From contig JAUZSE010000015.1 in the NCBI GenBank assembly GCA_030949725.1, positions 62,001 to 126,000 of the forward strand: 64,000 nt of DNA, in the 5' to 3' direction. The notes beneath the pieces are model-generated. The model was given only the letters and a program-made list of their open reading frames with translations. It made no database searches and had not been told where the DNA came from. A program made the translations under genes and the position numbers. Source of the DNA: Sulfurovum sp. GTDB lineage: Bacteria > Campylobacterota > Campylobacteria > Campylobacterales > Sulfurovaceae. Below, piece after piece: positions 1 through 64,000 of the stretch. Each line of letters opens with the position of its first letter. Position 1 is the first letter of the stretch.

Positions 1-363
1 TATTTGAGACCATTTTTGCAAATTTTGGTGTGGATGTTTTGATGATATGGGCTTTTTTCTCAATCGGACAAACTTGTTTACCTGATCCTAGTGGAGCAAA
101 TACTTTTCTTTTTAGCTCTATTTCTCCATAAGGTGTTTGATATTTTTTTTTACCTCTTTAGCATAGAGTTTTTGCTCTTTCAATTCTATTACGGTCTCTT
201 TTATTTCCAAATTCTTTAGTGCTTCTTCTGTTATTTTTTGCCCTAATTCATTCACTTTATTCATTATTATCTCTTCTGTTTCCAAAAAATTCTCACCATT
301 TAAATCTATACTTACTTCTAATGTGACTCTTTTTTTGTTATTTGATATAATTTTTATTGACAT
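1..363 (-). pseudogene. ISKra4-family transposase, N-terminal fragment
   Basis: This is the start of an ISKra4-type transposase; the remainder lies beyond the left edge. The ATG is at 361-363. The frame reads to residue 73 (…LYAKEVKK), where a run of nine A on the coding strand (about 143-151) shifts it and a stop follows at 118. In the other frame the expected protein continues (KYQTPYGEIELKRKVFAPLG) towards position 1. The second copy has eight A at the same place; seven or ten would keep the frame. It is either a decayed gene, a run-length error, or a slippage site; I cannot separate these from one partial copy. Confidence 0.7.
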
Positions 364-446
364 ATATTTCTCTTTTTATTGATAGTTTAGGGGTTTTTTC
401 TTAAAAATGTATTAATTTTGGTTTTAGTGTTTTTAAGTTTGCACCC
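1..446 (-). mobile_element. ISKra4-type insertion sequence, copy 1 (upstream end only)
   Basis: The first 446 bases repeat positions 22349-22793 almost base for base, apart from a few changes in homopolymer length. The end at 423-446 carries the same terminal repeat (reads GGGTGCAAACTTAAAAACAC inward) that bounds the complete copy at 20077-22793. The rest of the element, including its other end, lies left of the window, so no target duplication can be read. The insertion cuts a RelE-like toxin gene at 447. Both copies have the same orientation, about 20 kb apart. Confidence 0.85.
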
Positions 447-649
447 ATTCTATATCCTGCACTTTTACCTTTATTATTATCACTATTCTTAATTCGTATT
501 TTATACAAACCTTGTGCTAACTTCGCACCTTGTATTGAATCATCATCCAAAATAGATACAAAAAACTGTAAATCTTTTTTGAAACTTTTATAGCGTTTAG
601 CTAATTTTTTAGCACTCTTTTTAAAATCCTCGGAATAAAGTATATTCAC
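447..649 (-). pseudogene. RelE-like toxin, C-terminus removed by ISKra4
   Basis: About 67 residues of a type II toxin of the RelE/ParE fold remain. The segment with GLYKIRIKNSDNN and GKSAGYR matches the conserved core of these small ribonucleases, which normally ends in GGxRVIY plus roughly 20 more residues. The ISKra4 end at 446 cuts it there and adds 15 foreign residues before a stop at 401. The start is GTG at 647-649 and shares one base with the antitoxin stop, the usual coupling of such pairs. With the last strands missing, which usually carry active-site residues, it is very probably inactive. The exact subfamily is not certain. Confidence 0.75.
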
Positions 650-945
650 TAAAGTTCATCCCAGAGTGTTTCTATTTTATGCGCTTTTTTCTTACCTGAT
701 TTTATGAGTTCCAGTTCATCTAGTGAATGTGTTATTCGCTCTTTAAGTTCAGAAAATTCCTGAAATGCTAAAGCTTTCCTCATTCTCTCATACTCATCTT
801 TAGAAACAAATACTGCTTCTATTCGATTGTTCTTAAGTACAGCTAACTTCTCGACCGTATGATCTTTTATCTGAGCCAGATATGTTCCAAACTTCTTCGC
901 AAACTCCGAAGAAGGAATAAGCTCATCATTTTCATATGCAACCAT
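649..945 (-). CDS. Phd/YefM-like antitoxin
   Basis: A 98-residue protein with the look of a Phd/YefM antitoxin. The N-terminal half (IPSSEFAKKFGTYLAQIKD, then LAVLKNNRIEAVFVSKDEYE) matches the DNA-binding fold that represses its own promoter. The C-terminal half is a charged helix (ELKERITHSLDELELIKSGK) of the kind that wraps and blocks the toxin. A ribosome site (AAAGGAG) precedes the ATG at 943-945. It is encoded first, with the toxin overlapping its stop. The partner toxin is truncated, so the antitoxin is probably an orphan. Family assignment is from sequence pattern only. Confidence 0.75.
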   Translation of the reverse strand: MVAYENDELIPSSEFAKKFGTYLAQIKDHTVEKLAVLKNNRIEAVFVSKDEYERMRKALAFQEFSELKERITHSLDELELIKSGKKKAHKIETLWDEL

Positions 946-958
946 ACAAACTCCTTTT

Positions 959-992
959 ACGGAATATAATCCGTATTATTTCGTATATTATA
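959..992 (-). promoter_or_regulatory. Promoter and probable operator of the toxin-antitoxin pair
   Basis: On the minus strand a TATAAT box lies at 992-987. Just downstream, 959-974 holds a perfect inverted repeat, ACGGA-N6-TCCGT, placed between the expected start of transcription and the ribosome site. That is where a Phd/YefM antitoxin would be expected to bind and repress. The binding is inferred; the box and repeat are visible. Confidence 0.55.
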
Positions 993-1009
993 GCATAAAA
1001 TGGGTTTTA

Positions 1010-1690
1010 CTACAACTTATCTATACTTTCAATTCTCCAGTTGTTCTTAGAATTATCTTCTAAAATAATTGCACTCAATTTATTATCATATACACAACCT
1101 GTATCAATTCCCACAGAATATTTATTTACTTTTATATCTTTAAACCATTGATGTCCATAAATAATAAACCCTTGTTCTCCATTATACGTATCTGCCCAAA
1201 AAATAGACTTGCTATCTTCCTCTCCATACATTACAAACTTTTCATTTTTATCTAAATATCTCATACGTAATATTTTAGACTTATCTTTATGTTTAAGTCT
1301 ATTAAGATTACAACTATTTTGTATTCCACCATGAAGAATTATTATATTACCTAACTTAAAAAAAAGTGGCATATTCATTAAAAAATGAATATGCTTTTCT
1401 TGTAATTCTTTCACTATTTTTTCTTCATCTAAATTCAATATAATTGGATTTTTTTTATTAGATTTTTCATGTAATAAATATCGTATTAATTTATCTTCAT
1501 GATTACCAAGTACAGATTTTATATTATGTTTTATAAGATAATTTAGCACTTTTATTGATTTCTTTCCCTTAGTTATAGTATCACCTACACAAACTTCAAT
1601 ATCATTAGTATCAGGCTTTATTTTTTCTCGAAGGTTTCTAAATTCATCATAACAACCATGAATATCACCATATACAATCAGTTTTTTCAT
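1010..1690 (-). CDS. Metallophosphoesterase of the PPP / diadenosine tetraphosphatase type
   Basis: A 226-residue calcineurin-like phosphoesterase. All metal-binding motifs are present in order: GDIHGC (8-13), GDTITKG, GNHED, HGG and YGHQW. This set is shared by PPP-type protein phosphatases and symmetrical ApaH-type hydrolases, and the substrate cannot be settled from sequence. Its ATG lies two bases after the stop of the DGQHR gene, so the two are almost certainly co-transcribed. That places it as the last gene of the dam / PD-(D/E)XK-DGQHR block, and a role in that system (for example on a nucleotide signal or a protein phosphate) is possible but is inference. The frame is intact. Confidence 0.8.
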   Translation of the reverse strand: MKKLIVYGDIHGCYDEFRNLREKIKPDTNDIEVCVGDTITKGKKSIKVLNYLIKHNIKSVLGNHEDKLIRYLLHEKSNKKNPIILNLDEEKIVKELQEKHIHFLMNMPLFFKLGNIIILHGGIQNSCNLNRLKHKDKSKILRMRYLDKNEKFVMYGEEDSKSIFWADTYNGEQGFIIYGHQWFKDIKVNKYSVGIDTGCVYDNKLSAIILEDNSKNNWRIESIDKL

Positions 1691-3203
1691 TTTTATTTAT
1701 ATAAAACCTTGTATATTCTTTCAAGTAAGCTAACTTCTTTTTCATTCAAACCTTCATCTTTTGTTCCTGAATGCGCAATAGTTTTTCTATAATCATTTAA
1801 ATATGTCAACCATTTTGTTTTATCTTTTTTACTGTTAAAACCTTCACCAATATCAATCCCAAATCTTTTTTCAAATGTCACAAAAGCAGTATCTACAGAA
1901 ACTTTGTTAGTCCAGTGATTTTCAATTATATTTTTGTAGTCCATAATTGTAAGCATTTCTGTCCAATTTGCTCTCTTACTAATACCATTTTTACGTCTTT
2001 CTGCATTCTCTTCTGCCGCAAGCTTTTGACATTTTGTTTGAATATTAACTATTTCTAATTCCCAATCATCTGCATACAATTCTTCTAATTGAGCTACTAC
2101 TGTTTGCTTAATCGTTTTTTCTATACTATCTACATATTCTTTGGCTTTAGTTTGTAACTTTTTATCTTGTCGTTCTTTCCAATCAATTAAATCATCTGGA
2201 TTATATTCACCAAATTTATCATTAATAATACTCTGATACAATCTAAACCAAGCCGTATCACCACCTGCCCCTTTCATAATTAAATAATGTTCTTTATCTT
2301 CACTTTTCATTACTTGTAAGCCGTCCATTAAAACAACTATATACTTTTTAATCTCTTCAAATCTTGCTTTTGTAGATATTTTTTTTGTAATTAAGCCTTT
2401 TTTATATATAAAAGTATGCAAACTGCCTAACCACATAATAAAAGCATAAGTACCTCTATTAGATATTATAAATTTCTCGTTATTGTACATACTAGGATAA
2501 TTATCTTCAATATATTCATATGCTGTATTTACAAAACGTACAATATCTTTTTTACATATTCTCATTGTTTTATCATTATCATGACTATTTGTATCATACA
2601 AGGATGCATCCTGGGTATCTAAAATATATTCATTACCTTTCGCTTTTGGTAATAATCCACAATTTGACAATGCTGTATAAAATGGTTTAAAGGTTAATTC
2701 TGCTTTATCTTCACCCACAGAAATTTTGTTTTGTAATGGACCGGAACCCACAGAAAGCTCCTTAACTATAGAAGATCGCAATGCTTTTAATCTAGAATCT
2801 AGTCTAGGAGCATTCCAAAAAAGATCTTCTTCTAATACAAGTCTCAAACTAGGACTAACTGCTTTTTGATTTTGATTAATGTCCATAAAGATTTCAAGTT
2901 GTTCCATTGCTTCTAATCCATTCATAGCTACGACAGGAACAGTATTTGTAGAAAGAAATTTAGAATTTGCATAACCATATAATCTATGCTGACCATCTAT
3001 AATATATGCTATTGCATATTCATTTGGTATTTTCAATATTCCCACCCTAGAATCAGTATCTTCACCTTGTCTATCCGCTTCAAATTGAATCTTTTTCCTT
3101 TTATTAAAATTAATTATAAGTGAGTTTGGAAAGTATCCTCCCCCATCTATAAACTTTGTAATATTATGTAACCTAGGACTAAAACATAAATAAAACCAAA
3201 TTA

Positions 3204-4408
3204 CTAGTACTTTTTAGGAATAGCAACATAATTCCAAAGTGGTAAATGTATATCAAAGATAATTTTCATATTCTCTTTAAAGCCCTCTGCATATTTTCTT
3301 TTTGTATGAAATACCTTATCAAGAATAGAACTAAAAACTTTCAATCCTGTAGTCGTTTTAGTTTGTGCAATAAGGGTATTTACTAACTCTACACTTGTAA
3401 AAATGACTCCTTGTAAAGCTCTTGTGATATGAGGGAATAGGCGATGTTCTATAGGATTATACTTTGATGTATAAGGAGGATAATGAGCAATACGAATTTC
3501 AATTTGTAATTCCTCTGATAACTTCTGTAAATCTTCTTTAAAAATATAGTGACGAGAGCTATTACTGCCCCCACCATCGCACAGTAGTAGCAGTTTATCA
3601 TGTCCTTGATATTCAATATATCCATAATTTAACCACCAATTTTTGATAGATTCACAAGCAAATTCACTGGTATCAGCACTTGTCCCTATGGTAATATAAC
3701 CAATATTTAGGTTTATATCATACAGCCCATAGGGTACAATTTTTCCCTCTGCGTAAGAAGGAAAATCATGGTCTTTAACTTTAATTATCTCTTGAGTATA
3801 CAGTTTACCTTCTCGGTATAAATTTCCTAAAAACTCTTTTTTTACATCCATACTCAAAACAGGATTCCCCTCTTTCTTATATTCTTCTTTTAGTTTTTCA
3901 ATATTTTTAAATTGCTCATCTCTATTTGCAACATCTACTTTTCCTGAAAGTGTTTTAAATGCTTGTCGCTTACGAAAATGATGTTTTTTAAGAGTTGTTT
4001 CACTATATCCACATCAACTACAAAACCTTTCTCTGACAATCTAGTTTGTAGCTCTTTCCGTGATAAATTTGTCCACTTTATCGTCTCATCCATCGGTGAA
4101 CCTGCTGTACTCTCTGCGATAACCTCTAGGAATGCTTCGTCTAAGCCTTCTCTTGTGAGCAATATAGACTTTCTTCCTCCTCCCTCTTCTCTTTGTCTTT
4201 TATTATCTTTATCTAATTCTGTTCTTAACTCTTTTTGTCCTCTTGACACACCACTATAGTCACATTCAAAGATTTCGCATATATAGCTTATCCCTCCATG
4301 ACTTAATTTGGTTGCTTCTATTCCTGCGTAGCGTCTTCTGTCTTTCTCTGATAAACTTTTATATAGATTTAGCATTTGCTCTTCTATTTCTTTTGGGTAC
4401 TTTTTCAT
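3204..4408 (-). CDS. ISAzo13-like transposase made by a -1 frameshift (copy A1)
   Basis: Two overlapping frames make one transposase. The first (157 residues from ATG at 4406-4408) holds a helix-turn-helix DNA-binding region. The second, in the -1 frame, holds the DDE catalytic core: SMDVKKEFLGNL, CDGGGSNSSRHYIF and YTSKYNPIEHRLF. The frames meet at a heptamer A AAA AAC on the coding strand (plus strand 3983-3989), in the phase of classic -1 slippery sites. The identical heptamer and phase in copy A2 argue that the shift is programmed. I see no strong downstream hairpin by eye. Recoding efficiency is unknown; the first frame alone could act as a DNA-binding regulator. Confidence 0.8.
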
Positions 4409-4680
4409 AAATAGTATTTTAGCTTATTTTGGGTTTGTTTATCTTGTTGTCCTTAACTCTTTTTGTCCTCTTGACACACCACTATAGTCACATTCAAAGA
4501 TTTCGCATATATAGCTTATCCCTCCATGACTTAATTTGGTTGCTTCTATTCCTGCGTAGCGTCTTCTGTCTTTCTCTGATAAACTTTTATATAGATTTAG
4601 CATTTGCTCTTCTATTTCTTTTGGGTACTTTTTCATAAATAGTATTTTAGCTTATTTTGGGTTTGTTTATCTTGTTGTCC
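4225..4680 (-). repeat. 228-bp tandem duplication of the upstream end of the insertion sequence
   Basis: Positions 4453-4680 repeat 4225-4452 exactly as far as I can read. Each unit contains the terminal repeat, the region upstream of the transposase and its first 61-62 codons. The outer copy gives a short open frame (4439-4636) that starts like the transposase and stops after about 65 residues. Because the target duplication flanks the whole unit, the duplication either arrived with the element or formed after it landed. Confidence 0.85.
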
Positions 4681-5514
4681 CTACTAGGTACAAGTAATCT
4701 TTGATATGTTGGCATTTCACTATTATTGGCTTTTGTTCTATGCAATATAAAACCTATCTTAAGTAACAACTCTGGTTCAATGGAAAACATATAATATATT
4801 TTACCTCCCATTTTACCTTCAATAGCAGGTATTTCTATCCGCTCATTATTGATCTTCTCATTTTTAAAAATTAACCCTAAAAATTGATACTGTGCTGCAT
4901 TTTTATAATTTTTAATGAGACTAGAAATATAGTCATAAGTATTGTTATTATAATAAAAAACACTCATATCATCTAAACGTTTTCTATCCTCTCCATCCTC
5001 CGTCAACCTAATATTATTAGTAGCAAAAATATATTTAATTTTTAAATCTTTTCCATAAGTCTCTTTGATTGCTTTTCTAAATCCATCTAGACGTAAGTCC
5101 ATTGCATCAAAATAATCTTTATACGATGGGGCTTTTTTAGACTTTTCTGCACTTTTACATTCTATAATAAAAGCTGTTTCATTATTAATCGCGAGTACAT
5201 CAATTTGTTGTTTATCTTTAGAATCTTTTGTAAAAGGAAGTTTTAATGTCTCATTTCTATTAAGTATACGATAACCCAACTCATAAAATTGACACCATAT
5301 TCTATCTTCAAATAATTTTGAATGTAATTTAGGCTTTTGAATTTTCCACTTTGTTTTCAGCTCTTTAACTTTCTCCCATCCTTCAGAAAGATAATCCTCG
5401 ACTTCATTATGTTCAACATTTTGTTCAATATATTCTTTTTTCTTAGAGCGATAAAGTTTTCCTAAACTTGATGAATCAGTAACCATTTTCTCTTTAATAT
5501 CACCTATTTGTTCA

Positions 5515-6369
5515 TCAGTTAAAAATGCCATTCACTTCTCTCCTTATATTTGTCATAATAATTTCTGAGTACTTTCCTCTAACTGCACCTTTACCACCTA
5601 TTAAACTGGCTCTTGATATTTCCGTTATTTCATCCCCAAAATCAAAGATCTCTCTTATTTTTAAATGGTTTGCATTAGTTAAAATATAATATGCTTTTTT
5701 GTCTTTTATTTGCTGAATAAGATCTGCTAAGCGATGCTGATCTTCTAAAGAAAAAATCTTTTGATTATATTGGATAAAGCCATTATTATTATGTGTAACC
5801 GTATATGGAGGATCTAAAAATATCAAATCATTTTCCTTTACGTTTTCTATACATTGCATAAAGTCTGCATGAAAGATATTTATATTTTTCAATACTTTAC
5901 TTACCTCTAATATATTTTCGAAATCAAATTGATATTTTGTTCTATGTCCATATGGTACGTTATATTTTCCTTGAGAGTTGACCCTGTATATACCATTAAA
6001 TGATGTTTGATTGAGGTATATAAATCTAGCTGCTCTCTTTTCTGCTGATTGAAAATTTTGTGTTCTTATTGTAAGATATTCTTCTTTTGTATTTTTAAAT
6101 GATTTAATATGTTTTATAATTTCTTGTGGATTATTTTTGACTGAATCATATGCTTCAATTAATTCTGCATTAAAGTCTGAAATAAAAGCTTTCTTTGGAT
6201 TAAGATACAAAAAGATAGAACCACCACCTATGAATGGCTCATGATACTGATTAAAGGTTTCGGGGAGAAAACTCTCAAGATGCTTTATTAACCATCGTTT
6301 TCCACCAGCCCACCTTAAAAAGGGTTTACCCTTATTAGCACTAGACGAAATTGTATGTCTAACATTCAT
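5515..6369 (-). CDS. D12-class (Dam-type) DNA adenine-N6 methyltransferase
   Basis: A 284-residue enzyme that transfers a methyl group from S-adenosylmethionine to N6 of adenine. It shows FLRWAGGKRWL (motif X, residues 18-28), FIGGGSIF (motif I) and DPPY (motif IV) in the order of Dam and other D12-class methylases, at the usual length. It starts three bases after the hom stop and overlaps the start of the PD-(D/E)XK-DGQHR gene by 17 bases, so the two are coupled. It could protect the host against that nuclease, or the pair could recognise methylation. The target site cannot be read from sequence; GATC is only one possibility. Confidence 0.92.
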   Translation of the reverse strand: MNVRHTISSSANKGKPFLRWAGGKRWLIKHLESFLPETFNQYHEPFIGGGSIFLYLNPKKAFISDFNAELIEAYDSVKNNPQEIIKHIKSFKNTKEEYLTIRTQNFQSAEKRAARFIYLNQTSFNGIYRVNSQGKYNVPYGHRTKYQFDFENILEVSKVLKNINIFHADFMQCIENVKENDLIFLDPPYTVTHNNNGFIQYNQKIFSLEDQHRLADLIQQIKDKKAYYILTNANHLKIREIFDFGDEITEISRASLIGGKGAVRGKYSEIIMTNIRREVNGIFN

Positions 6370-6372
6370 TTT

Positions 6373-7635
6373 TTACTTCTCAATTCTCATCATAGCAATC
6401 TCACCACACACAACATCTAGTTTTCCCAAAGCTGTGATGGCTTCTTGCATCTTCTTTTCTTTACAACTATGTGTGGTAAAAAGTAGTGTGGCTATGCTTT
6501 CATCTTTTGTTGGTTTTTGCAACATAGACTCAATAGAAATGCCAAATGTTTCCAAAGAAGAAGTAATAGCAGCCAAGACACCACTGTGATCTTCTACTTC
6601 AAGTCTAAGGTAGTACTGTGTGACTATCTCTTCTTTTGGAAGTAGTTTAAGTCCTGATTCTAAACCTTTTTTGTAACCAAGCATAGGTCCTTGATTACCA
6701 CGTACGATGTCTACGATGTCAGAGATAACAGCAGACGCAGTAGCATCACCACCAGCACCTGGTCCGTAATACATCGTCTCACCTACACGATCACCTACCA
6801 CAGTAACTGCATTCATCACGCCATCTACTTTTGCTATCATAGATGATTGCGGTATCATAGTGGCATGTACTCTAAGTTCAACACCATTTCCTACTTTCTT
6901 AGCGATGCCCAAAGACTTTATTTCATAGCCAAATTCTTTAGCAAAATCTACATCTGTTTGTGTGATATTTTCTATGCCTTCGATGAGTATATCTTCAGGT
7001 TTAGCATCTATACCATAAGCGATACTTGCTAAGATGAGAAGCTTATGAGAAGCATCAAATCCACCTACATCAAAGGTAGGATCAGCTTCTGCGTACCCTA
7101 AGTCTTGTGCTTCTTGAAGTATGTCATCATACAAGGCACCTTCGTTGATCATTTTGGTCAGCATATAATTACATGTACCATTCATAATACCATGTATAGA
7201 CTCTATATGATTGGCAGAAAGTCCTGTACGTAAGGCACCGATGATAGGGATGCCACCTGCCGTACTGGCTTCATACATCAAAGGAATATCCCCTGCGATC
7301 TCTTGAAGTTCATATCGGTGATAGGCAAGCAATGCTTTGTTTGCAGTGACTACGGCTTTACCATTTTCAAGTGCTTTTTTCACAAGGGCATAAGGCTCTT
7401 CTATCCCACCCATCAACTCTACAACGATATCTATCTCTGGATCATTGACTATCTCCATAGGATCAGCAGTAAGCTTAATAGAAATACCTCTATCTTTAGC
7501 CAGATTTTTGACAGCTCCACGAACGGCTATTATCTTCTTCCCTGCTCTTGCTTCTATAATGTCTGCATTTTCTTCAAGTATCTTTGCTACACTAGAACCG
7601 ACTGTACCTACACCCAATATTCCGATTTTTACCAT
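6373..7635 (-). CDS. hom: Homoserine dehydrogenase
   Basis: 420 residues, full length. It reduces aspartate semialdehyde to homoserine in the cytoplasm, the branch point to threonine and methionine. The N-terminal dinucleotide-binding loop is GVGTVG (about 8-13); the catalytic domain carries GIMNGTCNYMLTKM and the YAEADPTFDVGG segment; residues about 345-420 form an ACT domain that usually senses threonine. The start overlaps the end of the aminotransferase gene by one base, so the pair is an operon. It works with lysC, encoded at 56724-57930, which supplies the first step of the pathway. Confidence 0.96.
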   Translation of the reverse strand: MVKIGILGVGTVGSSVAKILEENADIIEARAGKKIIAVRGAVKNLAKDRGISIKLTADPMEIVNDPEIDIVVELMGGIEEPYALVKKALENGKAVVTANKALLAYHRYELQEIAGDIPLMYEASTAGGIPIIGALRTGLSANHIESIHGIMNGTCNYMLTKMINEGALYDDILQEAQDLGYAEADPTFDVGGFDASHKLLILASIAYGIDAKPEDILIEGIENITQTDVDFAKEFGYEIKSLGIAKKVGNGVELRVHATMIPQSSMIAKVDGVMNAVTVVGDRVGETMYYGPGAGGDATASAVISDIVDIVRGNQGPMLGYKKGLESGLKLLPKEEIVTQYYLRLEVEDHSGVLAAITSSLETFGISIESMLQKPTKDESIATLLFTTHSCKEKKMQEAITALGKLDVVCGEIAMMRIEK

Positions 7636-8861
7636 TATATTTTTGCCTCTTCAAGCTCTTTTAAGAACTTCTTTACGTTACGTGCTGCTTGTCTAATACG
7701 ATTTTCATTTTCAATCAATGCAATACGTACATACTCATCACCATATTTACCAAAACCAATACCAGGACTCACCGCTACGCCAGCTTTAAGTAAAAGTTGT
7801 TTTGCAAACTCTAGTGAACCTAAATGTCTAGCACATTCAGGAATCTTACCCCAAATAAACATAGAAGCATTGGGCTTACCCATCTTCCAACCTGCATTTG
7901 CAAAGGCTTCTAACATGACATCACGTCTTTTCTGATAGCGTGGGATTATCTCATCATCTGGAATATTATGATACTCATCTAGTGCCACAGTAGCAGCCAC
8001 TTGAATAGGTGTAAACATACCATAATCAAGCCAAGACTTAATGCTCTGTAACGCACCTATGAGCTTTTTATTACCTACGATAAACCCAACTCTCCAACCT
8101 GCCATATTGTAAGACTTAGAAAGTGTATAAGACTCTACTGCTACATCTTTAGCACCTTCAACTTCCATGATAGAAGGTGTTTTATAGCCATCAAACGTAA
8201 TATCTGCGTACGCAATGTCAGAGATAATATAAAAACGTTTCTCTCTTGCTAAGGCTACAAGTTTTTCATAAAACTGGGGTGTCACTGTAGCTGTAGTTGG
8301 ATTATGTGGGAAGTTTACTACTAAAAATTTTGCTTTAGGAATGGAGTTGTCTAAGTGATCTATTACATCTGCTAAAAATCTTTCTTCGTCTACTTCAAAA
8401 GTATCTTCATTAAAAATAAGTTGCATCTTCTCTACATTTGCCCCTGCTAAGATAAATGCCTGAGAATGTATAGGATAGGTGGGGTCTGGGACTATAGCCA
8501 CATCACCAGGGTTAGAAATGGCTTGCACTAAGTGGACATAGCCTTCTTTACTTCCCATCGTTGCTACTATCTCTGTGTCGGGATCTAACTCGGCATTGTA
8601 TTTACGTTTGTACCAATTAGCCATAGCAAGACGTAGTTTATATATACCTTTACTCGCACTATAGCCATGTGTTTTTGGCTTTTGTGCAGTCTCACAAAGT
8701 TTATCAATGATAGGCTGTGGCGTAGGAGCATCAGGGTTTCCCATAGAAAAATCTATGATATCTGCACCCTCACGTCTAAGTTGCATTTTTAGCTCATTGA
8801 TCTCTGCAAAAAGGTACTTTGGCAATCTATTTATTTTATCAAATTGTATCTCATCAAACAT
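7635..8861 (-). CDS. PLP-dependent class I/II aminotransferase (AlaC / LL-diaminopimelate aminotransferase-like)
   Basis: 408 residues of a fold-type I aminotransferase. The PLP-binding lysine sits in SLSKSYNMAGWRVGF, and the cofactor pocket motifs NFPHNPT and SDIAYADITFDG are intact. This group includes alanine and LL-diaminopimelate transaminases. The tight overlap with hom suggests a role in the aspartate amino-acid family, but the exact substrate is not settled by sequence. The ATG at 8859-8861 gives the normal N-terminus (FDEIQFDKINRLPKYLF). The frame is clean. Confidence 0.88.
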   Translation of the reverse strand: MFDEIQFDKINRLPKYLFAEINELKMQLRREGADIIDFSMGNPDAPTPQPIIDKLCETAQKPKTHGYSASKGIYKLRLAMANWYKRKYNAELDPDTEIVATMGSKEGYVHLVQAISNPGDVAIVPDPTYPIHSQAFILAGANVEKMQLIFNEDTFEVDEERFLADVIDHLDNSIPKAKFLVVNFPHNPTTATVTPQFYEKLVALAREKRFYIISDIAYADITFDGYKTPSIMEVEGAKDVAVESYTLSKSYNMAGWRVGFIVGNKKLIGALQSIKSWLDYGMFTPIQVAATVALDEYHNIPDDEIIPRYQKRRDVMLEAFANAGWKMGKPNASMFIWGKIPECARHLGSLEFAKQLLLKAGVAVSPGIGFGKYGDEYVRIALIENENRIRQAARNVKKFLKELEEAKI

Positions 8862-8873
8862 AATTTTCTCGCT

Positions 8874-9365
8874 TTAAACTTTCTTCATCTTATCGACGCT
8901 ATTCAATGGAAATAAAGAAACAGTTTCATCTTGTGTACTCGACTCTTCTTCATCATTTCCTATAAAATTCTCTATCGTCTGTTCATCCAAAAAATGGATA
9001 AGCTCATTCAAATTTTTTTTATCAAACTGAGTAACAAAATACCAAGAGATAACACCAATCAGTATAAAAATAAAAATAATCAACACTGTTGGTTTAGCTC
9101 TATGCTCATCTATCACAGGTTGACCTATAGGAAATAAATATTCTGATATTCTTTTATCCCCATAATATTCTTCTGCTTTCTCTTTTACTGTACTCAAGTC
9201 TGCTTCATACTCTCGTTCAATAATAGAGATAAATCCCAACATCTTAACCTTTGTTAAAGAAGCAAATTCTGAGGCGATAACATACTCAATATTCTCTTCT
9301 AAGATCTTAGTCTTATCACTGATTGCTTGTACACTGTTTTTTTCAAGAATATCACTTAATTGCAT
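8874..9365 (-). CDS. Single-span membrane protein of unknown function
   Basis: 163 residues that I do not recognise. Residues about 1-85 are charged and mostly helical (ILEENIEYVIASEFASL, IIEREYEADLSTVKEKAEEY). One hydrophobic segment (about 93-111, VLIIFIFILIGVISWYFV) should cross the inner membrane, followed by an acidic tail (ENFIGNDEEESSTQDE). The frame overlaps the rlmB stop by 14 bases and ends 13 bases before the aminotransferase start, so it sits inside the rsmI-rlmB-aminotransferase-hom transcript. A small helical cytoplasmic domain joined to a membrane anchor is all that can be supported. Confidence 0.7.
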   Translation of the reverse strand: MQLSDILEKNSVQAISDKTKILEENIEYVIASEFASLTKVKMLGFISIIEREYEADLSTVKEKAEEYYGDKRISEYLFPIGQPVIDEHRAKPTVLIIFIFILIGVISWYFVTQFDKKNLNELIHFLDEQTIENFIGNDEEESSTQDETVSLFPLNSVDKMKKV

Positions 9366-10054
9366 AACCCATCCTATGTATTAAAATCGCTGCGGCTGCA
9401 CTCACGTTGAGTGAATCAAAAGCATGTTGCATTTCTATGGAAATCATTTGGTCTATTTTTCTTGACACTTTGCCAGATAAACCTTTTCCTTCACTTCCTA
9501 GTACAAGTATACGTTTAGAAGCAAACGTTACATTTTGTACATTTTCACCTTCCATTGATGCACCATATACCCTAAAACCCAACTGCCCAAGCTCGTTAAA
9601 ATCATCTAAAATATTTGCTGTTATCATCAAAGGCATGTCAAGTAATGCCCCTGAACTACTTCTTATAATCCCTGCCATATTGAGCTGTCGTACACCAGAG
9701 ACGATGATAGCATCAGCACCCAAAGCATAAGCCGAACGTACCACTGCTCCGATGTTACCCACATCTGTGAGACCATCAAGTACAACGATAAAGTCACTTT
9801 GCTTGACCTTGGAAAAGATTGTCTCTTCAAACTCCTCCATCTCTACAAGTAAACCTTGGTGATTCCCACCTTTGGACATGGACTGAGCCCACTTCTCTTC
9901 GAGAAACTTTATCTTGTCATGGTACTTGTGAAAAAAGGTCTTTAGGTAAGGTACCTTTAGAGTTGGCACCTTTTTGTGCAACATAAACTGTCTTTATCTT
10001 CTTTTCGTGATGCACTAAGGCATGTAAACACACTTGTTTTCCATATATAATCAT
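9352..10054 (-). CDS. rlmB: TrmH/SpoU-family 23S rRNA 2'-O-methyltransferase (frameshifted)
   Basis: SPOUT methylase of the RlmB type, which modifies a guanosine ribose in 23S rRNA. Core motifs are GLTDVGNIGAVVRSAYALGA, VLGSEGKGL and DSLNVSAAAAILIHR, the knot that binds S-adenosylmethionine. A shorter frame from 9984 lacks the usual N-terminus. The proper start (ATG at 10052-10054, IIYGKQVCLHALVHHEKK) lies in another frame and joins if one T is removed from a coding-strand run of six (plus strand A run 9931-9936). The repaired protein is about 233 residues, normal for the family. I read the extra base as probable sequence error. Confidence 0.85.
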
Positions 10055-10107
10055 AAGATAGATTTTATCTAATTTATACTTTTAGGGGGTTAAGAATAGT
10101 GATGTTC

Positions 10108-10918
10108 CTAGCGTATAAGTTCGTTATACCACTCTTTTACATTCTTGTCACTCAAATGTGCTAGAAGTTTTGCCTTGGGTTTAGGGGGTAAATCAAAAGA
10201 GAGAAGCTCTGTAAAACTAAGACTTTTTTTCTGTATCTTTTTGAGCTGATATTACCACAACCCATTCACCACGTATGGTCAATGTTTTAAATATTTTATT
10301 GATTTTACTTGCTGTACCACGATAATAATTTTGATATTTTTTGGAGATCTCTTTAGCCAAAAAGAGTTCTCTGCTCTCATCTAAAACAAGTATCTCTTCT
10401 AAGAGCTTTTCTAAACGATGCGGAGACTCATACAATACTGTATTGTACCCATTGCTCATCGCTTCTGCTAGTGCAGCACTTCTCTCTTTTCCTTTATGTG
10501 GTAAAAAAGCATAAAAAAGAAATTTACCCTCTTTGAAGCCTGAAGCCGCATAAGCTGTGGTCACTGCTGATGCACCAGGTAGCACATCGTATTTGATCTT
10601 ATTTTGCTGTGCATACTCTACTAGTAACTGTCCTGGATCTGAGATAACAGGCATACCTGCATCACTCACATACACTACTTCTTTACTCGCCAATTCACTT
10701 CCAAATTCCTCCAGTCTTTCGCGTCCATTATGTTCGTTAAACGAATAAAACAAGGCATTAGGATACGTCATATCAAACCGCTCTTCCAAAAGCTTTAAAA
10801 GCCGTTTGGTCTGACGTGTATCTTCACATAAAAAGAGTGTTGCTTTTTCAAAAATTTTCATAGCACGAATGGTAATATCTTGAGGATTTCCGATAGGGGT
10901 AGGGATAAAATTAATCAT
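10108..10918 (-). CDS. rsmI: 16S rRNA (cytidine-1402 2'-O) methyltransferase (frameshifted near the end)
   Basis: RsmI methylates the ribose of C1402 in the decoding centre. The N-terminus has FIPTPIGNPQDITIRA and LFLCEDTRQTKRLL; VSDAGMPVISDPG marks the tetrapyrrole-methylase cofactor site. As written, the frame stops after 233 residues (10217). Removing one A from a run of seven (plus strand T run 10224-10230) extends it through LSFTELLSFDLPPKPKAKL to a stop at 10108, giving 269 residues, close to the family norm. The extension continues as a proper C-terminal domain, so the extra base is most likely an error. Confidence 0.9.
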
Positions 10919-10927
10919 AATATGTAG

Positions 10928-10948
10928 GGGCAGATTCTATATCTGCCC
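10928..10948. repeat. Perfect 8-bp hairpin between rsmI and rpmE
   Basis: GGGCAGAT and ATCTGCCC flank a five-base loop. It lies in the 36-bp gap between the rpmE stop and the rsmI start. No U-run follows on the minus strand, so it is not a standard terminator; it may instead tune read-through or stabilise rpmE mRNA. A similar palindrome beginning GTAGGG lies at 38682-38705. Confidence 0.6.
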
Positions 10949-10954
10949 ATTGCC

Positions 10955-11155
10955 TTATGACAATTTATATTTGTTTTTAAACTTCTCAACTCTACCAGCA
11001 GCATCAAGAATTTTCTCAGAACCTGTAAAGAATGGGTGACATTCATTACAAATATCGATACTCATCTTTTCTTTATTGGTTCTAATTTCAAACTCATTTC
11101 CACAAGCACATGTGACTGCACATAGTTTATAATCTGGGTGTATTTCTTTTCTCAT
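10955..11155 (-). CDS. rpmE: Large ribosomal subunit protein bL31 (zinc-binding form)
   Basis: 66 residues, the usual size. bL31 bridges the two ribosomal subunits. It keeps the zinc-ligand cysteines of the C+ type ([11 protein letters not shown] and [10 protein letters not shown]), unlike zinc-free paralogues made under zinc shortage. Residues [10 protein letters not shown] are the standard start. It is transcribed towards rsmI after a leader of about 110 bases with its own promoter. Confidence 0.96.
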
Positions 11156-11282
11156 TTCTATTTCCTAAAAAGTTATTTTGTGTGTCAGGCAACCAACCTG
11201 CTCTAGTCGATGACTCTTCCTTTATCTAAGAAAAAGGGTCATTGCAACGCTCTTTGGCGAGACAATAATGGATAGAATTATA
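11156..11282 (-). promoter_or_regulatory. Promoter and leader of rpmE
   Basis: A TATAAT box on the minus strand at 11282-11277 lies about 125 bases upstream of the rpmE start. The leader contains an imperfect hairpin (ATGACCC at about 11236-11252 pairing with GAGTCAT at about 11210-11216). Autogenous control of this ribosomal gene is possible but unproven. The -35 region is not well conserved, as is common in this phylum. Confidence 0.45.
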
Positions 11283-11301
11283 TCTAAATAGGTTTAAATT
11301 A

Positions 11302-11970
11302 CTATAAAAGTATTTTACCAGCCACCCCACACACTGCACTTTCACTTTTCAAAACCAACGGCGTATCAAAGCCTACAATATTTTCAAGTTTAAACAAGGC
11401 GACTTCTTCTACATCAAATCCACCTTCACAACCTATCACAATCGTTTCTATTTTACTGTTCCCCATAAAATTACTTTCGGAGAAATTTAACATTTTTGCA
11501 TTGGGATTATCTTCTAAAAAGGTTGGTAAATCTTTTGCTTCTTCTAGCTTCATCATTTGCGATCTTCCAGACTGTTGTGAAGAGTTTAAAAGTATTTTTT
11601 GCAAACGTTTAAAGTCTAAGGTAAAGCTTTTTTGTGAACGCTTACAGTAAAAGAAGGTGATTTTGTCTACACCCATTTCATTGAGTGTAGGCAAGACTTT
11701 TTCTACACTTTTAGGGTCTATGATACACCAACCTATATGTAGGTTTACTTTGGCTTTTATCTCATCTCTTGTGCTTTCGCGAAGTTCTAGCATGACTGAG
11801 CGTTTATCTAGGTAGCCAATAGTGTAGCAGTGAAGAAGTCCATCTTGAAGATTACGCAAATACAAGGTATCGTCTACCTTATGTCTACGCACTTTAAAAA
11901 TGTAACGATGATCATCACCCTCTAATGTGAGTTCTGAGACTCCTGCATTCGTATTATATAGATATAACAC
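11302..11970 (-). CDS. rsmE: 16S rRNA (uracil-1498 N3) methyltransferase
   Basis: 222 residues of the RsmE family. The N-terminal PUA-like domain carries GDDHRYIFKVRRHKVDD, the rRNA-binding signature. The SPOUT core follows with KVLPTLNEMGVDKITFF and VIGCEGGFDVEEVAL, where GCEGG forms part of the cofactor knot; the tail LKSESAVCGVAGKILL corresponds to LRxETA in relatives. The start overlaps the end of the upstream membrane-protein gene by 17 bases, so the two are transcribed together. The frame is intact. Confidence 0.93.
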   Translation of the reverse strand: MLYLYNTNAGVSELTLEGDDHRYIFKVRRHKVDDTLYLRNLQDGLLHCYTIGYLDKRSVMLELRESTRDEIKAKVNLHIGWCIIDPKSVEKVLPTLNEMGVDKITFFYCKRSQKSFTLDFKRLQKILLNSSQQSGRSQMMKLEEAKDLPTFLEDNPNAKMLNFSESNFMGNSKIETIVIGCEGGFDVEEVALFKLENIVGFDTPLVLKSESAVCGVAGKILL

Positions 11971-12382
11971 CTTTTGCCTTTAAGAGCATAATTACCATCA
12001 TTATAGCAAGCAATAAAAGTTGTACTATTGAGATTTTTATAAAACCTAATTTTAATATCTTGAACGTCTCGTTATCATTTAAATTTGCAACTTTTATCAT
12101 TTTGTGCTTTTGTATTTCTATATACATCATCACTGCCCATATACCGAACATAATAATCGTCGTAATCTCCCAGCCTAAATCGCCTGTAAAAACAGCTACT
12201 ATTCCTGAAAATGCAATCATTGTAGCTAAGGCTTGAAAAGTCATAGTATATATAAATGAAGCTTTTTTAAATCTCAGTGGATTTTTACTTGTAAATAGTG
12301 GGATGCTAAAACCTAAAAGTAAAAAACCTAAAAAAATATTTACCAACATACTGTGTATACTTAACATTTCTTCTACTATCAT
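11954..12382 (-). CDS. Four-span inner-membrane protein of unknown function
   Basis: 142 residues with four likely membrane helices: about 12-30 (MLVNIFLGFLLLGFSIPLF), 43-68 (SFIYTMTFQALATMIAFSGI), 72-90 and 115-135. One short basic loop (EIQKHKMIKVANLNDNETFK) faces the cytoplasm. I do not recognise the family. It is the first gene of the rsmE transcript and has its own -10 box. The ATG at 12380-12382 is followed closely by other Met codons, so the true start could be a few residues later. Confidence 0.75.
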   Translation of the reverse strand: MIVEEMLSIHSMLVNIFLGFLLLGFSIPLFTSKNPLRFKKASFIYTMTFQALATMIAFSGIVAVFTGDLGWEITTIIMFGIWAVMMYIEIQKHKMIKVANLNDNETFKILKLGFIKISIVQLLLLAIMMVIMLLKAKGVISI

Positions 12383-12416
12383 ATAAAAATCCTTCTTTAT
12401 GTGCTTTTAAAAGCAG

Positions 12417-12439
12417 ATTATACCCTAATTTGATATAAT
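12417..12439. promoter_or_regulatory. Back-to-back promoters for moeA and the rsmE operon
   Basis: A TATAAT box on the plus strand at 12434-12439 serves moeA. A second TATAAT on the minus strand at 12422-12417 serves the membrane-protein/rsmE operon. The boxes are eleven bases apart and point away from each other, so polymerases at the two promoters would compete. Assignment is by box match and distance to the start codons (moeA ATG at 12468; opposite ATG at 12382). Confidence 0.55.
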
Positions 12440-12467
12440 CAATCCAACTTAAACTTAAAGGTCTTAC

Positions 12468-13685
12468 ATGACTCTTTCCATTACTCAAGCACTCGCTATT
12501 ATTTATGAAAATAGCACGGTAGTTTCTACGGAAATCTTACCTATAGAGATGGCACTAGGGCGTGTCATGTGGGAGGATTCTATCGCGACATTTGATCTAC
12601 CACGTTTTGATAATTCTGCTATGGACGGATATGCTGTCAAATGTTCTGATGCCCATACTACGGTTACTTGTTCTGAAGTCATCTATGCAGGTGATAACCC
12701 ACAAATGACATTGCAAAAGACCCATACTATCAAGATTATGACTGGTGCACCCATACCTAAAGGATGTGAGGCAGTCGTACCCATAGAAAATGTTACCCTC
12801 AACGATACACAGATCACATTACCTGAGAACATACAAGTAAATGCACACATACGACGTGCAGGAGAAGACATAAAAATCGGTACTATTTACCTACACAAGG
12901 GCGAAAAAGTAACAGCCTACTCCATTGCATTACTAGCAAGTCAAGGCATAACCCATATCAAGGTGACACGGCAGATCAAAGTCGCGGTCTTTGGTACAGG
13001 AGATGAACTGCGTCCACACTTTGAAAAGATCGAACCTCACCAACTCTACAATTCAAACACCCCTATGTTTCTTTCACGTGCAAAAGAACTAGGTTGCACG
13101 GTACAATACATTGGAAGTTCTGCTGATACTATGGAGTCTTTGGAGTCTGCCATAACATCTGCACTCTCTGCTGATATTATCATCACTTCGGGTGGCGTAA
13201 GTATGGGAGATAAAGACTTTACAAAAGAGGCATTTACAAACTTAGGTATGACACTACACTTTGATAAAGTAGACATCAAACCAGGGAAACCTACTGCCTT
13301 TGGAACCATAGGCGACACGCTAATCATAAACTTACCAGGGAATCCTCTTGCATCCATGGTCAATTATGAAATATTTGTGCGTGCAGCCATGCGAAAAATG
13401 TCGGGGATGAATGCCTTTTATCATACTAGTATTGTCACTCAAATGAGAGATGACTTTAGGTTAAGAGCAGGGAAACACACCGTACGTTTAGGTAATTTTG
13501 ACGGTAAAACTTTTATGCCGTTTGAAAAACAACTCCCTGGTATGCTTTCGCCTTTGGCAGCCGCCAATGCTATGCTTATTACTTTACCTGAAGTGTCCTC
13601 TCTTGAAAAAAATAAACACGTAAAGATCATACCGATAAGCTGGGAGATAACAAGCAGTGAGCAAGAGGACTTTTTTACCTCTTAA
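12468..13685 (+). CDS. moeA: Molybdopterin molybdotransferase
   Basis: 405 residues. MoeA inserts molybdate into adenylated molybdopterin, the last step of molybdenum cofactor synthesis. Signatures are DLPRFDNSAMDGYAVK (N-terminal domain), GDELRPHF followed by LYNSNTPM (domain III), VSMGDKDFTKEAF and KVDIKPGKPTAFG with NLPGNPLASMVNYEIF, then a C-terminal barrel. The start has a ribosome site (AAAGG) eight bases upstream. The stop overlaps the queD stop region on the opposite strand by four bases. It belongs to the same pathway as moaA, encoded 2.5 kb away. Confidence 0.95.
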   Translation: MTLSITQALAIIYENSTVVSTEILPIEMALGRVMWEDSIATFDLPRFDNSAMDGYAVKCSDAHTTVTCSEVIYAGDNPQMTLQKTHTIKIMTGAPIPKGCEAVVPIENVTLNDTQITLPENIQVNAHIRRAGEDIKIGTIYLHKGEKVTAYSIALLASQGITHIKVTRQIKVAVFGTGDELRPHFEKIEPHQLYNSNTPMFLSRAKELGCTVQYIGSSADTMESLESAITSALSADIIITSGGVSMGDKDFTKEAFTNLGMTLHFDKVDIKPGKPTAFGTIGDTLIINLPGNPLASMVNYEIFVRAAMRKMSGMNAFYHTSIVTQMRDDFRLRAGKHTVRLGNFDGKTFMPFEKQLPGMLSPLAAANAMLITLPEVSSLEKNKHVKIIPISWEITSSEQEDFFTS

Positions 13686-14263
13686 ACTCTTGTAGGGTTT
13701 TTGATAAGCGTATGGCTGAGTAGTTTAGTCCAAAGTGTATTATCACTCCATTCACTTTGTACTTGTGGTGAAAAGATTATATCTTCAAGCTTTATCCTGC
13801 CCATAAGTTCACTATGTGCATCCTCTTTAAATCCTTGAGCATAGCCAGTTTCTGTCTCATGTACTATGATACTATGCAGTGTTACTTCTCTCTCACCATT
13901 TTGCATATCCGTACAAGCCAACACACGTTCTACCATAAGATAAATCACACGTGAAAATTGTTCTGCGGAGGGAGATACAGGAAGTTCTACCCACCGGTTA
14001 CTATACGTTTTCATAGCCTCTATATAGTTTTTATCATCTTGTGTCCAAAGGGTTATCGCATGGTCAAAAGAGTCTATAAGTTCCTTGATGTAACGTTTGG
14101 TCAATCCAAAGTCATAAACCATTTGTCCATTATCAAGGTAATTTGACTCTAAGAGTACTTCAATTTTATAGGAGTGTCCATGGATATTTTCAGAACAACG
14201 TTGCGTGGTACAATCACGAACGATATGTGCATTTTCAAATTTAAACAGTTTTCTAATTAACAT
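13682..14263 (-). CDS. queD: 6-carboxy-5,6,7,8-tetrahydropterin synthase
   Basis: 193 residues of the QueD/PTPS family, longer than the 120-residue E. coli form, as in other epsilonproteobacteria. It converts dihydroneopterin triphosphate to carboxytetrahydropterin in queuosine synthesis. Zinc ligands are the early His of FKFENAHIV and the pair in ENIHGHSYKIEV; SFDHAITLW and VHETETGYAQ carry further active-site residues. It lies 58 bases upstream of the next queuosine gene, queE, on the same strand but downstream of it in transcription. queA of the same pathway is at 60836. Confidence 0.92.
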   Translation of the reverse strand: MLIRKLFKFENAHIVRDCTTQRCSENIHGHSYKIEVLLESNYLDNGQMVYDFGLTKRYIKELIDSFDHAITLWTQDDKNYIEAMKTYSNRWVELPVSPSAEQFSRVIYLMVERVLACTDMQNGEREVTLHSIIVHETETGYAQGFKEDAHSELMGRIKLEDIIFSPQVQSEWSDNTLWTKLLSHTLIKNPTRV

Positions 14264-14320
14264 CTTGTATCCTAATAGGAGTAATTAGCTCTGATTTTAG
14301 CCAAGTTAATTGAAAGTTGT

Positions 14321-15080
14321 CTAAACACCTTGTGTCGTATCAAAAACACGTATATGTAGTCTGTCACTATAAAAGAAATTATGTTTCATACAAAACTCAA
14401 ACACTGCCCTATCATTATGCCAAATCGTCTCACGGCTTTCACCTACTGGCATACAATAGATATTAGGATTTTCAAAAACAGAGGCAATCTCACTTATCTC
14501 TTCAAATGCCGTAGTTTGGGTCAAATACTTATCAATCGTAAATTTAAAAAAGCTATCCAAGCCAAAATTTACCATATTTGCAATGGCTTTGGGTTTCACA
14601 CGTTTATTTTTGGGTTCTCCTGAATTTGCCAACTTGATAGAAAGTGCAAATATCGTTTTTTTATAGATAGGATACGCTTCAAAATCAATCTCCACCGTGC
14701 CATTAGTCTCAAAAGTAATACGAACACCCTGCCCCACCAACCAAGAAATCAAGGCATAAAAAAACCTCATCTTTATAATACAACAAAGGCTCACCACCTG
14801 TAATCACTATCTGAGGTTTATATCCAATATGCTCAAACTCTTCTGCCAAATGAGCAATCAAAGCAGAAGCATCCTCTACCTTTTCCCAAGAAGAAGCAAA
14901 AGCAGAATCCACAGCAAAATACGTATCACAACCAAGCTTCTGCTCCCCATCCACAGAATACTTAGCCCCAAACCCAGCACAAGCCAAATTACATCCCCCC
15001 GTGCGTAAAAAGTACGATGGCACGCCAGCATATTTACCTTCTCCTTGAATTGAGAAGAATTTTTCGGTTAGGTAGAACAT
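14321..15080 (-). CDS. queE: 7-carboxy-7-deazaguanine synthase (frameshifted)
   Basis: A radical SAM enzyme that rearranges carboxytetrahydropterin to the deazaguanine ring of queuosine. The N-terminus has [19 protein letters not shown] and [16 protein letters not shown] with later GCDTYFAVD, the family's cluster region; VITGGEPLL follows. At residue about 107 the frame breaks. Removing one T from a run of seven (plus strand A run 14758-14764) restores [20 protein letters not shown] and the rest of the protein to 14321, about 252 residues in all. The following gene is queD. The break is probably a sequence error; the gene is otherwise complete. Confidence 0.88.
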
Positions 15081-15126
15081 TTATAACCTTGTTTTATTCG
15101 TTTTAATCTCAGTATACATATCACTT

Positions 15127-15657
15127 TTACTCATCCTCACTATTAGGTATCAACGCTAAAATAACATCAATATTTAAAAACATAGGTAAAGGGTTATCCT
15201 CTTTTATAGCTATAAATCCAAGGTTTTTATAAAAAGAGATAGCATCTTGTTCTGCCAACAAATAAATTCCTGCACATCCTGCTAGTTGTGATATTTGACC
15301 TACGTTTAATAAGGCATCTCTCAAAAGTCTTTTTCCTAATCCTTGCCCTTGAAAAGATTTATCAATACCCAACATACTTAATTTAACTACAGGAACAATA
15401 GGAGGTAATCCTGAGGGCTTATTTTCTATCTCAAAATTATCTCTAGCAATAGCAAAAGTATCTAAAGTATAAAAACCAATAACTCGCTCATTATCTTCCA
15501 TATCTAGAAGTATATACGCTTGACTAAGATGTTTTTTAACTCGTTTTTTTAGTGACTTATAAACAAAATTATTTATCATATCATGATGACAATCAAATAT
15601 TTTTAGACCATTATAATTTTTAGAAAGGTTAAATTTTTCTACCTTCAGTTTATTCAT
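15127..15657 (-). CDS. GNAT acetyltransferase, TacT-like toxin
   Basis: 176 residues with the GNAT fold. The acetyl-CoA loop is QGQGLGKRLLRDAL, followed by GIYLLAEQDAISFYKNLGF and the ending LPMFLNIDVI. That ending and the VKLSMLGIDKSFQGQG stretch resemble TacT-type toxins, which acetylate aminoacyl-tRNA and stop translation. A DUF1778 antitoxin is encoded divergently 258 bp away. In known TacAT pairs the antitoxin is upstream on the same strand, so this arrangement is unusual. It could instead be an ordinary acetyltransferase. A ribosome site (AAGGACTCC) precedes the ATG. Confidence 0.75.
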   Translation of the reverse strand: MNKLKVEKFNLSKNYNGLKIFDCHHDMINNFVYKSLKKRVKKHLSQAYILLDMEDNERVIGFYTLDTFAIARDNFEIENKPSGLPPIVPVVKLSMLGIDKSFQGQGLGKRLLRDALLNVGQISQLAGCAGIYLLAEQDAISFYKNLGFIAIKEDNPLPMFLNIDVILALIPNSEDE

Positions 15658-15884
15658 AAGGAGTCCTTTGTATTATCGGTAATTTATCTTTAAAATTTGT
15701 AATACTCTAAGTTTTACACAAATCACCTGATTAATATCAAAAGTTGCGTGTTTAATCATAAAAAGATTTTAGCCATACTTATAAAATATAAGATTAGAGT
15801 GGTCAGGAAATCTGATAACCAAACTACATTATAAAATATTATTTCTTTAAAAGGTCTTATCTTAATAAAAATATGCTAAACTAT

Positions 15885-15901
15885 CCGTACATAAACCGTA
15901 C
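15885..15901 (+). promoter_or_regulatory. Paired CCGTAC repeats upstream of the DUF1778 gene
   Basis: Two direct CCGTAC hexamers start at 15885 and 15896, eleven bases apart, one helical turn. They end fourteen bases before the ATG. Ribbon-helix-helix antitoxins of the DUF1778 kind bind short repeats near their own start, so this is a candidate operator. Confidence 0.4.
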
Positions 15902-15914
15902 GAGGAATAAAAAA

Positions 15915-16193
15915 ATGGCAACAGCTATAAATTTAAAAGATGCTAGAATAGAATTTAAAACATCTAGTGAGATAAAAAACCTATTACAAGAAGTTGCAAA
16001 TTCTTTAGGTATGGATTTGAGTAATTTTTTAATTTCTACTGCTGTACAAAAAGCAAAAGAAATTCAAAAAGAAGAAAATATATTAACCCTTTCTAAAAAA
16101 GAGTGGAAAGCCTTTCATGAGCTTCTTGATGCTCCTAAAGAACCCTCCAAAGATTTATTTTTATTAATGAAGCTAGAGGGATTTTCAAAATAA
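15915..16193 (+). CDS. DUF1778 (TacA-like) antitoxin
   Basis: About 92 residues from the ATG at 15915, chosen because GAGGA lies eight bases upstream; an earlier in-frame ATG at 15873 lacks such a site. The first half is a ribbon-helix-helix domain (ARIEFKTSSEIKNLLQEVAN, then LSNFLISTAVQKAKEI) that should bind DNA as a dimer. The second half (LTLSKKEWKAFHELLDAPKE) matches the toxin-wrapping segment of DUF1778 antitoxins. The divergent GNAT gene at 15127-15657 is the natural partner. The family match is strong; the pairing is inferred from position. Confidence 0.85.
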   Translation: MATAINLKDARIEFKTSSEIKNLLQEVANSLGMDLSNFLISTAVQKAKEIQKEENILTLSKKEWKAFHELLDAPKEPSKDLFLLMKLEGFSK

Positions 16194-16199
16194 ATTTTA

Positions 16200-17176
16200 T
16201 CACCCACCAGTCTCATAAAAAGCCCTCTTAGAGATCTCTTTGCCTTCTAGTTCTTCTTCTGTCCAACGGTTCTCTTTTGGCTTGTCTTTGAGAACTTGTG
16301 CTAATACATCTGCTGCACCTTGGATGTCACCTTTTTTTACAGCCTCTGCGATGCTCATCGCTTCATCAAAATACAAACAAGGAATGAGATTACCTTCTGC
16401 TGTTAAACGTATGCGGTTACAGTTATCACAAAAGTCATGTTTATGTGGGTCTATCAGTCCAAACTCATAGCCTGTTTCTTCTATACGATAATTAAACGAC
16501 GGACTAGCACCTTCTCTTCCAAGTTCAGTAATGGTATATTTTTCTCTTACTTTTTCAAGTATCTCTTTACCATGCATACCTTTTAAAGATTGGTCTGCAT
16601 ACGAATTTTCCATGTATTCTATAAAACGTACTTTCATGTTACGTTTGGCACAGTAATCCATAATGTCTAAGATTTCATCGCCATTAATACCTTGCAAGGC
16701 ACCATGTTTATTTTCACTTTTAAACCCACTGCTAGAGCTGCATCTATACCTTCAAACACGCGTCCTAATACATCTTTACCTGCGATTTTTGCTGCCACAT
16801 CGGCTTTGAGAGAATCAAGAGAGATATTGAGACGTTTTAGTCCTGCATCTTTGAGTCTTTGTGCAGCAGTTGCCAGTAAAAAAGCATTGGTAGTAATAGC
16901 CAAATCTAGCCCAGGTTTATAGGTATCTATCATCTCTATAAATTTGTCCAAATCTTCTCTAAGCAATGGTTCCCCACCTGTAAGACGTATCTTAGTAACC
17001 CCACCATCTATGGCAACCTTGACAAATAAAAAGAGTTCTTCAAATGTAAGTAGGTTTTCTTTTGGTACCCATGAAAATGGTTTTTCAGGCATACAATACT
17101 GACATCTAAAGTTACAACGTTCCGTTACCGAGATACGAAGATAATTAACTTCGCGACCATGTCCATCTATAAGCAT
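16200..17176 (-). CDS. moaA: GTP 3',8-cyclase (frameshifted)
   Basis: MoaA is a radical SAM enzyme with two iron-sulfur clusters that starts molybdenum cofactor synthesis from GTP. The N-terminal cluster motif is [22 protein letters not shown] and LNISLDSL follow. The C-terminal cluster motif is [13 protein letters not shown] with a later Cys in IPCLYF. The two halves lie in different frames. Adding one G near 16699-16702 gives the expected [13 protein letters not shown] junction and about 325 residues. This is the one lesion in the window that needs an added base. All catalytic cysteines are present, so the gene is probably whole in the organism. Confidence 0.88.
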
Positions 17177-17677
17177 ATAAAATCCTATGTATTATTTTGT
17201 AATATATATATTTTTTTAGGGTAGCTAAATATAGATGAAAAAGAGATGATTTTTCAGTTCCCGTCAGATTGGACTAAGTGGGTAGTAGGGTTATTTATTA
17301 CATTAAAGTTCCTAAATTTGAAAATAGATTTTTTATTTTTCTAAAATAAAGAAACTAAATATAGCCCCATTTTGGCTATTTTTAACTTCAATTTTCCCAC
17401 CCATATTTTTTTCTATAATAACTTTTGACATATAGAGACCTATGCCTAATCCTTTCGTTTTAGTACTAAAGTAAGGTTCAAAAACCTTTTCAATGTTTGA
17501 CAATTTTATGCCTCCTGCATTATCGCTAATGCTAACCTGTGCCTTGTCTATGATGATGACAATTTTAGGAGAGGGTATCTCTCTTTCTAATAGCACTTCC
17601 CTTGCATTATTTAAAAGATTTAGAATGACTTGTTTATATTCATTTTTATGGTTTAAGATATTTATTTCTTCTTTTTA

Positions 17678-18954
17678 GGACAACAAGATAAACAAACCCA
17701 AAATAAGCTAAAATACTATTTATGAAAAAGTACCCAAAAGAAATAGAAGAGCAAATGCTAAATCTATATAAAAGTTTATCAGAGAAAGACAGAAGACGCT
17801 ACGCAGGAATAGAAGCAACCAAATTAAGTCATGGAGGGATAAGCTATATATGCGAAATCTTTGAATGTGACTATAGTGGTGTGTCAAGAGGACAAAAAGA
17901 GTTAAGAACAGAATTAGATAAAGATAATAAAAGACAAAGAGAAGAGGGAGGAGGAAGAAAGTCTATATTGCTCACAAGAGAAGGCTTAGACGAAGCATTC
18001 CTAGAGGTTATCGCAGAGAGTACAGCAGGTTCACCGATGGATGAGACGATAAAGTGGACAAATTTATCACGGAAAGAGCTACAAACTAGATTGTCAGAGA
18101 AAGGTTTTGTAGTTGATGTGGATATAGTGAAACAACTCTTAAAAAACATCATTTTCGTAAGCGACAAGCATTTAAAACACTTTCAGGAAAAGTAGATGTT
18201 GCAAATAGAGATGAGCAATTTAAAAATATTGAAAAACTAAAAGAAGAATATAAGAAAGAGGGGAATCCTGTTTTGAGTATGGATGTAAAAAAAGAGTTTT
18301 TAGGAAATTTATACCGAGAAGGTAAACTGTATACTCAAGAGATAATTAAAGTTAAAGACCATGATTTTCCTTCTTACGCAGAGGGAAAAATTGTCCCCCA
18401 TGGGCTGTATGATATAAACCTAAATATTGGTTATATTACCATAGGGACAAGTGCTGATACCAGTGAATTTGCTTGTGAATCTATCAAAAATTGGTGGTTA
18501 AATTATGGATATATTGAATATCAAGGACATGATAAACTGCTACTACTGTGCGATGGTGGGGGCAGTAATAGCTCTCGTCACTATATTTTTAAAGAAGATT
18601 TACAGAAGTTATCAGAGGAATTACAAATTGAAATTCGTATTGCTCATTATCCTCCTTATACATCAAAGTATAATCCTATAGAACATCGCCTATTCCCTCA
18701 TATCACAAGAGCTTTACAAGGAGTCATTTTTACAAGTGTAGAGTTAGTAAATACCCTTATTACACAAACTAAAACGACTACAGGATTGAAAGTTTTTAGT
18801 TCTATTCTTGATAAGGTATTTCATACAAAAAGAAAATATGCAGAGGGCTTTAAAGAGAATATGAAAATTATCTTTGATATACATTTACCACTTTGGAATT
18901 ATGTTGCTATTCCTAAAAAGTACTAGTAATTTGGTTTTATTTATGTTTTAGTCC
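17678..18954 (+). mobile_element. ISAzo13-like insertion sequence, copy A2
   Basis: 1277 bp with ends GGACAACAAGATAAACAAAC and GGACTAAAACATAAATAAAA read inward. TTA at 17675-17677 and 18955-18957 is the target duplication. It is nearly identical to copy A1 at 3176-4452 but in the opposite orientation and without the duplicated end. It interrupts the ATP-binding half of the histidine kinase. Confidence 0.92.
17722..18926 (+). CDS. ISAzo13-like transposase made by a -1 frameshift (copy A2)
   Basis: The same two-frame gene as copy A1. Frame one runs from the ATG at 17722 to 18195. The slippery heptamer A AAA AAC is at 18141-18147, in phase TTA AAA AAC. After slipping, the -1 frame continues (HHFRKRQAFKTLSGKV) into the DDE domain and stops at 18926; without a shift the second frame has an internal Met at 18273. 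Compared with copy A1 I see only two amino-acid differences (Tyr/His and Ala/Thr). An intact element with intact ends, so probably active. Confidence 0.82.
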
Positions 18955-20449
18955 TTAGCTCTATTTGTACATCAATCTTGTCAAAATTCAACAAAGTAAT
19001 CACTTTTTTTGTCTCTGTTACTAAGCTAAAAAGTTCTTTCTCTTTGTCTAACTTGTAAAAATTTCTAAAATCATCAATGGTTTGAGACATAAATTCTATT
19101 TGTAAAGATGCTTCTTCGAGTTTTTTTGTATGTACTTGGGTTTTGTCTTTGACTTCTATGTTCATTAAAATGTATCCTAATCGTGTAAGAGGCTGTCTCC
19201 ATTGATGGGCGATATTCCCTAACATCTCACCCATTGAGGCTAGTTTACTTTGGTGGATAAGTAGCTCCTTTTGTTGCTCTTTTTCATCTTTAATCTCTCT
19301 CATTTTGTAAGCCATAGCAATGGCTAAAAAAAGAGCTTCTATAGTTGAACCCAGAAGTATGGGTTCAACATATAAGTATTTTTCATCAAAAAAGTTTGCT
19401 ATAAATACTCCAAGCATGAGTGCAAACCAACCTAAAAGAAAAAAGAGTGCAGGTTTATGACCCTGTTTTAGACGTACCCAAGCTACCCATATAAAATAAA
19501 GCAATAAAAATGAATAGAGGTGAAGAATAAGTATGATTGGAATAAAGAAAAAAAGTAAATCAATGAATGCAATAATCAAAATATAGTTCAAAACCTTATC
19601 GTGAGATGGTAAATATTTTTTGGTTTCTAAAAAAGTTCGTATAAAAAGCACAGCGAAGACAACAGCTACTTCTACAATAATAAAATAGAAAAAAATAGCA
19701 ATTTCTTCATTCTCTATACTGCCCATGACATAGGTATGGATAAGGTCGGTTTGATAGACTAAAATACCTAGCATGAAAAATTGTACTAGCATATAGTAAA
19801 GAAAAGATTTCTCACGATTATAGAGATAGAATGCTCCATTGTAAATGGCTGCCATAAAAATGAGTCCAAAGAGAAAAAAATGAGAGTAACATTTTTAGGC
19901 TATAGTTTGTTGCCCATTCTGAAAATGTTTGAGGTGTATAAAGTGAAGCCATGGGTACAACATGCGATTGAACGTTAACCGTTTTTAAAAAATACTGTTT
20001 AGTATCTTTTGTTTTTTCATAATGAAAAGAGAAAAAGTTTCGTCCCAAAAGAGATATTTTATCAACAGATTGAGACGGGTGCAAACTTAAAAACACTAAA
20101 CCCATCAATTTCTCTTGCTAAAAGATTAAGCAACCATATCAATATGTCCAATTAAGTTATCCCAAGCCTGATTCCATCTCCCCTCAGTTAAACAAATAGC
20201 TCTGATAGGTAGAAATCTTTTTGCACCATATTCACTCCAATTAGCACCTGAGACACAAACTCTCTGTTTGACTACTATTTTACAAGCACTCTCCGTAACA
20301 CCTGAACCAATTGGTAAATTATTGTCTATAGAATTTTTATACTGCATTCGCTTCAAATTATTTGTAAAATAAGAGATAGTTGCCTCAACACCACTCTTGA
20401 TGCTAGATGATATTTTCTTCTTCTTTAATGCTTCTATCTCTTCTAATAA

Positions 20450-21761
20450 GGAATCTCCCAAAAATAATTCTACCCACCTAAAGGTTCAATAGTCACATCC
20501 CATTTGAGTAATAATTTAGAGCGAATAATTCTATCTTCATAAGGCTCCATCTCTTTGAGGGTAAGTTTAACTCCAATTTCATATATTTTTTCACAAAGAT
20601 GAACTATAGGATTTATACCTTTCCAAGTCATACTCTTAGCCCATTCTATTGCTTTAGTGATAGAGTCTAGCATCTCTCCATTCCAATGTTCTTCTAATCT
20701 TCCCCAACACCTTTCAATAGCATTGTATTTACTGTGGTATGGAGGATAATAGATGAGACGAACTTTGATATTGTATTTATCTGAGAACTCCGTCATTCTT
20801 TTTAAAAATTGAGTCCGTCTTCCCGAACTGTTTGGACTGTTATCCAAGTTGATAACAAGCTCTTCTATCCCCATATACGCACCAAGGTTTTCTCTCCACC
20901 AACTCTCTATGCAGTCAGCTATAAAGTCACTAGTCTCAAGTGAAGTTCCAAAAAAGTTAAAAATCCAGTTAAAACATTCAGAATACCGTAGGGAACAAGT
21001 TTTGCTGTAGGGTTCATATCGTGGTCTTCTGCTTTCTTTGGCTTCCATATCACGCGATTTACCACCTCTTGAGAAGTTACCAATATTTAATTTTGCTTTT
21101 GCATCAATAGAAATTCTCAATGAGTTTGGATTCTCATCAGATGCTTTATTCACTTTCCATACATTTTCAAATATCTCATCTACTTCTTTTATCTTTTTGG
21201 CTGGTTTTGCTTTCAATACTCGTTTTAGGTTATATCCTAAACGATTTAGAATATTCCCTATTGTATTTTCACAAGGAAGTTCTTTATCACTGTATCCTTT
21301 ATCTTTAATTAATGCCTCTCTCACTGCTTTTGCTGTTGCTCTAGTGTAGGTTAGTGTTCCACTTTTCATTGAGGGGTCTGCTTGTGTTTGAGGATCTACT
21401 ATCTGGCGTATATCTTCACTTAATGTCTCTATTTTATCTTCTGTTCGTTTTCTACCTGCATCTTTATATCTATGTATGCATCTAATACCTGTCTCTATCT
21501 CTTTCATTCCTAGTTTCAGTGCTTCTCTTCCCCATCCCATTACACTTTCTGTCTTTCTTGCATTTCCTTCAAAGTACTCTATTGCTATATATGCTTGATA
21601 CTCTCGTCGCTCATAACTTTTTAATCTTTTTACTGCTTCATCAATTAATTTTTTTGTTTCGCTATTCATCTTTTTATCTTTTACTATTTTTTGAATTCTC
21701 TTAAATCGTTATTCTATTACTATTATATCTGATTTTGGTATTATTAATCTTGTGGAGTTCC
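20450..21761 (-). mobile_element. ISAzo13-like insertion sequence B, nested in ISKra4
   Basis: 1312 bp. The ends read GGAATCTCCC and GGAACTCCAC inward, related but imperfect. TAA at 20447-20449 and 21762-21764 is a 3-bp target duplication, the same length as for element A. It landed in the ISKra4 transposase gene, so it arrived after that element. Its transposase is only distantly like that of element A. Confidence 0.82.
20470..21669 (-). CDS. ISAzo13-family transposase, single frame
   Basis: 399 residues in one uninterrupted frame. The N-terminal half is helical and basic, with an HTH-like region and the segment RATAKAVREALIKDKGYSD, as in ISAzo13/IS630-like transposases. The DDE core reads SIDAKAKLNIGNFSRGGKSR, VINLDNSPNSSGRRTQFLKR and YHSKYNAIERCWGRLE. 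Unlike the transposase of element A, it needs no frameshift. The element has both ends and a whole gene, so it may be active. Confidence 0.88.
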   Translation of the reverse strand: MNSETKKLIDEAVKRLKSYERREYQAYIAIEYFEGNARKTESVMGWGREALKLGMKEIETGIRCIHRYKDAGRKRTEDKIETLSEDIRQIVDPQTQADPSMKSGTLTYTRATAKAVREALIKDKGYSDKELPCENTIGNILNRLGYNLKRVLKAKPAKKIKEVDEIFENVWKVNKASDENPNSLRISIDAKAKLNIGNFSRGGKSRDMEAKESRRPRYEPYSKTCSLRYSECFNWIFNFFGTSLETSDFIADCIESWWRENLGAYMGIEELVINLDNSPNSSGRRTQFLKRMTEFSDKYNIKVRLIYYPPYHSKYNAIERCWGRLEEHWNGEMLDSITKAIEWAKSMTWKGINPIVHLCEKIYEIGVKLTLKEMEPYEDRIIRSKLLLKWDVTIEPLGG

Positions 21762-23725
21762 TAAATCTTTAGCACCATTTTCAATATTTTTTAAAATGTG
21801 ACAAGCATTTTCAAACCACACACGCTGTTTTTCTTTGCTTCGTGGATGCACACCTTTTGAGGCTTTAGACAAATACTCTGTAGCATGATAATAGTCCAGT
21901 GTATTTGAAGCTGTATATTTTTCAAGAAGTAACCAATTCTCTCTCGCTCCATCTGCAAGACCTATAATCTTTGCTTGTGGAAACTTCTTTTTGATAAGCA
22001 ATGCTTCTTTTTCAAATTTCTTTTTAAACGACTCTTTACCGTACTCGGGGCATTAGCGATGTATATTGTATGCATTCTTTTACCTTCACTATCATAAAAA
22101 GAGAAAGTTCCACACATTGCCTCTCGCCAATTTGACTCACCCATTGGCATACATGTTCCATCTAATCCCAGAGATATTGTTGCTACTTCTTTATCCATTT
22201 TCACTATCTCATACTCCCAATTATCCTCTTGTTTGAGCAATAAATTACTAACTATTTGAGAGGTACTTCTTATAAATGAGCATGATATATTTCTATTATG
22301 ATTCTCTTCTAGGTCTTTTTGTACAGTTTGGGCAGGAGCATTATTATACTTATTTGAGACCATTTTTGCAAATTTTGGTGTGGATGTTTTGATGATATGG
22401 GCTTTTTCTCAATCGGACAAACTTGTTTACCCGATCCTAGTGGAGCAAATACTTTTCTTTTTAGCTCTATTTCTCCATAAGGTGTTTGATATTTTTTTTA
22501 CCTCTTTAGCATAGAGTTTTTGCTCTTTCAATTCTATTACGGTCTCTTTTATTTCCAAATTCTTTAGTGCTTCTTCTGTTATTTTTGCCCTAATTCATTC
22601 ACTTTATTCATTATTATCTCTTCTGTTTCCAAAAAATTCTCACCATTTAAATCTATACTTACTTCTAATGTGACTCTTTTTTTGTTATTTGATATAATTT
22701 TTATTGACATATATTTCTCTTTTTATTGATAGTTTAGGGGTTTTTTCTTAAAAATGTATTAATTTTGGTTTTAGTGTTTTTAAGTTTGCACCCGATTGAG
22801 ACAAAGTAAAAGTATGGTCAGTAAAATCAAAATGTGCATATCTTATCCAGTATGTTCCACTAGTAAGATTGTCTTCTAGTTCTATCATTATCCACCGAAA
22901 GGTATGGCTATTATTTTGTTTCATACTAGACTCATCTTCACTATCAATGAGTATAATGACAAAATTATCATCTCTATCTTCTTGCTTTTCTATTGTAAAC
23001 TCAGAAGCATGATTTGCAATATCTCTTGTATCTATATGTGTATCTGTACTATATGATTTTAAAGTAAGTTCAGTGCCATCAGCACTAAGCATAGAGGAAA
23101 ATAAAATAATTAATAATAAAAACTTTTTCATATAAGAAGTATACATCAATATAATGTGAAAAAAAATGCTATTTTCTATTGTAAGGTTTTGAGTCGGTAT
23201 CCAAGACCTGAAACATTTTCTATATATTGACCTTGAAGCTTCTGTCTTAGTGTCCTTACCAAAGCACGCAAGGCATCCATACTCATATAGTCATCATACC
23301 AAATGTGATGTTCTACCTCTTCATAAGTGACAATTCTATGATGGTTCTTTGCCAATAAGTCTAAGAGCATAAGCTCTTTTTTTTCTTAGTATGATGACCT
23401 TTTTCTCTATCATTAAACATTTATTGAAAGAATCATAGTACTTCTTTTTATCTAAGACTATGATGTTGTTAATATTGAGATGTTCCATGAGTAGACTGAG
23501 TGCTTCTTTGAGTTTTATTGAGGTTATAGGTTTGACAATATACTTGATGAGTTGTAACTCCACTGCTTGAAGCATATAAGAAGTATCGGTAAACGCCGTT
23601 GTGATAATGATAGGTGTAGTTTTATCTTCTTTTCTAATCTTCTTCGCCATGTCTAGTCCATTGAGGTATGGCATTTTAATATCGCTTATGATAATATCAG
23701 GTTTTTTACTTTGGTATAGGTCAAA

Positions 23726-24998
23726 TAGGTCATTTTCATACAATATAAACCCAACTATGTAACTAATCTACCCAAAAAGTGAGGGTTATTCCCACAACTT
23801 TTAAAAATACCCGACATATTGAGGCTTTTATTGTCAGGTTTATGCTTGTTTAGGTGAAGTTGTATGCAATTAATGACAAAACTCCTAAGAATAGCTAATC
23901 CAAAAGGATTGACTGATATTTTACAATCGTCCTCTTTGGTTAATCTGTCTTTATAATAATGGTAAGTTTCACAACGCCAATGGTCTTTGATACCTTCTTT
24001 AAAGTAGGTCGCACTTTCTAAAAAGTTTGCAATTAAATATTGCTCTTTTACTTTTATTTTACCCTCATTGTCACTTATATATTTTACCTGTTTAATGATT
24101 GATTTTATATGACTAAAAGAGCTATTATTAATGAGTGATTCATCATTTTTTGAACTCAAAACGAAAGTCTCTCTTTTTACCCATTTATTCCCTTCAATAG
24201 ACTCTCTTTTATCTTTCTCTTCTAAGATAGTATTAGTCTCTTTTACAGATTCCTCTTCAAAGGCTTGACGCACCTGTTTAAGTAATGTTTTTTGGTTACC
24301 TTTGACTTTGGCTAAATACCTTTTTCCTTTAGCCTCAATCCCATTTAGGCTCTCTACTTGGGTATTTAGTGCATCAAAGGTATATAGAAATGGTTTATCT
24401 GAAAACTCCATCTCTAATACCTTTTGAAACTCGGGTATCTCGGACTTCTTAGCTCCTAACTCTCTATGGGCAATCACAATTTTAGATGCTGTTTCCACTA
24501 CATTTAGCATACCTACATTCCGTTTAACAGTATATTTCCCCTTACGTCCACTTCCATTCATTGTCTTTCCATCTACGGCTAATTGTGTCTTCTTATTAAA
24601 TTCAACTTTAGGTATAAAATACGCTCTAAACATCTCTTCTAAGATAGTAGAATCTATGTTTATTATCATTCTTCTTATTGTTGAATATGAAGGTATTTTA
24701 AGCTCTTCATTTTCTTTCCCTATCATCCTTTTAAAGTACTTCTCATTGAAGTTTATCTCTAGCCAATTATGTTTATCTTTTATTTCTATATTTCCTACAA
24801 ACATACTACATAAAACACCAAATAATACATCTCTTTGGTTATGTTCTATTTTCTCTTTTGTTACTCTATAATCTGGCAATTTTTCTAATATCTCTAGGGT
24901 CATTTCTATATTTATTAATTCTTTAATTTCTATTTTCATAGATTATTTTAAACATTTATTCGCTTTGTTCTTGCTTGGAATTGTATGAAAATGACCTA
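23726..24998 (-). mobile_element. ISAs1-family insertion sequence
   Basis: 1273 bp with perfect 19-bp terminal repeats, TAGGTCATTTTCATACAAT read inward from each end. The ten bases ATAGGTCAAA are repeated on both sides (23716-23725 and 24999-25008). A ten-base duplication fits the ISAs1 family. It interrupts the receiver domain of the response regulator; excision in silico gives GFDLYQSKKPD in frame. Confidence 0.95.
23755..24939 (-). CDS. ISAs1-family transposase (H-repeat-associated type)
   Basis: 394 residues, a normal length. The N-terminal domain has LEKLPDYRVTKEKIEHNQRD and the hydrophobic LFGVLCSMFVGN segment typical of this family. The DDE core includes LAVDGKTMNGSGRKG, FLYTFDALNTQ and AKVKGNQKTLLKQV, with DHWRCETYHYYKD carrying the final acidic residue. 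The frame is complete and the element has intact ends, so it may be functional. Confidence 0.93.
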   Translation of the reverse strand: MKIEIKELINIEMTLEILEKLPDYRVTKEKIEHNQRDVLFGVLCSMFVGNIEIKDKHNWLEINFNEKYFKRMIGKENEELKIPSYSTIRRMIINIDSTILEEMFRAYFIPKVEFNKKTQLAVDGKTMNGSGRKGKYTVKRNVGMLNVVETASKIVIAHRELGAKKSEIPEFQKVLEMEFSDKPFLYTFDALNTQVESLNGIEAKGKRYLAKVKGNQKTLLKQVRQAFEEESVKETNTILEEKDKRESIEGNKWVKRETFVLSSKNDESLINNSSFSHIKSIIKQVKYISDNEGKIKVKEQYLIANFLESATYFKEGIKDHWRCETYHYYKDRLTKEDDCKISVNPFGLAILRSFVINCIQLHLNKHKPDNKSLNMSGIFKSCGNNPHFLGRLVT

Positions 24999-25235
24999 AT
25001 AGGTCAAACCCTTCTTGCCCATTTTCAGCTTCTAAAACGTCTTTAAAATAGACAGAAAGATACTCCACCGCATTTTGACGAATAATATCATCATCTTCAA
25101 CATAAAGTAAAGTGAGGTTTAAAAATGCAATTTTCATGATATATTTTAGTGCAAAAATATAAAATCTTTCCTTGCACATTTTTTTCACATTTTTTTATCT
25201 TATCATCTCAATATCACAATATAAAGGATTGACAA

Positions 25236-25856
25236 ATGCGTAAAAAATTATTTAAAACCATACTACTGGGTAGCTTAGTAACCTGCACCTATCTCTCTGC
25301 AAATTTAAACGATGATGGCTGGTATGTTGGTATTGATGCAGGATTTATCAATATAGGAGATGATACCATAGATATTACTACTTACGATAGTGATGGTAAC
25401 AAAAAAAATACACAACATTACAAAGACACAACTTCCCTAAGCTACAGATTTAAGATTGGATATCAGCATTTTAATAAAAATAGAATTGAACTTTTATTCA
25501 AAAATGAAAAAATAAAGACCAATGTAGAAAATGTCACAATCAATGGATTTGGTATTAATTATGAATGGGGTTTGACTTGTTTAGAATCAGGGAATATCTT
25601 ACCTTACACCTTAATAGGTTTCGATTTTGGACGTGCTAAATTCAAAAAACTTGACATCTCCAATAAAACAGTAGATACTTTTGGTCTTAATTTTGGCTTA
25701 GGTATCCGTTATAAGATTAATGAAAATTTCGATACCAATATAGGATATTTGCATAGTAATACAGCTTTTGGGGATTTTAAAAATGATAAAGGTGATATTA
25801 CAGCTATTTCACAAGATAAAGTTAATCTTGGCATTACTTATAAGTTTAAAAAGTAG
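25236..25856 (+). CDS. Outer-membrane beta-barrel protein
   Basis: 206 residues with a signal peptide (MRKKLFKTILLGSLVTCTYL, cut near Ala-Asn-Leu). The mature part alternates polar and hydrophobic residues and ends in Lys after VNLGITYKFKK, like small eight-stranded barrels of the OmpA/OmpW kind. Repeated strand patterns are GWYVGIDAGFINIGD, SYRFKIGYQHF, FGINYEWGL and GLNFGLGIRYKI. Its ligand or role is unknown. A ribosome site (AAAGGA) precedes the ATG. The next gene starts two bases after its stop, so a shared transcript is likely. Confidence 0.8.
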   Translation: MRKKLFKTILLGSLVTCTYLSANLNDDGWYVGIDAGFINIGDDTIDITTYDSDGNKKNTQHYKDTTSLSYRFKIGYQHFNKNRIELLFKNEKIKTNVENVTINGFGINYEWGLTCLESGNILPYTLIGFDFGRAKFKKLDISNKTVDTFGLNFGLGIRYKINENFDTNIGYLHSNTAFGDFKNDKGDITAISQDKVNLGITYKFKK

Positions 25857-25858
25857 TT

Positions 25859-26401
25859 ATGATGGATATGCATAGAAAAATAGCCATTTTTGTAGGTATT
25901 TTGATACTTCTTGCTTACGCACTTCTTGGAAGCAATAACCCCAACGAAAAAGCTTTTGGTATGGTACTAGAAATCATTAGTGCTGTGGCAGTATTGAGTA
26001 TAGCTATATTAATGTATCCATTGTTTATGCTCTACAATAAAGAACTTGCACGTTGGTATTTTGGTCTTAAATGGATTGAGGCTTTGATGTTGGTCATTAC
26101 AGGTATACTTTTCTACATACACACTCCCGAACTCCTGACATTGAGAGAAAATATTTATAGTGTACATACCTATGTTTTTGTGGTATCTGCACTCATGTTT
26201 TACTATATGCTCTACAAGTTACAACTCATTCCAAAATGGCTTTCACTTTGGGGAATGATAGCCACCTTACTCTTAATGATTGTAAACCTACTTGAGATGA
26301 ATGGGTTAATATCCCAATTACCTCTACTCTACCTACCCATAGTCCTAAATGAGGTTATTTTGGCACTATGGCTTATTTTTAAAGGATTTAATGATGAATG
26401 A
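25859..26401 (+). CDS. DUF4386-like membrane protein
   Basis: 180 residues with about six membrane helices. The first (KIAIFVGILILLAYALLG), the central pair and the C-terminal segment (LPIVLNEVILALWLIFKGFN) match the pattern of DUF4386 proteins, whose function is unknown. The start ATG at 25859 lies two bases after the barrel-protein stop; a second ATG two codons later is equally possible. The stop overlaps the start of the next membrane-protein gene, so the two are translated together. Confidence 0.75.
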   Translation: MMDMHRKIAIFVGILILLAYALLGSNNPNEKAFGMVLEIISAVAVLSIAILMYPLFMLYNKELARWYFGLKWIEALMLVITGILFYIHTPELLTLRENIYSVHTYVFVVSALMFYYMLYKLQLIPKWLSLWGMIATLLLMIVNLLEMNGLISQLPLLYLPIVLNEVILALWLIFKGFNDE

Positions 26402-26771
26402 TATTAAAATAAAACTCTCCCTACTTTGGATAGTAGTGATGCTCAATATGGTCTTTGCTGATATTGTCGGTCTATTGAACGCAGGTACGATTGAGGAAAT
26501 GATGAACATGAACCTACCACAAAGTATGCTATTGGTATTTTCCTTCTTACTTGAAATTCCTATTGTAATGATTTTTCTCTCCTATACGCTACAATCAATT
26601 AAAATAAATTATTATGCTAACACAACGGCTGCTATCATCACAATGATTTGGATCATAGCAGGAGGTAATACAAGTTTATCTTATATCTTTTTTGCAAGTG
26701 TGGAAGTACTCTGTATGTTACTCATTATCATGTATGCACGGAAGTTATCAACTATGAGCAAAAAAATATGA
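26391..26771 (+). CDS. DUF6326-like membrane protein
   Basis: About 126 residues with four helices (SLLWIVVMLNMVFADIVGLL near the start). The opening KIKLSLLWIVVMLNMVFADI looks like the DUF6326 family, of unknown function. An ATG pair at 26391/26394 overlaps the previous stop, with AAAGGA just upstream; a longer version from 26349 would run within the preceding gene and lacks such a site. Partnered with the DUF4386-like gene. Confidence 0.7.
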   Translation: MMNDIKIKLSLLWIVVMLNMVFADIVGLLNAGTIEEMMNMNLPQSMLLVFSFLLEIPIVMIFLSYTLQSIKINYYANTTAAIITMIWIIAGGNTSLSYIFFASVEVLCMLLIIMYARKLSTMSKKI

Positions 26772-26884
26772 AAGTTGGTCATTAAAATAAAAATAGGAAT
26801 AATAGGAGCAGTAATCATCTATAATGTCCCCCAGAAAAACAAACCACTTAATTCAAAAATATTATTCATATAGACTATTTAACA

Positions 26885-27769
26885 CTACTTTTTTTCTTTA
26901 GTATCTTTCAACACCATCACAGAAGCCGTCAATCCAAATCTCAATTTGACATTTTCTGGAAGTTTGTCTAGTTTGATGCGTACGGGGATTCTTTGGGCGA
27001 GGCGTATCCATTGGAAGACAGGTTTAATGGATGGTAGTAAATTGTTTCCAGGATTACCGTCAGAGTGGGCTATGCCCCATGCAATGGACTCTACCTTTCC
27101 CTTTAGTGGGGTATCGGGGTAAGCAAGGAGTGTGACTATAGCTTTGTCCCCTATTTGAACTTGAGGAATGGCATCTTCACGGAAGAAACCAAATACCCAG
27201 TAGGCATTTTCATCTACCAGTGCGAGTATGGGCTTGTTTGCTGAAGCTTGAGAACCTATTTGGAAATTGATGTTTGAAACGTAGCCATCTACTTCTGCGT
27301 AAACTTTTGTGTAAGAGAGGTTGAGTTTTGCCGTGTTAAGTGCTTCTGTAGAAGAGTCGATGTCAGCTAAGGATTTATAGTAGTTGGTTTCATTTCGTAC
27401 CATATCTTTTTGAGAAACAGCACCTTTATCTCTAGCATAAATCTTTTGCACACGCTCATACTCTATCTTCGTCCCTTTGGCAGCTTCAAGTGTACGTTGC
27501 AATCTTGCTTTGGATTGATCCACTTTCACTTGATACTGCGAAGGATCTATCTCAAAAAGAAGATCGCCCGTTTTGACTTGTTGGTTGTCTACGACATGGA
27601 TTTTGATCACCATACCATTAACCCGTGGCGTGACTTGGATGACTTGTGTACGTACCTGCCCATCTCTAGTCCATGGGTTGTCAAAATACTCTTTATATTT
27701 GTTATACCCAAAAAATGCCGCAGCACCCAAGAGTGTAAGTGTCATTATTAATTTTATTATTTTCATCAT
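26885..27769 (-). CDS. Periplasmic adaptor (HlyD/AaeA-like) of an efflux pump
   Basis: 294 residues. A membrane anchor at 2-22 (IIKLIMTLTLLGAAAFFGY) is followed by the lipoyl half (QVTPRVNGMVIKIHVVDNQQ), a helical hairpin (IDPSQYQVKVDQSKARLQRT onward), the second lipoyl half (VDGYVSNINFQIG) and a barrel. This layout is that of AaeA/EmrA adaptors that join an inner-membrane pump to an outer-membrane channel. It is the last gene after DUF1656, NodT and FUSC genes. The set resembles aaeXAB, which exports p-hydroxybenzoate-like aromatic acids in E. coli; the substrate here is inferred. Confidence 0.88.
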   Translation of the reverse strand: MMKIIKLIMTLTLLGAAAFFGYNKYKEYFDNPWTRDGQVRTQVIQVTPRVNGMVIKIHVVDNQQVKTGDLLFEIDPSQYQVKVDQSKARLQRTLEAAKGTKIEYERVQKIYARDKGAVSQKDMVRNETNYYKSLADIDSSTEALNTAKLNLSYTKVYAEVDGYVSNINFQIGSQASANKPILALVDENAYWVFGFFREDAIPQVQIGDKAIVTLLAYPDTPLKGKVESIAWGIAHSDGNPGNNLLPSIKPVFQWIRLAQRIPVRIKLDKLPENVKLRFGLTASVMVLKDTKEKK

Positions 27770-27785
27770 CTTTTACCTTTGATCT

Positions 27786-28001
27786 TTAAAATTTAATCCA
27801 AAATGTATCTATCAAGACCACATACAGTGTCATTATGGCTATAAATACATAGCTCGGTGCAACGACAAACCGTGAAAGCTTTAATTTATTACATACCAGT
27901 ACCGTCACTGCTGCTGCTAAAAAAGCTAAAATGACTACCAACAACATAGGCGAAAAATACACATCCCCAATGGACAATTCATGAGGGTAAGGATTGGTCA
28001 T
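27786..28001 (-). CDS. DUF1656 (AaeX-like) small membrane protein
   Basis: 71 residues. It begins PYPHELSIGDVYFSP, the conserved start of DUF1656 proteins, then two helices (MLLVVILAFLAAAVTVLVC and VAPSYVFIAIMTLYVVLID). These proteins accompany FUSC-type pumps; their job is not known. It overlaps the NodT stop by one base and lies 16 bases before the adaptor gene. Confidence 0.85.
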   Translation of the reverse strand: MTNPYPHELSIGDVYFSPMLLVVILAFLAAAVTVLVCNKLKLSRFVVAPSYVFIAIMTLYVVLIDTFWIKF

Positions 28002-29612
28002 TATTGCATTCCTTTGGGAAGTCTTGTCATATTGTCATCGAGATATCTGTCCCAGTCCACCCTCTTCTTCATCTTCTCGGCAGTTTCAGCGGAGAGATAA
28101 GATTTTCCTTTACTGATCTGCCATCCTCCACCCAATGCTTTATAAAGTAAAACTGCTTGGATGGCAAGATTTCCTTTGATCACAGCATAACGATCTTGTG
28201 TAGATGTTAATTTCTCTACGGTGGTAAGTAGACGCTGGTAACTTACCAAACCATCATTATATTGGATGACCGAAATGTTAAATGCTCGTACGGTTGCATT
28301 GACCGCTTTTTTGTTTTCTACTTGTTGTTTTTTAGTTAGGATATAGCTCTCAAGTGCATTAGAAACTTCAGAAACGGCAGAGAGTACTTTTTTGTTATAG
28401 TTGACCAAACTTTCTTCAAACAGAGCATCTTGTAAGCGTATCTTGTTCTTTATACGACCATACTGCAATATATTCCAAGAAAATGAAGGTCCTACAGTTA
28501 CACCCAGTGCATCAGATCCTGACACCCATGACCCACCGATGTTGTTGCTATTGACACCTATGTTCCCAAAAAGAGAAAAACTAGGATAAAGTTCGGCGAT
28601 ACTCGAACCTATTAAGGCATTGTTAGAAAGAACAACATACTCTGCGACTTTGATATCTGGTCTTCTTGTAATGAGATCTGCGTCTATTTTGTTGTAAGGG
28701 TTTAAACGGGCTTTAGGGATCATATTGACATTTAGCATATCGGATGTACCAGATTTTATTTGTAATACACCTTGCCTCTCCTTGCCCATATATTTACCCG
28801 TTGAATCCGCATGTTTTTTTGCTCCCAACCTGAAGCATCCTTCTGATATTGTTTGCATCTGTACCTAGTAAAAGAGCCAAAGCATTTCTAGCTTTTGCTT
28901 TAGTTATCTCTATAGAAGGAAGGGCTGAACGTGTATTGTATAGCTGTGAACGAGACTGCTGCATGTCCAATTCCGATACATTTCCTGAATTGAACTGTAT
29001 CTCTGTCAGACGAGTCACCCGCTCCTGAATTAACACGTTTCGCCTAGCATACGCCAAACGCTCTTCTGACGTTCTGTAGTTTATATAGTTGCGTGCAACT
29101 TCTGCGATCACAGAGACCATAATATCATTATAAGATGCGATGCTTGCATAGAGATTTGCTTCTGAAGACTCTATACCTCTGGCATATTTACCCCAGATAT
29201 CCATCTCCCAACCTATATCAAAGTTCACACCAGCTGTAGCAACATCTACTGCCTTTGTGTGTGAAGAAGAAGCAGAACCTGAAAGTGTTTGCACTTGAGG
29301 GAAATTCAAACCTTGACTGATACCCAAAACCGTACGTGCTTGAACGATGCGAAGACCCGCACTCTTGATATCAAGGTTTTGTGCATAAGTTTTTTGAACC
29401 AAAGTAGTAAGTACAGGGTCATCAAATGTTTTCCACCACTGCGACAAAGTACTGCTATTGACTTTATGGTTACCCTTGTTCCAATGCTTAGGAAGAGGAG
29501 GTGTACTTAGCCCTCTAAAATCAGGTCCTAGTTTGACACAAGCACTCAAGATCATCACCGTGAGGGCTGAAAGCCCTATCTTTGGTATTAAATTTACTCT
29601 TTTTTTATGCAT
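28001..29612 (-). CDS. NodT-type outer-membrane efflux lipoprotein (frameshifted)
   Basis: A TolC-like channel subunit. The N-terminus has a lipobox (LTVMILSACVKLGPDF, Cys lipidation), then two efflux repeats, with LITRRPDIKVAEYVV the classic NodT signature between them. Two frames overlap at 28794-28858. Removing one base from a run of seven (plus strand T run 28814-28820) joins GSKK to HADSTGKYMGKERQG and gives about 536 residues, somewhat longer than usual because of a linker. It would form the outer-membrane exit for the FUSC/adaptor pump. The lesion is likely a sequence error. Confidence 0.85.
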
Positions 29613-31783
29613 TAGAACCTACTTTGTTTCAGTATATTAAAATCTATCTCTGCCATAATCTCTTGACAGTCAAAAAGTGCTAACCAAACATTTCTACGCA
29701 GAGAAATGTTTTCATAGAGTGCTGCAATCTCTTTTCGGCTATATGCATCAAAATCTATCTCTGCCAAAATACTAGATAAAGTATCCTCAATCGCTTCTAT
29801 AATTTGCGTTTTGTTTTTCCAAAAATCATCCACATCTTTGGGTGCTTTACCTTTGACATATTCGCCCAACAGATCAGAAAGCTTTGGAAAGGTATAGTTT
29901 TTTATTAGATTTTTCAATAAAGGATTATGTTTCATCATCATATCTTTATCATACAAAAGTTCAAGTAAATAAGCAAACTTTTCAGACTCTTTTGTGAACG
30001 CAAGCAGTTTATGCTTATCTATGACATCAAAATACTTCTCATCTATCTTAGATCCCCACAGTTGCATCTTTTTGACTGTACCCATAAGATGATTTTGTGC
30101 ATAGTTGGCTTTTAAGTTACCCCACCATGAACCTTTACCTTCTTGATGTTTTCGTCCTGCATCTAACATTGTTTGACTAAGTTTGAAAAAACGATTTTTC
30201 AACTCTAAAAAAAGATGCTCTGGTCTGGTTGAAAATGGAATAAAGTAAAACATCTGAAGCAGCATTAAAAAAAGATAAAACATCAATAAAACCGACAGAA
30301 ATAGAGAAAAGTTATAATACATAGGACTCATAATGTTTAACGTGAACAGCCCCAGTAAAAAGAAAATACTTATCTTGGGGTTGATAAAGTAAAAAGAGAT
30401 GAAACTATAGACAAAAATGAAAAGTCCCAACTCCCATCCATAATGCAAATGTGGCAATACAAACACATACATAAAAGTAGCAAAGACAAAAGAAAGACTA
30501 AATATAATGATAAGAAGTGAAGGTTTTAAAGGCGAAAATGTTGTCAAAACACTTAAGCCTGTCGCCAAAGCCACAATCATAAAGCCACCAGGAGGATTCA
30601 TAGTGATCCAAAAGTAAATGGCTGTCCAAAAAATCATAAATGTGACTAAAACACCCTTTAAATGTTCTACATCCCCCCAAACAAAACGTTTGTTTTGAGG
30701 GATCTCTTCACTATCAAAAAAAGTGGGAAGAGGACTATGGATACGGTTTAGTTTTGTAGCAAGTACCCTTAAGGCTTCATGTAGTTTTTTCATATCTTGA
30801 ATCGTAGTGATGAGTGAAGCCCTATCCAGATGAGAGAGTACCTTGATCCTCTCTCTTTCATACTCTGGTATAATTGCTTCAGGCAGAGTGATTTCTTTCC
30901 CATCTTCCCATGCAAGCGTAATCCCATTAAAAAGCAAAACAATATCCTCTTCCAAAGTCTTATAGTTAGAAATATATTGATCTATATTGTCTATGTATGT
31001 CTCTTTATCATGCATAGAAAGTAGTGTAAGGTTGGCATTTATATTTTTATAGTTATGTACCATACTGTGCCACTGCTGCATATCTATAGAAGCTGTGCCT
31101 GTATCCATGGTAGAGGATTCAAGTGAAGCTTCTCTTTCTAGTAAAAGTGCCAAAGATTTTGCTCGTTGTTCTTGCGGTGCATCTCTGTCCAAAAAAAGTT
31201 GAGACTGTGATTTGGAGAGTTCCAATGCATTTTTTGTTGTGCTGTCTTCGATGCTTACAGGCCATAAAAACACACCCACAAGCGTATAGACCATAATACC
31301 AAAAATGGTCATATAGGTTTTGTCAAGTCCAAAGAGAAAAACATCATCCACCTCACCACTCTTAAAGACCATCATCATCGTCATAGCCGTCAACATAAAG
31401 ATACTCGGATCGCCTTTGTACGCACGTACCAAATAAAGTGGAATGGCTACCAGAAGAGACAAAGAAAGGAGAAATAAGAACCGCTCTTGCGGGAAAATAG
31501 CAATCAGCGTCATACCGACAACAGCCCCCACTATAGTCCCTATCATCCGCATAGCACCTTTGGTCACGGATTCACTCACCGAACCCATCGCTGCGATTAA
31601 CATCACGGTAATAGCCGCAGTTGATGCCTGCGACCATCCTTGTGACAGTGGAATCAAATACGCCAAAGCCATACTTAAAGATGCTTTGATAGAAAATTTG
31701 AGTTTATCAGAGAAAGAAAAAAACAATAGGCTATGCAATCGCTTTGTAAATGCTAAGTTATTTTCTTGTGTCGCTTCTCTCAA
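29612..31783 (-). CDS. FUSC / AaeB-like inner-membrane transporter
   Basis: 723 residues, the size of AaeB. Two blocks of membrane helices (about 35-180, including SMALAYLIPLSQGWSQAS, and about 385-520) are separated by a long cytoplasmic helical domain; this duplicated layout is typical of the fusaric acid resistance (FUSC) family. The first gene of the efflux operon, it overlaps the NodT start by one base. Energised by proton gradient in relatives. Substrate is inferred to be an aromatic acid from the DUF1656/HlyD context. The frame is intact. Confidence 0.88.
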   Translation of the reverse strand: MREATQENNLAFTKRLHSLLFFSFSDKLKFSIKASLSMALAYLIPLSQGWSQASTAAITVMLIAAMGSVSESVTKGAMRMIGTIVGAVVGMTLIAIFPQERFLFLLSLSLLVAIPLYLVRAYKGDPSIFMLTAMTMMMVFKSGEVDDVFLFGLDKTYMTIFGIMVYTLVGVFLWPVSIEDSTTKNALELSKSQSQLFLDRDAPQEQRAKSLALLLEREASLESSTMDTGTASIDMQQWHSMVHNYKNINANLTLLSMHDKETYIDNIDQYISNYKTLEEDIVLLFNGITLAWEDGKEITLPEAIIPEYERERIKVLSHLDRASLITTIQDMKKLHEALRVLATKLNRIHSPLPTFFDSEEIPQNKRFVWGDVEHLKGVLVTFMIFWTAIYFWITMNPPGGFMIVALATGLSVLTTFSPLKPSLLIIIFSLSFVFATFMYVFVLPHLHYGWELGLFIFVYSFISFYFINPKISIFFLLGLFTLNIMSPMYYNFSLFLSVLLMFYLFLMLLQMFYFIPFSTRPEHLFLELKNRFFKLSQTMLDAGRKHQEGKGSWWGNLKANYAQNHLMGTVKKMQLWGSKIDEKYFDVIDKHKLLAFTKESEKFAYLLELLYDKDMMMKHNPLLKNLIKNYTFPKLSDLLGEYVKGKAPKDVDDFWKNKTQIIEAIEDTLSSILAEIDFDAYSRKEIAALYENISLRRNVWLALFDCQEIMAEIDFNILKQSRF

Positions 31784-32470
31784 TTATTTGCCTTGTCTCT
31801 CATCACGCCTTTTGTCTTGCATGACTGAAAGACGTAAAGATATAAGACTAGAGACGATAATCGCCATATAAAATACACCGATTATCGCTTCCATATACAC
31901 AAAAAATTCTGCAACATGCGTACTAGGCAAGATGTCACCATACCCCAATGTAGTCAGAGTCACAAAACTATAATACACCATACGGGAAAAACCTTGTTGC
32001 CAATTTGCCACTTCAAGACCAGAAAAAGAGTGAGGATCTATAGTCATAAGCAACAAGTAAATCACCGCCCATATCAAGCCCAAAAGAAGATAAAGACTCA
32101 ATGACCCGATGATCTTGTTGCCATCTATGTCACCAACAGTCAGTACTTGTTTTACAGACGAGGTAAAAGAACCTACAAAAAAGATAAGTAATGTAAGCAA
32201 AATAGGATACGCCAAGAATCTATGATCAAAAAACTTCCCCAATACAGTCAAGAAGATTAAGAAAGCAACCAATGCATAAACGGTCTTTGTCCATGTTCTT
32301 TCTGCTTTTAAACTTCTGAGACTTACGATAATCATAAGGATCGTTACAACAGAAAAAACATCATCACCCACTCCACCAGGGAAGTCAACTATGACCGCCG
32401 AAGAGAAAAGAAAAAGTACCAGCGAAAAAAAGAGATAGACAAAATTATTTTGTTTGCTTATTTGTTTCAT
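31784..32470 (-). CDS. Potassium channel, two-pore-helix type
   Basis: 228 residues. N-terminal helices (about 12-30, 40-60, 65-110) precede a pore module: helix, YYSFVTLTTLGYGDILPS with the TLGYGD potassium filter, and a last helix (AIIGVFYMAIIVSSLISL). No RCK domain follows; the tail is short and charged. It probably passes potassium as a tetramer. It ends one base before the FUSC start, so it may be co-transcribed with the pump. Confidence 0.88.
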   Translation of the reverse strand: MKQISKQNNFVYLFFSLVLFLFSSAVIVDFPGGVGDDVFSVVTILMIIVSLRSLKAERTWTKTVYALVAFLIFLTVLGKFFDHRFLAYPILLTLLIFFVGSFTSSVKQVLTVGDIDGNKIIGSLSLYLLLGLIWAVIYLLLMTIDPHSFSGLEVANWQQGFSRMVYYSFVTLTTLGYGDILPSTHVAEFFVYMEAIIGVFYMAIIVSSLISLRLSVMQDKRRDERQGK

Positions 32471-32472
32471 GA

Positions 32473-33560
32473 CTATGGGACTATTTCTACCTCTGGCTTT
32501 TCTTCAACTTCAGCCATCCAAAGTCCAAATAGTTTGTATGACAAAGCAAAGATTACTGCTCCGATGAAAAGACCTATCATCCCCATCAACATCATACCAC
32601 CAATGGCACCTATCAAGATAACAAGCATAGGGATATCTACACCTCTACCCATGAGTATAGGTTTAAGTATACCATCAGATGCACCTACAATAAGCATATA
32701 GATAGTAAATACAATTTCAGCCGTACCTGAACCTTGAGAAAATACATACGCAATAATCGGCCCGATAACAATGAGTGCCGGCACTTGAATGATCGTTAAA
32801 AACATGATAAGTATAGCCCACACTGCTGCAAGCGGTACACCCATAAGCCCAAGTCCTATGAGTGCAAACACTGCTTGTATGACAGCTACCCCAATGACAC
32901 CTGTGACCACAGACCGTACAGTAAGCGTAGAAAGCACTGCCCATTCTGTACCCTTATCTCCTACAATACGACGTAAAATAGTTTCATAAAACTTTACCGC
33001 TCCCTCTTTTCCTATGAGAAATGCCGCTGCGATGATAAACGAACCTATAAACATAAAAATAGTACCAAGCCCAGATCCCAATGCTGAGAAGATTGAACCT
33101 GCCATTTTTTTTAATGTCATCTTTAAAGGGTTCTAGCGTTGTTCTTAAGTTGTGTGAAGCAGCGTCCCAAAATGCATAAGATTTTTTACCTATAATCGGC
33201 CATTCTTTTACTTTCTCAGTCGGAGGTGGAATAGTAATCTTTCCCTCCTTCATAGCTTGTGTAATGTTTGCTGAAGACTCAATAAGACTTTCTGAAAGCA
33301 TATATGTTGGTATAATCAATGCAGCGATAACGGCTACAGTAAACCCGATAATCACTTTTTTTACGATTCCCAAAACGTTTTTCAAGACTATTGATCACAG
33401 GAGAAAGTGCCACAGCGATGATGATACCCCAAACCACGATCCCAATAAATGGTTTTGCAATCAGATAAGTAATATACAGTATCAGTGCCAATAAACCTAC
33501 TTTAATAGCGATCTCTATCGCAACTTTAACTTTTTCTTCACGTTCAACTAGAGTATTCAT
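32473..33560 (-). CDS. AI-2E family transporter (two frameshifts)
   Basis: A permease-like protein of the AI-2E (PerM/TqsA) family, with about seven helices. The start MNTLVEREEKVKVAIEIAIK leads to AVALSPVINSLEKRFGNRKK; one extra base in a run of seven (plus strand T 33356-33362) hides VIIGFTVAVIAALIIPTYML. A second extra base in a run of eight (33105-33112) hides the C-terminal half, which has the family's helices (LIVGASDGILKPILMGRGV, MIGLFIGAVIFALSYKLF). Repaired length is about 361 residues, normal. These proteins move small molecules or sodium; the substrate here is unknown. Confidence 0.85.
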
Positions 33561-33789
33561 TCTTCTGCCTTTTATTTAAAGATGATAGTATAGCATTTAA
33601 ATCTGTCTTAATATTGTCAATAAAGGCAGTTTATTGAGTAACAACGATTCTAACTCCCCCTAAAAGAAATTCTCTAAAATACTGAAAGGAGAGTGTAAAT
33701 AGGGTGGGTTGGGGCAGAATATAACATTAATTTTGCTTAGGTACTTATTTCGTAGTACTGTAGATTTGGAGGAGTGTCGAAGGAGTGTA

Positions 33790-33862
33790 CGTCAGTACAT
33801 GACTGAGTCACTCTTTCAAAGATGCAGGAAAATCCTGCGAAAGAGATTAGTGTAAATCTCTC
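33790..33862. repeat. Cluster of hairpins after petC
   Basis: Three inverted repeats lie close together: TCAGT-ACATG-ACTGA within a larger GAGTG/CACTC frame (about 33783-33813), GCAGGA-AAA-TCCTGC (33824-33838), and GAGATT/AATCTC overlapping the petC stop (about 33839-33856). None has a clear U-run, so simple termination is uncertain. The remaining gap to the AI-2E gene (33561-33780) shows nothing I can name. Confidence 0.4.
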
Positions 33863-34833
33863 CACATGCTTTTTTTCCAGAAGAACGCTAGTATCGTAAA
33901 GAAAATAAAGAACCCAATAACCCATGGTCCAAGCTCTTCTCTAGCTTTCTTGCTAGGGTCACCTGCTTCGCTAAGGTATGCTTTTACTTTCTCATACCCT
34001 TCTGCATTTAGACCTACTCTAGGCATAGATGTACCAGGAAGTTGTCCTTGAGGATTTTCTATAAATGTTTCCAAATAATGCGCACCTCTAGCTCTAATCA
34101 TCATAGAAAGATCTGGGGGTAAGTTACCCATATATGCTTTTACCTTGTCTTGTTCTTCAATGACTTTAATCTCATGAGCTAGTTCATCTTTTTTATATTT
34201 GAACTTAGGTGTTTCACCTATCTGTGTAGTCTTAGTATAACGTACAGCGTGACATCGTACACAAGCCTCAGTAAATGCTTCTTTAGGTGTAACTTCCCCT
34301 GCTTTATGTTCTTGCATATACGCTACAACATCTGCAATTTGTTGATTGTCAGAAACTGTAAACTTAATAGAACCCATAGGGTGCGTAGATGTATCTGCAT
34401 ATTTATGGTCTACATTTGATGCCATCGCAGGATCTTTAATAAGTGCTATAAGATAGTTCTTATCATAAATAGCCCCCGCATGATCAAGGTTTGGTGGTAT
34501 TACACCACCCATGTTGATGTTAGCACCGTTGTGACAAGCCATACAGTTAGCAAATACTGCTTCACCTGCTGCTGCATTTCCTGTCATCTTAGACACAGTT
34601 GCTACATCTGACCAGAAAGCTTTTTTCTTAGTCACTAGTGCTGCATCACCTTTACGTTCAGCTTCTGCTATATCATCCGTACCATCATAGGTAAAGCCAT
34701 GACTTTTTATGATAATTTCATTACCATTTGCATCTACTTTTTTATGCATTTCATGGTGAGCATAAGGCTCAACCAAATAGTATGTTAGTAGTGAGAAGAA
34801 TGCAACAACTGCAAATATTTTTAATTCTCTCAT
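33847..34833 (-). CDS. petC: Di-haem cytochrome c subunit of the bc1 complex
   Basis: 328 residues. It carries electrons from the Rieske protein to soluble cytochromes. An N-terminal membrane helix (IFAVVAFFSLLTYYLVEPYA) precedes two haem-binding sites, CMACH and CVRCH; each is within a cytochrome c domain, with candidate Met ligands in MGSIKF and MPRVG. A C-terminal anchor (GPWVIGFFIFFTILAFFW) holds it in the membrane. Two haems instead of one are typical of epsilonproteobacteria. It follows petB by one base, the third gene of petABC. Confidence 0.93.
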   Translation of the reverse strand: MRELKIFAVVAFFSLLTYYLVEPYAHHEMHKKVDANGNEIIIKSHGFTYDGTDDIAEAERKGDAALVTKKKAFWSDVATVSKMTGNAAAGEAVFANCMACHNGANINMGGVIPPNLDHAGAIYDKNYLIALIKDPAMASNVDHKYADTSTHPMGSIKFTVSDNQQIADVVAYMQEHKAGEVTPKEAFTEACVRCHAVRYTKTTQIGETPKFKYKKDELAHEIKVIEEQDKVKAYMGNLPPDLSMMIRARGAHYLETFIENPQGQLPGTSMPRVGLNAEGYEKVKAYLSEAGDPSKKAREELGPWVIGFFIFFTILAFFWKKSMWRDLH

Positions 34834-34834
34834 A

Positions 34835-36064
34835 TTATGCTCCTTTCTCTAATTTTTTCTCAAACATCGTAATGATGAAGAGTGCTGGTCCCATAAGTAA
34901 GAACAATACTGCAAAGACAAGTCCCATCGCAGCAAATAGTGGATCTGTTGGTGGTAGTTTACCTAATGCCGTTAATGTAATCATAATCACAAGTAAAGCC
35001 CAAAACCATATTTGGAACAAGCCCCTTTTATGTGCTGGTGCAACGTTTGGACTTCTGTCTATAAATGGTAATGCAAATAGTGCCACCTGTGAGATAGCAA
35101 AAGCAATCAAACCAACATCTTTAGAGAATGGACGTAAAATCTCATACGACCATAAGAAATACCACTCAGGGTAGATATGTGCTGGTGTTTTAAGTCCATT
35201 GGCTGGGTCAAAGTTCACTGGATCCATCGCAAAATCAAAGTGGTAAAAGACAAGGTAAAAGAAGAGTATGAAGTACACACCCATTACAAATATATCCTTA
35301 GACAAGAACACAGGAGAGAATGGAATCACTTTAGACTCTTTCTTTTTCCCTGCTTTGTACAATGCTGCTGCCTCTTCATAATCTATATCTGCACCTTCTT
35401 GGTTGTTTACATGTGGCAATCTCAATGTACCAAAGTGTAAAACAATCAGTCCGATGATTACCAAAGGAATAAGGAATACATGCAACATAAAGAAACGTGT
35501 TAAGTAAGCATCACCTGGCACATAATCTCCACGTATCCACTCTACTAAAGCATAGGCTTCAAGTGAACCACCAGAGAAAAGGTTCGTAATAACCATACCT
35601 GCCCAGTAAGACATTTGACCCCAAGGTAACATATACCCCGAAAATGCTTCTGCTGAAAATGCAACAAACAGTCCCATACCAGAAAGCCAAATCAGCTCTC
35701 TACCTTTTTTGTATGAACTATAATAAATACCCGTAAACATGTGGATATAAATAATAAGAAATACAATAGACGCACCTACACCGTGGATATGTCTCCATAA
35801 CCAACCATAACCAACTTCAGACATAATGGTATAGTTTACAGAATCAAATGCTAAGTTTGTATCTGGCTTGTAGTACATAAGTAAGAAGATACCTGAGATA
35901 ACAAGTATGCCAAATGTTGCAGCGAGTACCATACCCATGACCCATAAGAAGTTAATGTCTTTTGGAATCCAATATTCAGTATTTAATACTCTTTTGAGTG
36001 TATTGAGCCCTATACGTTGGTCAAGCCACTCATTTAAATTGTTTGCTTTTTCAAAATGTGCCAT
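34835..36064 (-). CDS. petB: Cytochrome b of the bc1 complex
   Basis: 409 residues, the fused eight-helix form. It oxidises menaquinol and passes electrons across the membrane through two haems b. Visible features are WLWRHIHGVGASIVFLIIYI and RFFMLHVFLIPLVII with paired His ligands, the Q-site motif PEWYFLWSYEILRPF, and SGYMLPWGQMSYWAG. Only 10 bases separate it from petA. The frame is intact, and the length fits the single-polypeptide cytochrome b of this phylum. Confidence 0.95.
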   Translation of the reverse strand: MAHFEKANNLNEWLDQRIGLNTLKRVLNTEYWIPKDINFLWVMGMVLAATFGILVISGIFLLMYYKPDTNLAFDSVNYTIMSEVGYGWLWRHIHGVGASIVFLIIYIHMFTGIYYSSYKKGRELIWLSGMGLFVAFSAEAFSGYMLPWGQMSYWAGMVITNLFSGGSLEAYALVEWIRGDYVPGDAYLTRFFMLHVFLIPLVIIGLIVLHFGTLRLPHVNNQEGADIDYEEAAALYKAGKKKESKVIPFSPVFLSKDIFVMGVYFILFFYLVFYHFDFAMDPVNFDPANGLKTPAHIYPEWYFLWSYEILRPFSKDVGLIAFAISQVALFALPFIDRSPNVAPAHKRGLFQIWFWALLVIMITLTALGKLPPTDPLFAAMGLVFAVLFLLMGPALFIITMFEKKLEKGA

Positions 36065-36074
36065 ATTTCTCCCC

Positions 36075-36593
36075 TTAAACCGTTAGACCAGCGTCTAGCA
36101 TTTTTTTATATTCAGGACCAGCTTCACCTAAGATAAGCTCTGTACCCGCGATCTTAAATGGTGGGATTTCTAGTGGACTTGGTGGTGGAAGACCAGGTTC
36201 ATTGATACCTGAAGCATTAAAACGTCCTCCGTGACAGGCACAGAAAAACTCATGATCATCTTTTTTATACGCAGGTATACATCCTAAGTGCGTACAAAGT
36301 CCTATAGATATATGAAATCTATCTGAACCGATGACAACATCTCTATCATTGGCTTCCATCTCTGCTGTTTTTTTCAAAATAAAGATAGGTTTCCCTCTCC
36401 ATTTTTCAACGATGAGTTCATTTGGTTTTGCAACCGATAAATCTACCGTTGTAAATCCAGCAGCTTTTACAGATGGCAATGGATCCCATGTACGTTTCGC
36501 AGCGAAACCAAGTCCTCCACCTATACCAACTAAAGCAGTAGCACCAAGTGCCATACCAATAAAGTCACGACGTTCTTTTTGTTCTTCTTGCAT
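36075..36593 (-). CDS. petA: Rieske iron-sulfur subunit of the bc1 complex
   Basis: 172 residues. A twin-arginine export signal (ERRDFIGMALGATALVGIGG) also serves as membrane anchor; the TatB and TatC genes lie at 59603-60846. The 2Fe-2S site has the two ligand boxes CTHLGC and CACHGG, followed by PPPSPLEIPP. It takes the first electron from quinol. First gene of petABC, with a ribosome site (TAGGAG) before its ATG. Confidence 0.95.
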   Translation of the reverse strand: MQEEQKERRDFIGMALGATALVGIGGGLGFAAKRTWDPLPSVKAAGFTTVDLSVAKPNELIVEKWRGKPIFILKKTAEMEANDRDVVIGSDRFHISIGLCTHLGCIPAYKKDDHEFFCACHGGRFNASGINEPGLPPPSPLEIPPFKIAGTELILGEAGPEYKKMLDAGLTV

Positions 36594-36624
36594 ATTTTCT
36601 CCTATTTAGTGAAATTTTCATAAG

Positions 36625-36644
36625 ATTATAATCAAGGCATTATA
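36625..36644 (-). promoter_or_regulatory. Candidate promoter of petABC
   Basis: Two TATAAT boxes on the minus strand, at 36644-36639 and 36630-36625, lie 32-50 bases upstream of the petA ATG. Either could be the -10 element. The AT-rich region behind them (to 36740) has no good -35 match. The rest of the gap to mnmG shows no other feature I can name. Confidence 0.4.
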
Positions 36645-36775
36645 GAATAATCTATATTAAATATAAGATATGCAAGATACGGAACATAGAAAACATAGTA
36701 TATGTGTTACAAAAAGTAAAAAAATTAATAAAATATTATACTATTAAGTTATACATAAGATAGTAATGGCTCATT

Positions 36776-38652
36776 TTATAATTTTTTGGCTCTTTGTCTC
36801 ATCTTTATATGCACATGTATGATGTCTAACGCAGCAGGCGTCACACCAGATATTTGCGATGCAGAAAAAAGTGTAGGTGGTGTAACCAGTGTTAATTTTT
36901 CGATGATTTCATTGCTCAATCCTGAAATGCTACTATAGACAAAATCTTGAGGTATTTTGATCTTAAGCATAGAATCCATATCCAGTATCTGTTGTTGTTG
37001 TTTTTCTATATATCGGCTGTATTTCGCTTCTACCAGTATCTGTACTATGACTTCATCGTCATATTTATCAAAATCTGGTAGAAGTGCTACAAGTTTTTCT
37101 CTGTTAAAATCACCACGCCCTATGACATCTATCCAGTAGGTTTTATCACTTATTTTGATAGCTCCGATAGCTTCTAATTTGGCTAAAAATTCTTTATTGG
37201 GTGTGACAGAATTGAGACGTAGAAAGTTTAAGGCTTCATCCAAAGCATCTTTTTTTGCTTCAAATCCCAACATGTAACTATCATCCAAAAGTCCCAATTC
37301 TTTTCCATAACGTGAGAGTCTCATATCTGCATTGTCTTCACGTAAAAGTAACCTATATTCTGCCCTGCTTGTAAACATACGGTAAGGTTCTTTGGTTCAT
37401 TTGGTCACCAAATCATCTATAAGTACCCCGATATAGGCTTCATCACGTCTAAGTATAAATGGTTCTTTACCTTGGATGCTAAGTGCTGCATTTATCCCTG
37501 CCATTAAGCCCTTGTGCGGCTGCTTCTTCATAGCCTGTGGTACCATTGATCTGGCCTGCGGTATATAGCCCTTTTATCTTCTTAGTCTCTAAAGTATGTT
37601 TGAGTTCGGTAGGTTGTACATAGTCATACTCTATCGCGTAACCATAACGTACTATCTTAGCATTTTCCATACCTTCTACTGACTGTATCATTTCCAACTG
37701 TACATCTATAGGCAAAGAAGTACTCATGCCGTTAATGTAATATTCTGTCTCATCCATCGTTTGTGGTTCTACAAATATCTGATGTCTTGGTCTCTCACGA
37801 AAACGGCTTATCTTGTCTTCTATACTTGGGCAATAACGAGGGCCAACCCCCTCAATCTGTCCAGAAAACATAGGTGCTCTATGGAAGTTGGATTCTATGA
37901 TTTTATGTGTTGTCTTCGTTCGTGTAGGTGATATAACATGGCAACTGTGTAGGATTAAAGTTCTTTTTATCTGTTCTAAATGAAAAAGGTGGTGCAGGTG
38001 TATCGCCTGGTTGTATTTCCATCACAGAAGTGTCTACGGACTTGGCATCTATCCTAGCACAAGTACCCGTTTTGAGTCTGCCTATCTCTATGCCTAGACC
38101 TTTCATATATTCAGCCAGCTCCACAGAAGCAAATTCTCCTTGCCGTCCTGCTACTTGTTTTTTATCCCCTATATGAATGAGTCCATTGAGGAATGTCCCT
38201 GCCGTGATGATGACTTTGGCTGCTACATAGGTATTTCCTAGTTGTGTCGTTACACCTTTTACCGCACCCTCTTCTACCACCAGCCCCTCTGCTAGTTCTT
38301 GTTTGACATCTAGGTTTTTAGTATTGAGTACTACATTACGCATATAAATACGATACGCATCCATATCTATCTGCGCTCTAGTGCCTCGTACCGCTGGTCC
38401 TTTGGAAGCGTTGAGTGTTCTGAACTGTATTCCCGTAGTATCGGTACAAAGTCCCATCTCACCACCAAGAGCATCTACCTCGCGTACAAGGTGACCTTTA
38501 GCCAGTCCCCCGATAGCAGGATTACAAGAACTAGCCCCTATCTGTTCTGCTAAAATAGTAATAAGAAGTGTCTTGACTCCCATGCGTGCAGATGCCAAAG
38601 AAGCTTCTATCCCTGCATGTCCCCCACCGATAACTATGACATCATAATTCAT
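36776..38652 (-). pseudogene. mnmG: tRNA uridine 5-carboxymethylaminomethyl modification enzyme, three lesions
   Basis: MnmG (GidA) works with MnmE to modify the wobble uridine of several tRNAs. The FAD-binding start is [45 protein letters not shown] and MFTSRAEYRLLLRED are hallmarks, and the C-terminal MnmE-binding region is present. Three breaks occur: a shift near 37906-37914 (TYTNEDNT), one extra base near 37504-37505 ([10 protein letters not shown] instead of [10 protein letters not shown]), and an in-frame TGA at 37397-37399 where relatives have Gly (VTK-G-TKEPYR). The frames otherwise reconstruct a normal protein of about 625 residues. Either accumulated error or real loss. Confidence 0.88.
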
Positions 38653-38681
38653 AAAAAAACCTTATTTATATATTCATAACC

Positions 38682-38705
38682 GTAGGGTGTATAAATCCAC
38701 CCTAC
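38682..38705. repeat. Perfect palindrome between mnmG and cmoA
   Basis: GTAGGGTG and CACCCTAC flank an eight-base loop (TATAAATC). The arms resemble the start of the hairpin at 10928-10948 (preceded by GTAG). The rest of the 171-bp gap holds AT-rich sequence and no gene. It may be a small dispersed repeat of the genome. Confidence 0.55.
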
Positions 38706-38823
38706 GTGACACGAAAATAAATTTTCGCTACAATAATCGAATTATATCTAAAATTTTGGGTTGAAGGTTTTTCTATTACTTACGAGTTCATATAATTGCT
38801 TATATTCTTTGTCCTATTGATTC

Positions 38824-39534
38824 TTACTTCTTCACCACAAAAGTAACAAAATTCGCCCACTGAAACACTGTCTCTACGCTTTTAAATCCTGCATCTTTAC
38901 ACATTTGTATATTTTCTTTGATCGTAAAAGGAATGAGTACATTTTCTAAGGCTTCACGTTTTTGTGCTATTTCATATTCTGAGTAGCCCTGCTCTTTTTT
39001 ATAGTCATAATAAATGTCTATCATCTCTTTGTCTAGTACTTTATCTTCAAAAACAACTTTTTCTGAAAAGACAAAAATACCCTCATCATTCAAGCCCTCA
39101 TAAAGCCTCTTCACTAGCTCTACACGCTGCATAGGACGTATAAACTGCAAGGTATAGTTTGCGACAATCACATCTTCCTTATCATAACTATAGGTCAGCA
39201 TATCTGCAAGTTCTAACTCTATATCTGCACCAAAGGCTTGGCATTTTTGTTCTGCCCTATCTAGCATAGCTTGCGAATTGTCCAAACCCTTTAGTCGCAT
39301 ATTTACCTGCATCTTACTATGCAAGTCTAGTAAAAATCTAGCTGTAGAAGAACCGAGATCAAGGACTTTTAAGCCCTCCTTCTCTCTTGAAAGTATCAAA
39401 GAAATGAGCAACTTTCTCACCTCATCATAAAAAGGAACAGAACGGCTCAACATGTCATCAAAAACAGAAGCCACTGCTTCATCAAATTCAAACTTTTTCT
39501 CTATCTTTTTTGTAAACACTTTATCTTTATTCAT
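38824..39534 (-). CDS. cmoA: Carboxy-S-adenosylmethionine synthase
   Basis: 236 residues. CmoA makes carboxy-SAM from SAM and prephenate, used to modify wobble uridines as cmo5U. The class I methyltransferase core has [16 protein letters not shown] (motif I), [20 protein letters not shown] and the family pattern [20 protein letters not shown]. The start [22 protein letters not shown], cut here into [18 protein letters not shown], is the usual cmoA N-terminus. It starts a run of genes (hydrolase, ribF, tlyA) read in the same direction and lies last among them. Confidence 0.92.
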
Positions 39535-39537
39535 AGC

Positions 39538-40308
39538 TTATCCTTCTCCTATAAATACTTGCATAAGCCTATAATACTTATCATCTGAAGAGATGTCATT
39601 ATGCCCTCTATTTTCAATGATGATTACTTCTAACTGTGTTGGATTAAAAGCATCTATAAGAACTTGTGTACGTTTTTTGGGTACTACTGTATCTAGTGTA
39701 GCCATAAAGACTGCGGTCTTAGCCTTAATATCTTTTACCCTAGAGAGAGAATCATAGGCATTCGCATGCAATAAATAACGAGCAGGATAGATAGGATACC
39801 TATCTTGTGCCACATTGACTATACTGTCAAAAGGTGTGATTAGTGCCAATTTTGACACCTTTCTATGTGCTGCTATATACGTTGCAATCCCCGTACCTAA
39901 GCTTCGTCCACCCAAAGAAATACGCTTATGACTAGCCTGTATCCTGTCGTAAAGCTTTAGCCCATCGCTATATAAAGCATCTTCACTAGCCTCACCAGTA
40001 CTTCGTCCATACCCTCTATAATCCATCAAATAACATGTAAAATTTGGAAACTGTCCTGCTATATAGTCTGCACTTTTAGCCATAGACTCTGCATTGCCAC
40101 CAAAATAAATGATGGCATTTTTATGCCCTTCATTTAAGACAATGACATTGATAGATTCATGGTCATTCTTCATCGTTATATTAGGATACTTATGGCTCAC
40201 TTCAGATTGAGGAAAATACAATAAACTGCTTTGATTCATATATAAGTATACACCCATACCCACATAAAAAAGAAGTACTAGACTTGTAATTGTTATCATA
40301 CTTTTCAT
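39538..40308 (-). CDS. BEM46-like alpha/beta hydrolase
   Basis: 256 residues. An N-terminal membrane helix (ITSLVLLFYVGMGVYLYM) anchors a hydrolase facing the periplasm. The catalytic set is Ser in LGGRSLGTGIA, Asp in MATLDTVVPKK and His in ENRGHNDIS; YFGGNAESM forms the oxyanion region. It resembles the BEM46/YfhR family of unknown substrate. Its start overlaps the ribF stop by four bases, and cmoA follows three bases after its stop. Confidence 0.85.
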   Translation of the reverse strand: MKSMITITSLVLLFYVGMGVYLYMNQSSLLYFPQSEVSHKYPNITMKNDHESINVIVLNEGHKNAIIYFGGNAESMAKSADYIAGQFPNFTCYLMDYRGYGRSTGEASEDALYSDGLKLYDRIQASHKRISLGGRSLGTGIATYIAAHRKVSKLALITPFDSIVNVAQDRYPIYPARYLLHANAYDSLSRVKDIKAKTAVFMATLDTVVPKKRTQVLIDAFNPTQLEVIIIENRGHNDISSDDKYYRLMQVFIGEG

Positions 40309-41111
40309 ATATATACTGCTTTGGCTCTCTTTATATCTTCTTCTATCTGCACTTTTAATGCTTCTAGGTTTTCAAATTTTTTATTTGTCCGTAAAAAACC
40401 TACAAAAGAAAGTGCCACCATACCTTGTACTGCTCCGATGTCTTTTTCAAGTATATGTGTTTCAATAGCATAAGAGCCATCTGTAGTCACACGGTGTCCG
40501 AGAAAACTTACAGAATCTAGCCATTCCCCTCTCACCTTAGTACGTGTGACATACACACCTTGCGTAGGTAGTTGATACGCTTGCACATTGAGATTTAATG
40601 TGGGTACTAACTCTTTCTTACCAAGCCCCTGCCCTGAGACTACACCACCTTCTATACTATATTCCCTACCCAACAAGGTATTTGCCATCGCGATATTACC
40701 CTCACGGATATATGTTTTAATGGTACGAGAATGTACAGAGATACCCTCTATACTCACTTCCTCTATGACCAATACTTCTTTGTCACACAAGACACGTAAT
40801 ACTTCTACATTCCCTGCCTTTTTTTTACCAAAATGAAAGTCATAGCCTACAACTATTTTCTCCAAATTAGGAAAATCAGCATTTAACTTTGCTACAAATT
40901 CTTTAGGCGTGAAATCTTTTATAACATCAAAATGATAAAAACAGCACATTTTATCACTAAAACCCGCACGCTTATACCCTGGCGTTAAGTATCCACCATT
41001 GCGTTCTATGATGACGATGGCATCTGCTTCATCTATCAGTGTTTTATGTGCGATATGCATACCATCAAATGAACCTATGGCTATAGATTTTATATTATTG
41101 TTAAATTTCAA
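40305..41111 (-). CDS. ribF: Bifunctional riboflavin kinase / FAD synthetase
   Basis: 268 residues. It phosphorylates riboflavin to FMN and adenylates FMN to FAD. The N-terminal nucleotidyltransferase has SIAIGSFDGMHIAHKTLI and VVGYDFHFGKKKAG; the C-terminal kinase has GQGLGKKELVPTLNL and THILEKDI. It is somewhat short, as in Campylobacter. It lies six bases after the tlyA stop and overlaps the hydrolase gene by four bases. The frame is intact. Confidence 0.92.
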   Translation of the reverse strand: MKFNNNIKSIAIGSFDGMHIAHKTLIDEADAIVIIERNGGYLTPGYKRAGFSDKMCCFYHFDVIKDFTPKEFVAKLNADFPNLEKIVVGYDFHFGKKKAGNVEVLRVLCDKEVLVIEEVSIEGISVHSRTIKTYIREGNIAMANTLLGREYSIEGGVVSGQGLGKKELVPTLNLNVQAYQLPTQGVYVTRTKVRGEWLDSVSFLGHRVTTDGSYAIETHILEKDIGAVQGMVALSFVGFLRTNKKFENLEALKVQIEEDIKRAKAVYI

Positions 41112-41117
41112 TCCACA

Positions 41118-41831
41118 TTACCTCTTTACAAAATGGTAAAGGTACTCTTGATTACCCTCTTTACCCCTCAAAGAAGAAAGTGTTTGGTACTTCTCTTCCC
41201 ATCCCAATTTCACCATTGCTGCCTCAAACTCTTCTTTACGTCGAGCGATAGTATCGAGATCTTGCACCACACCCTTAGAGTCACGTTTCACATCTTTTCC
41301 TACTTCAAACTGTGGTTTGTACAGTATAACAATATCCGTGTCACTTTGGCTAAGTCTGTCTATATCCTCTGTTATTTTCAAAATAGAGATGAAAGAAACA
41401 TCACAAGTGATCAGTTCAAATGCTTCGGTACTCTCAAAATCACGAATATCCGTTGCTTCATATAAAGACACCTTGTCATTTTGACGTAAAGAGATATGAA
41501 GTTGGTCTTTACCCACATCCACACAGGAGAGTGAAGCAACATCATGTTCAAGTACGATCTGTGCAAACCCTCCTGTACTCGACCCTATATCTAATGCTCT
41601 TTTATCTGCTAAATCCATAGGATGTTCAAGTAAAAAACTCTCCAATTTACGCCCAGCACGAGAGACATAAAACTTCGTATCTTCCACCGCAACCATAGTA
41701 CTCTCATCCACTTTAGCAGAAGCCTTAGCCTTCTTACCATCTACAGTAACCAAACCAGCTTTTATCGCATCATTGGCACGATTACGGCTCTCAAAGTAAC
41801 CCTCATCTACTAAATATTTGTCTAATCTCAT
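41118..41831 (-). CDS. tlyA: TlyA-type rRNA 2'-O-methyltransferase / haemolysin-like protein
   Basis: 237 residues. An S4 RNA-binding domain (MRLDKYLVDEGYFESRNRAN) is followed by an FtsJ-like methyltransferase with ALDIGSSTGGFAQIVLEH, DVSFISILKI and LYKPQFEVGK. TlyA methylates riboses in 16S and/or 23S rRNA and affects capreomycin sensitivity in relatives. It begins the tlyA-ribF-hydrolase-cmoA transcript. The neighbouring order matches the one I recall for C. jejuni. Confidence 0.93.
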   Translation of the reverse strand: MRLDKYLVDEGYFESRNRANDAIKAGLVTVDGKKAKASAKVDESTMVAVEDTKFYVSRAGRKLESFLLEHPMDLADKRALDIGSSTGGFAQIVLEHDVASLSCVDVGKDQLHISLRQNDKVSLYEATDIRDFESTEAFELITCDVSFISILKITEDIDRLSQSDTDIVILYKPQFEVGKDVKRDSKGVVQDLDTIARRKEEFEAAMVKLGWEEKYQTLSSLRGKEGNQEYLYHFVKR

Positions 41832-41922
41832 TAAAATCCATTCACTAAAAATCTAAGGCATCTACTATTTCTGTACGCCTATTTTCAAAATTATCTATAC
41901 TATATCCATATTATTCTAATTT

Positions 41923-42854
41923 CTAAGATACCCCTAGTCCTTCATACTCACTCTCTAATGCCTCACGCACTTCGGAAAAGTAGACATCCCAGTCTTCTAT
42001 CTCTTCTATGGTTTGATACGTCTCATCGTCTTTGATGGCTTCTAACTCTTGGCTAATCTCAGTCAATAGTTCTGTAAGATGGACTATCTTGTGTTTGAGT
42101 TTTTCTGTATCTTTTAGTGTATCACTTTCTGCATCAAAGTAAACACCAGTTTCTAGCATTTCTAGTAACTTTTTAACTCTGCTTAGATCATTTTGGGCGT
42201 ACGCTTCGTTCAGTTGTGCGGTAATCTCATGGGCTTGATCTCGTAGTTCTTTGGTTACGATGTCTGGATGGCAAAGTCTTGCTGCTTTTCTAAAGAGTAG
42301 CTTTAGCTGCTTTTTCTCCTCATCTCTCAGTGTAAAACGTTTTTGATTGAGTGCCTTTTTATGCCCACAGCTAGACGCTTCATGCTCTAGTTTTATCTCT
42401 TCATGTGCTTGATAGTCTGCGTCATTTTCTAGTGCTTCTTTGGCTTCTTTGACTTTTTTTCTTTGTGCTTTTTCTGCTTCTGTGGCTTCTTGCCATGCTT
42501 TATAGACTTTGTCATACGCGTCATCATCTTCGGCTAGTTACTTCAAGCTCCTCTTTGAGCTTTTTCGTCTTGCTCTTAGCTTCTTCATAGCGTTCTTTTC
42601 CTTGCTCAAGGTTTGCTAACAATTTTGCTATTTTTACTGCGAGTATTTCCTCTTTACGTTTGAGTATCTTAGCTATCACAGTCACCCACACGGAGACTGT
42701 ATCGGGTGTTAAAGTCTTCGATAGTACCTAGCTGTTCATTTTTAAGTGCATCAAGGTCTTGTATCTTTTGCTCCAATGTTTTTAGCTCTTGCCTAAATAC
42801 TTTTATTTCTGGGTCTTCATAAGCTACTACATCTTTATTGTTCATCTCTTCCAT
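41923..42854 (-). CDS. Coiled-coil protein with C-terminal J-domain (two frameshifts)
   Basis: The start (EEMNNKDVVAYEDPEIKVF) leads into a long coiled coil (KIQDLDALKNEQ; later AKIAKLL, EEAKSKTKKLKEEL and AQRKKVKEAKEALEN). It ends in a J-domain-like stretch, LFRKAARLCHPDIVTKELRD with the HPD motif, then more acidic helix to VREALESEYEGLGVS. Two extra bases (near 42679-42682 and 42537-42541) break the frame; the middle part has no Met start and is easy to miss. Repaired, it is about 309 residues. J-domains stimulate DnaK-type chaperones. Related proteins occur near tlyA in this phylum; function unknown. Confidence 0.75.
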
Positions 42855-42895
42855 GGTTTTATATTATCCTTTTTTTCGTATGACACAGACTCAAA

Positions 42896-43424
42896 TCACT
42901 GTCCTGCTCTAACGCAACGCACATAATAGCTAAAGTTTTTGTTGTCATACCCTTGATAACCATAATACAATACAAGGTACAACGCTTCCTTTATATTCTC
43001 AGCCGAATCAGTAGCCGTCCAATAAAATCCAGATGTAAAACCTTTTGCTTCATAACAAGCTTGATAGGCTTTATTGTTCTTATTTAACTCCCACTTATCA
43101 TTCCAATCAGCTTCATCCTGCACAGCCAATACGGCACCACACACTGTCACTATATCTCCTAGCTCTTCTTGACTAGCCAGTCGCCAGTCATCATATCCAC
43201 CAAGCCTAAGATTTTTGGCATACGCCATAGCTTCGTGCCAGTTCATCATGCTGCTTTCTTTTTCCCACATAAGGTCACCTATGATGCTAATATCTGCATC
43301 CTTAGCTTTCGCAAGTGCCTTACTCTTACCCTCTAGTAGCTTCTTAGTTACACCTAGTAAACTTTTGCTTTTACCCAATATAAGGGCAGTGGATTTTTTT
43401 GGTGCTTAGTTGGTTTTTATTCAT
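42896..43424 (-). CDS. DUF1566 (Lcl C-terminal-like) protein, frameshifted start
   Basis: A DUF1566 domain fills most of it: LMWEKESSMMNWHEAMAYAK, LGGYDDWRLASQEELGDIV, GFYWTATDSAEN and a final YYVRCVRAGQ. Such domains are common in secreted or surface proteins of unknown role. The shorter frame starts at a TTG (43378). One extra base in a run of seven (plus strand T 43394-43400) hides a better ATG at 43422-43424 and the N-terminus NKNQLSTKKSTALILGKSKS. No signal peptide is evident. It lies between a Fic gene and the J-domain gene. Confidence 0.75.
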
Positions 43425-43470
43425 TATGGGTTCTCATGGTCTGCCTCGTCTAACAGATACTTGTATAATC

Positions 43471-44808
43471 TCATTTATTTTGCTTTTTTAATAGTTCATG
43501 TAAGTTTGCTGGTGAGATATATGCTATTGTCCTACCATCTTTGTAATTACCTAGTATTTTATAACTTACCAAATTTTTCAAATACGTTCTCGCCGTATTA
43601 GCAGAAACATCGTAATCTACAGATACTTCTAATGCTGTAAATATACGACCTGGACTTTTTATTGCCTTCTTGATAATATCTTTTTGTACAAAATTTAGTT
43701 TTATTGCTAATTCAGAGTTTTTTAATATCTCTGTTAGCTCTAGAAATTCTTCACTCTTCTTTTCTAAAAAACTTCGTAAATCATCTATGGCTCTTAAAAT
43801 AATATCGATTTGATAATAGATAAAATAATTTAAGTCATTGTCATCAATCTCTGTGTATAAATAGGCTTTGCTATATTTAACTGGTGCTGCCTTTAGTAGT
43901 TTACTAATTGAAATATATTCAAAATAATCATAACCATTTTTCATCATAAACCAATAAAACAATGCTCTTGCTGTCCTACCATTACCGTCTGAAAATGGGT
44001 GTATATAACCAATCATAAAATGTAAAATAATTGCTTTTATCACTGGATGTATAAAATCTACATCCTCATGATTTTCATTTGCAAATACACACAACATTTC
44101 CAATCTAGACAATACCTCATCATATTTTGGTGGTTGATAAATATTGTTTCCATCAATGTCACCTATAAAAATATCATCGTTTGTTCTAATTTGTCCAGGG
44201 ATAACTCCATTCTCAGTTAATCCTTGTGTAGCAATTTCATGAAATTGTAAAATCATATCAATACTTAAAAAATTTGCTTTGGCTCGTTTAACTTCTTTCA
44301 TTAAAAGATAATTATTTACAATCATACGCTCATCAGGACTTTTTGCTTCCCTTGCTGATGCAATCATTTCTTTTGCTACTCTTCTTGTTGTTGATGCCCC
44401 CTCAAGTTGAGAGCTATTAATAGCTTCTTCTATAACGAGAGAAGAAAAAAGATATTTATTTCCTATGGGATTTGTAGGCATAAGCCCATCTCGTGAAAAT
44501 TCTGAAATTTTATATAGTTTTGACTGTAAAGAGTCATATGCAGCATACTGAAAAAGTATATTATCTTTATTTTGCAACTTAACCCATTTTTTATTAGACG
44601 CACGGTGCAGTTTCACTGAATACCAAGCTATCAATGGATCATCTTTATTTAGTTTTGCATGATATTTAATTTTATCCCAATAAAGATATCTTCCTTTTTC
44701 ATCAACTTCTTTATACGTGTGATAATATTTCCCATCTTCAATTTTAAAAATATCATACAATCCAAATTTAAATTCAAAAGGTACTTTTTCAATTATATTC
44801 TTCGCCAT
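43471..44808 (-). CDS. Fic family protein with inhibitory helix (adenylyltransferase type)
   Basis: 445 residues. Fic enzymes attach AMP or another nucleotide group to a protein hydroxyl. The catalytic loop is HPFSDGNGR (270-278), complete. An inhibitory motif precedes it in the same chain (S132-x3-E136-G137, in SSQLEGAST), so it is a self-restrained class II Fic. The C-terminus (about 385-435, ALEVSVDYDVSANTARTYL) is a winged helix likely to bind DNA. It is monocistronic, with a palindrome between its -10 box and start. It lies just downstream of ligA; a second Fic gene lies in the cassette upstream of ligA. Confidence 0.9.
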   Translation of the reverse strand: MAKNIIEKVPFEFKFGLYDIFKIEDGKYYHTYKEVDEKGRYLYWDKIKYHAKLNKDDPLIAWYSVKLHRASNKKWVKLQNKDNILFQYAAYDSLQSKLYKISEFSRDGLMPTNPIGNKYLFSSLVIEEAINSSQLEGASTTRRVAKEMIASAREAKSPDERMIVNNYLLMKEVKRAKANFLSIDMILQFHEIATQGLTENGVIPGQIRTNDDIFIGDIDGNNIYQPPKYDEVLSRLEMLCVFANENHEDVDFIHPVIKAIILHFMIGYIHPFSDGNGRTARALFYWFMMKNGYDYFEYISISKLLKAAPVKYSKAYLYTEIDDNDLNYFIYYQIDIILRAIDDLRSFLEKKSEEFLELTEILKNSELAIKLNFVQKDIIKKAIKSPGRIFTALEVSVDYDVSANTARTYLKNLVSYKILGNYKDGRTIAYISPANLHELLKKQNK

Positions 44809-44819
44809 ATTCTTTCTTT

Positions 44820-44849
44820 AACTCAAATTTTTTATTTTGAGTTATTATA
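44820..44849 (-). promoter_or_regulatory. Promoter and palindromic operator of the Fic gene
   Basis: A TATAAT box on the minus strand lies at 44849-44844. Directly downstream, 44820-44843 is a perfect inverted repeat, AACTCAAA-N8-TTTGAGTT, ending 12 bases before the ATG. It overlaps the expected transcription start, so a bound dimer would block the promoter. The C-terminal winged helix of the Fic protein is a candidate binder. Confidence 0.55.
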
Positions 44850-44943
44850 TCATACTATTCCCTAAGTGACCTAAATTACGAGTAGTCTTAAGTGTTTCTT
44901 ATTGAGTTTTCTTCAATTAAGTATCCGTATTTAGATACATAAC

Positions 44944-46893
<1,950 letters not shown>

Positions 46894-48048
46894 TTACCCT
46901 TTCTTCTCAATAATTACATCATTTATTTCATCATAACGATAATCAATAATCCTAGCACTAATAATAAGTTCAACAGCCTCTTCAATCACCGATAATGGAG
47001 CTATAAACCATTCTCTAGGCTTATGTACATTACCTTTTCCATCAAATATATCAATATTCAAACAACTACTACTAAAAAACTTATGTATCAACTGCTCTAA
47101 TTTATGTGGATTGACATTATAAACTTCATAGGCTGATACAGTCTGTACTTCTGCCATAAGATACGTTGGATCATTTACTGCATTTTTAATTCTTGTTTCT
47201 ACTCCTGTTGTTGAAAATCCTATTTTAAATAAGTTCTTTTTTGTTCTGATAACATCTTCATTGCTCAAAGATTTTAAAATATAGATATAACCATTTTGTG
47301 TATCATCGTCATCAACCTCATAAAGTCCTTCTATTTTACTCTCATCATATTCACTTACCCTTTGACCATTTTTATACAATTCAGCAGACAAAGAACGAAG
47401 TAACATATCTGACTCTGTAGCATTTTCAAAAATCAACTTCAACCTTGCATTTGTTTTTCCTTGTTTTTTGAAAGGTACACCTACATCAAGTACATAAAGA
47501 AGTATGCCATTTAACACAAAGTAATACCCTTTCTTAATCTGCTGTTCATTTTGGAACTTAATAAGTTCTCTTTTTCTATTTTTTAAATCATTTTGACATG
47601 CAACAAATAAATATTCATACTTTTCAAATTCTTTACAAGCTTTACGAGAAGATACATAGTCTGGCATTGTCGTTATCTTAGGAATATGTATTAAAGTAAA
47701 AATATCTTCTTCATTTTGACTCAACAAGCCCAAGGGGTCATTTTCAAAAATATCATCAAGAGAAATAATTTTATCACTCAGCAATAAATCAAACCTATCA
47801 TATTTTTTAAGTGCTTCTCTCTTTTGAGGATGTTCTCTTAGTCCTTTGAGCCGTGAATATAATCTTCTCTCGTTCATATCAGTAGTTTTTTGAGGTTCAC
47901 AGTTATGTTTTTCATAAAAATCATTAATCTCTTCAAAGGTAGCGATGAGTCTATCATCAGCGGTAATAACTGGATTTTTTACTTTTAAATCACTTAGAAG
48001 TTCTAAGGGGTCACTATTTAAAATATCATCAAGAGAGAACCTATCCAT
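46894..48048 (-). CDS. GIY-YIG-type nuclease of the T5orf172 kind
   Basis: 384 residues. The C-terminal third (about 250-365) reads NGYIYILKSLSNED, LFKIGFSTTGVETRI and later HKLEQLIHKFFSS, the Y-x-I, K-I-G and late E/H pattern of T5orf172/Mug113 GIY-YIG nucleases. The N-terminal part has helical repeats (RLYSRLKGLREHPQKREAL) of unknown role. It overlaps the helicase stop by 8 bases and is the last gene of the methylase-Fic-helicase-nuclease set. It is the best candidate for the cutting subunit, since the methylase lacks a clear nuclease domain. Function in defence is inferred. Confidence 0.78.
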   Translation of the reverse strand: MDRFSLDDILNSDPLELLSDLKVKNPVITADDRLIATFEEINDFYEKHNCEPQKTTDMNERRLYSRLKGLREHPQKREALKKYDRFDLLLSDKIISLDDIFENDPLGLLSQNEEDIFTLIHIPKITTMPDYVSSRKACKEFEKYEYLFVACQNDLKNRKRELIKFQNEQQIKKGYYFVLNGILLYVLDVGVPFKKQGKTNARLKLIFENATESDMLLRSLSAELYKNGQRVSEYDESKIEGLYEVDDDDTQNGYIYILKSLSNEDVIRTKKNLFKIGFSTTGVETRIKNAVNDPTYLMAEVQTVSAYEVYNVNPHKLEQLIHKFFSSSCLNIDIFDGKGNVHKPREWFIAPLSVIEEAVELIISARIIDYRYDEINDVIIEKKG

Positions 48049-49966
48049 TGGCTTTTCTTTCTCTTCTTAAATTACTTAAAAAAATAAGAGCTTCTGCCAT
48101 TCGTTTCTCTTTTATATCCACTGAATTTATATTTGGTAACCTACTATTTTCATCTCTAAATTTTGGAATTAAGCCATAAAGGACAATGGCTTCTTCTGTA
48201 CTCATAGTAATTCTAGTAGCTTCTATAGATTCTTGAATAAGCTTCAATACCCCCGTAGTCACCTGCTTAGACAATATCTCAAAAGCTTGTTGAAAGGGAT
48301 TGATACTATTGATTAGGTCAATATTTAAATCATCTAAATTGATAAATTTATCAGCCATGCGTATAAACTTCTTATCTCCATTGATTTCAATAGTTGCACC
48401 TCTTGTTACACTATCTATCACCACATACTGGCTTAACTCTTTCACTTCTCTTTCACTCAAATCAGGATATTTTATTTTAATAATTTTGGGTATTAAAACT
48501 TCATTAATCACTTCTGCTTCAATATTCCCTGGCATCGCTTTTAGCATCTGTGGGTCTTGAAGTATAGAAGCTTTTAAATCATTCAAATCACTTTCAATAA
48601 TATCATTTACTTTTTTACTCGTAGGCTTTTTGAAACCTCTGATTTTTAATTCACCTTTTTTAGGTGGCTCATTATCATTGTCAAACCGTGGTTTAAATTT
48701 AAAACTAGGTGCCAATACTTGCTCCATAAGTAGTGATGAGGTAATCGCTTTGAGCATATTGTTTACAGAGAGTTTCACTTCATCATTATGAGCATCGGGT
48801 TGGGCTATGAGATTTGTAAACTGTGCGGTTGTTTTATTTTCACTATCTCTAGTAGCTCGTCCAATAATCTGTATGATTTCAGTAAGTGAACTTCTATACC
48901 CTACCGTTAAAGCATGTTCACAATAGGGCCAATCAAACCCCTCTTTTGCCATACCAAGTGCGATGATTAAGTCCATATCATCAACACTATCCATCTTTCG
49001 CAGATAGCTAATGATTTTATCTCTTTCTTTTGGTTCATCATTTACTAAGTCAGCAACTTTAATAAGCTTTCCATCTGTATATCGCTGTAAGATTATAACC
49101 CCATCATCTCTAACCTCTTTAACTCTTCCTATAATATCTAAGATAGTCCCCACTTCTCTATGCTTATCTTTTGTAGATTCACCTGAGTTTACATTAGGTA
49201 TATGTAAAATGGTTTTTTTATCAGTATCTAGTATCTCATCTATGGCACTTGTGTATCTACCTTGATAAAAGTGATACCCAATACCTAGTGATTTTAGATA
49301 CTCATACCCATTCAACTGTGCATAGTAGTCGTATGTAACTGGTGTAAACTTAGCTTCATCCTCAGGCAACAGAACAGGCACAGAATCCCCTCTAAAGTAC
49401 GAACCAGTCATCGCTACAATATGTACAGATGATTTTTCAATCAAGCTTCTCAATACTTCACCCAGTCTATTATCTCCATCAGCAGAGACATGATGAAACT
49501 CATCTATAGCTAAAAGTGTGTGATTAAATTTCGACTCATCTAACTGCTCAAATGCAAACCTAAGTGTGGCATGTGTACAGATTAAAATCTGCTCATCACT
49601 TTCTAAAAATTCTTTAAATGCAGTCACTTTACTTTTACTCTCTACTGTTGTACAAAGGTTATTTTTTTCTTTTATATCCCAATCGGAATAAAACCCATAA
49701 GATGTTAAATCAGTACTAGCAAATGAACCACCAATAGACCGTTCAGGAACAGCCACTATCACTTTTTTAATCCCTTGATTAATAAGCTTATCAAGTGCTA
49801 TAAACATCAATGCACGAGACTTTCCAGAAGCAGGTGGTGCTTTCAAAAGTAAATATTGAGCATCTCTTTTCTCAAAAGCTTTCTCTTGCATCTCTCTCAT
49901 ACCTAACGCATTGGTAGATTTACTCTGTCCTGTTTGTTCGTAATTTACATTGACTAAATTTGGCAT
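48041..49966 (-). CDS. DEAD/DEAH-box (superfamily 2) helicase
   Basis: 641 residues. Motif I is APPASGKS (43-50), motif II DEFHH (155-159), motif III MTGS (186-189) and motif VI QIIGRATR (366-373). This is the type III restriction-helicase style of SF2 translocase. The C-terminal 250 residues (KPRFDNDNEPPKKGELKIRG onward) show no known domain. It lies one base after the Fic stop and overlaps the next gene by 8 bases. In a restriction-like system it would move along DNA to bring the nuclease to its target; that is inferred from context. Confidence 0.9.
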   Translation of the reverse strand: MPNLVNVNYEQTGQSKSTNALGMREMQEKAFEKRDAQYLLLKAPPASGKSRALMFIALDKLINQGIKKVIVAVPERSIGGSFASTDLTSYGFYSDWDIKEKNNLCTTVESKSKVTAFKEFLESDEQILICTHATLRFAFEQLDESKFNHTLLAIDEFHHVSADGDNRLGEVLRSLIEKSSVHIVAMTGSYFRGDSVPVLLPEDEAKFTPVTYDYYAQLNGYEYLKSLGIGYHFYQGRYTSAIDEILDTDKKTILHIPNVNSGESTKDKHREVGTILDIIGRVKEVRDDGVIILQRYTDGKLIKVADLVNDEPKERDKIISYLRKMDSVDDMDLIIALGMAKEGFDWPYCEHALTVGYRSSLTEIIQIIGRATRDSENKTTAQFTNLIAQPDAHNDEVKLSVNNMLKAITSSLLMEQVLAPSFKFKPRFDNDNEPPKKGELKIRGFKKPTSKKVNDIIESDLNDLKASILQDPQMLKAMPGNIEAEVINEVLIPKIIKIKYPDLSEREVKELSQYVVIDSVTRGATIEINGDKKFIRMADKFINLDDLNIDLINSINPFQQAFEILSKQVTTGVLKLIQESIEATRITMSTEEAIVLYGLIPKFRDENSRLPNINSVDIKEKRMAEALIFLSNLRRERKANG

Positions 49967-49967
49967 A

Positions 49968-50945
49968 TTATTCCTTTACTTCCCAGTGTCCTGATTTTAG
50001 ACTTCCTACTCTGATGAGTTTATCTGTATCTTTAAGTTTTTTAATATCTCTTTTGATTGTTTTATCTGTAACATTTAGGTTATTTGCTAGTTCTATAATA
50101 GTTATATCTTTATTTTTACCTATAAGAGAAAGTATTTTATCAAGTCGTTTTAAAGGGACACTTTTAGGGACATTTTTAGGGACATTTTCTTTTTTTGTAT
50201 TTTCTAATGTTTTTAGAATAATATCAAGCATAAATTCAATAAATGGTGTACTTTCTCCTACCGAGCCTGAATCTTCTAAAGCTTGATAATATGCTTCTTG
50301 ATTATCTCTTACAACACTTTCAATAGGTATAGCAGCAAATAAACTTTTATATTTATTTAAAATGACAGATTGCCAAAGTCTTCCAACCCTTCCATTCCCA
50401 TCATTAAAAGGATGAATAAATTCAAACTCATAATGAAATATGCAACTTACAATAAGAAGATGCAAATCTGTTTCCTCCAACCAAGAAAACAACTCCCCCA
50501 TAAGTTGAGGAAGCATATCAGGAGGTGGTGCTACATGTATCACTCCATCTGCACCACCAACACCGACATTGCTTTGTCTATATCTACCTGCATTATTTAG
50601 TAAATTATCCATCAAAAACTTATGAGATTTTAACAAATCATTTTCACTTTTATAATTATAATTTTCTAAATAATCATAAGCTTTGATAGCACCTTTCACT
50701 TCTTCAATCTCTCGCATAGTTCCCAATACAATTTGACCATTTATTACTTTTGTAATCTCTCCTTCATCAAGAGTATTCCCCTCTATTTGAAGTGTGCCTG
50801 TGATTGATTTAACTCTATTTTTTTTACGAAGTTTCGGAGTATTAAATTCTTTTTTTATATGATTGAGTTCACTAATCAATTCAACAATATCACTAACATT
50901 TGTTAATATCTTAGAGGTTATTGTATAGGGTGGAGTGTAACTCAC
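49968..50945 (-). CDS. Fic family protein with C-terminal HTH, inside the methylase cassette
   Basis: 325 residues. The catalytic loop is HPFNDGNGR (178-186) and the inhibitory motif is T51-x3-E55-G56 (TLQIEGN), both intact. After residue 245 comes a repeat linker (NVPKNVPKSVPL) and a winged HTH (LDKILSLIGKNKDITIIELA, then TDKTIKRDIKKL). It overlaps the methylase stop by 4 bases and is one base from the helicase start, so it belongs to the operon. Fic enzymes modify proteins, so it may regulate the system or act as its toxic effector. Both roles are inference. Confidence 0.9.
   Translation of the reverse strand: MSYTPPYTITSKILTNVSDIVELISELNHIKKEFNTPKLRKKNRVKSITGTLQIEGNTLDEGEITKVINGQIVLGTMREIEEVKGAIKAYDYLENYNYKSENDLLKSHKFLMDNLLNNAGRYRQSNVGVGGADGVIHVAPPPDMLPQLMGELFSWLEETDLHLLIVSCIFHYEFEFIHPFNDGNGRVGRLWQSVILNKYKSLFAAIPIESVVRDNQEAYYQALEDSGSVGESTPFIEFMLDIILKTLENTKKENVPKNVPKSVPLKRLDKILSLIGKNKDITIIELANNLNVTDKTIKRDIKKLKDTDKLIRVGSLKSGHWEVKE
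50154..50189 (-). repeat. 12-bp tandem repeat, three units, in the Fic linker
   Basis: Three units of AGGGACATTTTT (plus strand, with one or two changes) encode the NVPK-like repeat joining the Fic and DNA-binding domains. Because the unit is four codons, copy-number change would alter linker length without shifting the frame. Confidence 0.7.
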
Positions 50946-53644
50946 TTTTTACCCTCCGCTTCTATCATCTTCTCATAAAGCTCAAAAAGATATTCAAGTC
51001 TCTCTTCATCATTTACAAATGCTTTCTTTCTATAACACTTTTCTATGGCTAAATCTAAGAGATGATGGGCTTCTTTTAAATCTTGTGGCATTTTATTTGG
51101 GTCGTAAAGTTGAGCTAATGTTTTTTCTGAGTGTTGTTCTCTTTCATCTAGGACATTAAAAACCAAGTCAGTTATTTCTTCTTTTAGTTGATTAGAAATC
51201 TTTGGAAATGGAAAAGTGTTATAACAAAGAGTATTTGAATACTGCATATCCATTTTAAGTCTTCCTGCAACTGCTCGTACCCATAGAATATGTATTTTAG
51301 ATGATAATAATCCAAAAGTCCATGCTTCCGCATTATAAATTACTCTTGCTGCATTGGAAATTATAGTATCAGAGTTTACAAATCCTATAGGTAAGTAATT
51401 TCTTCTTTCTGAGCCAGTTTGGGGAATAATAATACTTGTTGTAGTTGTATAAAGATTATCACGAAATTGATGTGATTTCTCTGCTAATTTTTGAGCACCC
51501 TTATCTTTACTATTTAACCTAAAGCTCCTCGTGGCTTCTACTCGATTTTTAATTTCTTTATATTGTAATGCATCATTTTTTTCTTTGTCGGCTATCCATA
51601 AACAATATCTTGTAGTACTATTCATTAATTCACTAGCACCCATAAACTTCTTAATATACTTATCTGCTCCTGGGGACTCTTCAATCAGTTTGCTATACTC
51701 ATTATATGTTAAAATCAAATGACCACCATCAACTGGTTTATTTCCTGACATCATTTCCGGAAGTTCTGATAATGAATTTGTTTTTTTAATTATAATGGTA
51801 TTACTACTATCAATAAGATAAGCATTAATATTTTTGACTTCTTTCTGTATGTTTAATTTATATATAAATTTTTTATTATTAGAAATATTTCTTAACCCAA
51901 TTATTACAACTGAAACACCAGCATTATCTTTAGCATTATTTTTCCATTTAAAAGACTGATGTGCAAAATCTATTTCAATATTCATATCAAAGATTAAATG
52001 CCAAAGTAATCCAACTTGTTCTCCTTGTGTAATTGAATTTGTAGTTACAAATGCACTCTTAGTATTCATATGCTGAATATATTTTGAAGCTATATAAAAC
52101 CAACATGCTATAAAATCTAAACTTTTATAATTCTCAACTTCTTGAAATACATATTCCATATCATATTTTTGTTCTTTTGACTGTTTACTCTTCCCTTGGT
52201 ATGGTGGATTACCTAATATATAGATCTCATCATTATCACTTTTCGGACACACTTCTTCCCAATCCAATCTAGTAGCATTCCTATGAACTATATTGCCACC
52301 ATCTTTAAGTGGTAATGGTGGAGCTGTTTCACCAAATTCTTTAAAAAATTCTATATTCATTTGATGTTCTGTCAACCAAAGTGAAAGTATCGCGACTTCA
52401 TGAGCAAAGTCATCTAGCTCTATGCCATAAAACTGTGTGAGTTCAATACTAGATGATAGCGATAAAAAACTAAGTTGTCTTGTTGTTGTACCAAATAAAT
52501 CTCCTTGTTTCATGTCAGAAAGTTTATTGATTTGTTGCAATATTTGTATCTCTAGCCTTCTAAGCTCTTTATATGCAATGATCAAAAAATTACCAGACCC
52601 ACAAGCAGGATCAAATATTTTTAGATTTGCTATTCTTTTAATTAGTTCTTGTAGTTTCTTTTTACTTGTTTTAAAGTTCTCAAACGCTTCATGCAGTTCA
52701 TCCAAAAACAATGGTTGCATCACTTTCATGATGTTTGGAACTGAGGTATAGTGCATACCCATATCACCACGATGTTCAGGTGTGACCACGGCTTGTATCA
52801 TAGAGCCAAATATATCAGGGTTTATGGCTGACCAATCTAAAGTACCAATATCAATCATAATATTTCTTGATTTTGTCGTGAACTTTGGTAAGAGATGTTT
52901 ATCTCTAAAGAGTCCACCATTTACATAGGGAAACGCTTTGAGATACTCTGGGAGATGGGCTTCTCTCTCTTTATTATCTGTATCAAAAACTGCAAACAAT
53001 CGTGTAAGATAACTGTCCATATCACTACCATCTACTTGTGTATGTGAAGTGATAGAGTGCGTAAATAAATTATCTTCAAAAATATTGGAGTCTTCGGCAA
53101 AATAACAAAAGAGTAGCCTAGTCAAAAATACATTGAGAGCATGTACCTCTTCGTGTGTAGAGGTTGGATTGCTTTTGAGTATCTCATCATAGAGTTTTGC
53201 TAATTTATTGGAAGCTTTTACATCTGCTGGATTTTCATCTATATGCGTTGACTTTTCCATCCCTGCCAAGGGCAAAAAGAAATCATAATGCTTCACTAGA
53301 TCCATAAGCTTTATATCTAGGGTATCAGTCGTTTTTGTATCATAAGCAAGGAGTGTTTCATAATCAGTAACTATGATAAATCTAGGCTTTTGTTTTTGTG
53401 TAGTTGTATCATCTCTTAGCATATCAATAGTGCCATGTAATTGTGTACTAACTGCTTTAAACAATAGCTTTTTTCTATGTAGCAATTCACCTTTAGCTTC
53501 AATCTGATTAAGTTCACCTTTTTGAAGTCTTGTAATGGTCGCCTTTGGCTCGCCATAGGCAAGAAGGAAGTCAAATACAAAAGTATCTTGTGAAACGTTT
53601 TCTATGAGCTTGGTGATGTTTGTTTCTATTTGTGTTATCGTCAT
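50942..53644 (-). CDS. MmeI-like DNA adenine methyltransferase with target-recognition domain
   Basis: 900 residues. The methylase core has FDPACGSGNFLI (about 343-354, motif I) and NPPY (about 478, motif IV), the N6-adenine type. Then AFVTTNSITQGEQVGLLW and FAHQSFKWKNNAKDNAGVSV follow, close to MmeI (type IIL). The TRD-like part (VEATRSFRLNSKDKGAQKLA) and WVRAVAGRLKMDMQYSNT also fit MmeI. The N-terminal 150 residues differ from MmeI and show no convincing PD-(D/E)XK triad, so cutting may be done by partners. The start overlaps the sanA stop by four bases. First gene of the cassette. Confidence 0.88.
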   Translation of the reverse strand: MTITQIETNITKLIENVSQDTFVFDFLLAYGEPKATITRLQKGELNQIEAKGELLHRKKLLFKAVSTQLHGTIDMLRDDTTTQKQKPRFIIVTDYETLLAYDTKTTDTLDIKLMDLVKHYDFFLPLAGMEKSTHIDENPADVKASNKLAKLYDEILKSNPTSTHEEVHALNVFLTRLLFCYFAEDSNIFEDNLFTHSITSHTQVDGSDMDSYLTRLFAVFDTDNKEREAHLPEYLKAFPYVNGGLFRDKHLLPKFTTKSRNIMIDIGTLDWSAINPDIFGSMIQAVVTPEHRGDMGMHYTSVPNIMKVMQPLFLDELHEAFENFKTSKKKLQELIKRIANLKIFDPACGSGNFLIIAYKELRRLEIQILQQINKLSDMKQGDLFGTTTRQLSFLSLSSSIELTQFYGIELDDFAHEVAILSLWLTEHQMNIEFFKEFGETAPPLPLKDGGNIVHRNATRLDWEEVCPKSDNDEIYILGNPPYQGKSKQSKEQKYDMEYVFQEVENYKSLDFIACWFYIASKYIQHMNTKSAFVTTNSITQGEQVGLLWHLIFDMNIEIDFAHQSFKWKNNAKDNAGVSVVIIGLRNISNNKKFIYKLNIQKEVKNINAYLIDSSNTIIIKKTNSLSELPEMMSGNKPVDGGHLILTYNEYSKLIEESPGADKYIKKFMGASELMNSTTRYCLWIADKEKNDALQYKEIKNRVEATRSFRLNSKDKGAQKLAEKSHQFRDNLYTTTTSIIIPQTGSERRNYLPIGFVNSDTIISNAARVIYNAEAWTFGLLSSKIHILWVRAVAGRLKMDMQYSNTLCYNTFPFPKISNQLKEEITDLVFNVLDEREQHSEKTLAQLYDPNKMPQDLKEAHHLLDLAIEKCYRKKAFVNDEERLEYLFELYEKMIEAEGKK

Positions 53645-54309
53645 TTCCTATATTTCACTTTCACTTTATCATCCATAATGGTTGCTTTGGTATCTAATAT
53701 ATGCACATCAAGAAAGGCTTTGAGTCTTGTAAAGTACTCTCTTAGTGCCATCTTTCTTGCGGCTTTGGTTCCAGCTATGTCTTTGGCTGCAAAACCGATG
53801 ACATTTTGCCCCTTATTTTTTGCAAGATATAATGCCCTTTCAAGATGAAACCTTTGGGAGATCACGGTATATTCTTTCAAGTCAAAGATGCTTTCTGCTC
53901 TAAGTATGGAATCGAGTGTTCTAAATCCTGCATAGTCCAAAGCGATATACTTTTTAGGTACCCCTGCTTTTATCAAGTCCTTTTGCATACGAATCGTTTC
54001 ATTATAATACTTACTAGCATTGTCTCCTGAAACCACAATGGCATCTACCTTCCCTGCTTTCCAAAGTGCCACGGCTGCATTGATGCGGTAGACATAAAAA
54101 TAATTCTTTTTACCTTTGGCTACGTACTTTGCTGTACCCAAAAGTAAGGCTGCTCTTTTATGGGGTACGTTTTTTACTTCTGCGTAGATAGCAGATTGTG
54201 TCGAGTAACTGATATACCTGTCTAAAGCATAAATGCCCAATCCTACTACTAGCGTCACCGTCACAAAAGACTTTACAATGTGCCATAGTATTCTAAACAT
54301 AAAAGACAA
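53641..54309 (-). CDS. SanA/YdcF-like envelope protein (DUF218)
   Basis: 222 residues. One N-terminal membrane helix (VKSFVTVTLVVGLGIYALD) and a DUF218 domain outside the membrane: RAALLLGTAKYV, DAIVVSGDNASKYYNE, KKYIALDYAGFRTLDSI and VISQRFHLERALYLAKNKG. This is the pattern of SanA, linked to vancomycin exclusion and envelope integrity in E. coli. It follows folP by five bases. It is the last housekeeping gene before the methylase cassette. Confidence 0.88.
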   Translation of the reverse strand: MSFMFRILWHIVKSFVTVTLVVGLGIYALDRYISYSTQSAIYAEVKNVPHKRAALLLGTAKYVAKGKKNYFYVYRINAAVALWKAGKVDAIVVSGDNASKYYNETIRMQKDLIKAGVPKKYIALDYAGFRTLDSILRAESIFDLKEYTVISQRFHLERALYLAKNKGQNVIGFAAKDIAGTKAARKMALREYFTRLKAFLDVHILDTKATIMDDKVKVKYRK

Positions 54310-54314
54310 ACTCT

Positions 54315-55454
54315 CTACCTCAACGCTTTTGCAACAGCCAAAGCTTGCACATGCTCTTTTACATCATGACAACGCACAATGTTTGCAGCATTTTCTACTG
54401 CTTTCAAGTGAATGGCTAAGGTACCTGATAATCTTTGTGAAACGGATGATGGACTTATTTTATCTATCATAGATTTTCTACTTGCACCCACCAAAATATC
54501 ACAACCGAACACTTGAAAATGTGCCATATTTTTAATGAGTATAAGATTATGTTCTAATGTTTTTCCAAATCCTAACCCTACATCTAAAATGATATTTTTT
54601 CTCTCCAACCCCAAAGACTCACATTTGCTTATACGTGTTTCAAAAAATTGACTTACTTCCACCATCACATCTTCATATTCTGGATGGTCTTGCATATTTT
54701 GAGGTGTACCTTTCATATGCATGATGCAGAGTTTAGCTTGGTATTTAATCGCCAAATGAATGATCTCATCATTACTCGCACCTCTAATGTCATTGATCAG
54801 TGTAAATCCACTTTTTAATGCGTATTCTATCACGCTAGGTGTGCTTGAATCTATGGAAAAAATAACATTTTCATAAAGCTTCTCTGAGGCAATCACATCA
54901 CAAATACCTCTGACCCGTGATAACTCTTCTTCTTCACTCACAATCCCAGCATTTGGACGTGAGGAAACTGCCCCTATATCTACTATATGCGCACCCTCAT
55001 CCATCACTTTTTGTATCTCTTTAATGGCATCTTCTGCTAAAAATCTACTGCCTTCAAAAAAGCTGTCCTCATTAGCATTGATGACTGCCATAATTTGTGT
55101 TGGTTTTTCTTTTATACTAAGAAATCTTTTGAGTTCGTTAGCCACAGCTTTGAGTCCAAAAGGTTGAGCCAACTCTTTTTTAGCAAGTATCTCCATGTGT
55201 TTACGTGTACCTATAAGTATACAATCATAGGTAGGTTTTTCACAAAGTATCACACCAGAGGGTACGGCTAAGTCTGCACCAATACTCAGTGCATCTTGTT
55301 TGAGTATATTTGCCGCAGGGGTTTTTAAATCTTTGATAAAGAAGGTAAGCAACTCCATCTTCTTTGCCATAATAGGTATGCCTCCACTCTCTACACCCAG
55401 TGTTTTAAGAATCCCTTTTTTATCGGTAATGTTTCCAAGTTTATACATATTCAT
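54315..55454 (-). CDS. folP: Dihydropteroate synthase
   Basis: 379 residues, longer than the usual 280 because of an N-terminal extension of about 100 residues, as in other epsilonproteobacteria. It joins p-aminobenzoate to the pterin in folate synthesis; sulfonamides target it. Core motifs are IMAVINANEDSFFEGSRF (in place of INVTPDSFS), DIGAVSSRPNAG, FTLINDIRGA, MHMKGTPQNM and LDVGLGFGKTLEHN. It lies 32 bases after holB. The frame is complete. Confidence 0.93.
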   Translation of the reverse strand: MNMYKLGNITDKKGILKTLGVESGGIPIMAKKMELLTFFIKDLKTPAANILKQDALSIGADLAVPSGVILCEKPTYDCILIGTRKHMEILAKKELAQPFGLKAVANELKRFLSIKEKPTQIMAVINANEDSFFEGSRFLAEDAIKEIQKVMDEGAHIVDIGAVSSRPNAGIVSEEEELSRVRGICDVIASEKLYENVIFSIDSSTPSVIEYALKSGFTLINDIRGASNDEIIHLAIKYQAKLCIMHMKGTPQNMQDHPEYEDVMVEVSQFFETRISKCESLGLERKNIILDVGLGFGKTLEHNLILIKNMAHFQVFGCDILVGASRKSMIDKISPSSVSQRLSGTLAIHLKAVENAANIVRCHDVKEHVQALAVAKALR

Positions 55455-55486
55455 ACAATGATTCCTCTTTAGCTACATAATCTATT

Positions 55487-56179
55487 CTAACGCTTTTTAC
55501 GTGCCAATAACTTCAACAACAATGTATTTAACACAAACTGTGGTGGCGAACCCATATCCAAAGCAATAAAAATATTTGAAAATACTGTCAATGTCTGTTC
55601 ATCCAGATTATAGCCTTCACCATAGATAGCTTCTTTAGAAATCCTCTCTAGCAGAGGTTTCATAGCCTTTGCATCGGTACGTTTATGGGTTTGTACAAAT
55701 TCATAGACCAGTGCTAAAGATAAGTGATTTATATCCAACCCTAAGGCTTCTTCTTCTCTTTTTCCTGAAAGTAAACTCACAGGAAGTCTGGATTTTATAG
55801 TAGGGAGTATGGCAGATTTACTTTCTGTTAGAAAAATAAATATTTTATTTTTAGGTGGCTCTTCTATCACTTTTAAAAGTGCATTTTGCACCTCTTTTGA
55901 AAACTGATCTGCGATTAAAATAATCACTGTTTTTTCTTCACTTGCCAAATACGCTTTTTCAATGACTTTCTTTACCTCGCTCAGTGTAAAAGATGCTTTT
56001 TCTCCTGCAATCCTCTGTACTTTTGGAGGACAAATTTCATTTTCTTTCCCCTCCAAAAACTTTGTAGCAAAACGGTCTGAATAGATTTCAATAATCTGCT
56101 CATGTTCGCGAAGTGCTTCGAGTTCTGTAAGTGTCTGCTTCAGATCTGTACTGATAAGTACTTGACTAGTAAGCGTCAT
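55487..56179 (-). CDS. holB: DNA polymerase III delta' subunit
   Basis: 230 residues, the short form found in this phylum. It is part of the clamp loader. Visible pieces are VIEKAYLASEEKTVIILIAD, QVQNALLKVIEEPP-like VQNALLKVIEEPPKNKIF and FLTESKSAILPTIKSRL, the sensor-1 SRC-type motif being SRL here. There is no P-loop, as expected for delta'. Its start overlaps hobA by four bases; folP follows. The pairing with hobA is typical of Helicobacter and Campylobacter. Confidence 0.92.
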   Translation of the reverse strand: MTLTSQVLISTDLKQTLTELEALREHEQIIEIYSDRFATKFLEGKENEICPPKVQRIAGEKASFTLSEVKKVIEKAYLASEEKTVIILIADQFSKEVQNALLKVIEEPPKNKIFIFLTESKSAILPTIKSRLPVSLLSGKREEEALGLDINHLSLALVYEFVQTHKRTDAKAMKPLLERISKEAIYGEGYNLDEQTLTVFSNIFIALDMGSPPQFVLNTLLLKLLARKKR

Positions 56180-56724
56180 GACTCTAAGTCTAAATCCCCG
56201 AACATTGAGGCTGAAAGCGTAGCATCGAAAAGCTTGTACAACTGTAAAAGTTTGATATCAAGTAAGGGATCCCCACTGCGAAAAGCAAAACTATCTTGTA
56301 CCTCTTCATCCATAATCCATAAAAAACTGTTTTCATTTCTATACACCAATTTGGTATCAGAATGACTGCCTCTACCAATATACCAAATAAAATATCCAGC
56401 AGGATAAGAAATGTCAAGCATATCTTCAAGAAGCTGTATATCTTGTGTTGATTTTATAGATGAGAGATCAGGGAAACAACTCAACAAAGAATACGCAGGA
56501 AGTAACGGTCTATTTTTATCTAAATTATTGATAGTACTCACAATATATTTAGAAAACCACGCATAAGATGGGTCTGTCAATATCAGTACCGTTTTCCCCT
56601 CAAGGATTTGGTCTACGGCACTCTTAACCAAAGGAGCCCACTCATACCGATACTCTTCCATCCATGAGAAGGAAGACTCCTCTTCTCTTATGGTTTCGAG
56701 TGTCCATTTGAGTAGTTGTTGCAT
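56176..56724 (-). CDS. hobA: DnaA initiator-associating factor HobA
   Basis: 182 residues. HobA binds domain I of DnaA and helps assemble it at oriC; it is the structural counterpart of DiaA, and it is confined to Campylobacterota. The opening LLKWTLETIREEESSFSWME and the TVLILTDPSYAWFSKYI and LPAYSLLSCFP stretches match the family. It overlaps lysC by one base and holB by four. This gene is the best single marker that the window is from this phylum. Confidence 0.93.
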   Translation of the reverse strand: MQQLLKWTLETIREEESSFSWMEEYRYEWAPLVKSAVDQILEGKTVLILTDPSYAWFSKYIVSTINNLDKNRPLLPAYSLLSCFPDLSSIKSTQDIQLLEDMLDISYPAGYFIWYIGRGSHSDTKLVYRNENSFLWIMDEEVQDSFAFRSGDPLLDIKLLQLYKLFDATLSASMFGDLDLES

Positions 56725-57930
56725 TATTTGTCTAACGCATAGGCTTTATGTAAAGCACGAATGGCTTGTTTGCCATGCACTTCATCTATCACCATAGAAA
56801 CTTTGATCTCGGAGGTAGAAATCATTTGTATGTTGATATTTTCATCCGCCATCACAGTAAAGGCAGTAGCAGCAACACCCGTATGTGATTTCATACCTAC
56901 ACCAACCACAGACACTTTACAAACATGCTCGTCAAAATCCATACCTTCTATATCGTGATCAAAGGTTGCCATAAGTGTTTTTGCATTTTCATGGTCTGAG
57001 TGAGGTACGGTAAAACCAAGATTTGTAGAGCCATCTGTACCTCTATTCTGGATAATCATATCCACATTGATGTTTTCTTTTGCCAACATTGTAAATATCT
57101 CTGCTGCAATCCCTGGTCTGTCGGAAACACCTCTCAGAGTTACTCTTGCCTGATTTTTATCTAAAACCACACCACTTACTAAAACTTCTTCCATATTGTC
57201 ACTCTCCTCTGTTATCAACGTACCTACATTGTCTGAAAAACTGCTTTTTGCATAGAGTTTAACATTTAATTTTTTAGCCAATTCTACAGAACGACTTTGC
57301 AATACTTTCGCCCCTAAAGAGGACAACTCCAACATCTCATCATAAGAAATACTGTCAAGTTTTTTTGCATTAGGTTCTATGCGTGGGTCTGTCGTATAAA
57401 TGCCATCTACATCTGAGTAGATTTCACATTGGTCTGCTTTGAGTGCAGCTGCCAATGCCACAGCAGAAAGATCAGAACCACCACGACCTAGTGTAGTGAT
57501 AAACCCATCTTTATTCACACCTTGAAAGCCTGCTACTATGACTATCTTTCCTGCTTTAATTGCATTTTGCATTGCAGTAGGATCTATAGATTGTATGCGT
57601 GCATAGGTATGCGTGTCATCAGTCACAATACCTGCACCACGCCCTGTCATGGCAGACGGCATCATAGCCTCGTGCCTGCAAAGCTATAGAAAGAAGTGCT
57701 GCTGTGACTCGTTCACCTGAGCTAAGTAACATATCCATCTCTTTTTTAGCAGGATCTTTTGTAAAATGTTCTGCAAATCCTATAAGCTTATTGGTCTCAC
57801 CACTCATCGCAGAGACTACAACAACGATGTCATCTCCAGCTTCTCTCGCTTTTGCCACACGGTTGGTCACGTTTTCTATACGTTCTACATCTCCAACACT
57901 TGTACCGCCATATTTATGTACCACTAACAT
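56724..57930 (-). CDS. lysC: Aspartokinase (frameshifted)
   Basis: It phosphorylates aspartate, the first step to lysine, threonine, methionine and diaminopimelate. The start [16 protein letters not shown] is the kinase signature; [15 protein letters not shown] and [14 protein letters not shown] follow. One extra base near 57651-57655 splits the protein at ARGYDAV; the other frame continues [32 protein letters not shown] and two ACT domains for feedback control. Repaired length is about 401 residues. The gene should be essential, so the break is most likely a sequence error. Confidence 0.92.
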
Positions 57931-58404
57931 CTATATTAGACCCTCTTTTATAAAATAATCAATCACCCTACGATATACTTTACGTTTAAAATAGGTTACT
58001 TTTTTAAATAAATCTTCATAGGCAACAAACGTATATTCTTCAAATTCTGGAATATGATATGCCGCTAAATTTATCTCTGCTCCCTCTTTTAGACGTACCA
58101 AAAAATATTTTTGAGTTTGTCCGTCAAAAGGATATGTTTTACCTCGTGAGACTTCAGGAAAGTCATACGAGATCCATTCAGGATATTCTCCTAAAACCTC
58201 CACGTTGTTACAGCCTATTTCTTCTAACAATTCTCTTTTTAAAGCTTCGCGAGGTGTTTCTCCCTCATCGATCCCACCTTGGGGAAATTGCCAGGCATTT
58301 TTAATATCACTACGATGTGCAACAAAAAACTCACACTTTCCCGGATATTTGGAAGAAAGTATGACAGCTGCGACATTGGGACGGTATGTCTTTTGTCTTT
58401 GCAT
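57931..58404 (-). CDS. rppH: RNA pyrophosphohydrolase (Nudix)
   Basis: 157 residues. It removes pyrophosphate from mRNA 5' ends and starts decay; Nudix enzymes of this group also act on diadenosine polyphosphates. The Nudix box is [20 protein letters not shown] (full GX5EX7REUXEEXGU continues IG). WQFPQGGID and the TQKYFLVRL stretch fit RppH. It ends right before lysC and starts the rppH-lysC-hobA-holB-folP-sanA operon. Confidence 0.92.
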
Positions 58405-58506
58405 AATATCAACTCTTCCTAAATAAATTTTAAATAAAGTACTTCAACTCAAGTTGCTTCTTTTCTGATATGATTTTATCAAAAATACGATTATAAGGCG
58501 TTTAAT

Positions 58507-59563
58507 ATGTTAGTCTATATTCACATCCCCTATTGTGATTCAAAGTGTCACTATTGTAGCTTCAATACCTATGTTGACAAGTTTGATACACGTCAGGACT
58601 ATATGAAAGCACTTCACAAACAACTTTCTTTTGAACTTGAACGTTTTTCTGCCAAAGAAAACAGCATAGAAACACTTTTTATCGGAGGAGGCACACCTTC
58701 CACCGTTGCACCTGAACTTTATGCCCCAATCTTTGCATTCTTAAAGCCCTATTTACAAGAAGAGGCAGAGATCACCACAGAAGCGAACCCAAACTCTGCC
58801 ACAAAAGAGTGGCTCAGTGGGATGAGAGACCTAGGAGTAAACCGTGTCAGTTTTGGTGTACAAAGTTTTAATGCGGACAAACTCAAAGCACTCAACAGAG
58901 CCCATGACCCACAACAGGCAAAAGATGCCATACTCTATGCAAAATCACTCGGCTTCACACATCTTTCTTTAGATTTGATCTATAACTATCAGGGAGACAC
59001 TAAAACCCTACTTTTAAACGATATAGTACAGGCTTTTGCTTTACCCATAGATCACATTTCTGCGTATGAACTCACTATAGAAGCTGGTACTAAGTTTTCT
59101 GATACCCCTGAAGTAAGACAAGAAAATGAAGATTTGGCTTTTTTTGTTTCAGATGAAATAGAAAAACGAGGATTCAAAGCCTATGAGATCTCAAATTTTG
59201 GTACCTACCAAAGCAAGCACAACAAAGGCTATTGGGAGATCAAGAACTACATAGGAGCTGGTGCTGGCGCTGTTGGTTTTCTAAAAGATACACGTTTTTA
59301 TCCTCAAACTGCACATAGAAAGTTATATTGAAAATCCTTTTGAGATTCGAGAAGAACCTCTCTTAGCAGAAGAGTTACTCACGGAAAAGATCTTTTTGGG
59401 TCTACGTTGTATCATTGGCATTGAAAAAGCTTCTCTCACAGACAAGATGATTGAAAAAGCAGAGATTCTATGTGACGGGAAAAAACTTATTTCTACCAAA
59501 ACACACTATTATAATGATAATTTTTTTCTAAGCGATGAGCTTGCACTCTATATTTTAGGATAG
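58507..59563 (+). CDS. hemW: HemW-like haem chaperone, radical SAM (frameshifted)
   Basis: The N-terminal cluster motif is CDSKCHYCSF, preceded by YIHIPY; IETLFIGGGTPST and VSFGVQSFNADKLKALNRAH follow. The CxxxCxxC-F rather than a fourth Cys and the moderate length favour HemW over HemN. One extra A (near 59306-59308) shifts the frame after FYPQ; in the right frame it runs HIESYIENPFEIREEPLLAE to a stop at 59561-59563, about 351 residues. HemW delivers haem to membrane enzymes. It reads divergently from rppH. Confidence 0.88.
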
Positions 59564-59602
59564 TTTGCTAAAATACACTAATTAAAAATCTAAGGTTTAA
59601 AT

Positions 59603-60037
59603 ATGTTTGGCATCGGCTTTACTGAGATAATGCTCATTTCTATTATCGCTATACTCTTTTTGGGACCAGATAAACTGCCTCAGGCTATGGTGGAAATCGC
59701 CAAGTTTATCAAAAGTGTTAAGAAAACTGTTGGGGATGCAAAAAGCTCTTTGGAAGAAGAACTTAAAATTGCAGATCTTAAGGAGGAAGCCTTAAGTTAT
59801 AAAGCCCAACTTGATGATGCTACCGCAGAACTCAAAAATTTTAAAAATATTGACTTTGATGATTTTGATGACCTCTCTTACGATGATGAAATCTCAACCA
59901 AAGCATCTAAGGAACTCGTACAGCCATCTAAAGACAAAAAGCCTGAAAAAGAAGTAGGAAAAGAAACTATTGCTACGCAAGTTGAAGTTAAAAACGAGCT
60001 AGTCACATTTAAGAAAACACCAAAAGGTGATGCATAA
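59603..60037 (+). CDS. tatB: Sec-independent translocase subunit TatB
   Basis: 144 residues. The single N-terminal helix is GIGFTEIMLISIIAILFLGP, with the LGPDKLP hinge and an amphipathic helix (EIAKFIKSVKKTVGDAKSS). The long charged tail, with KPEKEVGKETIATQVEVK, is more like TatB than TatA. It overlaps tatC by one base. TatBC recognise twin-arginine substrates, such as the Rieske protein encoded at 36075-36593. Confidence 0.93.
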   Translation: MFGIGFTEIMLISIIAILFLGPDKLPQAMVEIAKFIKSVKKTVGDAKSSLEEELKIADLKEEALSYKAQLDDATAELKNFKNIDFDDFDDLSYDDEISTKASKELVQPSKDKKPEKEVGKETIATQVEVKNELVTFKKTPKGDA

Positions 60038-60846
60038 TGTTTGCTGAAATTAAACCTCATCTTGTTGAGTTACGAAAAAGACTTGGACTTTCTGTTCTCT
60101 CTGTATTTATCGGTTTTATCATTGCCTTTGTATTTCATGAAATTATATTGGAATGGGTTACTGCACCGCTCAATGAAGCACTAGAACAAGTGTCACACCT
60201 CTCTAAAAAAGCAGCAGAGGGGATGGTTACAACACACCAAGTTGGTGGTGCATTTTTTGTAGCCTTAAAGGTTTCATTTTTTGCAGGACTTTTGGGTGCA
60301 CTTCCTTTTATCTTGTATCAACTCTGGCTCTTTATCGCTCCAGGTTTATATAATAATGAGAAAAAAATGGTTATCCCCTTTGTTGTAGGTGGTACGTTCA
60401 TGTTCGCAGTAGGTGTTTTGTTTGCTTACTATGTAGTGACACCCTTTGGCTTTCAGTTCCTCATTACTTTTGGTTCTTTTCTTTATACCCCTATGATCAA
60501 CATTGAAGATTATGTTGGTTTCTTTACTAAGATTATGATGGGATTTGGTATCGCTTTTGAACTGCCTGTCTTTGCTTATTTCTTAGCACTTTTGGGACTG
60601 GTCACTGACAAAACACTGAAAGATTTTTTCAAGTATGCTGTACTTATCATCTTTGTTGTAGCCGCACTCTTAACACCACCTGATGTACTGACACAACTTC
60701 TAATGGCAGCACCACTTATATTACTCTATGGTGTTTCTATACTCATTGTACGTGCAGTGAACCCTCATGAAGAGGATGGAGAAGAAGATGAAGTAGTTGA
60801 TGAAGAAAAAATAAAGCTTCAAACCAATACCATCTATGAATCCTGA
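60037..60846 (+). CDS. tatC: Sec-independent translocase subunit TatC
   Basis: 269 residues with six membrane helices. The start EIKPHLVELRKRLGLSVLSV is the TatC signature, with the conserved ELR; FYQLW-like LPFILYQLWLFIAPGLY and FGIAFELPVFAYFLALLGLV are also typical. The tail is acidic (EEDGEEDEVVDEEK). It overlaps tatB by one base and queA by eleven. Confidence 0.95.
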   Translation: MFAEIKPHLVELRKRLGLSVLSVFIGFIIAFVFHEIILEWVTAPLNEALEQVSHLSKKAAEGMVTTHQVGGAFFVALKVSFFAGLLGALPFILYQLWLFIAPGLYNNEKKMVIPFVVGGTFMFAVGVLFAYYVVTPFGFQFLITFGSFLYTPMINIEDYVGFFTKIMMGFGIAFELPVFAYFLALLGLVTDKTLKDFFKYAVLIIFVVAALLTPPDVLTQLLMAAPLILLYGVSILIVRAVNPHEEDGEEDEVVDEEKIKLQTNTIYES

Positions 60847-61873
60847 ATTACTTACCAAAAACTATGACTATAAGCTTCCTAAAGAGCTTATAGCAACCAC
60901 ACCTGTCTATCCTAGAGATCAGGCTAAACTTTTAGTCTATAACCGAAAAACAGATACTATTACCCACACTACTTTTGAACATCTTTTAGAGTTTGTACCT
61001 AAGGTCTGTGATATTTTTCTCAATGACACCCGTGTGATCAAAGCACGTATTTTTGGACATAAAAAATCTCTAAACCAATTTGGGCAAGGAAAAGTAGAAC
61101 TTCTTTTTAACAAACCTCTACATGCCTACCATTATCTTGTCCTCATCCGAGGTAAGGTCAAAGTAGGCACCCAACTCATCTTTGACAATGATCTTATATC
61201 AACCGTGATAGGATTGAATGATGATGGTTCACGCGTTGTTAGTTTTACACATAAAGGTAAGGAGATACGTTTTGAGGATCTAGTTTTACTCTTGGACACC
61301 ATCGGGCATATCCCCTTACCCCCTTATATACAAAGAGAAGACAACAAAGAAGATGAAAGAGACTATCAGACACTCTTTGCTAAAAATGCTGGCGCAGTCG
61401 CTGCACCTACGGCTTCTTTACACTTCACCCCTGCACTCTTTGAATCCTTACAAAAAAGACATAAAACACACAAAATAACACTGCATGTTGGGGCAGGTAC
61501 ATTTAAACCAGTAGAAGCCGAAGAAATATTAGATCATCCTATGCACTCTGAGTATTTTGATATTCCTAAAGCATCTGCTCAGATACTAGATAGCAACACC
61601 CCTCTTTTAGCCATAGGGACAACGGTCACAAGAACGCTTGAATATTATGTAAGAACAGGCAAAACACAAGGAGAATGTGATCTCTTTTTAAACCCAAACA
61701 ACCCTCCCCAAAGAGTCACACATCTACTCACTAACTTCCATTTACCAAAAAGTACACTTATTATGCTTGTCTCTGCCTTCATGGGAAGAGAAAAAACGTT
61801 ATACTTATATAAAGAGGCTATAGAGAAAAAATACAGATTTTTTTCTTATGGGGATGCAATGCTCATACTCTAA
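60836..61873 (+). CDS. queA: S-adenosylmethionine:tRNA ribosyltransferase-isomerase
   Basis: 345 residues. QueA moves the ribosyl group of SAM onto the preQ1 base of tRNA, giving epoxyqueuosine. Signatures are YDYKLPKELIATTPVYPRDQ, FLNDTRVIKARIFGHK, APTASLHFTPAL, HVGAGTFKPVEAEEI and TNFHLPKSTLIMLVSAF. It overlaps tatC. It completes the queuosine set with queD and queE elsewhere in the window. Confidence 0.96.
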   Translation: MNPELLTKNYDYKLPKELIATTPVYPRDQAKLLVYNRKTDTITHTTFEHLLEFVPKVCDIFLNDTRVIKARIFGHKKSLNQFGQGKVELLFNKPLHAYHYLVLIRGKVKVGTQLIFDNDLISTVIGLNDDGSRVVSFTHKGKEIRFEDLVLLLDTIGHIPLPPYIQREDNKEDERDYQTLFAKNAGAVAAPTASLHFTPALFESLQKRHKTHKITLHVGAGTFKPVEAEEILDHPMHSEYFDIPKASAQILDSNTPLLAIGTTVTRTLEYYVRTGKTQGECDLFLNPNNPPQRVTHLLTNFHLPKSTLIMLVSAFMGREKTLYLYKEAIEKKYRFFSYGDAMLIL

Positions 61874-61885
61874 AAAGGTGTATTT

Positions 61886-62503
61886 ATGCGACTCTCTTTA
61901 TACTTCATCCCCATCCTACTGTTCCTTATAGGATGTAGCCCAAAACCTTATGCTTATCCCAATTATGACATTATAAAGCCTGAAAAAACCTGTAAACCTA
62001 ACAGAACAAATATACAAGATCTTCTCAATTCTTATTTGGGTAAACCTTATGTTTGGGCAGAAGAAGGACCTGACGCTTTTGACTGCTCAGGACTCACCTA
62101 TAATATTTATGGATCTATGGGTATAGGGATCCCACGTATCGCACGTGAACAAGCAAAAATGGGAAAAACAATAGCATTTAAAAATTTACATTATGGTGAT
62201 CTTATCTTCTTTGGTTCTACGAACAAAAGAAGTAAACGTATCAATCATGTGGGCATGTATCTAGGCGATGGCTGGTTTGCACATGCTAGTTCCAAACAAA
62301 GGAAAGTCACCATTTCTCATTTTGACAAAGAGCCTGTGTATCAAAAACGTATGAAAGTATGTAAACGATATCTTAGTGAAGATGAACGTGCAAAATACAT
62401 GAATTGTGATGTACCCCTCACAAAAATGCCAAGTACCACACTAAGACATACATCACCTTGGAAAGCAGGTATGCGATTACCTAAAAAAGCTGTGCCTAAT
62501 TAA
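61886..62503 (+). CDS. NlpC/P60 lipoprotein peptidase
   Basis: 205 residues. A lipobox (PILLFLIGCSPKP, Cys lipidation) anchors it to a membrane. The NlpC/P60 domain has FDCSGLTYNIYG (catalytic Cys), DLIFFGSTNK and HVGMYLGDGWFAHAS (catalytic His). Such enzymes cut peptide stems of peptidoglycan. A paralogue follows at once, sharing the VWAEEGP and DCSG region. The last 20 residues are basic. Confidence 0.9.
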   Translation: MRLSLYFIPILLFLIGCSPKPYAYPNYDIIKPEKTCKPNRTNIQDLLNSYLGKPYVWAEEGPDAFDCSGLTYNIYGSMGIGIPRIAREQAKMGKTIAFKNLHYGDLIFFGSTNKRSKRINHVGMYLGDGWFAHASSKQRKVTISHFDKEPVYQKRMKVCKRYLSEDERAKYMNCDVPLTKMPSTTLRHTSPWKAGMRLPKKAVPN

Positions 62504-63370
62504 GTGCTAGTCTCCACTACTAAGCTAAGTGCTATCACTATATTACTACTGTCTATGCAAGGCTGTAAGCCACCTCATCATCCTTCAAATCCAAATTATG
62601 CCATTGTAAAACCTACAGTAAAACATAAACCAAGCACAAAAAGCCTTGAAAAAATGGTTAAAAATCTTCAAGGTAGACCTTACGTCTGGGCAGAAGAAGG
62701 ACCAAACTATTTTGATTGTTCTGGGTATACCTACTATATGTATGGAAGTATGGGTATAGAAATACCGCGTGTGGCAAGAGACCAAGCAAAAAAAGGGAAA
62801 AAGATCCAAAGGGATGAGCTTATCTATGGTGATCTCATTTTCTTTGACACAGAAAAAAGAAGAAGAGGACGCATCACGCATGTAGGTATGTATTTAGGCG
62901 ATGGTTGGTTTACCCACGCAAGTACAAGCAGCTACGAAATTGTCTATTCCAATCTTAACACTTCAGCCTATTACAAGAAAAGATTACGTATTTGTCGTAG
63001 ATATTTACCTCAAAGTCAAAATACTTTCCTAAAAGATACTAGGCAAAAACCATGGAAGACCAAAGAAAGCATTAAAATCAAATCGGTACCTACTGTAACA
63101 CCAAAGATACTCTTTGAAGACATAAATAAACATACAACGGGAAACTTCTATGTGCAAGTAGGGTCATTTACGGGTAATCCAAAAAAAGAATTACTCTACA
63201 AGATTACACAAGCAGGCTACCACTATAAGATCATCAAGTTTCCTCTCAACGGTCAATTTATTTCACAACTTCTTATAGGTCCTTATCTACAAAGAGAAAA
63301 AGCTGTTACTTTGCTCCCCATAGTCAAAGAGAAGATACACAAGGATGCTTTTATAGCCGAAATCCGTTAG
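62504..63370 (+). CDS. NlpC/P60 lipoprotein peptidase with SPOR domain
   Basis: 288 residues from a GTG start directly after the previous stop. The lipobox is LLLSMQGCKPP. The NlpC/P60 domain repeats the upstream one (YVWAEEGPNYFDCSGYTYYM, HVGMYLGDGWFTHAS). The C-terminus adds a SPOR domain (NFYVQVGSFTGNPKKELLYK and SQLLIGPYLQREKAV), which binds denuded glycan strands at the division septum. It therefore probably acts at dividing cell walls. No clear ribosome site; translation is likely coupled. Confidence 0.9.
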   Translation: MLVSTTKLSAITILLLSMQGCKPPHHPSNPNYAIVKPTVKHKPSTKSLEKMVKNLQGRPYVWAEEGPNYFDCSGYTYYMYGSMGIEIPRVARDQAKKGKKIQRDELIYGDLIFFDTEKRRRGRITHVGMYLGDGWFTHASTSSYEIVYSNLNTSAYYKKRLRICRRYLPQSQNTFLKDTRQKPWKTKESIKIKSVPTVTPKILFEDINKHTTGNFYVQVGSFTGNPKKELLYKITQAGYHYKIIKFPLNGQFISQLLIGPYLQREKAVTLLPIVKEKIHKDAFIAEIR

Positions 63371-63380
63371 TTATCAAAAA

Positions 63381-64000
63381 CTATGTACTTGATTTTATAT
63401 ATTTAGTGATTGATTTTTTGAGTGTTTGTATCTCAAAGATATATTTTTCTTTATAGTTTACAACTATATTTTGGTTCCCATACAATAATTTTTGTAGTAT
63501 CTCTGACATAAGATCATGCATATCATCTGCACCTATAGCACCACTAATTCCTCTCATATCAAGACACAACATCTTGATTTGTTCAAAACGGTGTTCACGT
63601 ATCAGTTTAACAAAGACCTCATCACTTGTGCCATACGCCTCCAAAAATTCTTTAAGTAACTCCAAATACAAGCTTTCACTCTGATTTGAGTGACTAATAC
63701 CTTTTTTAATATTTATTCCATCATAAACTATATTTCTTCTAGCCTTAGTCATTTTAATGATTGATTCTTGTATAGGTTCAGGATTAAGGTACATTTCCAA
63801 TGCCGTATAAAGCTTTCCTATATTTAACGGTTTAGATAAAAATGCATTCATCCCTGCTTGGAACATTTTTTGAATTTCACTGTCCAACACAAGGGCAGTA
63901 AAAGCAATAATCGGCAAGCTATCATACTTTTTGTCAAGCCGAATCATTTGTGTAGATGCATAACCATCCATTATAGGCATATTGATATCCATCAATACTA
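63381..64000 (-). CDS. C-terminal part of a hybrid sensor kinase: receiver plus Hpt-like domain (runs off the window)
   Basis: About 206 residues are visible; the N-terminus lies to the right of the window. The first part is a receiver domain with LMDINMPIMDGYAS-like MMDINMPIMDGYAS (phospho-acceptor Asp), AFTALVLDSE and FLSKPLNIGKLYTAL (conserved Lys-Pro). The second part (LYLELLKEFLEAYGTSDEVF) is an Hpt-like helix bundle, but where most have AHTLKG it reads CLDMRGISGAIGA, so the phospho-acceptor His is absent. It may be a scaffold or a non-phosphorylated relative. The frame is open to the edge. Confidence 0.82.
   Translation of the reverse strand, partial: VLMDINMPIMDGYASTQMIRLDKKYDSLPIIAFTALVLDSEIQKMFQAGMNAFLSKPLNIGKLYTALEMYLNPEPIQESIIKMTKARRNIVYDGINIKKGISHSNQSESLYLELLKEFLEAYGTSDEVFVKLIREHRFEQIKMLCLDMRGISGAIGADDMHDLMSEILQKLLYGNQNIVVNYKEKYIFEIQTLKKSITKYIKSST

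Follow-up and report, generated by a model that had tools for sequence, protein, structure and literature searches.

We examined a 64,000-nucleotide stretch of a Sulfurovum genome (the window), in which four intact open reading frames follow one another on the minus strand. The first encodes a 900-aa MmeI-family gamma-class N6-adenine DNA methylase of the DnmA/YeeA type with a fused target recognition domain (TRD) (50942..53644). Its gene overlaps by 4 bases a Fic gene (49968..50945; 325 aa, GTG start), which is followed after a 1-base gap by the gene for an SF2 helicase of the YeeB type (48041..49966; 641 aa), and this in turn overlaps by 8 bases the gene for a GIY-YIG (T5orf172) nuclease of the YeeC type (46894..48048; 384 aa). 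Coordinates, domain matches and motif reading agree here with an earlier note, which had described four tightly spaced genes (1 to 8 bases) with intact motifs. The run of genes extends past the cassette on both sides: at the left border a DUF218 gene (PF02698; 53641..54309, minus strand) overlaps the methylase gene by 4 bases, and at the right border ligA (44944..46890, minus strand) starts 3 bases past the nuclease gene. The cassette therefore lies inside a folP-DUF218-ligA gene string. At 10 of 14 other loci of the genus, DUF218 is followed by ligA within about 75 bp, which represents the site without a cassette. ligA borders the cassette both in the window and in a congener, G309, which carries a cassette at the same chromosomal site.

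The methylase matched all five MmeI domains of Pfam (MmeI_N, MmeI_hel, MmeI_Mtase, MmeI_TRD and MmeI_C) above cut-off and the MmeI structure 5hr4 with an E-value of 5.8e-186, and its translation contains the motifs FDPACGSGNF and NPPY. The same domain set makes up MmeI (type IIL), which, in the source passages available, carries the triad D70...E80-K82 and cuts by itself; the cassette methylases, in contrast, lack the triad and are accompanied by a motor and a separate nuclease. In the window, residues 1-158 (53171..53644, minus strand) form a degenerate MmeI_N domain (PF20464, 109 bits, profile positions 1-181), and both direct reading and alignment comparison found no D..ExK triad of the PD-ExK type in it. 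The earlier note was thus right that no N-terminal nuclease triad is visible, and the same was found in the other cassette methylases. Among the matches listed, the triad was present in 0 of 100 cassette methylases and in 23 of 28 standalone relatives (Fisher p 7e-21), as counted in aligned columns with the window methylase read separately, with loci L001-L020 and L152-L166 and methylase ORFs shorter than 700 aa omitted, and with 15 non-redundant rows, 7 of them with the triad, set aside as unclear. A stricter nuclease pattern gave 5 of 100 and 23 of 28 rows, respectively; these two measures replaced a looser motif pattern, which hit 27 of 100 rows and was dropped as chance-prone. Of the five standalone rows lacking the triad, L174 is of the cassette type and lies on a contig that stops short of any helicase, and in L230, L192, L206 and L193 the columns are gapped or shifted, or the triad is missing. 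A hidden nuclease in the methylase was rejected, the N-terminus being MmeI_N with its triad gone. In viral contigs, a single-sequence query for the standalone methylase returned no relatives, whereas a search with an alignment as query succeeded.

The fastest-changing part of the methylase is the TRD (PF20466; residues 613-816; 51197..51808, minus strand). It was the least conserved of the five domains in 352 of 363 pairs among the matches listed, which were picked by identity of the N, spacer and C domains, a choice that favours a lower TRD value. In the same pairs the methylase domain, which was not a selection criterion, averaged 64% identity against 45% for the TRD. Between the methylases of the window and G309, identity is 45% in the TRD and 74-84% outside it.

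The helicase (PF00270, PF04851 and PF00271; DEAD, ResIII and Helicase_C) shares 67-76% identity with its counterparts in other families of the order, and its predicted structure (mean pLDDT 79) has an SF2 fold, with matches to many helicases of that superfamily. Among the matches listed, its Walker A, DEFHH and QIIGR.TRD motifs are invariant or nearly so in 127 aligned rows, as are G253, Y256, K275, G277, R286, E318 and H322 of the nuclease (PF10544 and PF13455; T5orf172 and MUG113) in 124. An N-terminal module of the nuclease is shared with the helicase C-terminus (hhalign probability 96%, over 39 columns). A sequence search of the PDB gave no match for either protein, and for the predicted nuclease model (mean pLDDT 87, pTM 0.48) no fold match fell below E 0.001. 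A local match aligned that model with EF-P domain I (rmsd 1.9 over 54 columns). Since searches of PADLOC-DB 2.0.0 and NCBIfam yielded no strong family for the helicase or the nuclease, it is understandable that the earlier note could not name the system.

The three-gene core is conserved in order. Among the matches listed, the methylase lies upstream of the helicase at 99 of 99 loci with enough upstream DNA, and the nuclease lies downstream at 122 of 124 loci with enough downstream DNA, the two exceptions being L109, where the helicase match stops at residue 538, and L151, which is partial. Methylase-helicase cassettes occur in at least 14 named phyla, in a sample biased to close helicase relatives (best 80 of at least 559 kept). 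Such recurrence across phyla in a fixed order is more than chance. Recurrence of the gene order, which the earlier note had proposed as a check, holds for the core; Fic is not a fixed member of the recurring set.

We compared the core with known systems. The available passages of PMC7261158 and PMC9973331 call dnmA(yeeA)-yeeB-yeeC of B. subtilis conserved, consider that it may be a type I-like system, and note its nuclease-less methylase and the neighbours. Like the window core, it consists of an MmeI-family methylase without nuclease motif, an SF2 helicase and a T5orf172/GIY-YIG protein in the same order; in the window the helicase gene is likewise downstream on the same strand and the nuclease gene directly follows it, but Fic stands between methylase and helicase. 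These passages mention no cargo slot, and PMC9973331 names an 'Uncharacterized' family as a possible extra member in some bacteria. B. subtilis was also among our control genomes for PF20473. Judged by domain composition, gene order and the papers' description, the core is of the dnmA-yeeB-yeeC type and is not new, and the proposal of a defence system unlike any named one falls for the core with this match. No paper in the literature searched combines MmeI with Fic, a helicase and GIY-YIG in a defence system.

Other known systems fit less well. As in type I HsdM-HsdS-HsdR, modification and specificity precede the motor and leave room for cargo in between, a place where type I operons have related Fic genes. 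In the window, however, a single MmeI-type chain combines methylase and specificity, a 641-aa SF2 helicase is the motor as a protein of its own, and GIY-YIG is encoded by a third gene; there was neither a stand-alone HsdS nor an HsdR uniting motor and PD-ExK nuclease in one chain, and no HSDR_N match. The methylase resembles the DrmMI and PglX models of DISARM class 1 and BREX, with 13.8-33.7 bits against the NCBIfam PglX models, whose cut-offs are 400-900. PglZ and BrxC are not among the four genes, nor are DrmA, DrmB and DrmC, the helicase and nuclease matching no Drm model in PADLOC. The domain content agrees with the suggestion of a split restriction-type system, in which methylase, motor and nuclease are separate chains.

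Whether the core restricts DNA was weighed against reports on its relatives. DnmA methylates GACGAG (PMC7261158, available passages). In the same passages and those of PMC9973331, the B. subtilis cluster showed no restriction of transformation or of any of three phages tested, which counts against the reading we prefer and favours another, concluded for B. subtilis, in which the methylase is an epigenetic regulator and the helicase, GIY-YIG and Fic genes are relics no longer used. Deletions in a Vibrio crassostreae relative raised sensitivity to some phages, as cited in the part of PMC9973331 available, and had no effect on others, which also weighs against an active system. However, B. subtilis YeeB and YeeC lack stretches found in the V. 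crassostreae proteins, according to that part of the paper, and in the window all four genes are intact. The near-invariant catalytic residues of helicase and nuclease, and a TRD that diversifies as the rest of the methylase is held, likewise argue against disuse. We therefore regard a relic as unlikely.

We then inspected the junctions of the core. Among the matches listed, more than 250 bp separate methylase and helicase at 39 of 107 loci, and helicase and nuclease at 0 of 107; the slot is thus specific to one position. Same-strand ORFs of at least 110 aa were scanned, covering 52 of 53 slot ORFs plus the L060 Fic, with L146 omitted for having the same coordinates as L136. The cargo comprises Shedu, SIR2-HerA, OLD-like, AAA_13, RhuM, AlbA_2 and Fic/Doc genes, and probably an Avs4 gene. 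On the helicase tree, slot state changes 28 times, 17 of them forced by starred branches, compared with a mean of 35 in shuffled trees (2 of 500 shuffles as low); slot state is clustered, and cargo is therefore partly inherited. Some cargo resembles toxin-antitoxin genes (PIN, DUF5615, IrrE-type), as would be expected if selfish addiction or toxin genes settled in the slot simply because it tolerates them and lends them a promoter, with no role in defence. We find this doubtful, because the cargo includes the named antiphage systems Shedu and SIR2-HerA, probably also Avs4, and like cargo sits at the corresponding place of type I systems, where DarTG2 has been found between hsdS and hsdR (PMC12255303, available passages). 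We found no description of the slot, although a preprint by Payne et al. (2024) on embedded defences may list it. In the literature searched, the core is known and the slot is an apparently undescribed feature.

Fic proteins with an N-terminal inhibitory helix carry the motifs HxFx(D/E)GNGRxxR and [S/T]xxxE[G/N]. Both are present in the window Fic (PF02661), with an intact Fic motif HPFNDGNGRVGR and an intact N-terminal, inhibitory-helix-like TLQIEG. A DeoR-type HTH (PF08220) forms the C-terminus, and structure 4rgl matched with an E-value of 1.8e-76; the Fic gene in mid-operon with inhibitory helix and HTH was correctly recognized before. Its distribution is another matter. In a sample of 298 genomes of the phylum, the one genome with hits both to this Fic type (E <= 1e-30) and to the helicase (E <= 1e-20) is that of the window; 21 others have the Fic type without the helicase. 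In all 3 records examined of 26 plasmid records, its relatives (41-48% identity) lie between hsdS and hsdR of type I systems. The flanks of other window-type Fic genes are mostly not restriction genes, which counts against the reading we prefer. A 474-bit match that suggested the L060 Fic as a close relative came from a drifted profile (pairwise identity 27.5%).

The earlier note had Fic as a set member of the four-gene system, either controlling it or acting as a toxic second line. A controller or subunit might AMPylate the helicase or nuclease, or its HTH might repress the operon. The HTH itself, the overlap with the methylase gene and the position 1 base before the helicase gene would suit this, as would the recurrence of Fic/Doc in the slot at the window and 7 loci (L031, L046, L056, L076, L167, L168 and L169) of 44 slot-bearing loci among the matches listed. 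However, 70 of 111 readable methylase-helicase junctions among the matches listed are 250 bp or shorter and thus hold no Fic, the Fics in the slot come from remote subfamilies that share about 27-33% identity with the window Fic (Doc types less), and the same Fic type occurs in type I operons and in helicase-less genomes. Moreover, G309 has Shedu and a YhcG-type nuclease in place of Fic, so that two congeners hold different cargo at one site. Fic as a fixed partner of the core was rejected on its distribution, and Fic is probably cargo and not a core subunit. Because, among the 298 genomes, this Fic type and the helicase co-occur only in the window genome and the congener carries other defence genes there, an exchangeable second line is favoured, and a controlling role is quite improbable. 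It seems that bacteria plug many different defence genes into this position interchangeably, Fic being one of them.

We therefore read the window as a restriction-modification operon of the dnmA-yeeB-yeeC type with Fic in its cargo slot, working as follows, with a probability of about 0.68. By analogy with DnmA and MmeI, the methylase with its TRD would read a short asymmetric site and mark one host adenine. On unmarked DNA it would recruit the YeeB-type motor, via the dead nuclease domain or the C-terminal part, and the motor would travel along DNA and bring the YeeC-type nuclease to cut. Type III and ISP enzymes require two unmarked sites facing each other for cutting. A similar need for two facing sites may be expected here, since a site of this kind can carry its mark on just one strand. 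Fic would be an autoinhibited AMP-transferring enzyme, co-expressed with the core but outside the restriction machine, which halts growth as a second line once the first has failed.

The core, a restriction-type system of very wide occurrence, has no strong helicase or nuclease match in PADLOC-DB 2.0.0 or NCBIfam, and its methylase illustrates how a self-sufficient cutter can become a part of a split machine by giving up the nuclease centre and retaining the domain. We tentatively suggest, as a possibility that falls short of even odds, that the methylase-helicase junction is a general cargo bay, equivalent to hsdS-hsdR, which keeps, exchanges and co-expresses complete second-line immune systems (Shedu, SIR2-HerA, Avs4, OLD-like, Fic, RhuM and others) that would be activated when restriction stalls or fails, and that the degenerate MmeI nuclease domain may be a docking platform for the motor-nuclease pair. 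The slot is a hunting ground for unknown defence genes, where any gene flanked by those for an MmeI-type methylase and a YeeB-type helicase is a candidate immune gene, and the slot makes the functional coupling of first-line restriction with embedded second-line systems testable.

Re-reading of the window sequence bore out the four open reading frames of the cassette with the order and spacings that the earlier note had claimed. They encode, on the minus strand, an MmeI-family methylase (50942-53644), a Fic protein (49968-50945), an SF2 helicase (48041-49966) and a GIY-YIG nuclease (46894-48048, GIY). The gene run exceeds that first description: the DUF218 gene (53641-54309, minus strand) overlaps the methylase gene by 4 bases, and ligA (44944-46890, minus strand) lies 3 bases past the GIY gene. 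The cassette genes (30.0-34.3% GC) are more AT-rich than ligA (40.2%) and folP-DUF218 (37.6%). The genome assembly is incomplete (69.6% complete, 25 contigs). Downstream of ligA, beyond the cassette, there is one more Fic gene (43471-44808, minus strand), which belongs to a different subfamily; its product aligns along part of its sequence at 27% identity and shows a weak Fic_N match and the motifs HPFSDGNGRTAR and SSQLEG. Two minus-strand transposase genes, ISAzo13-type DDE (20470-21669) and DDE_Tnp_1 (23755-24939), are distant from the cassette.

All five MmeI domains are present in the window methylase, with which the sequence of the MmeI crystal structure can be aligned from residue 82 on. 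PADLOC and NCBIfam gave no strong match for the helicase or GIY, the best PADLOC scores being 46 bits (PbeA) and 20 bits (PDC-S57). By domains, gene order and published descriptions, the core matches dnmA(yeeA)-yeeB-yeeC of B. subtilis, in which genes for a helicase and a T5orf172/GIY-YIG protein come after that of an MmeI-homologous methylase lacking the nuclease motif, an order described as kept in other species (PMC7261158, PMC9973331); these papers also cite notices by Morgan 2009 and Makarova 2011 and a deletion result in V. crassostreae. The residues with which MmeI cuts are D70, E80 and K82. When aligned columns were compared across 143 methylases (non-redundant, 700 aa or longer), this triad was found in 0 of 100 cassette methylases, in contrast to 23 of 28 standalone enzymes (Fisher p 7e-21); of 15 unclear cases, 7 have it. 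Triad loss therefore tracks the presence of the helicase gene, and since the nuclease domain is retained without its cutting centre, a structural role is suggested.

Recurrence was examined in 298 Campylobacterota genomes, where the helicase was found in 8 (E <= 1e-20) and a GIY match in 9 (E <= 1e-10); of these nine matches, one is a fragment of 47 residues next to a Fic gene. At one locus (L173 of genome G125, 8450-9599), about 30 bp separate a window-type Fic gene from what is there of GIY, a C-terminal fragment (residues ~318-364); the helicase is absent, and the locus looks like a decayed cassette. Among plasmids, 263 of 72,556 records carry the helicase, and in 153 of these the match spans 80% or more of the protein. 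In a set of 131 loci (the best 80 of at least 559 genome relatives, 43 from a viral scan and 8 plasmid loci), the methylase gene precedes the helicase gene in 99/99 loci with at least 3.5 kb upstream, and GIY follows it in 122/124 with at least 1.3 kb downstream; the order helicase-GIY-methylase in G289 (L008, L013) is an exception. Fourteen phyla occur among the 66 of 116 helicase-tree rows that bear a phylum name. The nearest viral-contig relative among the matches listed (L109, IMG/VR) has a helicase of 86% identity directly after the methylase, without a slot; it matches only to residue 538, and no GIY gene was found in the next 8 kb. Fragments of the helicase family occur in two Acinetobacter contigs labelled phage (H41, H42), and the gene names yeeB and yeeC or yeeA, a likeness by name, reportedly occur inside the OXA-23 transposons Tn2009 and Tn2006 (PMC9258068).

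The junction between methylase and helicase, hereafter the slot, varies in length. Where both junctions were readable in this set, which includes the best 80 of at least 559 genome relatives, it exceeds 250 bp in 39/107 loci and the helicase-GIY junction in 0/107; over all readable methylase-helicase junctions the count is 41/111. On the helicase tree (44 rows with slot, 72 without), 28 switches between slot and no slot are counted, with starred branches forcing 17 of them. Shuffled labels gave a mean of 35 changes, and only 2/500 shuffles were as low as 28; thus the slot state is often gained and lost, yet partly inherited. Among 53 open reading frames (52 from slots and the Fic gene of L060), the families are HATPase_c_4 (10), RhuM (9), AlbA_2 (8) and Fic/Doc (5), with YhcG/DUF1016, AAA_15, AAA_13, KAP, FRG, PIN, Abi_C and others once each. 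The set matches 173 PADLOC models at E <= 1e-10, the top candidate families being PDC-S23 (12 members) and PDC-S05 (9), and one slot gene of L057 matches Old at 224 bits. Longer Campylobacterota slots hold SIR2, HerA and Fic (G061, with a like order of open reading frames in G206), an AAA_13 ATPase, an Mrr-nSTAND3 protein and Fic (G056), or Shedu and YhcG (G309). At L174 of G195 (990-8230), an Avs4 protein (1528 aa, 1712 bits) starts at the end of a dnmA-type methylase and is probably slot cargo, its contig ending ahead of any helicase. Further slot genes (L102:6428-7297, L114:7177-7998, L129:394-1287, L150:718-1809) are possible new defence candidates, except that the L102 reading frame may not be a genuine gene.

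The case for Fic as cargo is strongest at one chromosomal site. The window cassette sits between DUF218 and ligA. Of 31 genomes examined in the genus, 15 encode the DUF218 protein; at the 14 non-window loci, ligA lies within ~75 bp in 10, a cassette intervenes in one (the congener G309), and ligA was not found in the available stretch at three. The G309 helicase is 85% identical to that of the window, the methylase domains 74-84% and the target recognition domain (TRD) 45%, and the GIY gene is also related; its slot contains Shedu and YhcG where the window has Fic, with a YafQ-type toxin gene upstream. Window-type Fic was detected in 22 of the 298 genomes (E <= 1e-30), and only the window's own has both Fic and helicase. 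Of the four-gene order put forward earlier, the core recurs, and its pairing with this Fic type was not found elsewhere in these 298 genomes. The 44 open reading frames flanking 22 other Fic places include the SWI2/SNF2 ATPase family (5) and HSDR_N (4), most being other matches. Window-type Fic also occurs in 26 plasmid records; in all three inspected (V. cholerae, Shewanella, Azotobacter) it lies between hsdS and hsdR, with 41-48% identity to the window protein. In an E. coli system DarTG2 occupies this position, which its authors call a potential hotspot (PMC12255303).

Several features hint at a working system. Helicase motifs are near invariant over 127 aligned rows, as are the GIY-YIG residues over 124. 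The TRD is the lowest-conserved domain in 352/363 pairs of related cassette methylases, picked on N, spacer and C domains, a choice that favours a lower TRD value (TRD mean identity 45%, versus 64% for the methylase domain); low TRD conservation is expected when specificity is changing. The C-terminal part of the helicase and the N-terminal part of GIY have a small 'GRxP' module in common: hhalign pairs them over 39 columns at 96% and E 2e-9, and four GIY stretches used as controls each scored under 1%. This N-terminal part of GIY is a separate open reading frame in Acinetobacter, Proteus and G309; our guess is that the module may be a common docking part. Results described for B. subtilis count against activity of dnmA-yeeB-yeeC in that host, and the DnmA site is GACGAG (PMC7261158, PMC9973331). 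Because the opposite strand of this site has no adenine, only one strand is markable, and one daughter duplex is therefore unmarked after replication.

Beside the observed anatomy, conservation and differing cargo, we propose that the methylase would read its site and mark host DNA, that on unmarked DNA it would recruit the motor and the nuclease, and that Fic may be an autoinhibited second line. A requirement for facing sites, which in type III enzymes shields such unmarked daughter DNA, would by likeness protect the daughter duplex here as well. No description of the slot was found in the literature searched; a preprint on embedded defence outside that literature (Payne et al. 2024) may list it. 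As to the candidate new system proposed from the sequence, the core is already known, being of the dnmA-yeeB-yeeC type, and what appears new is its slot for defence cargo.
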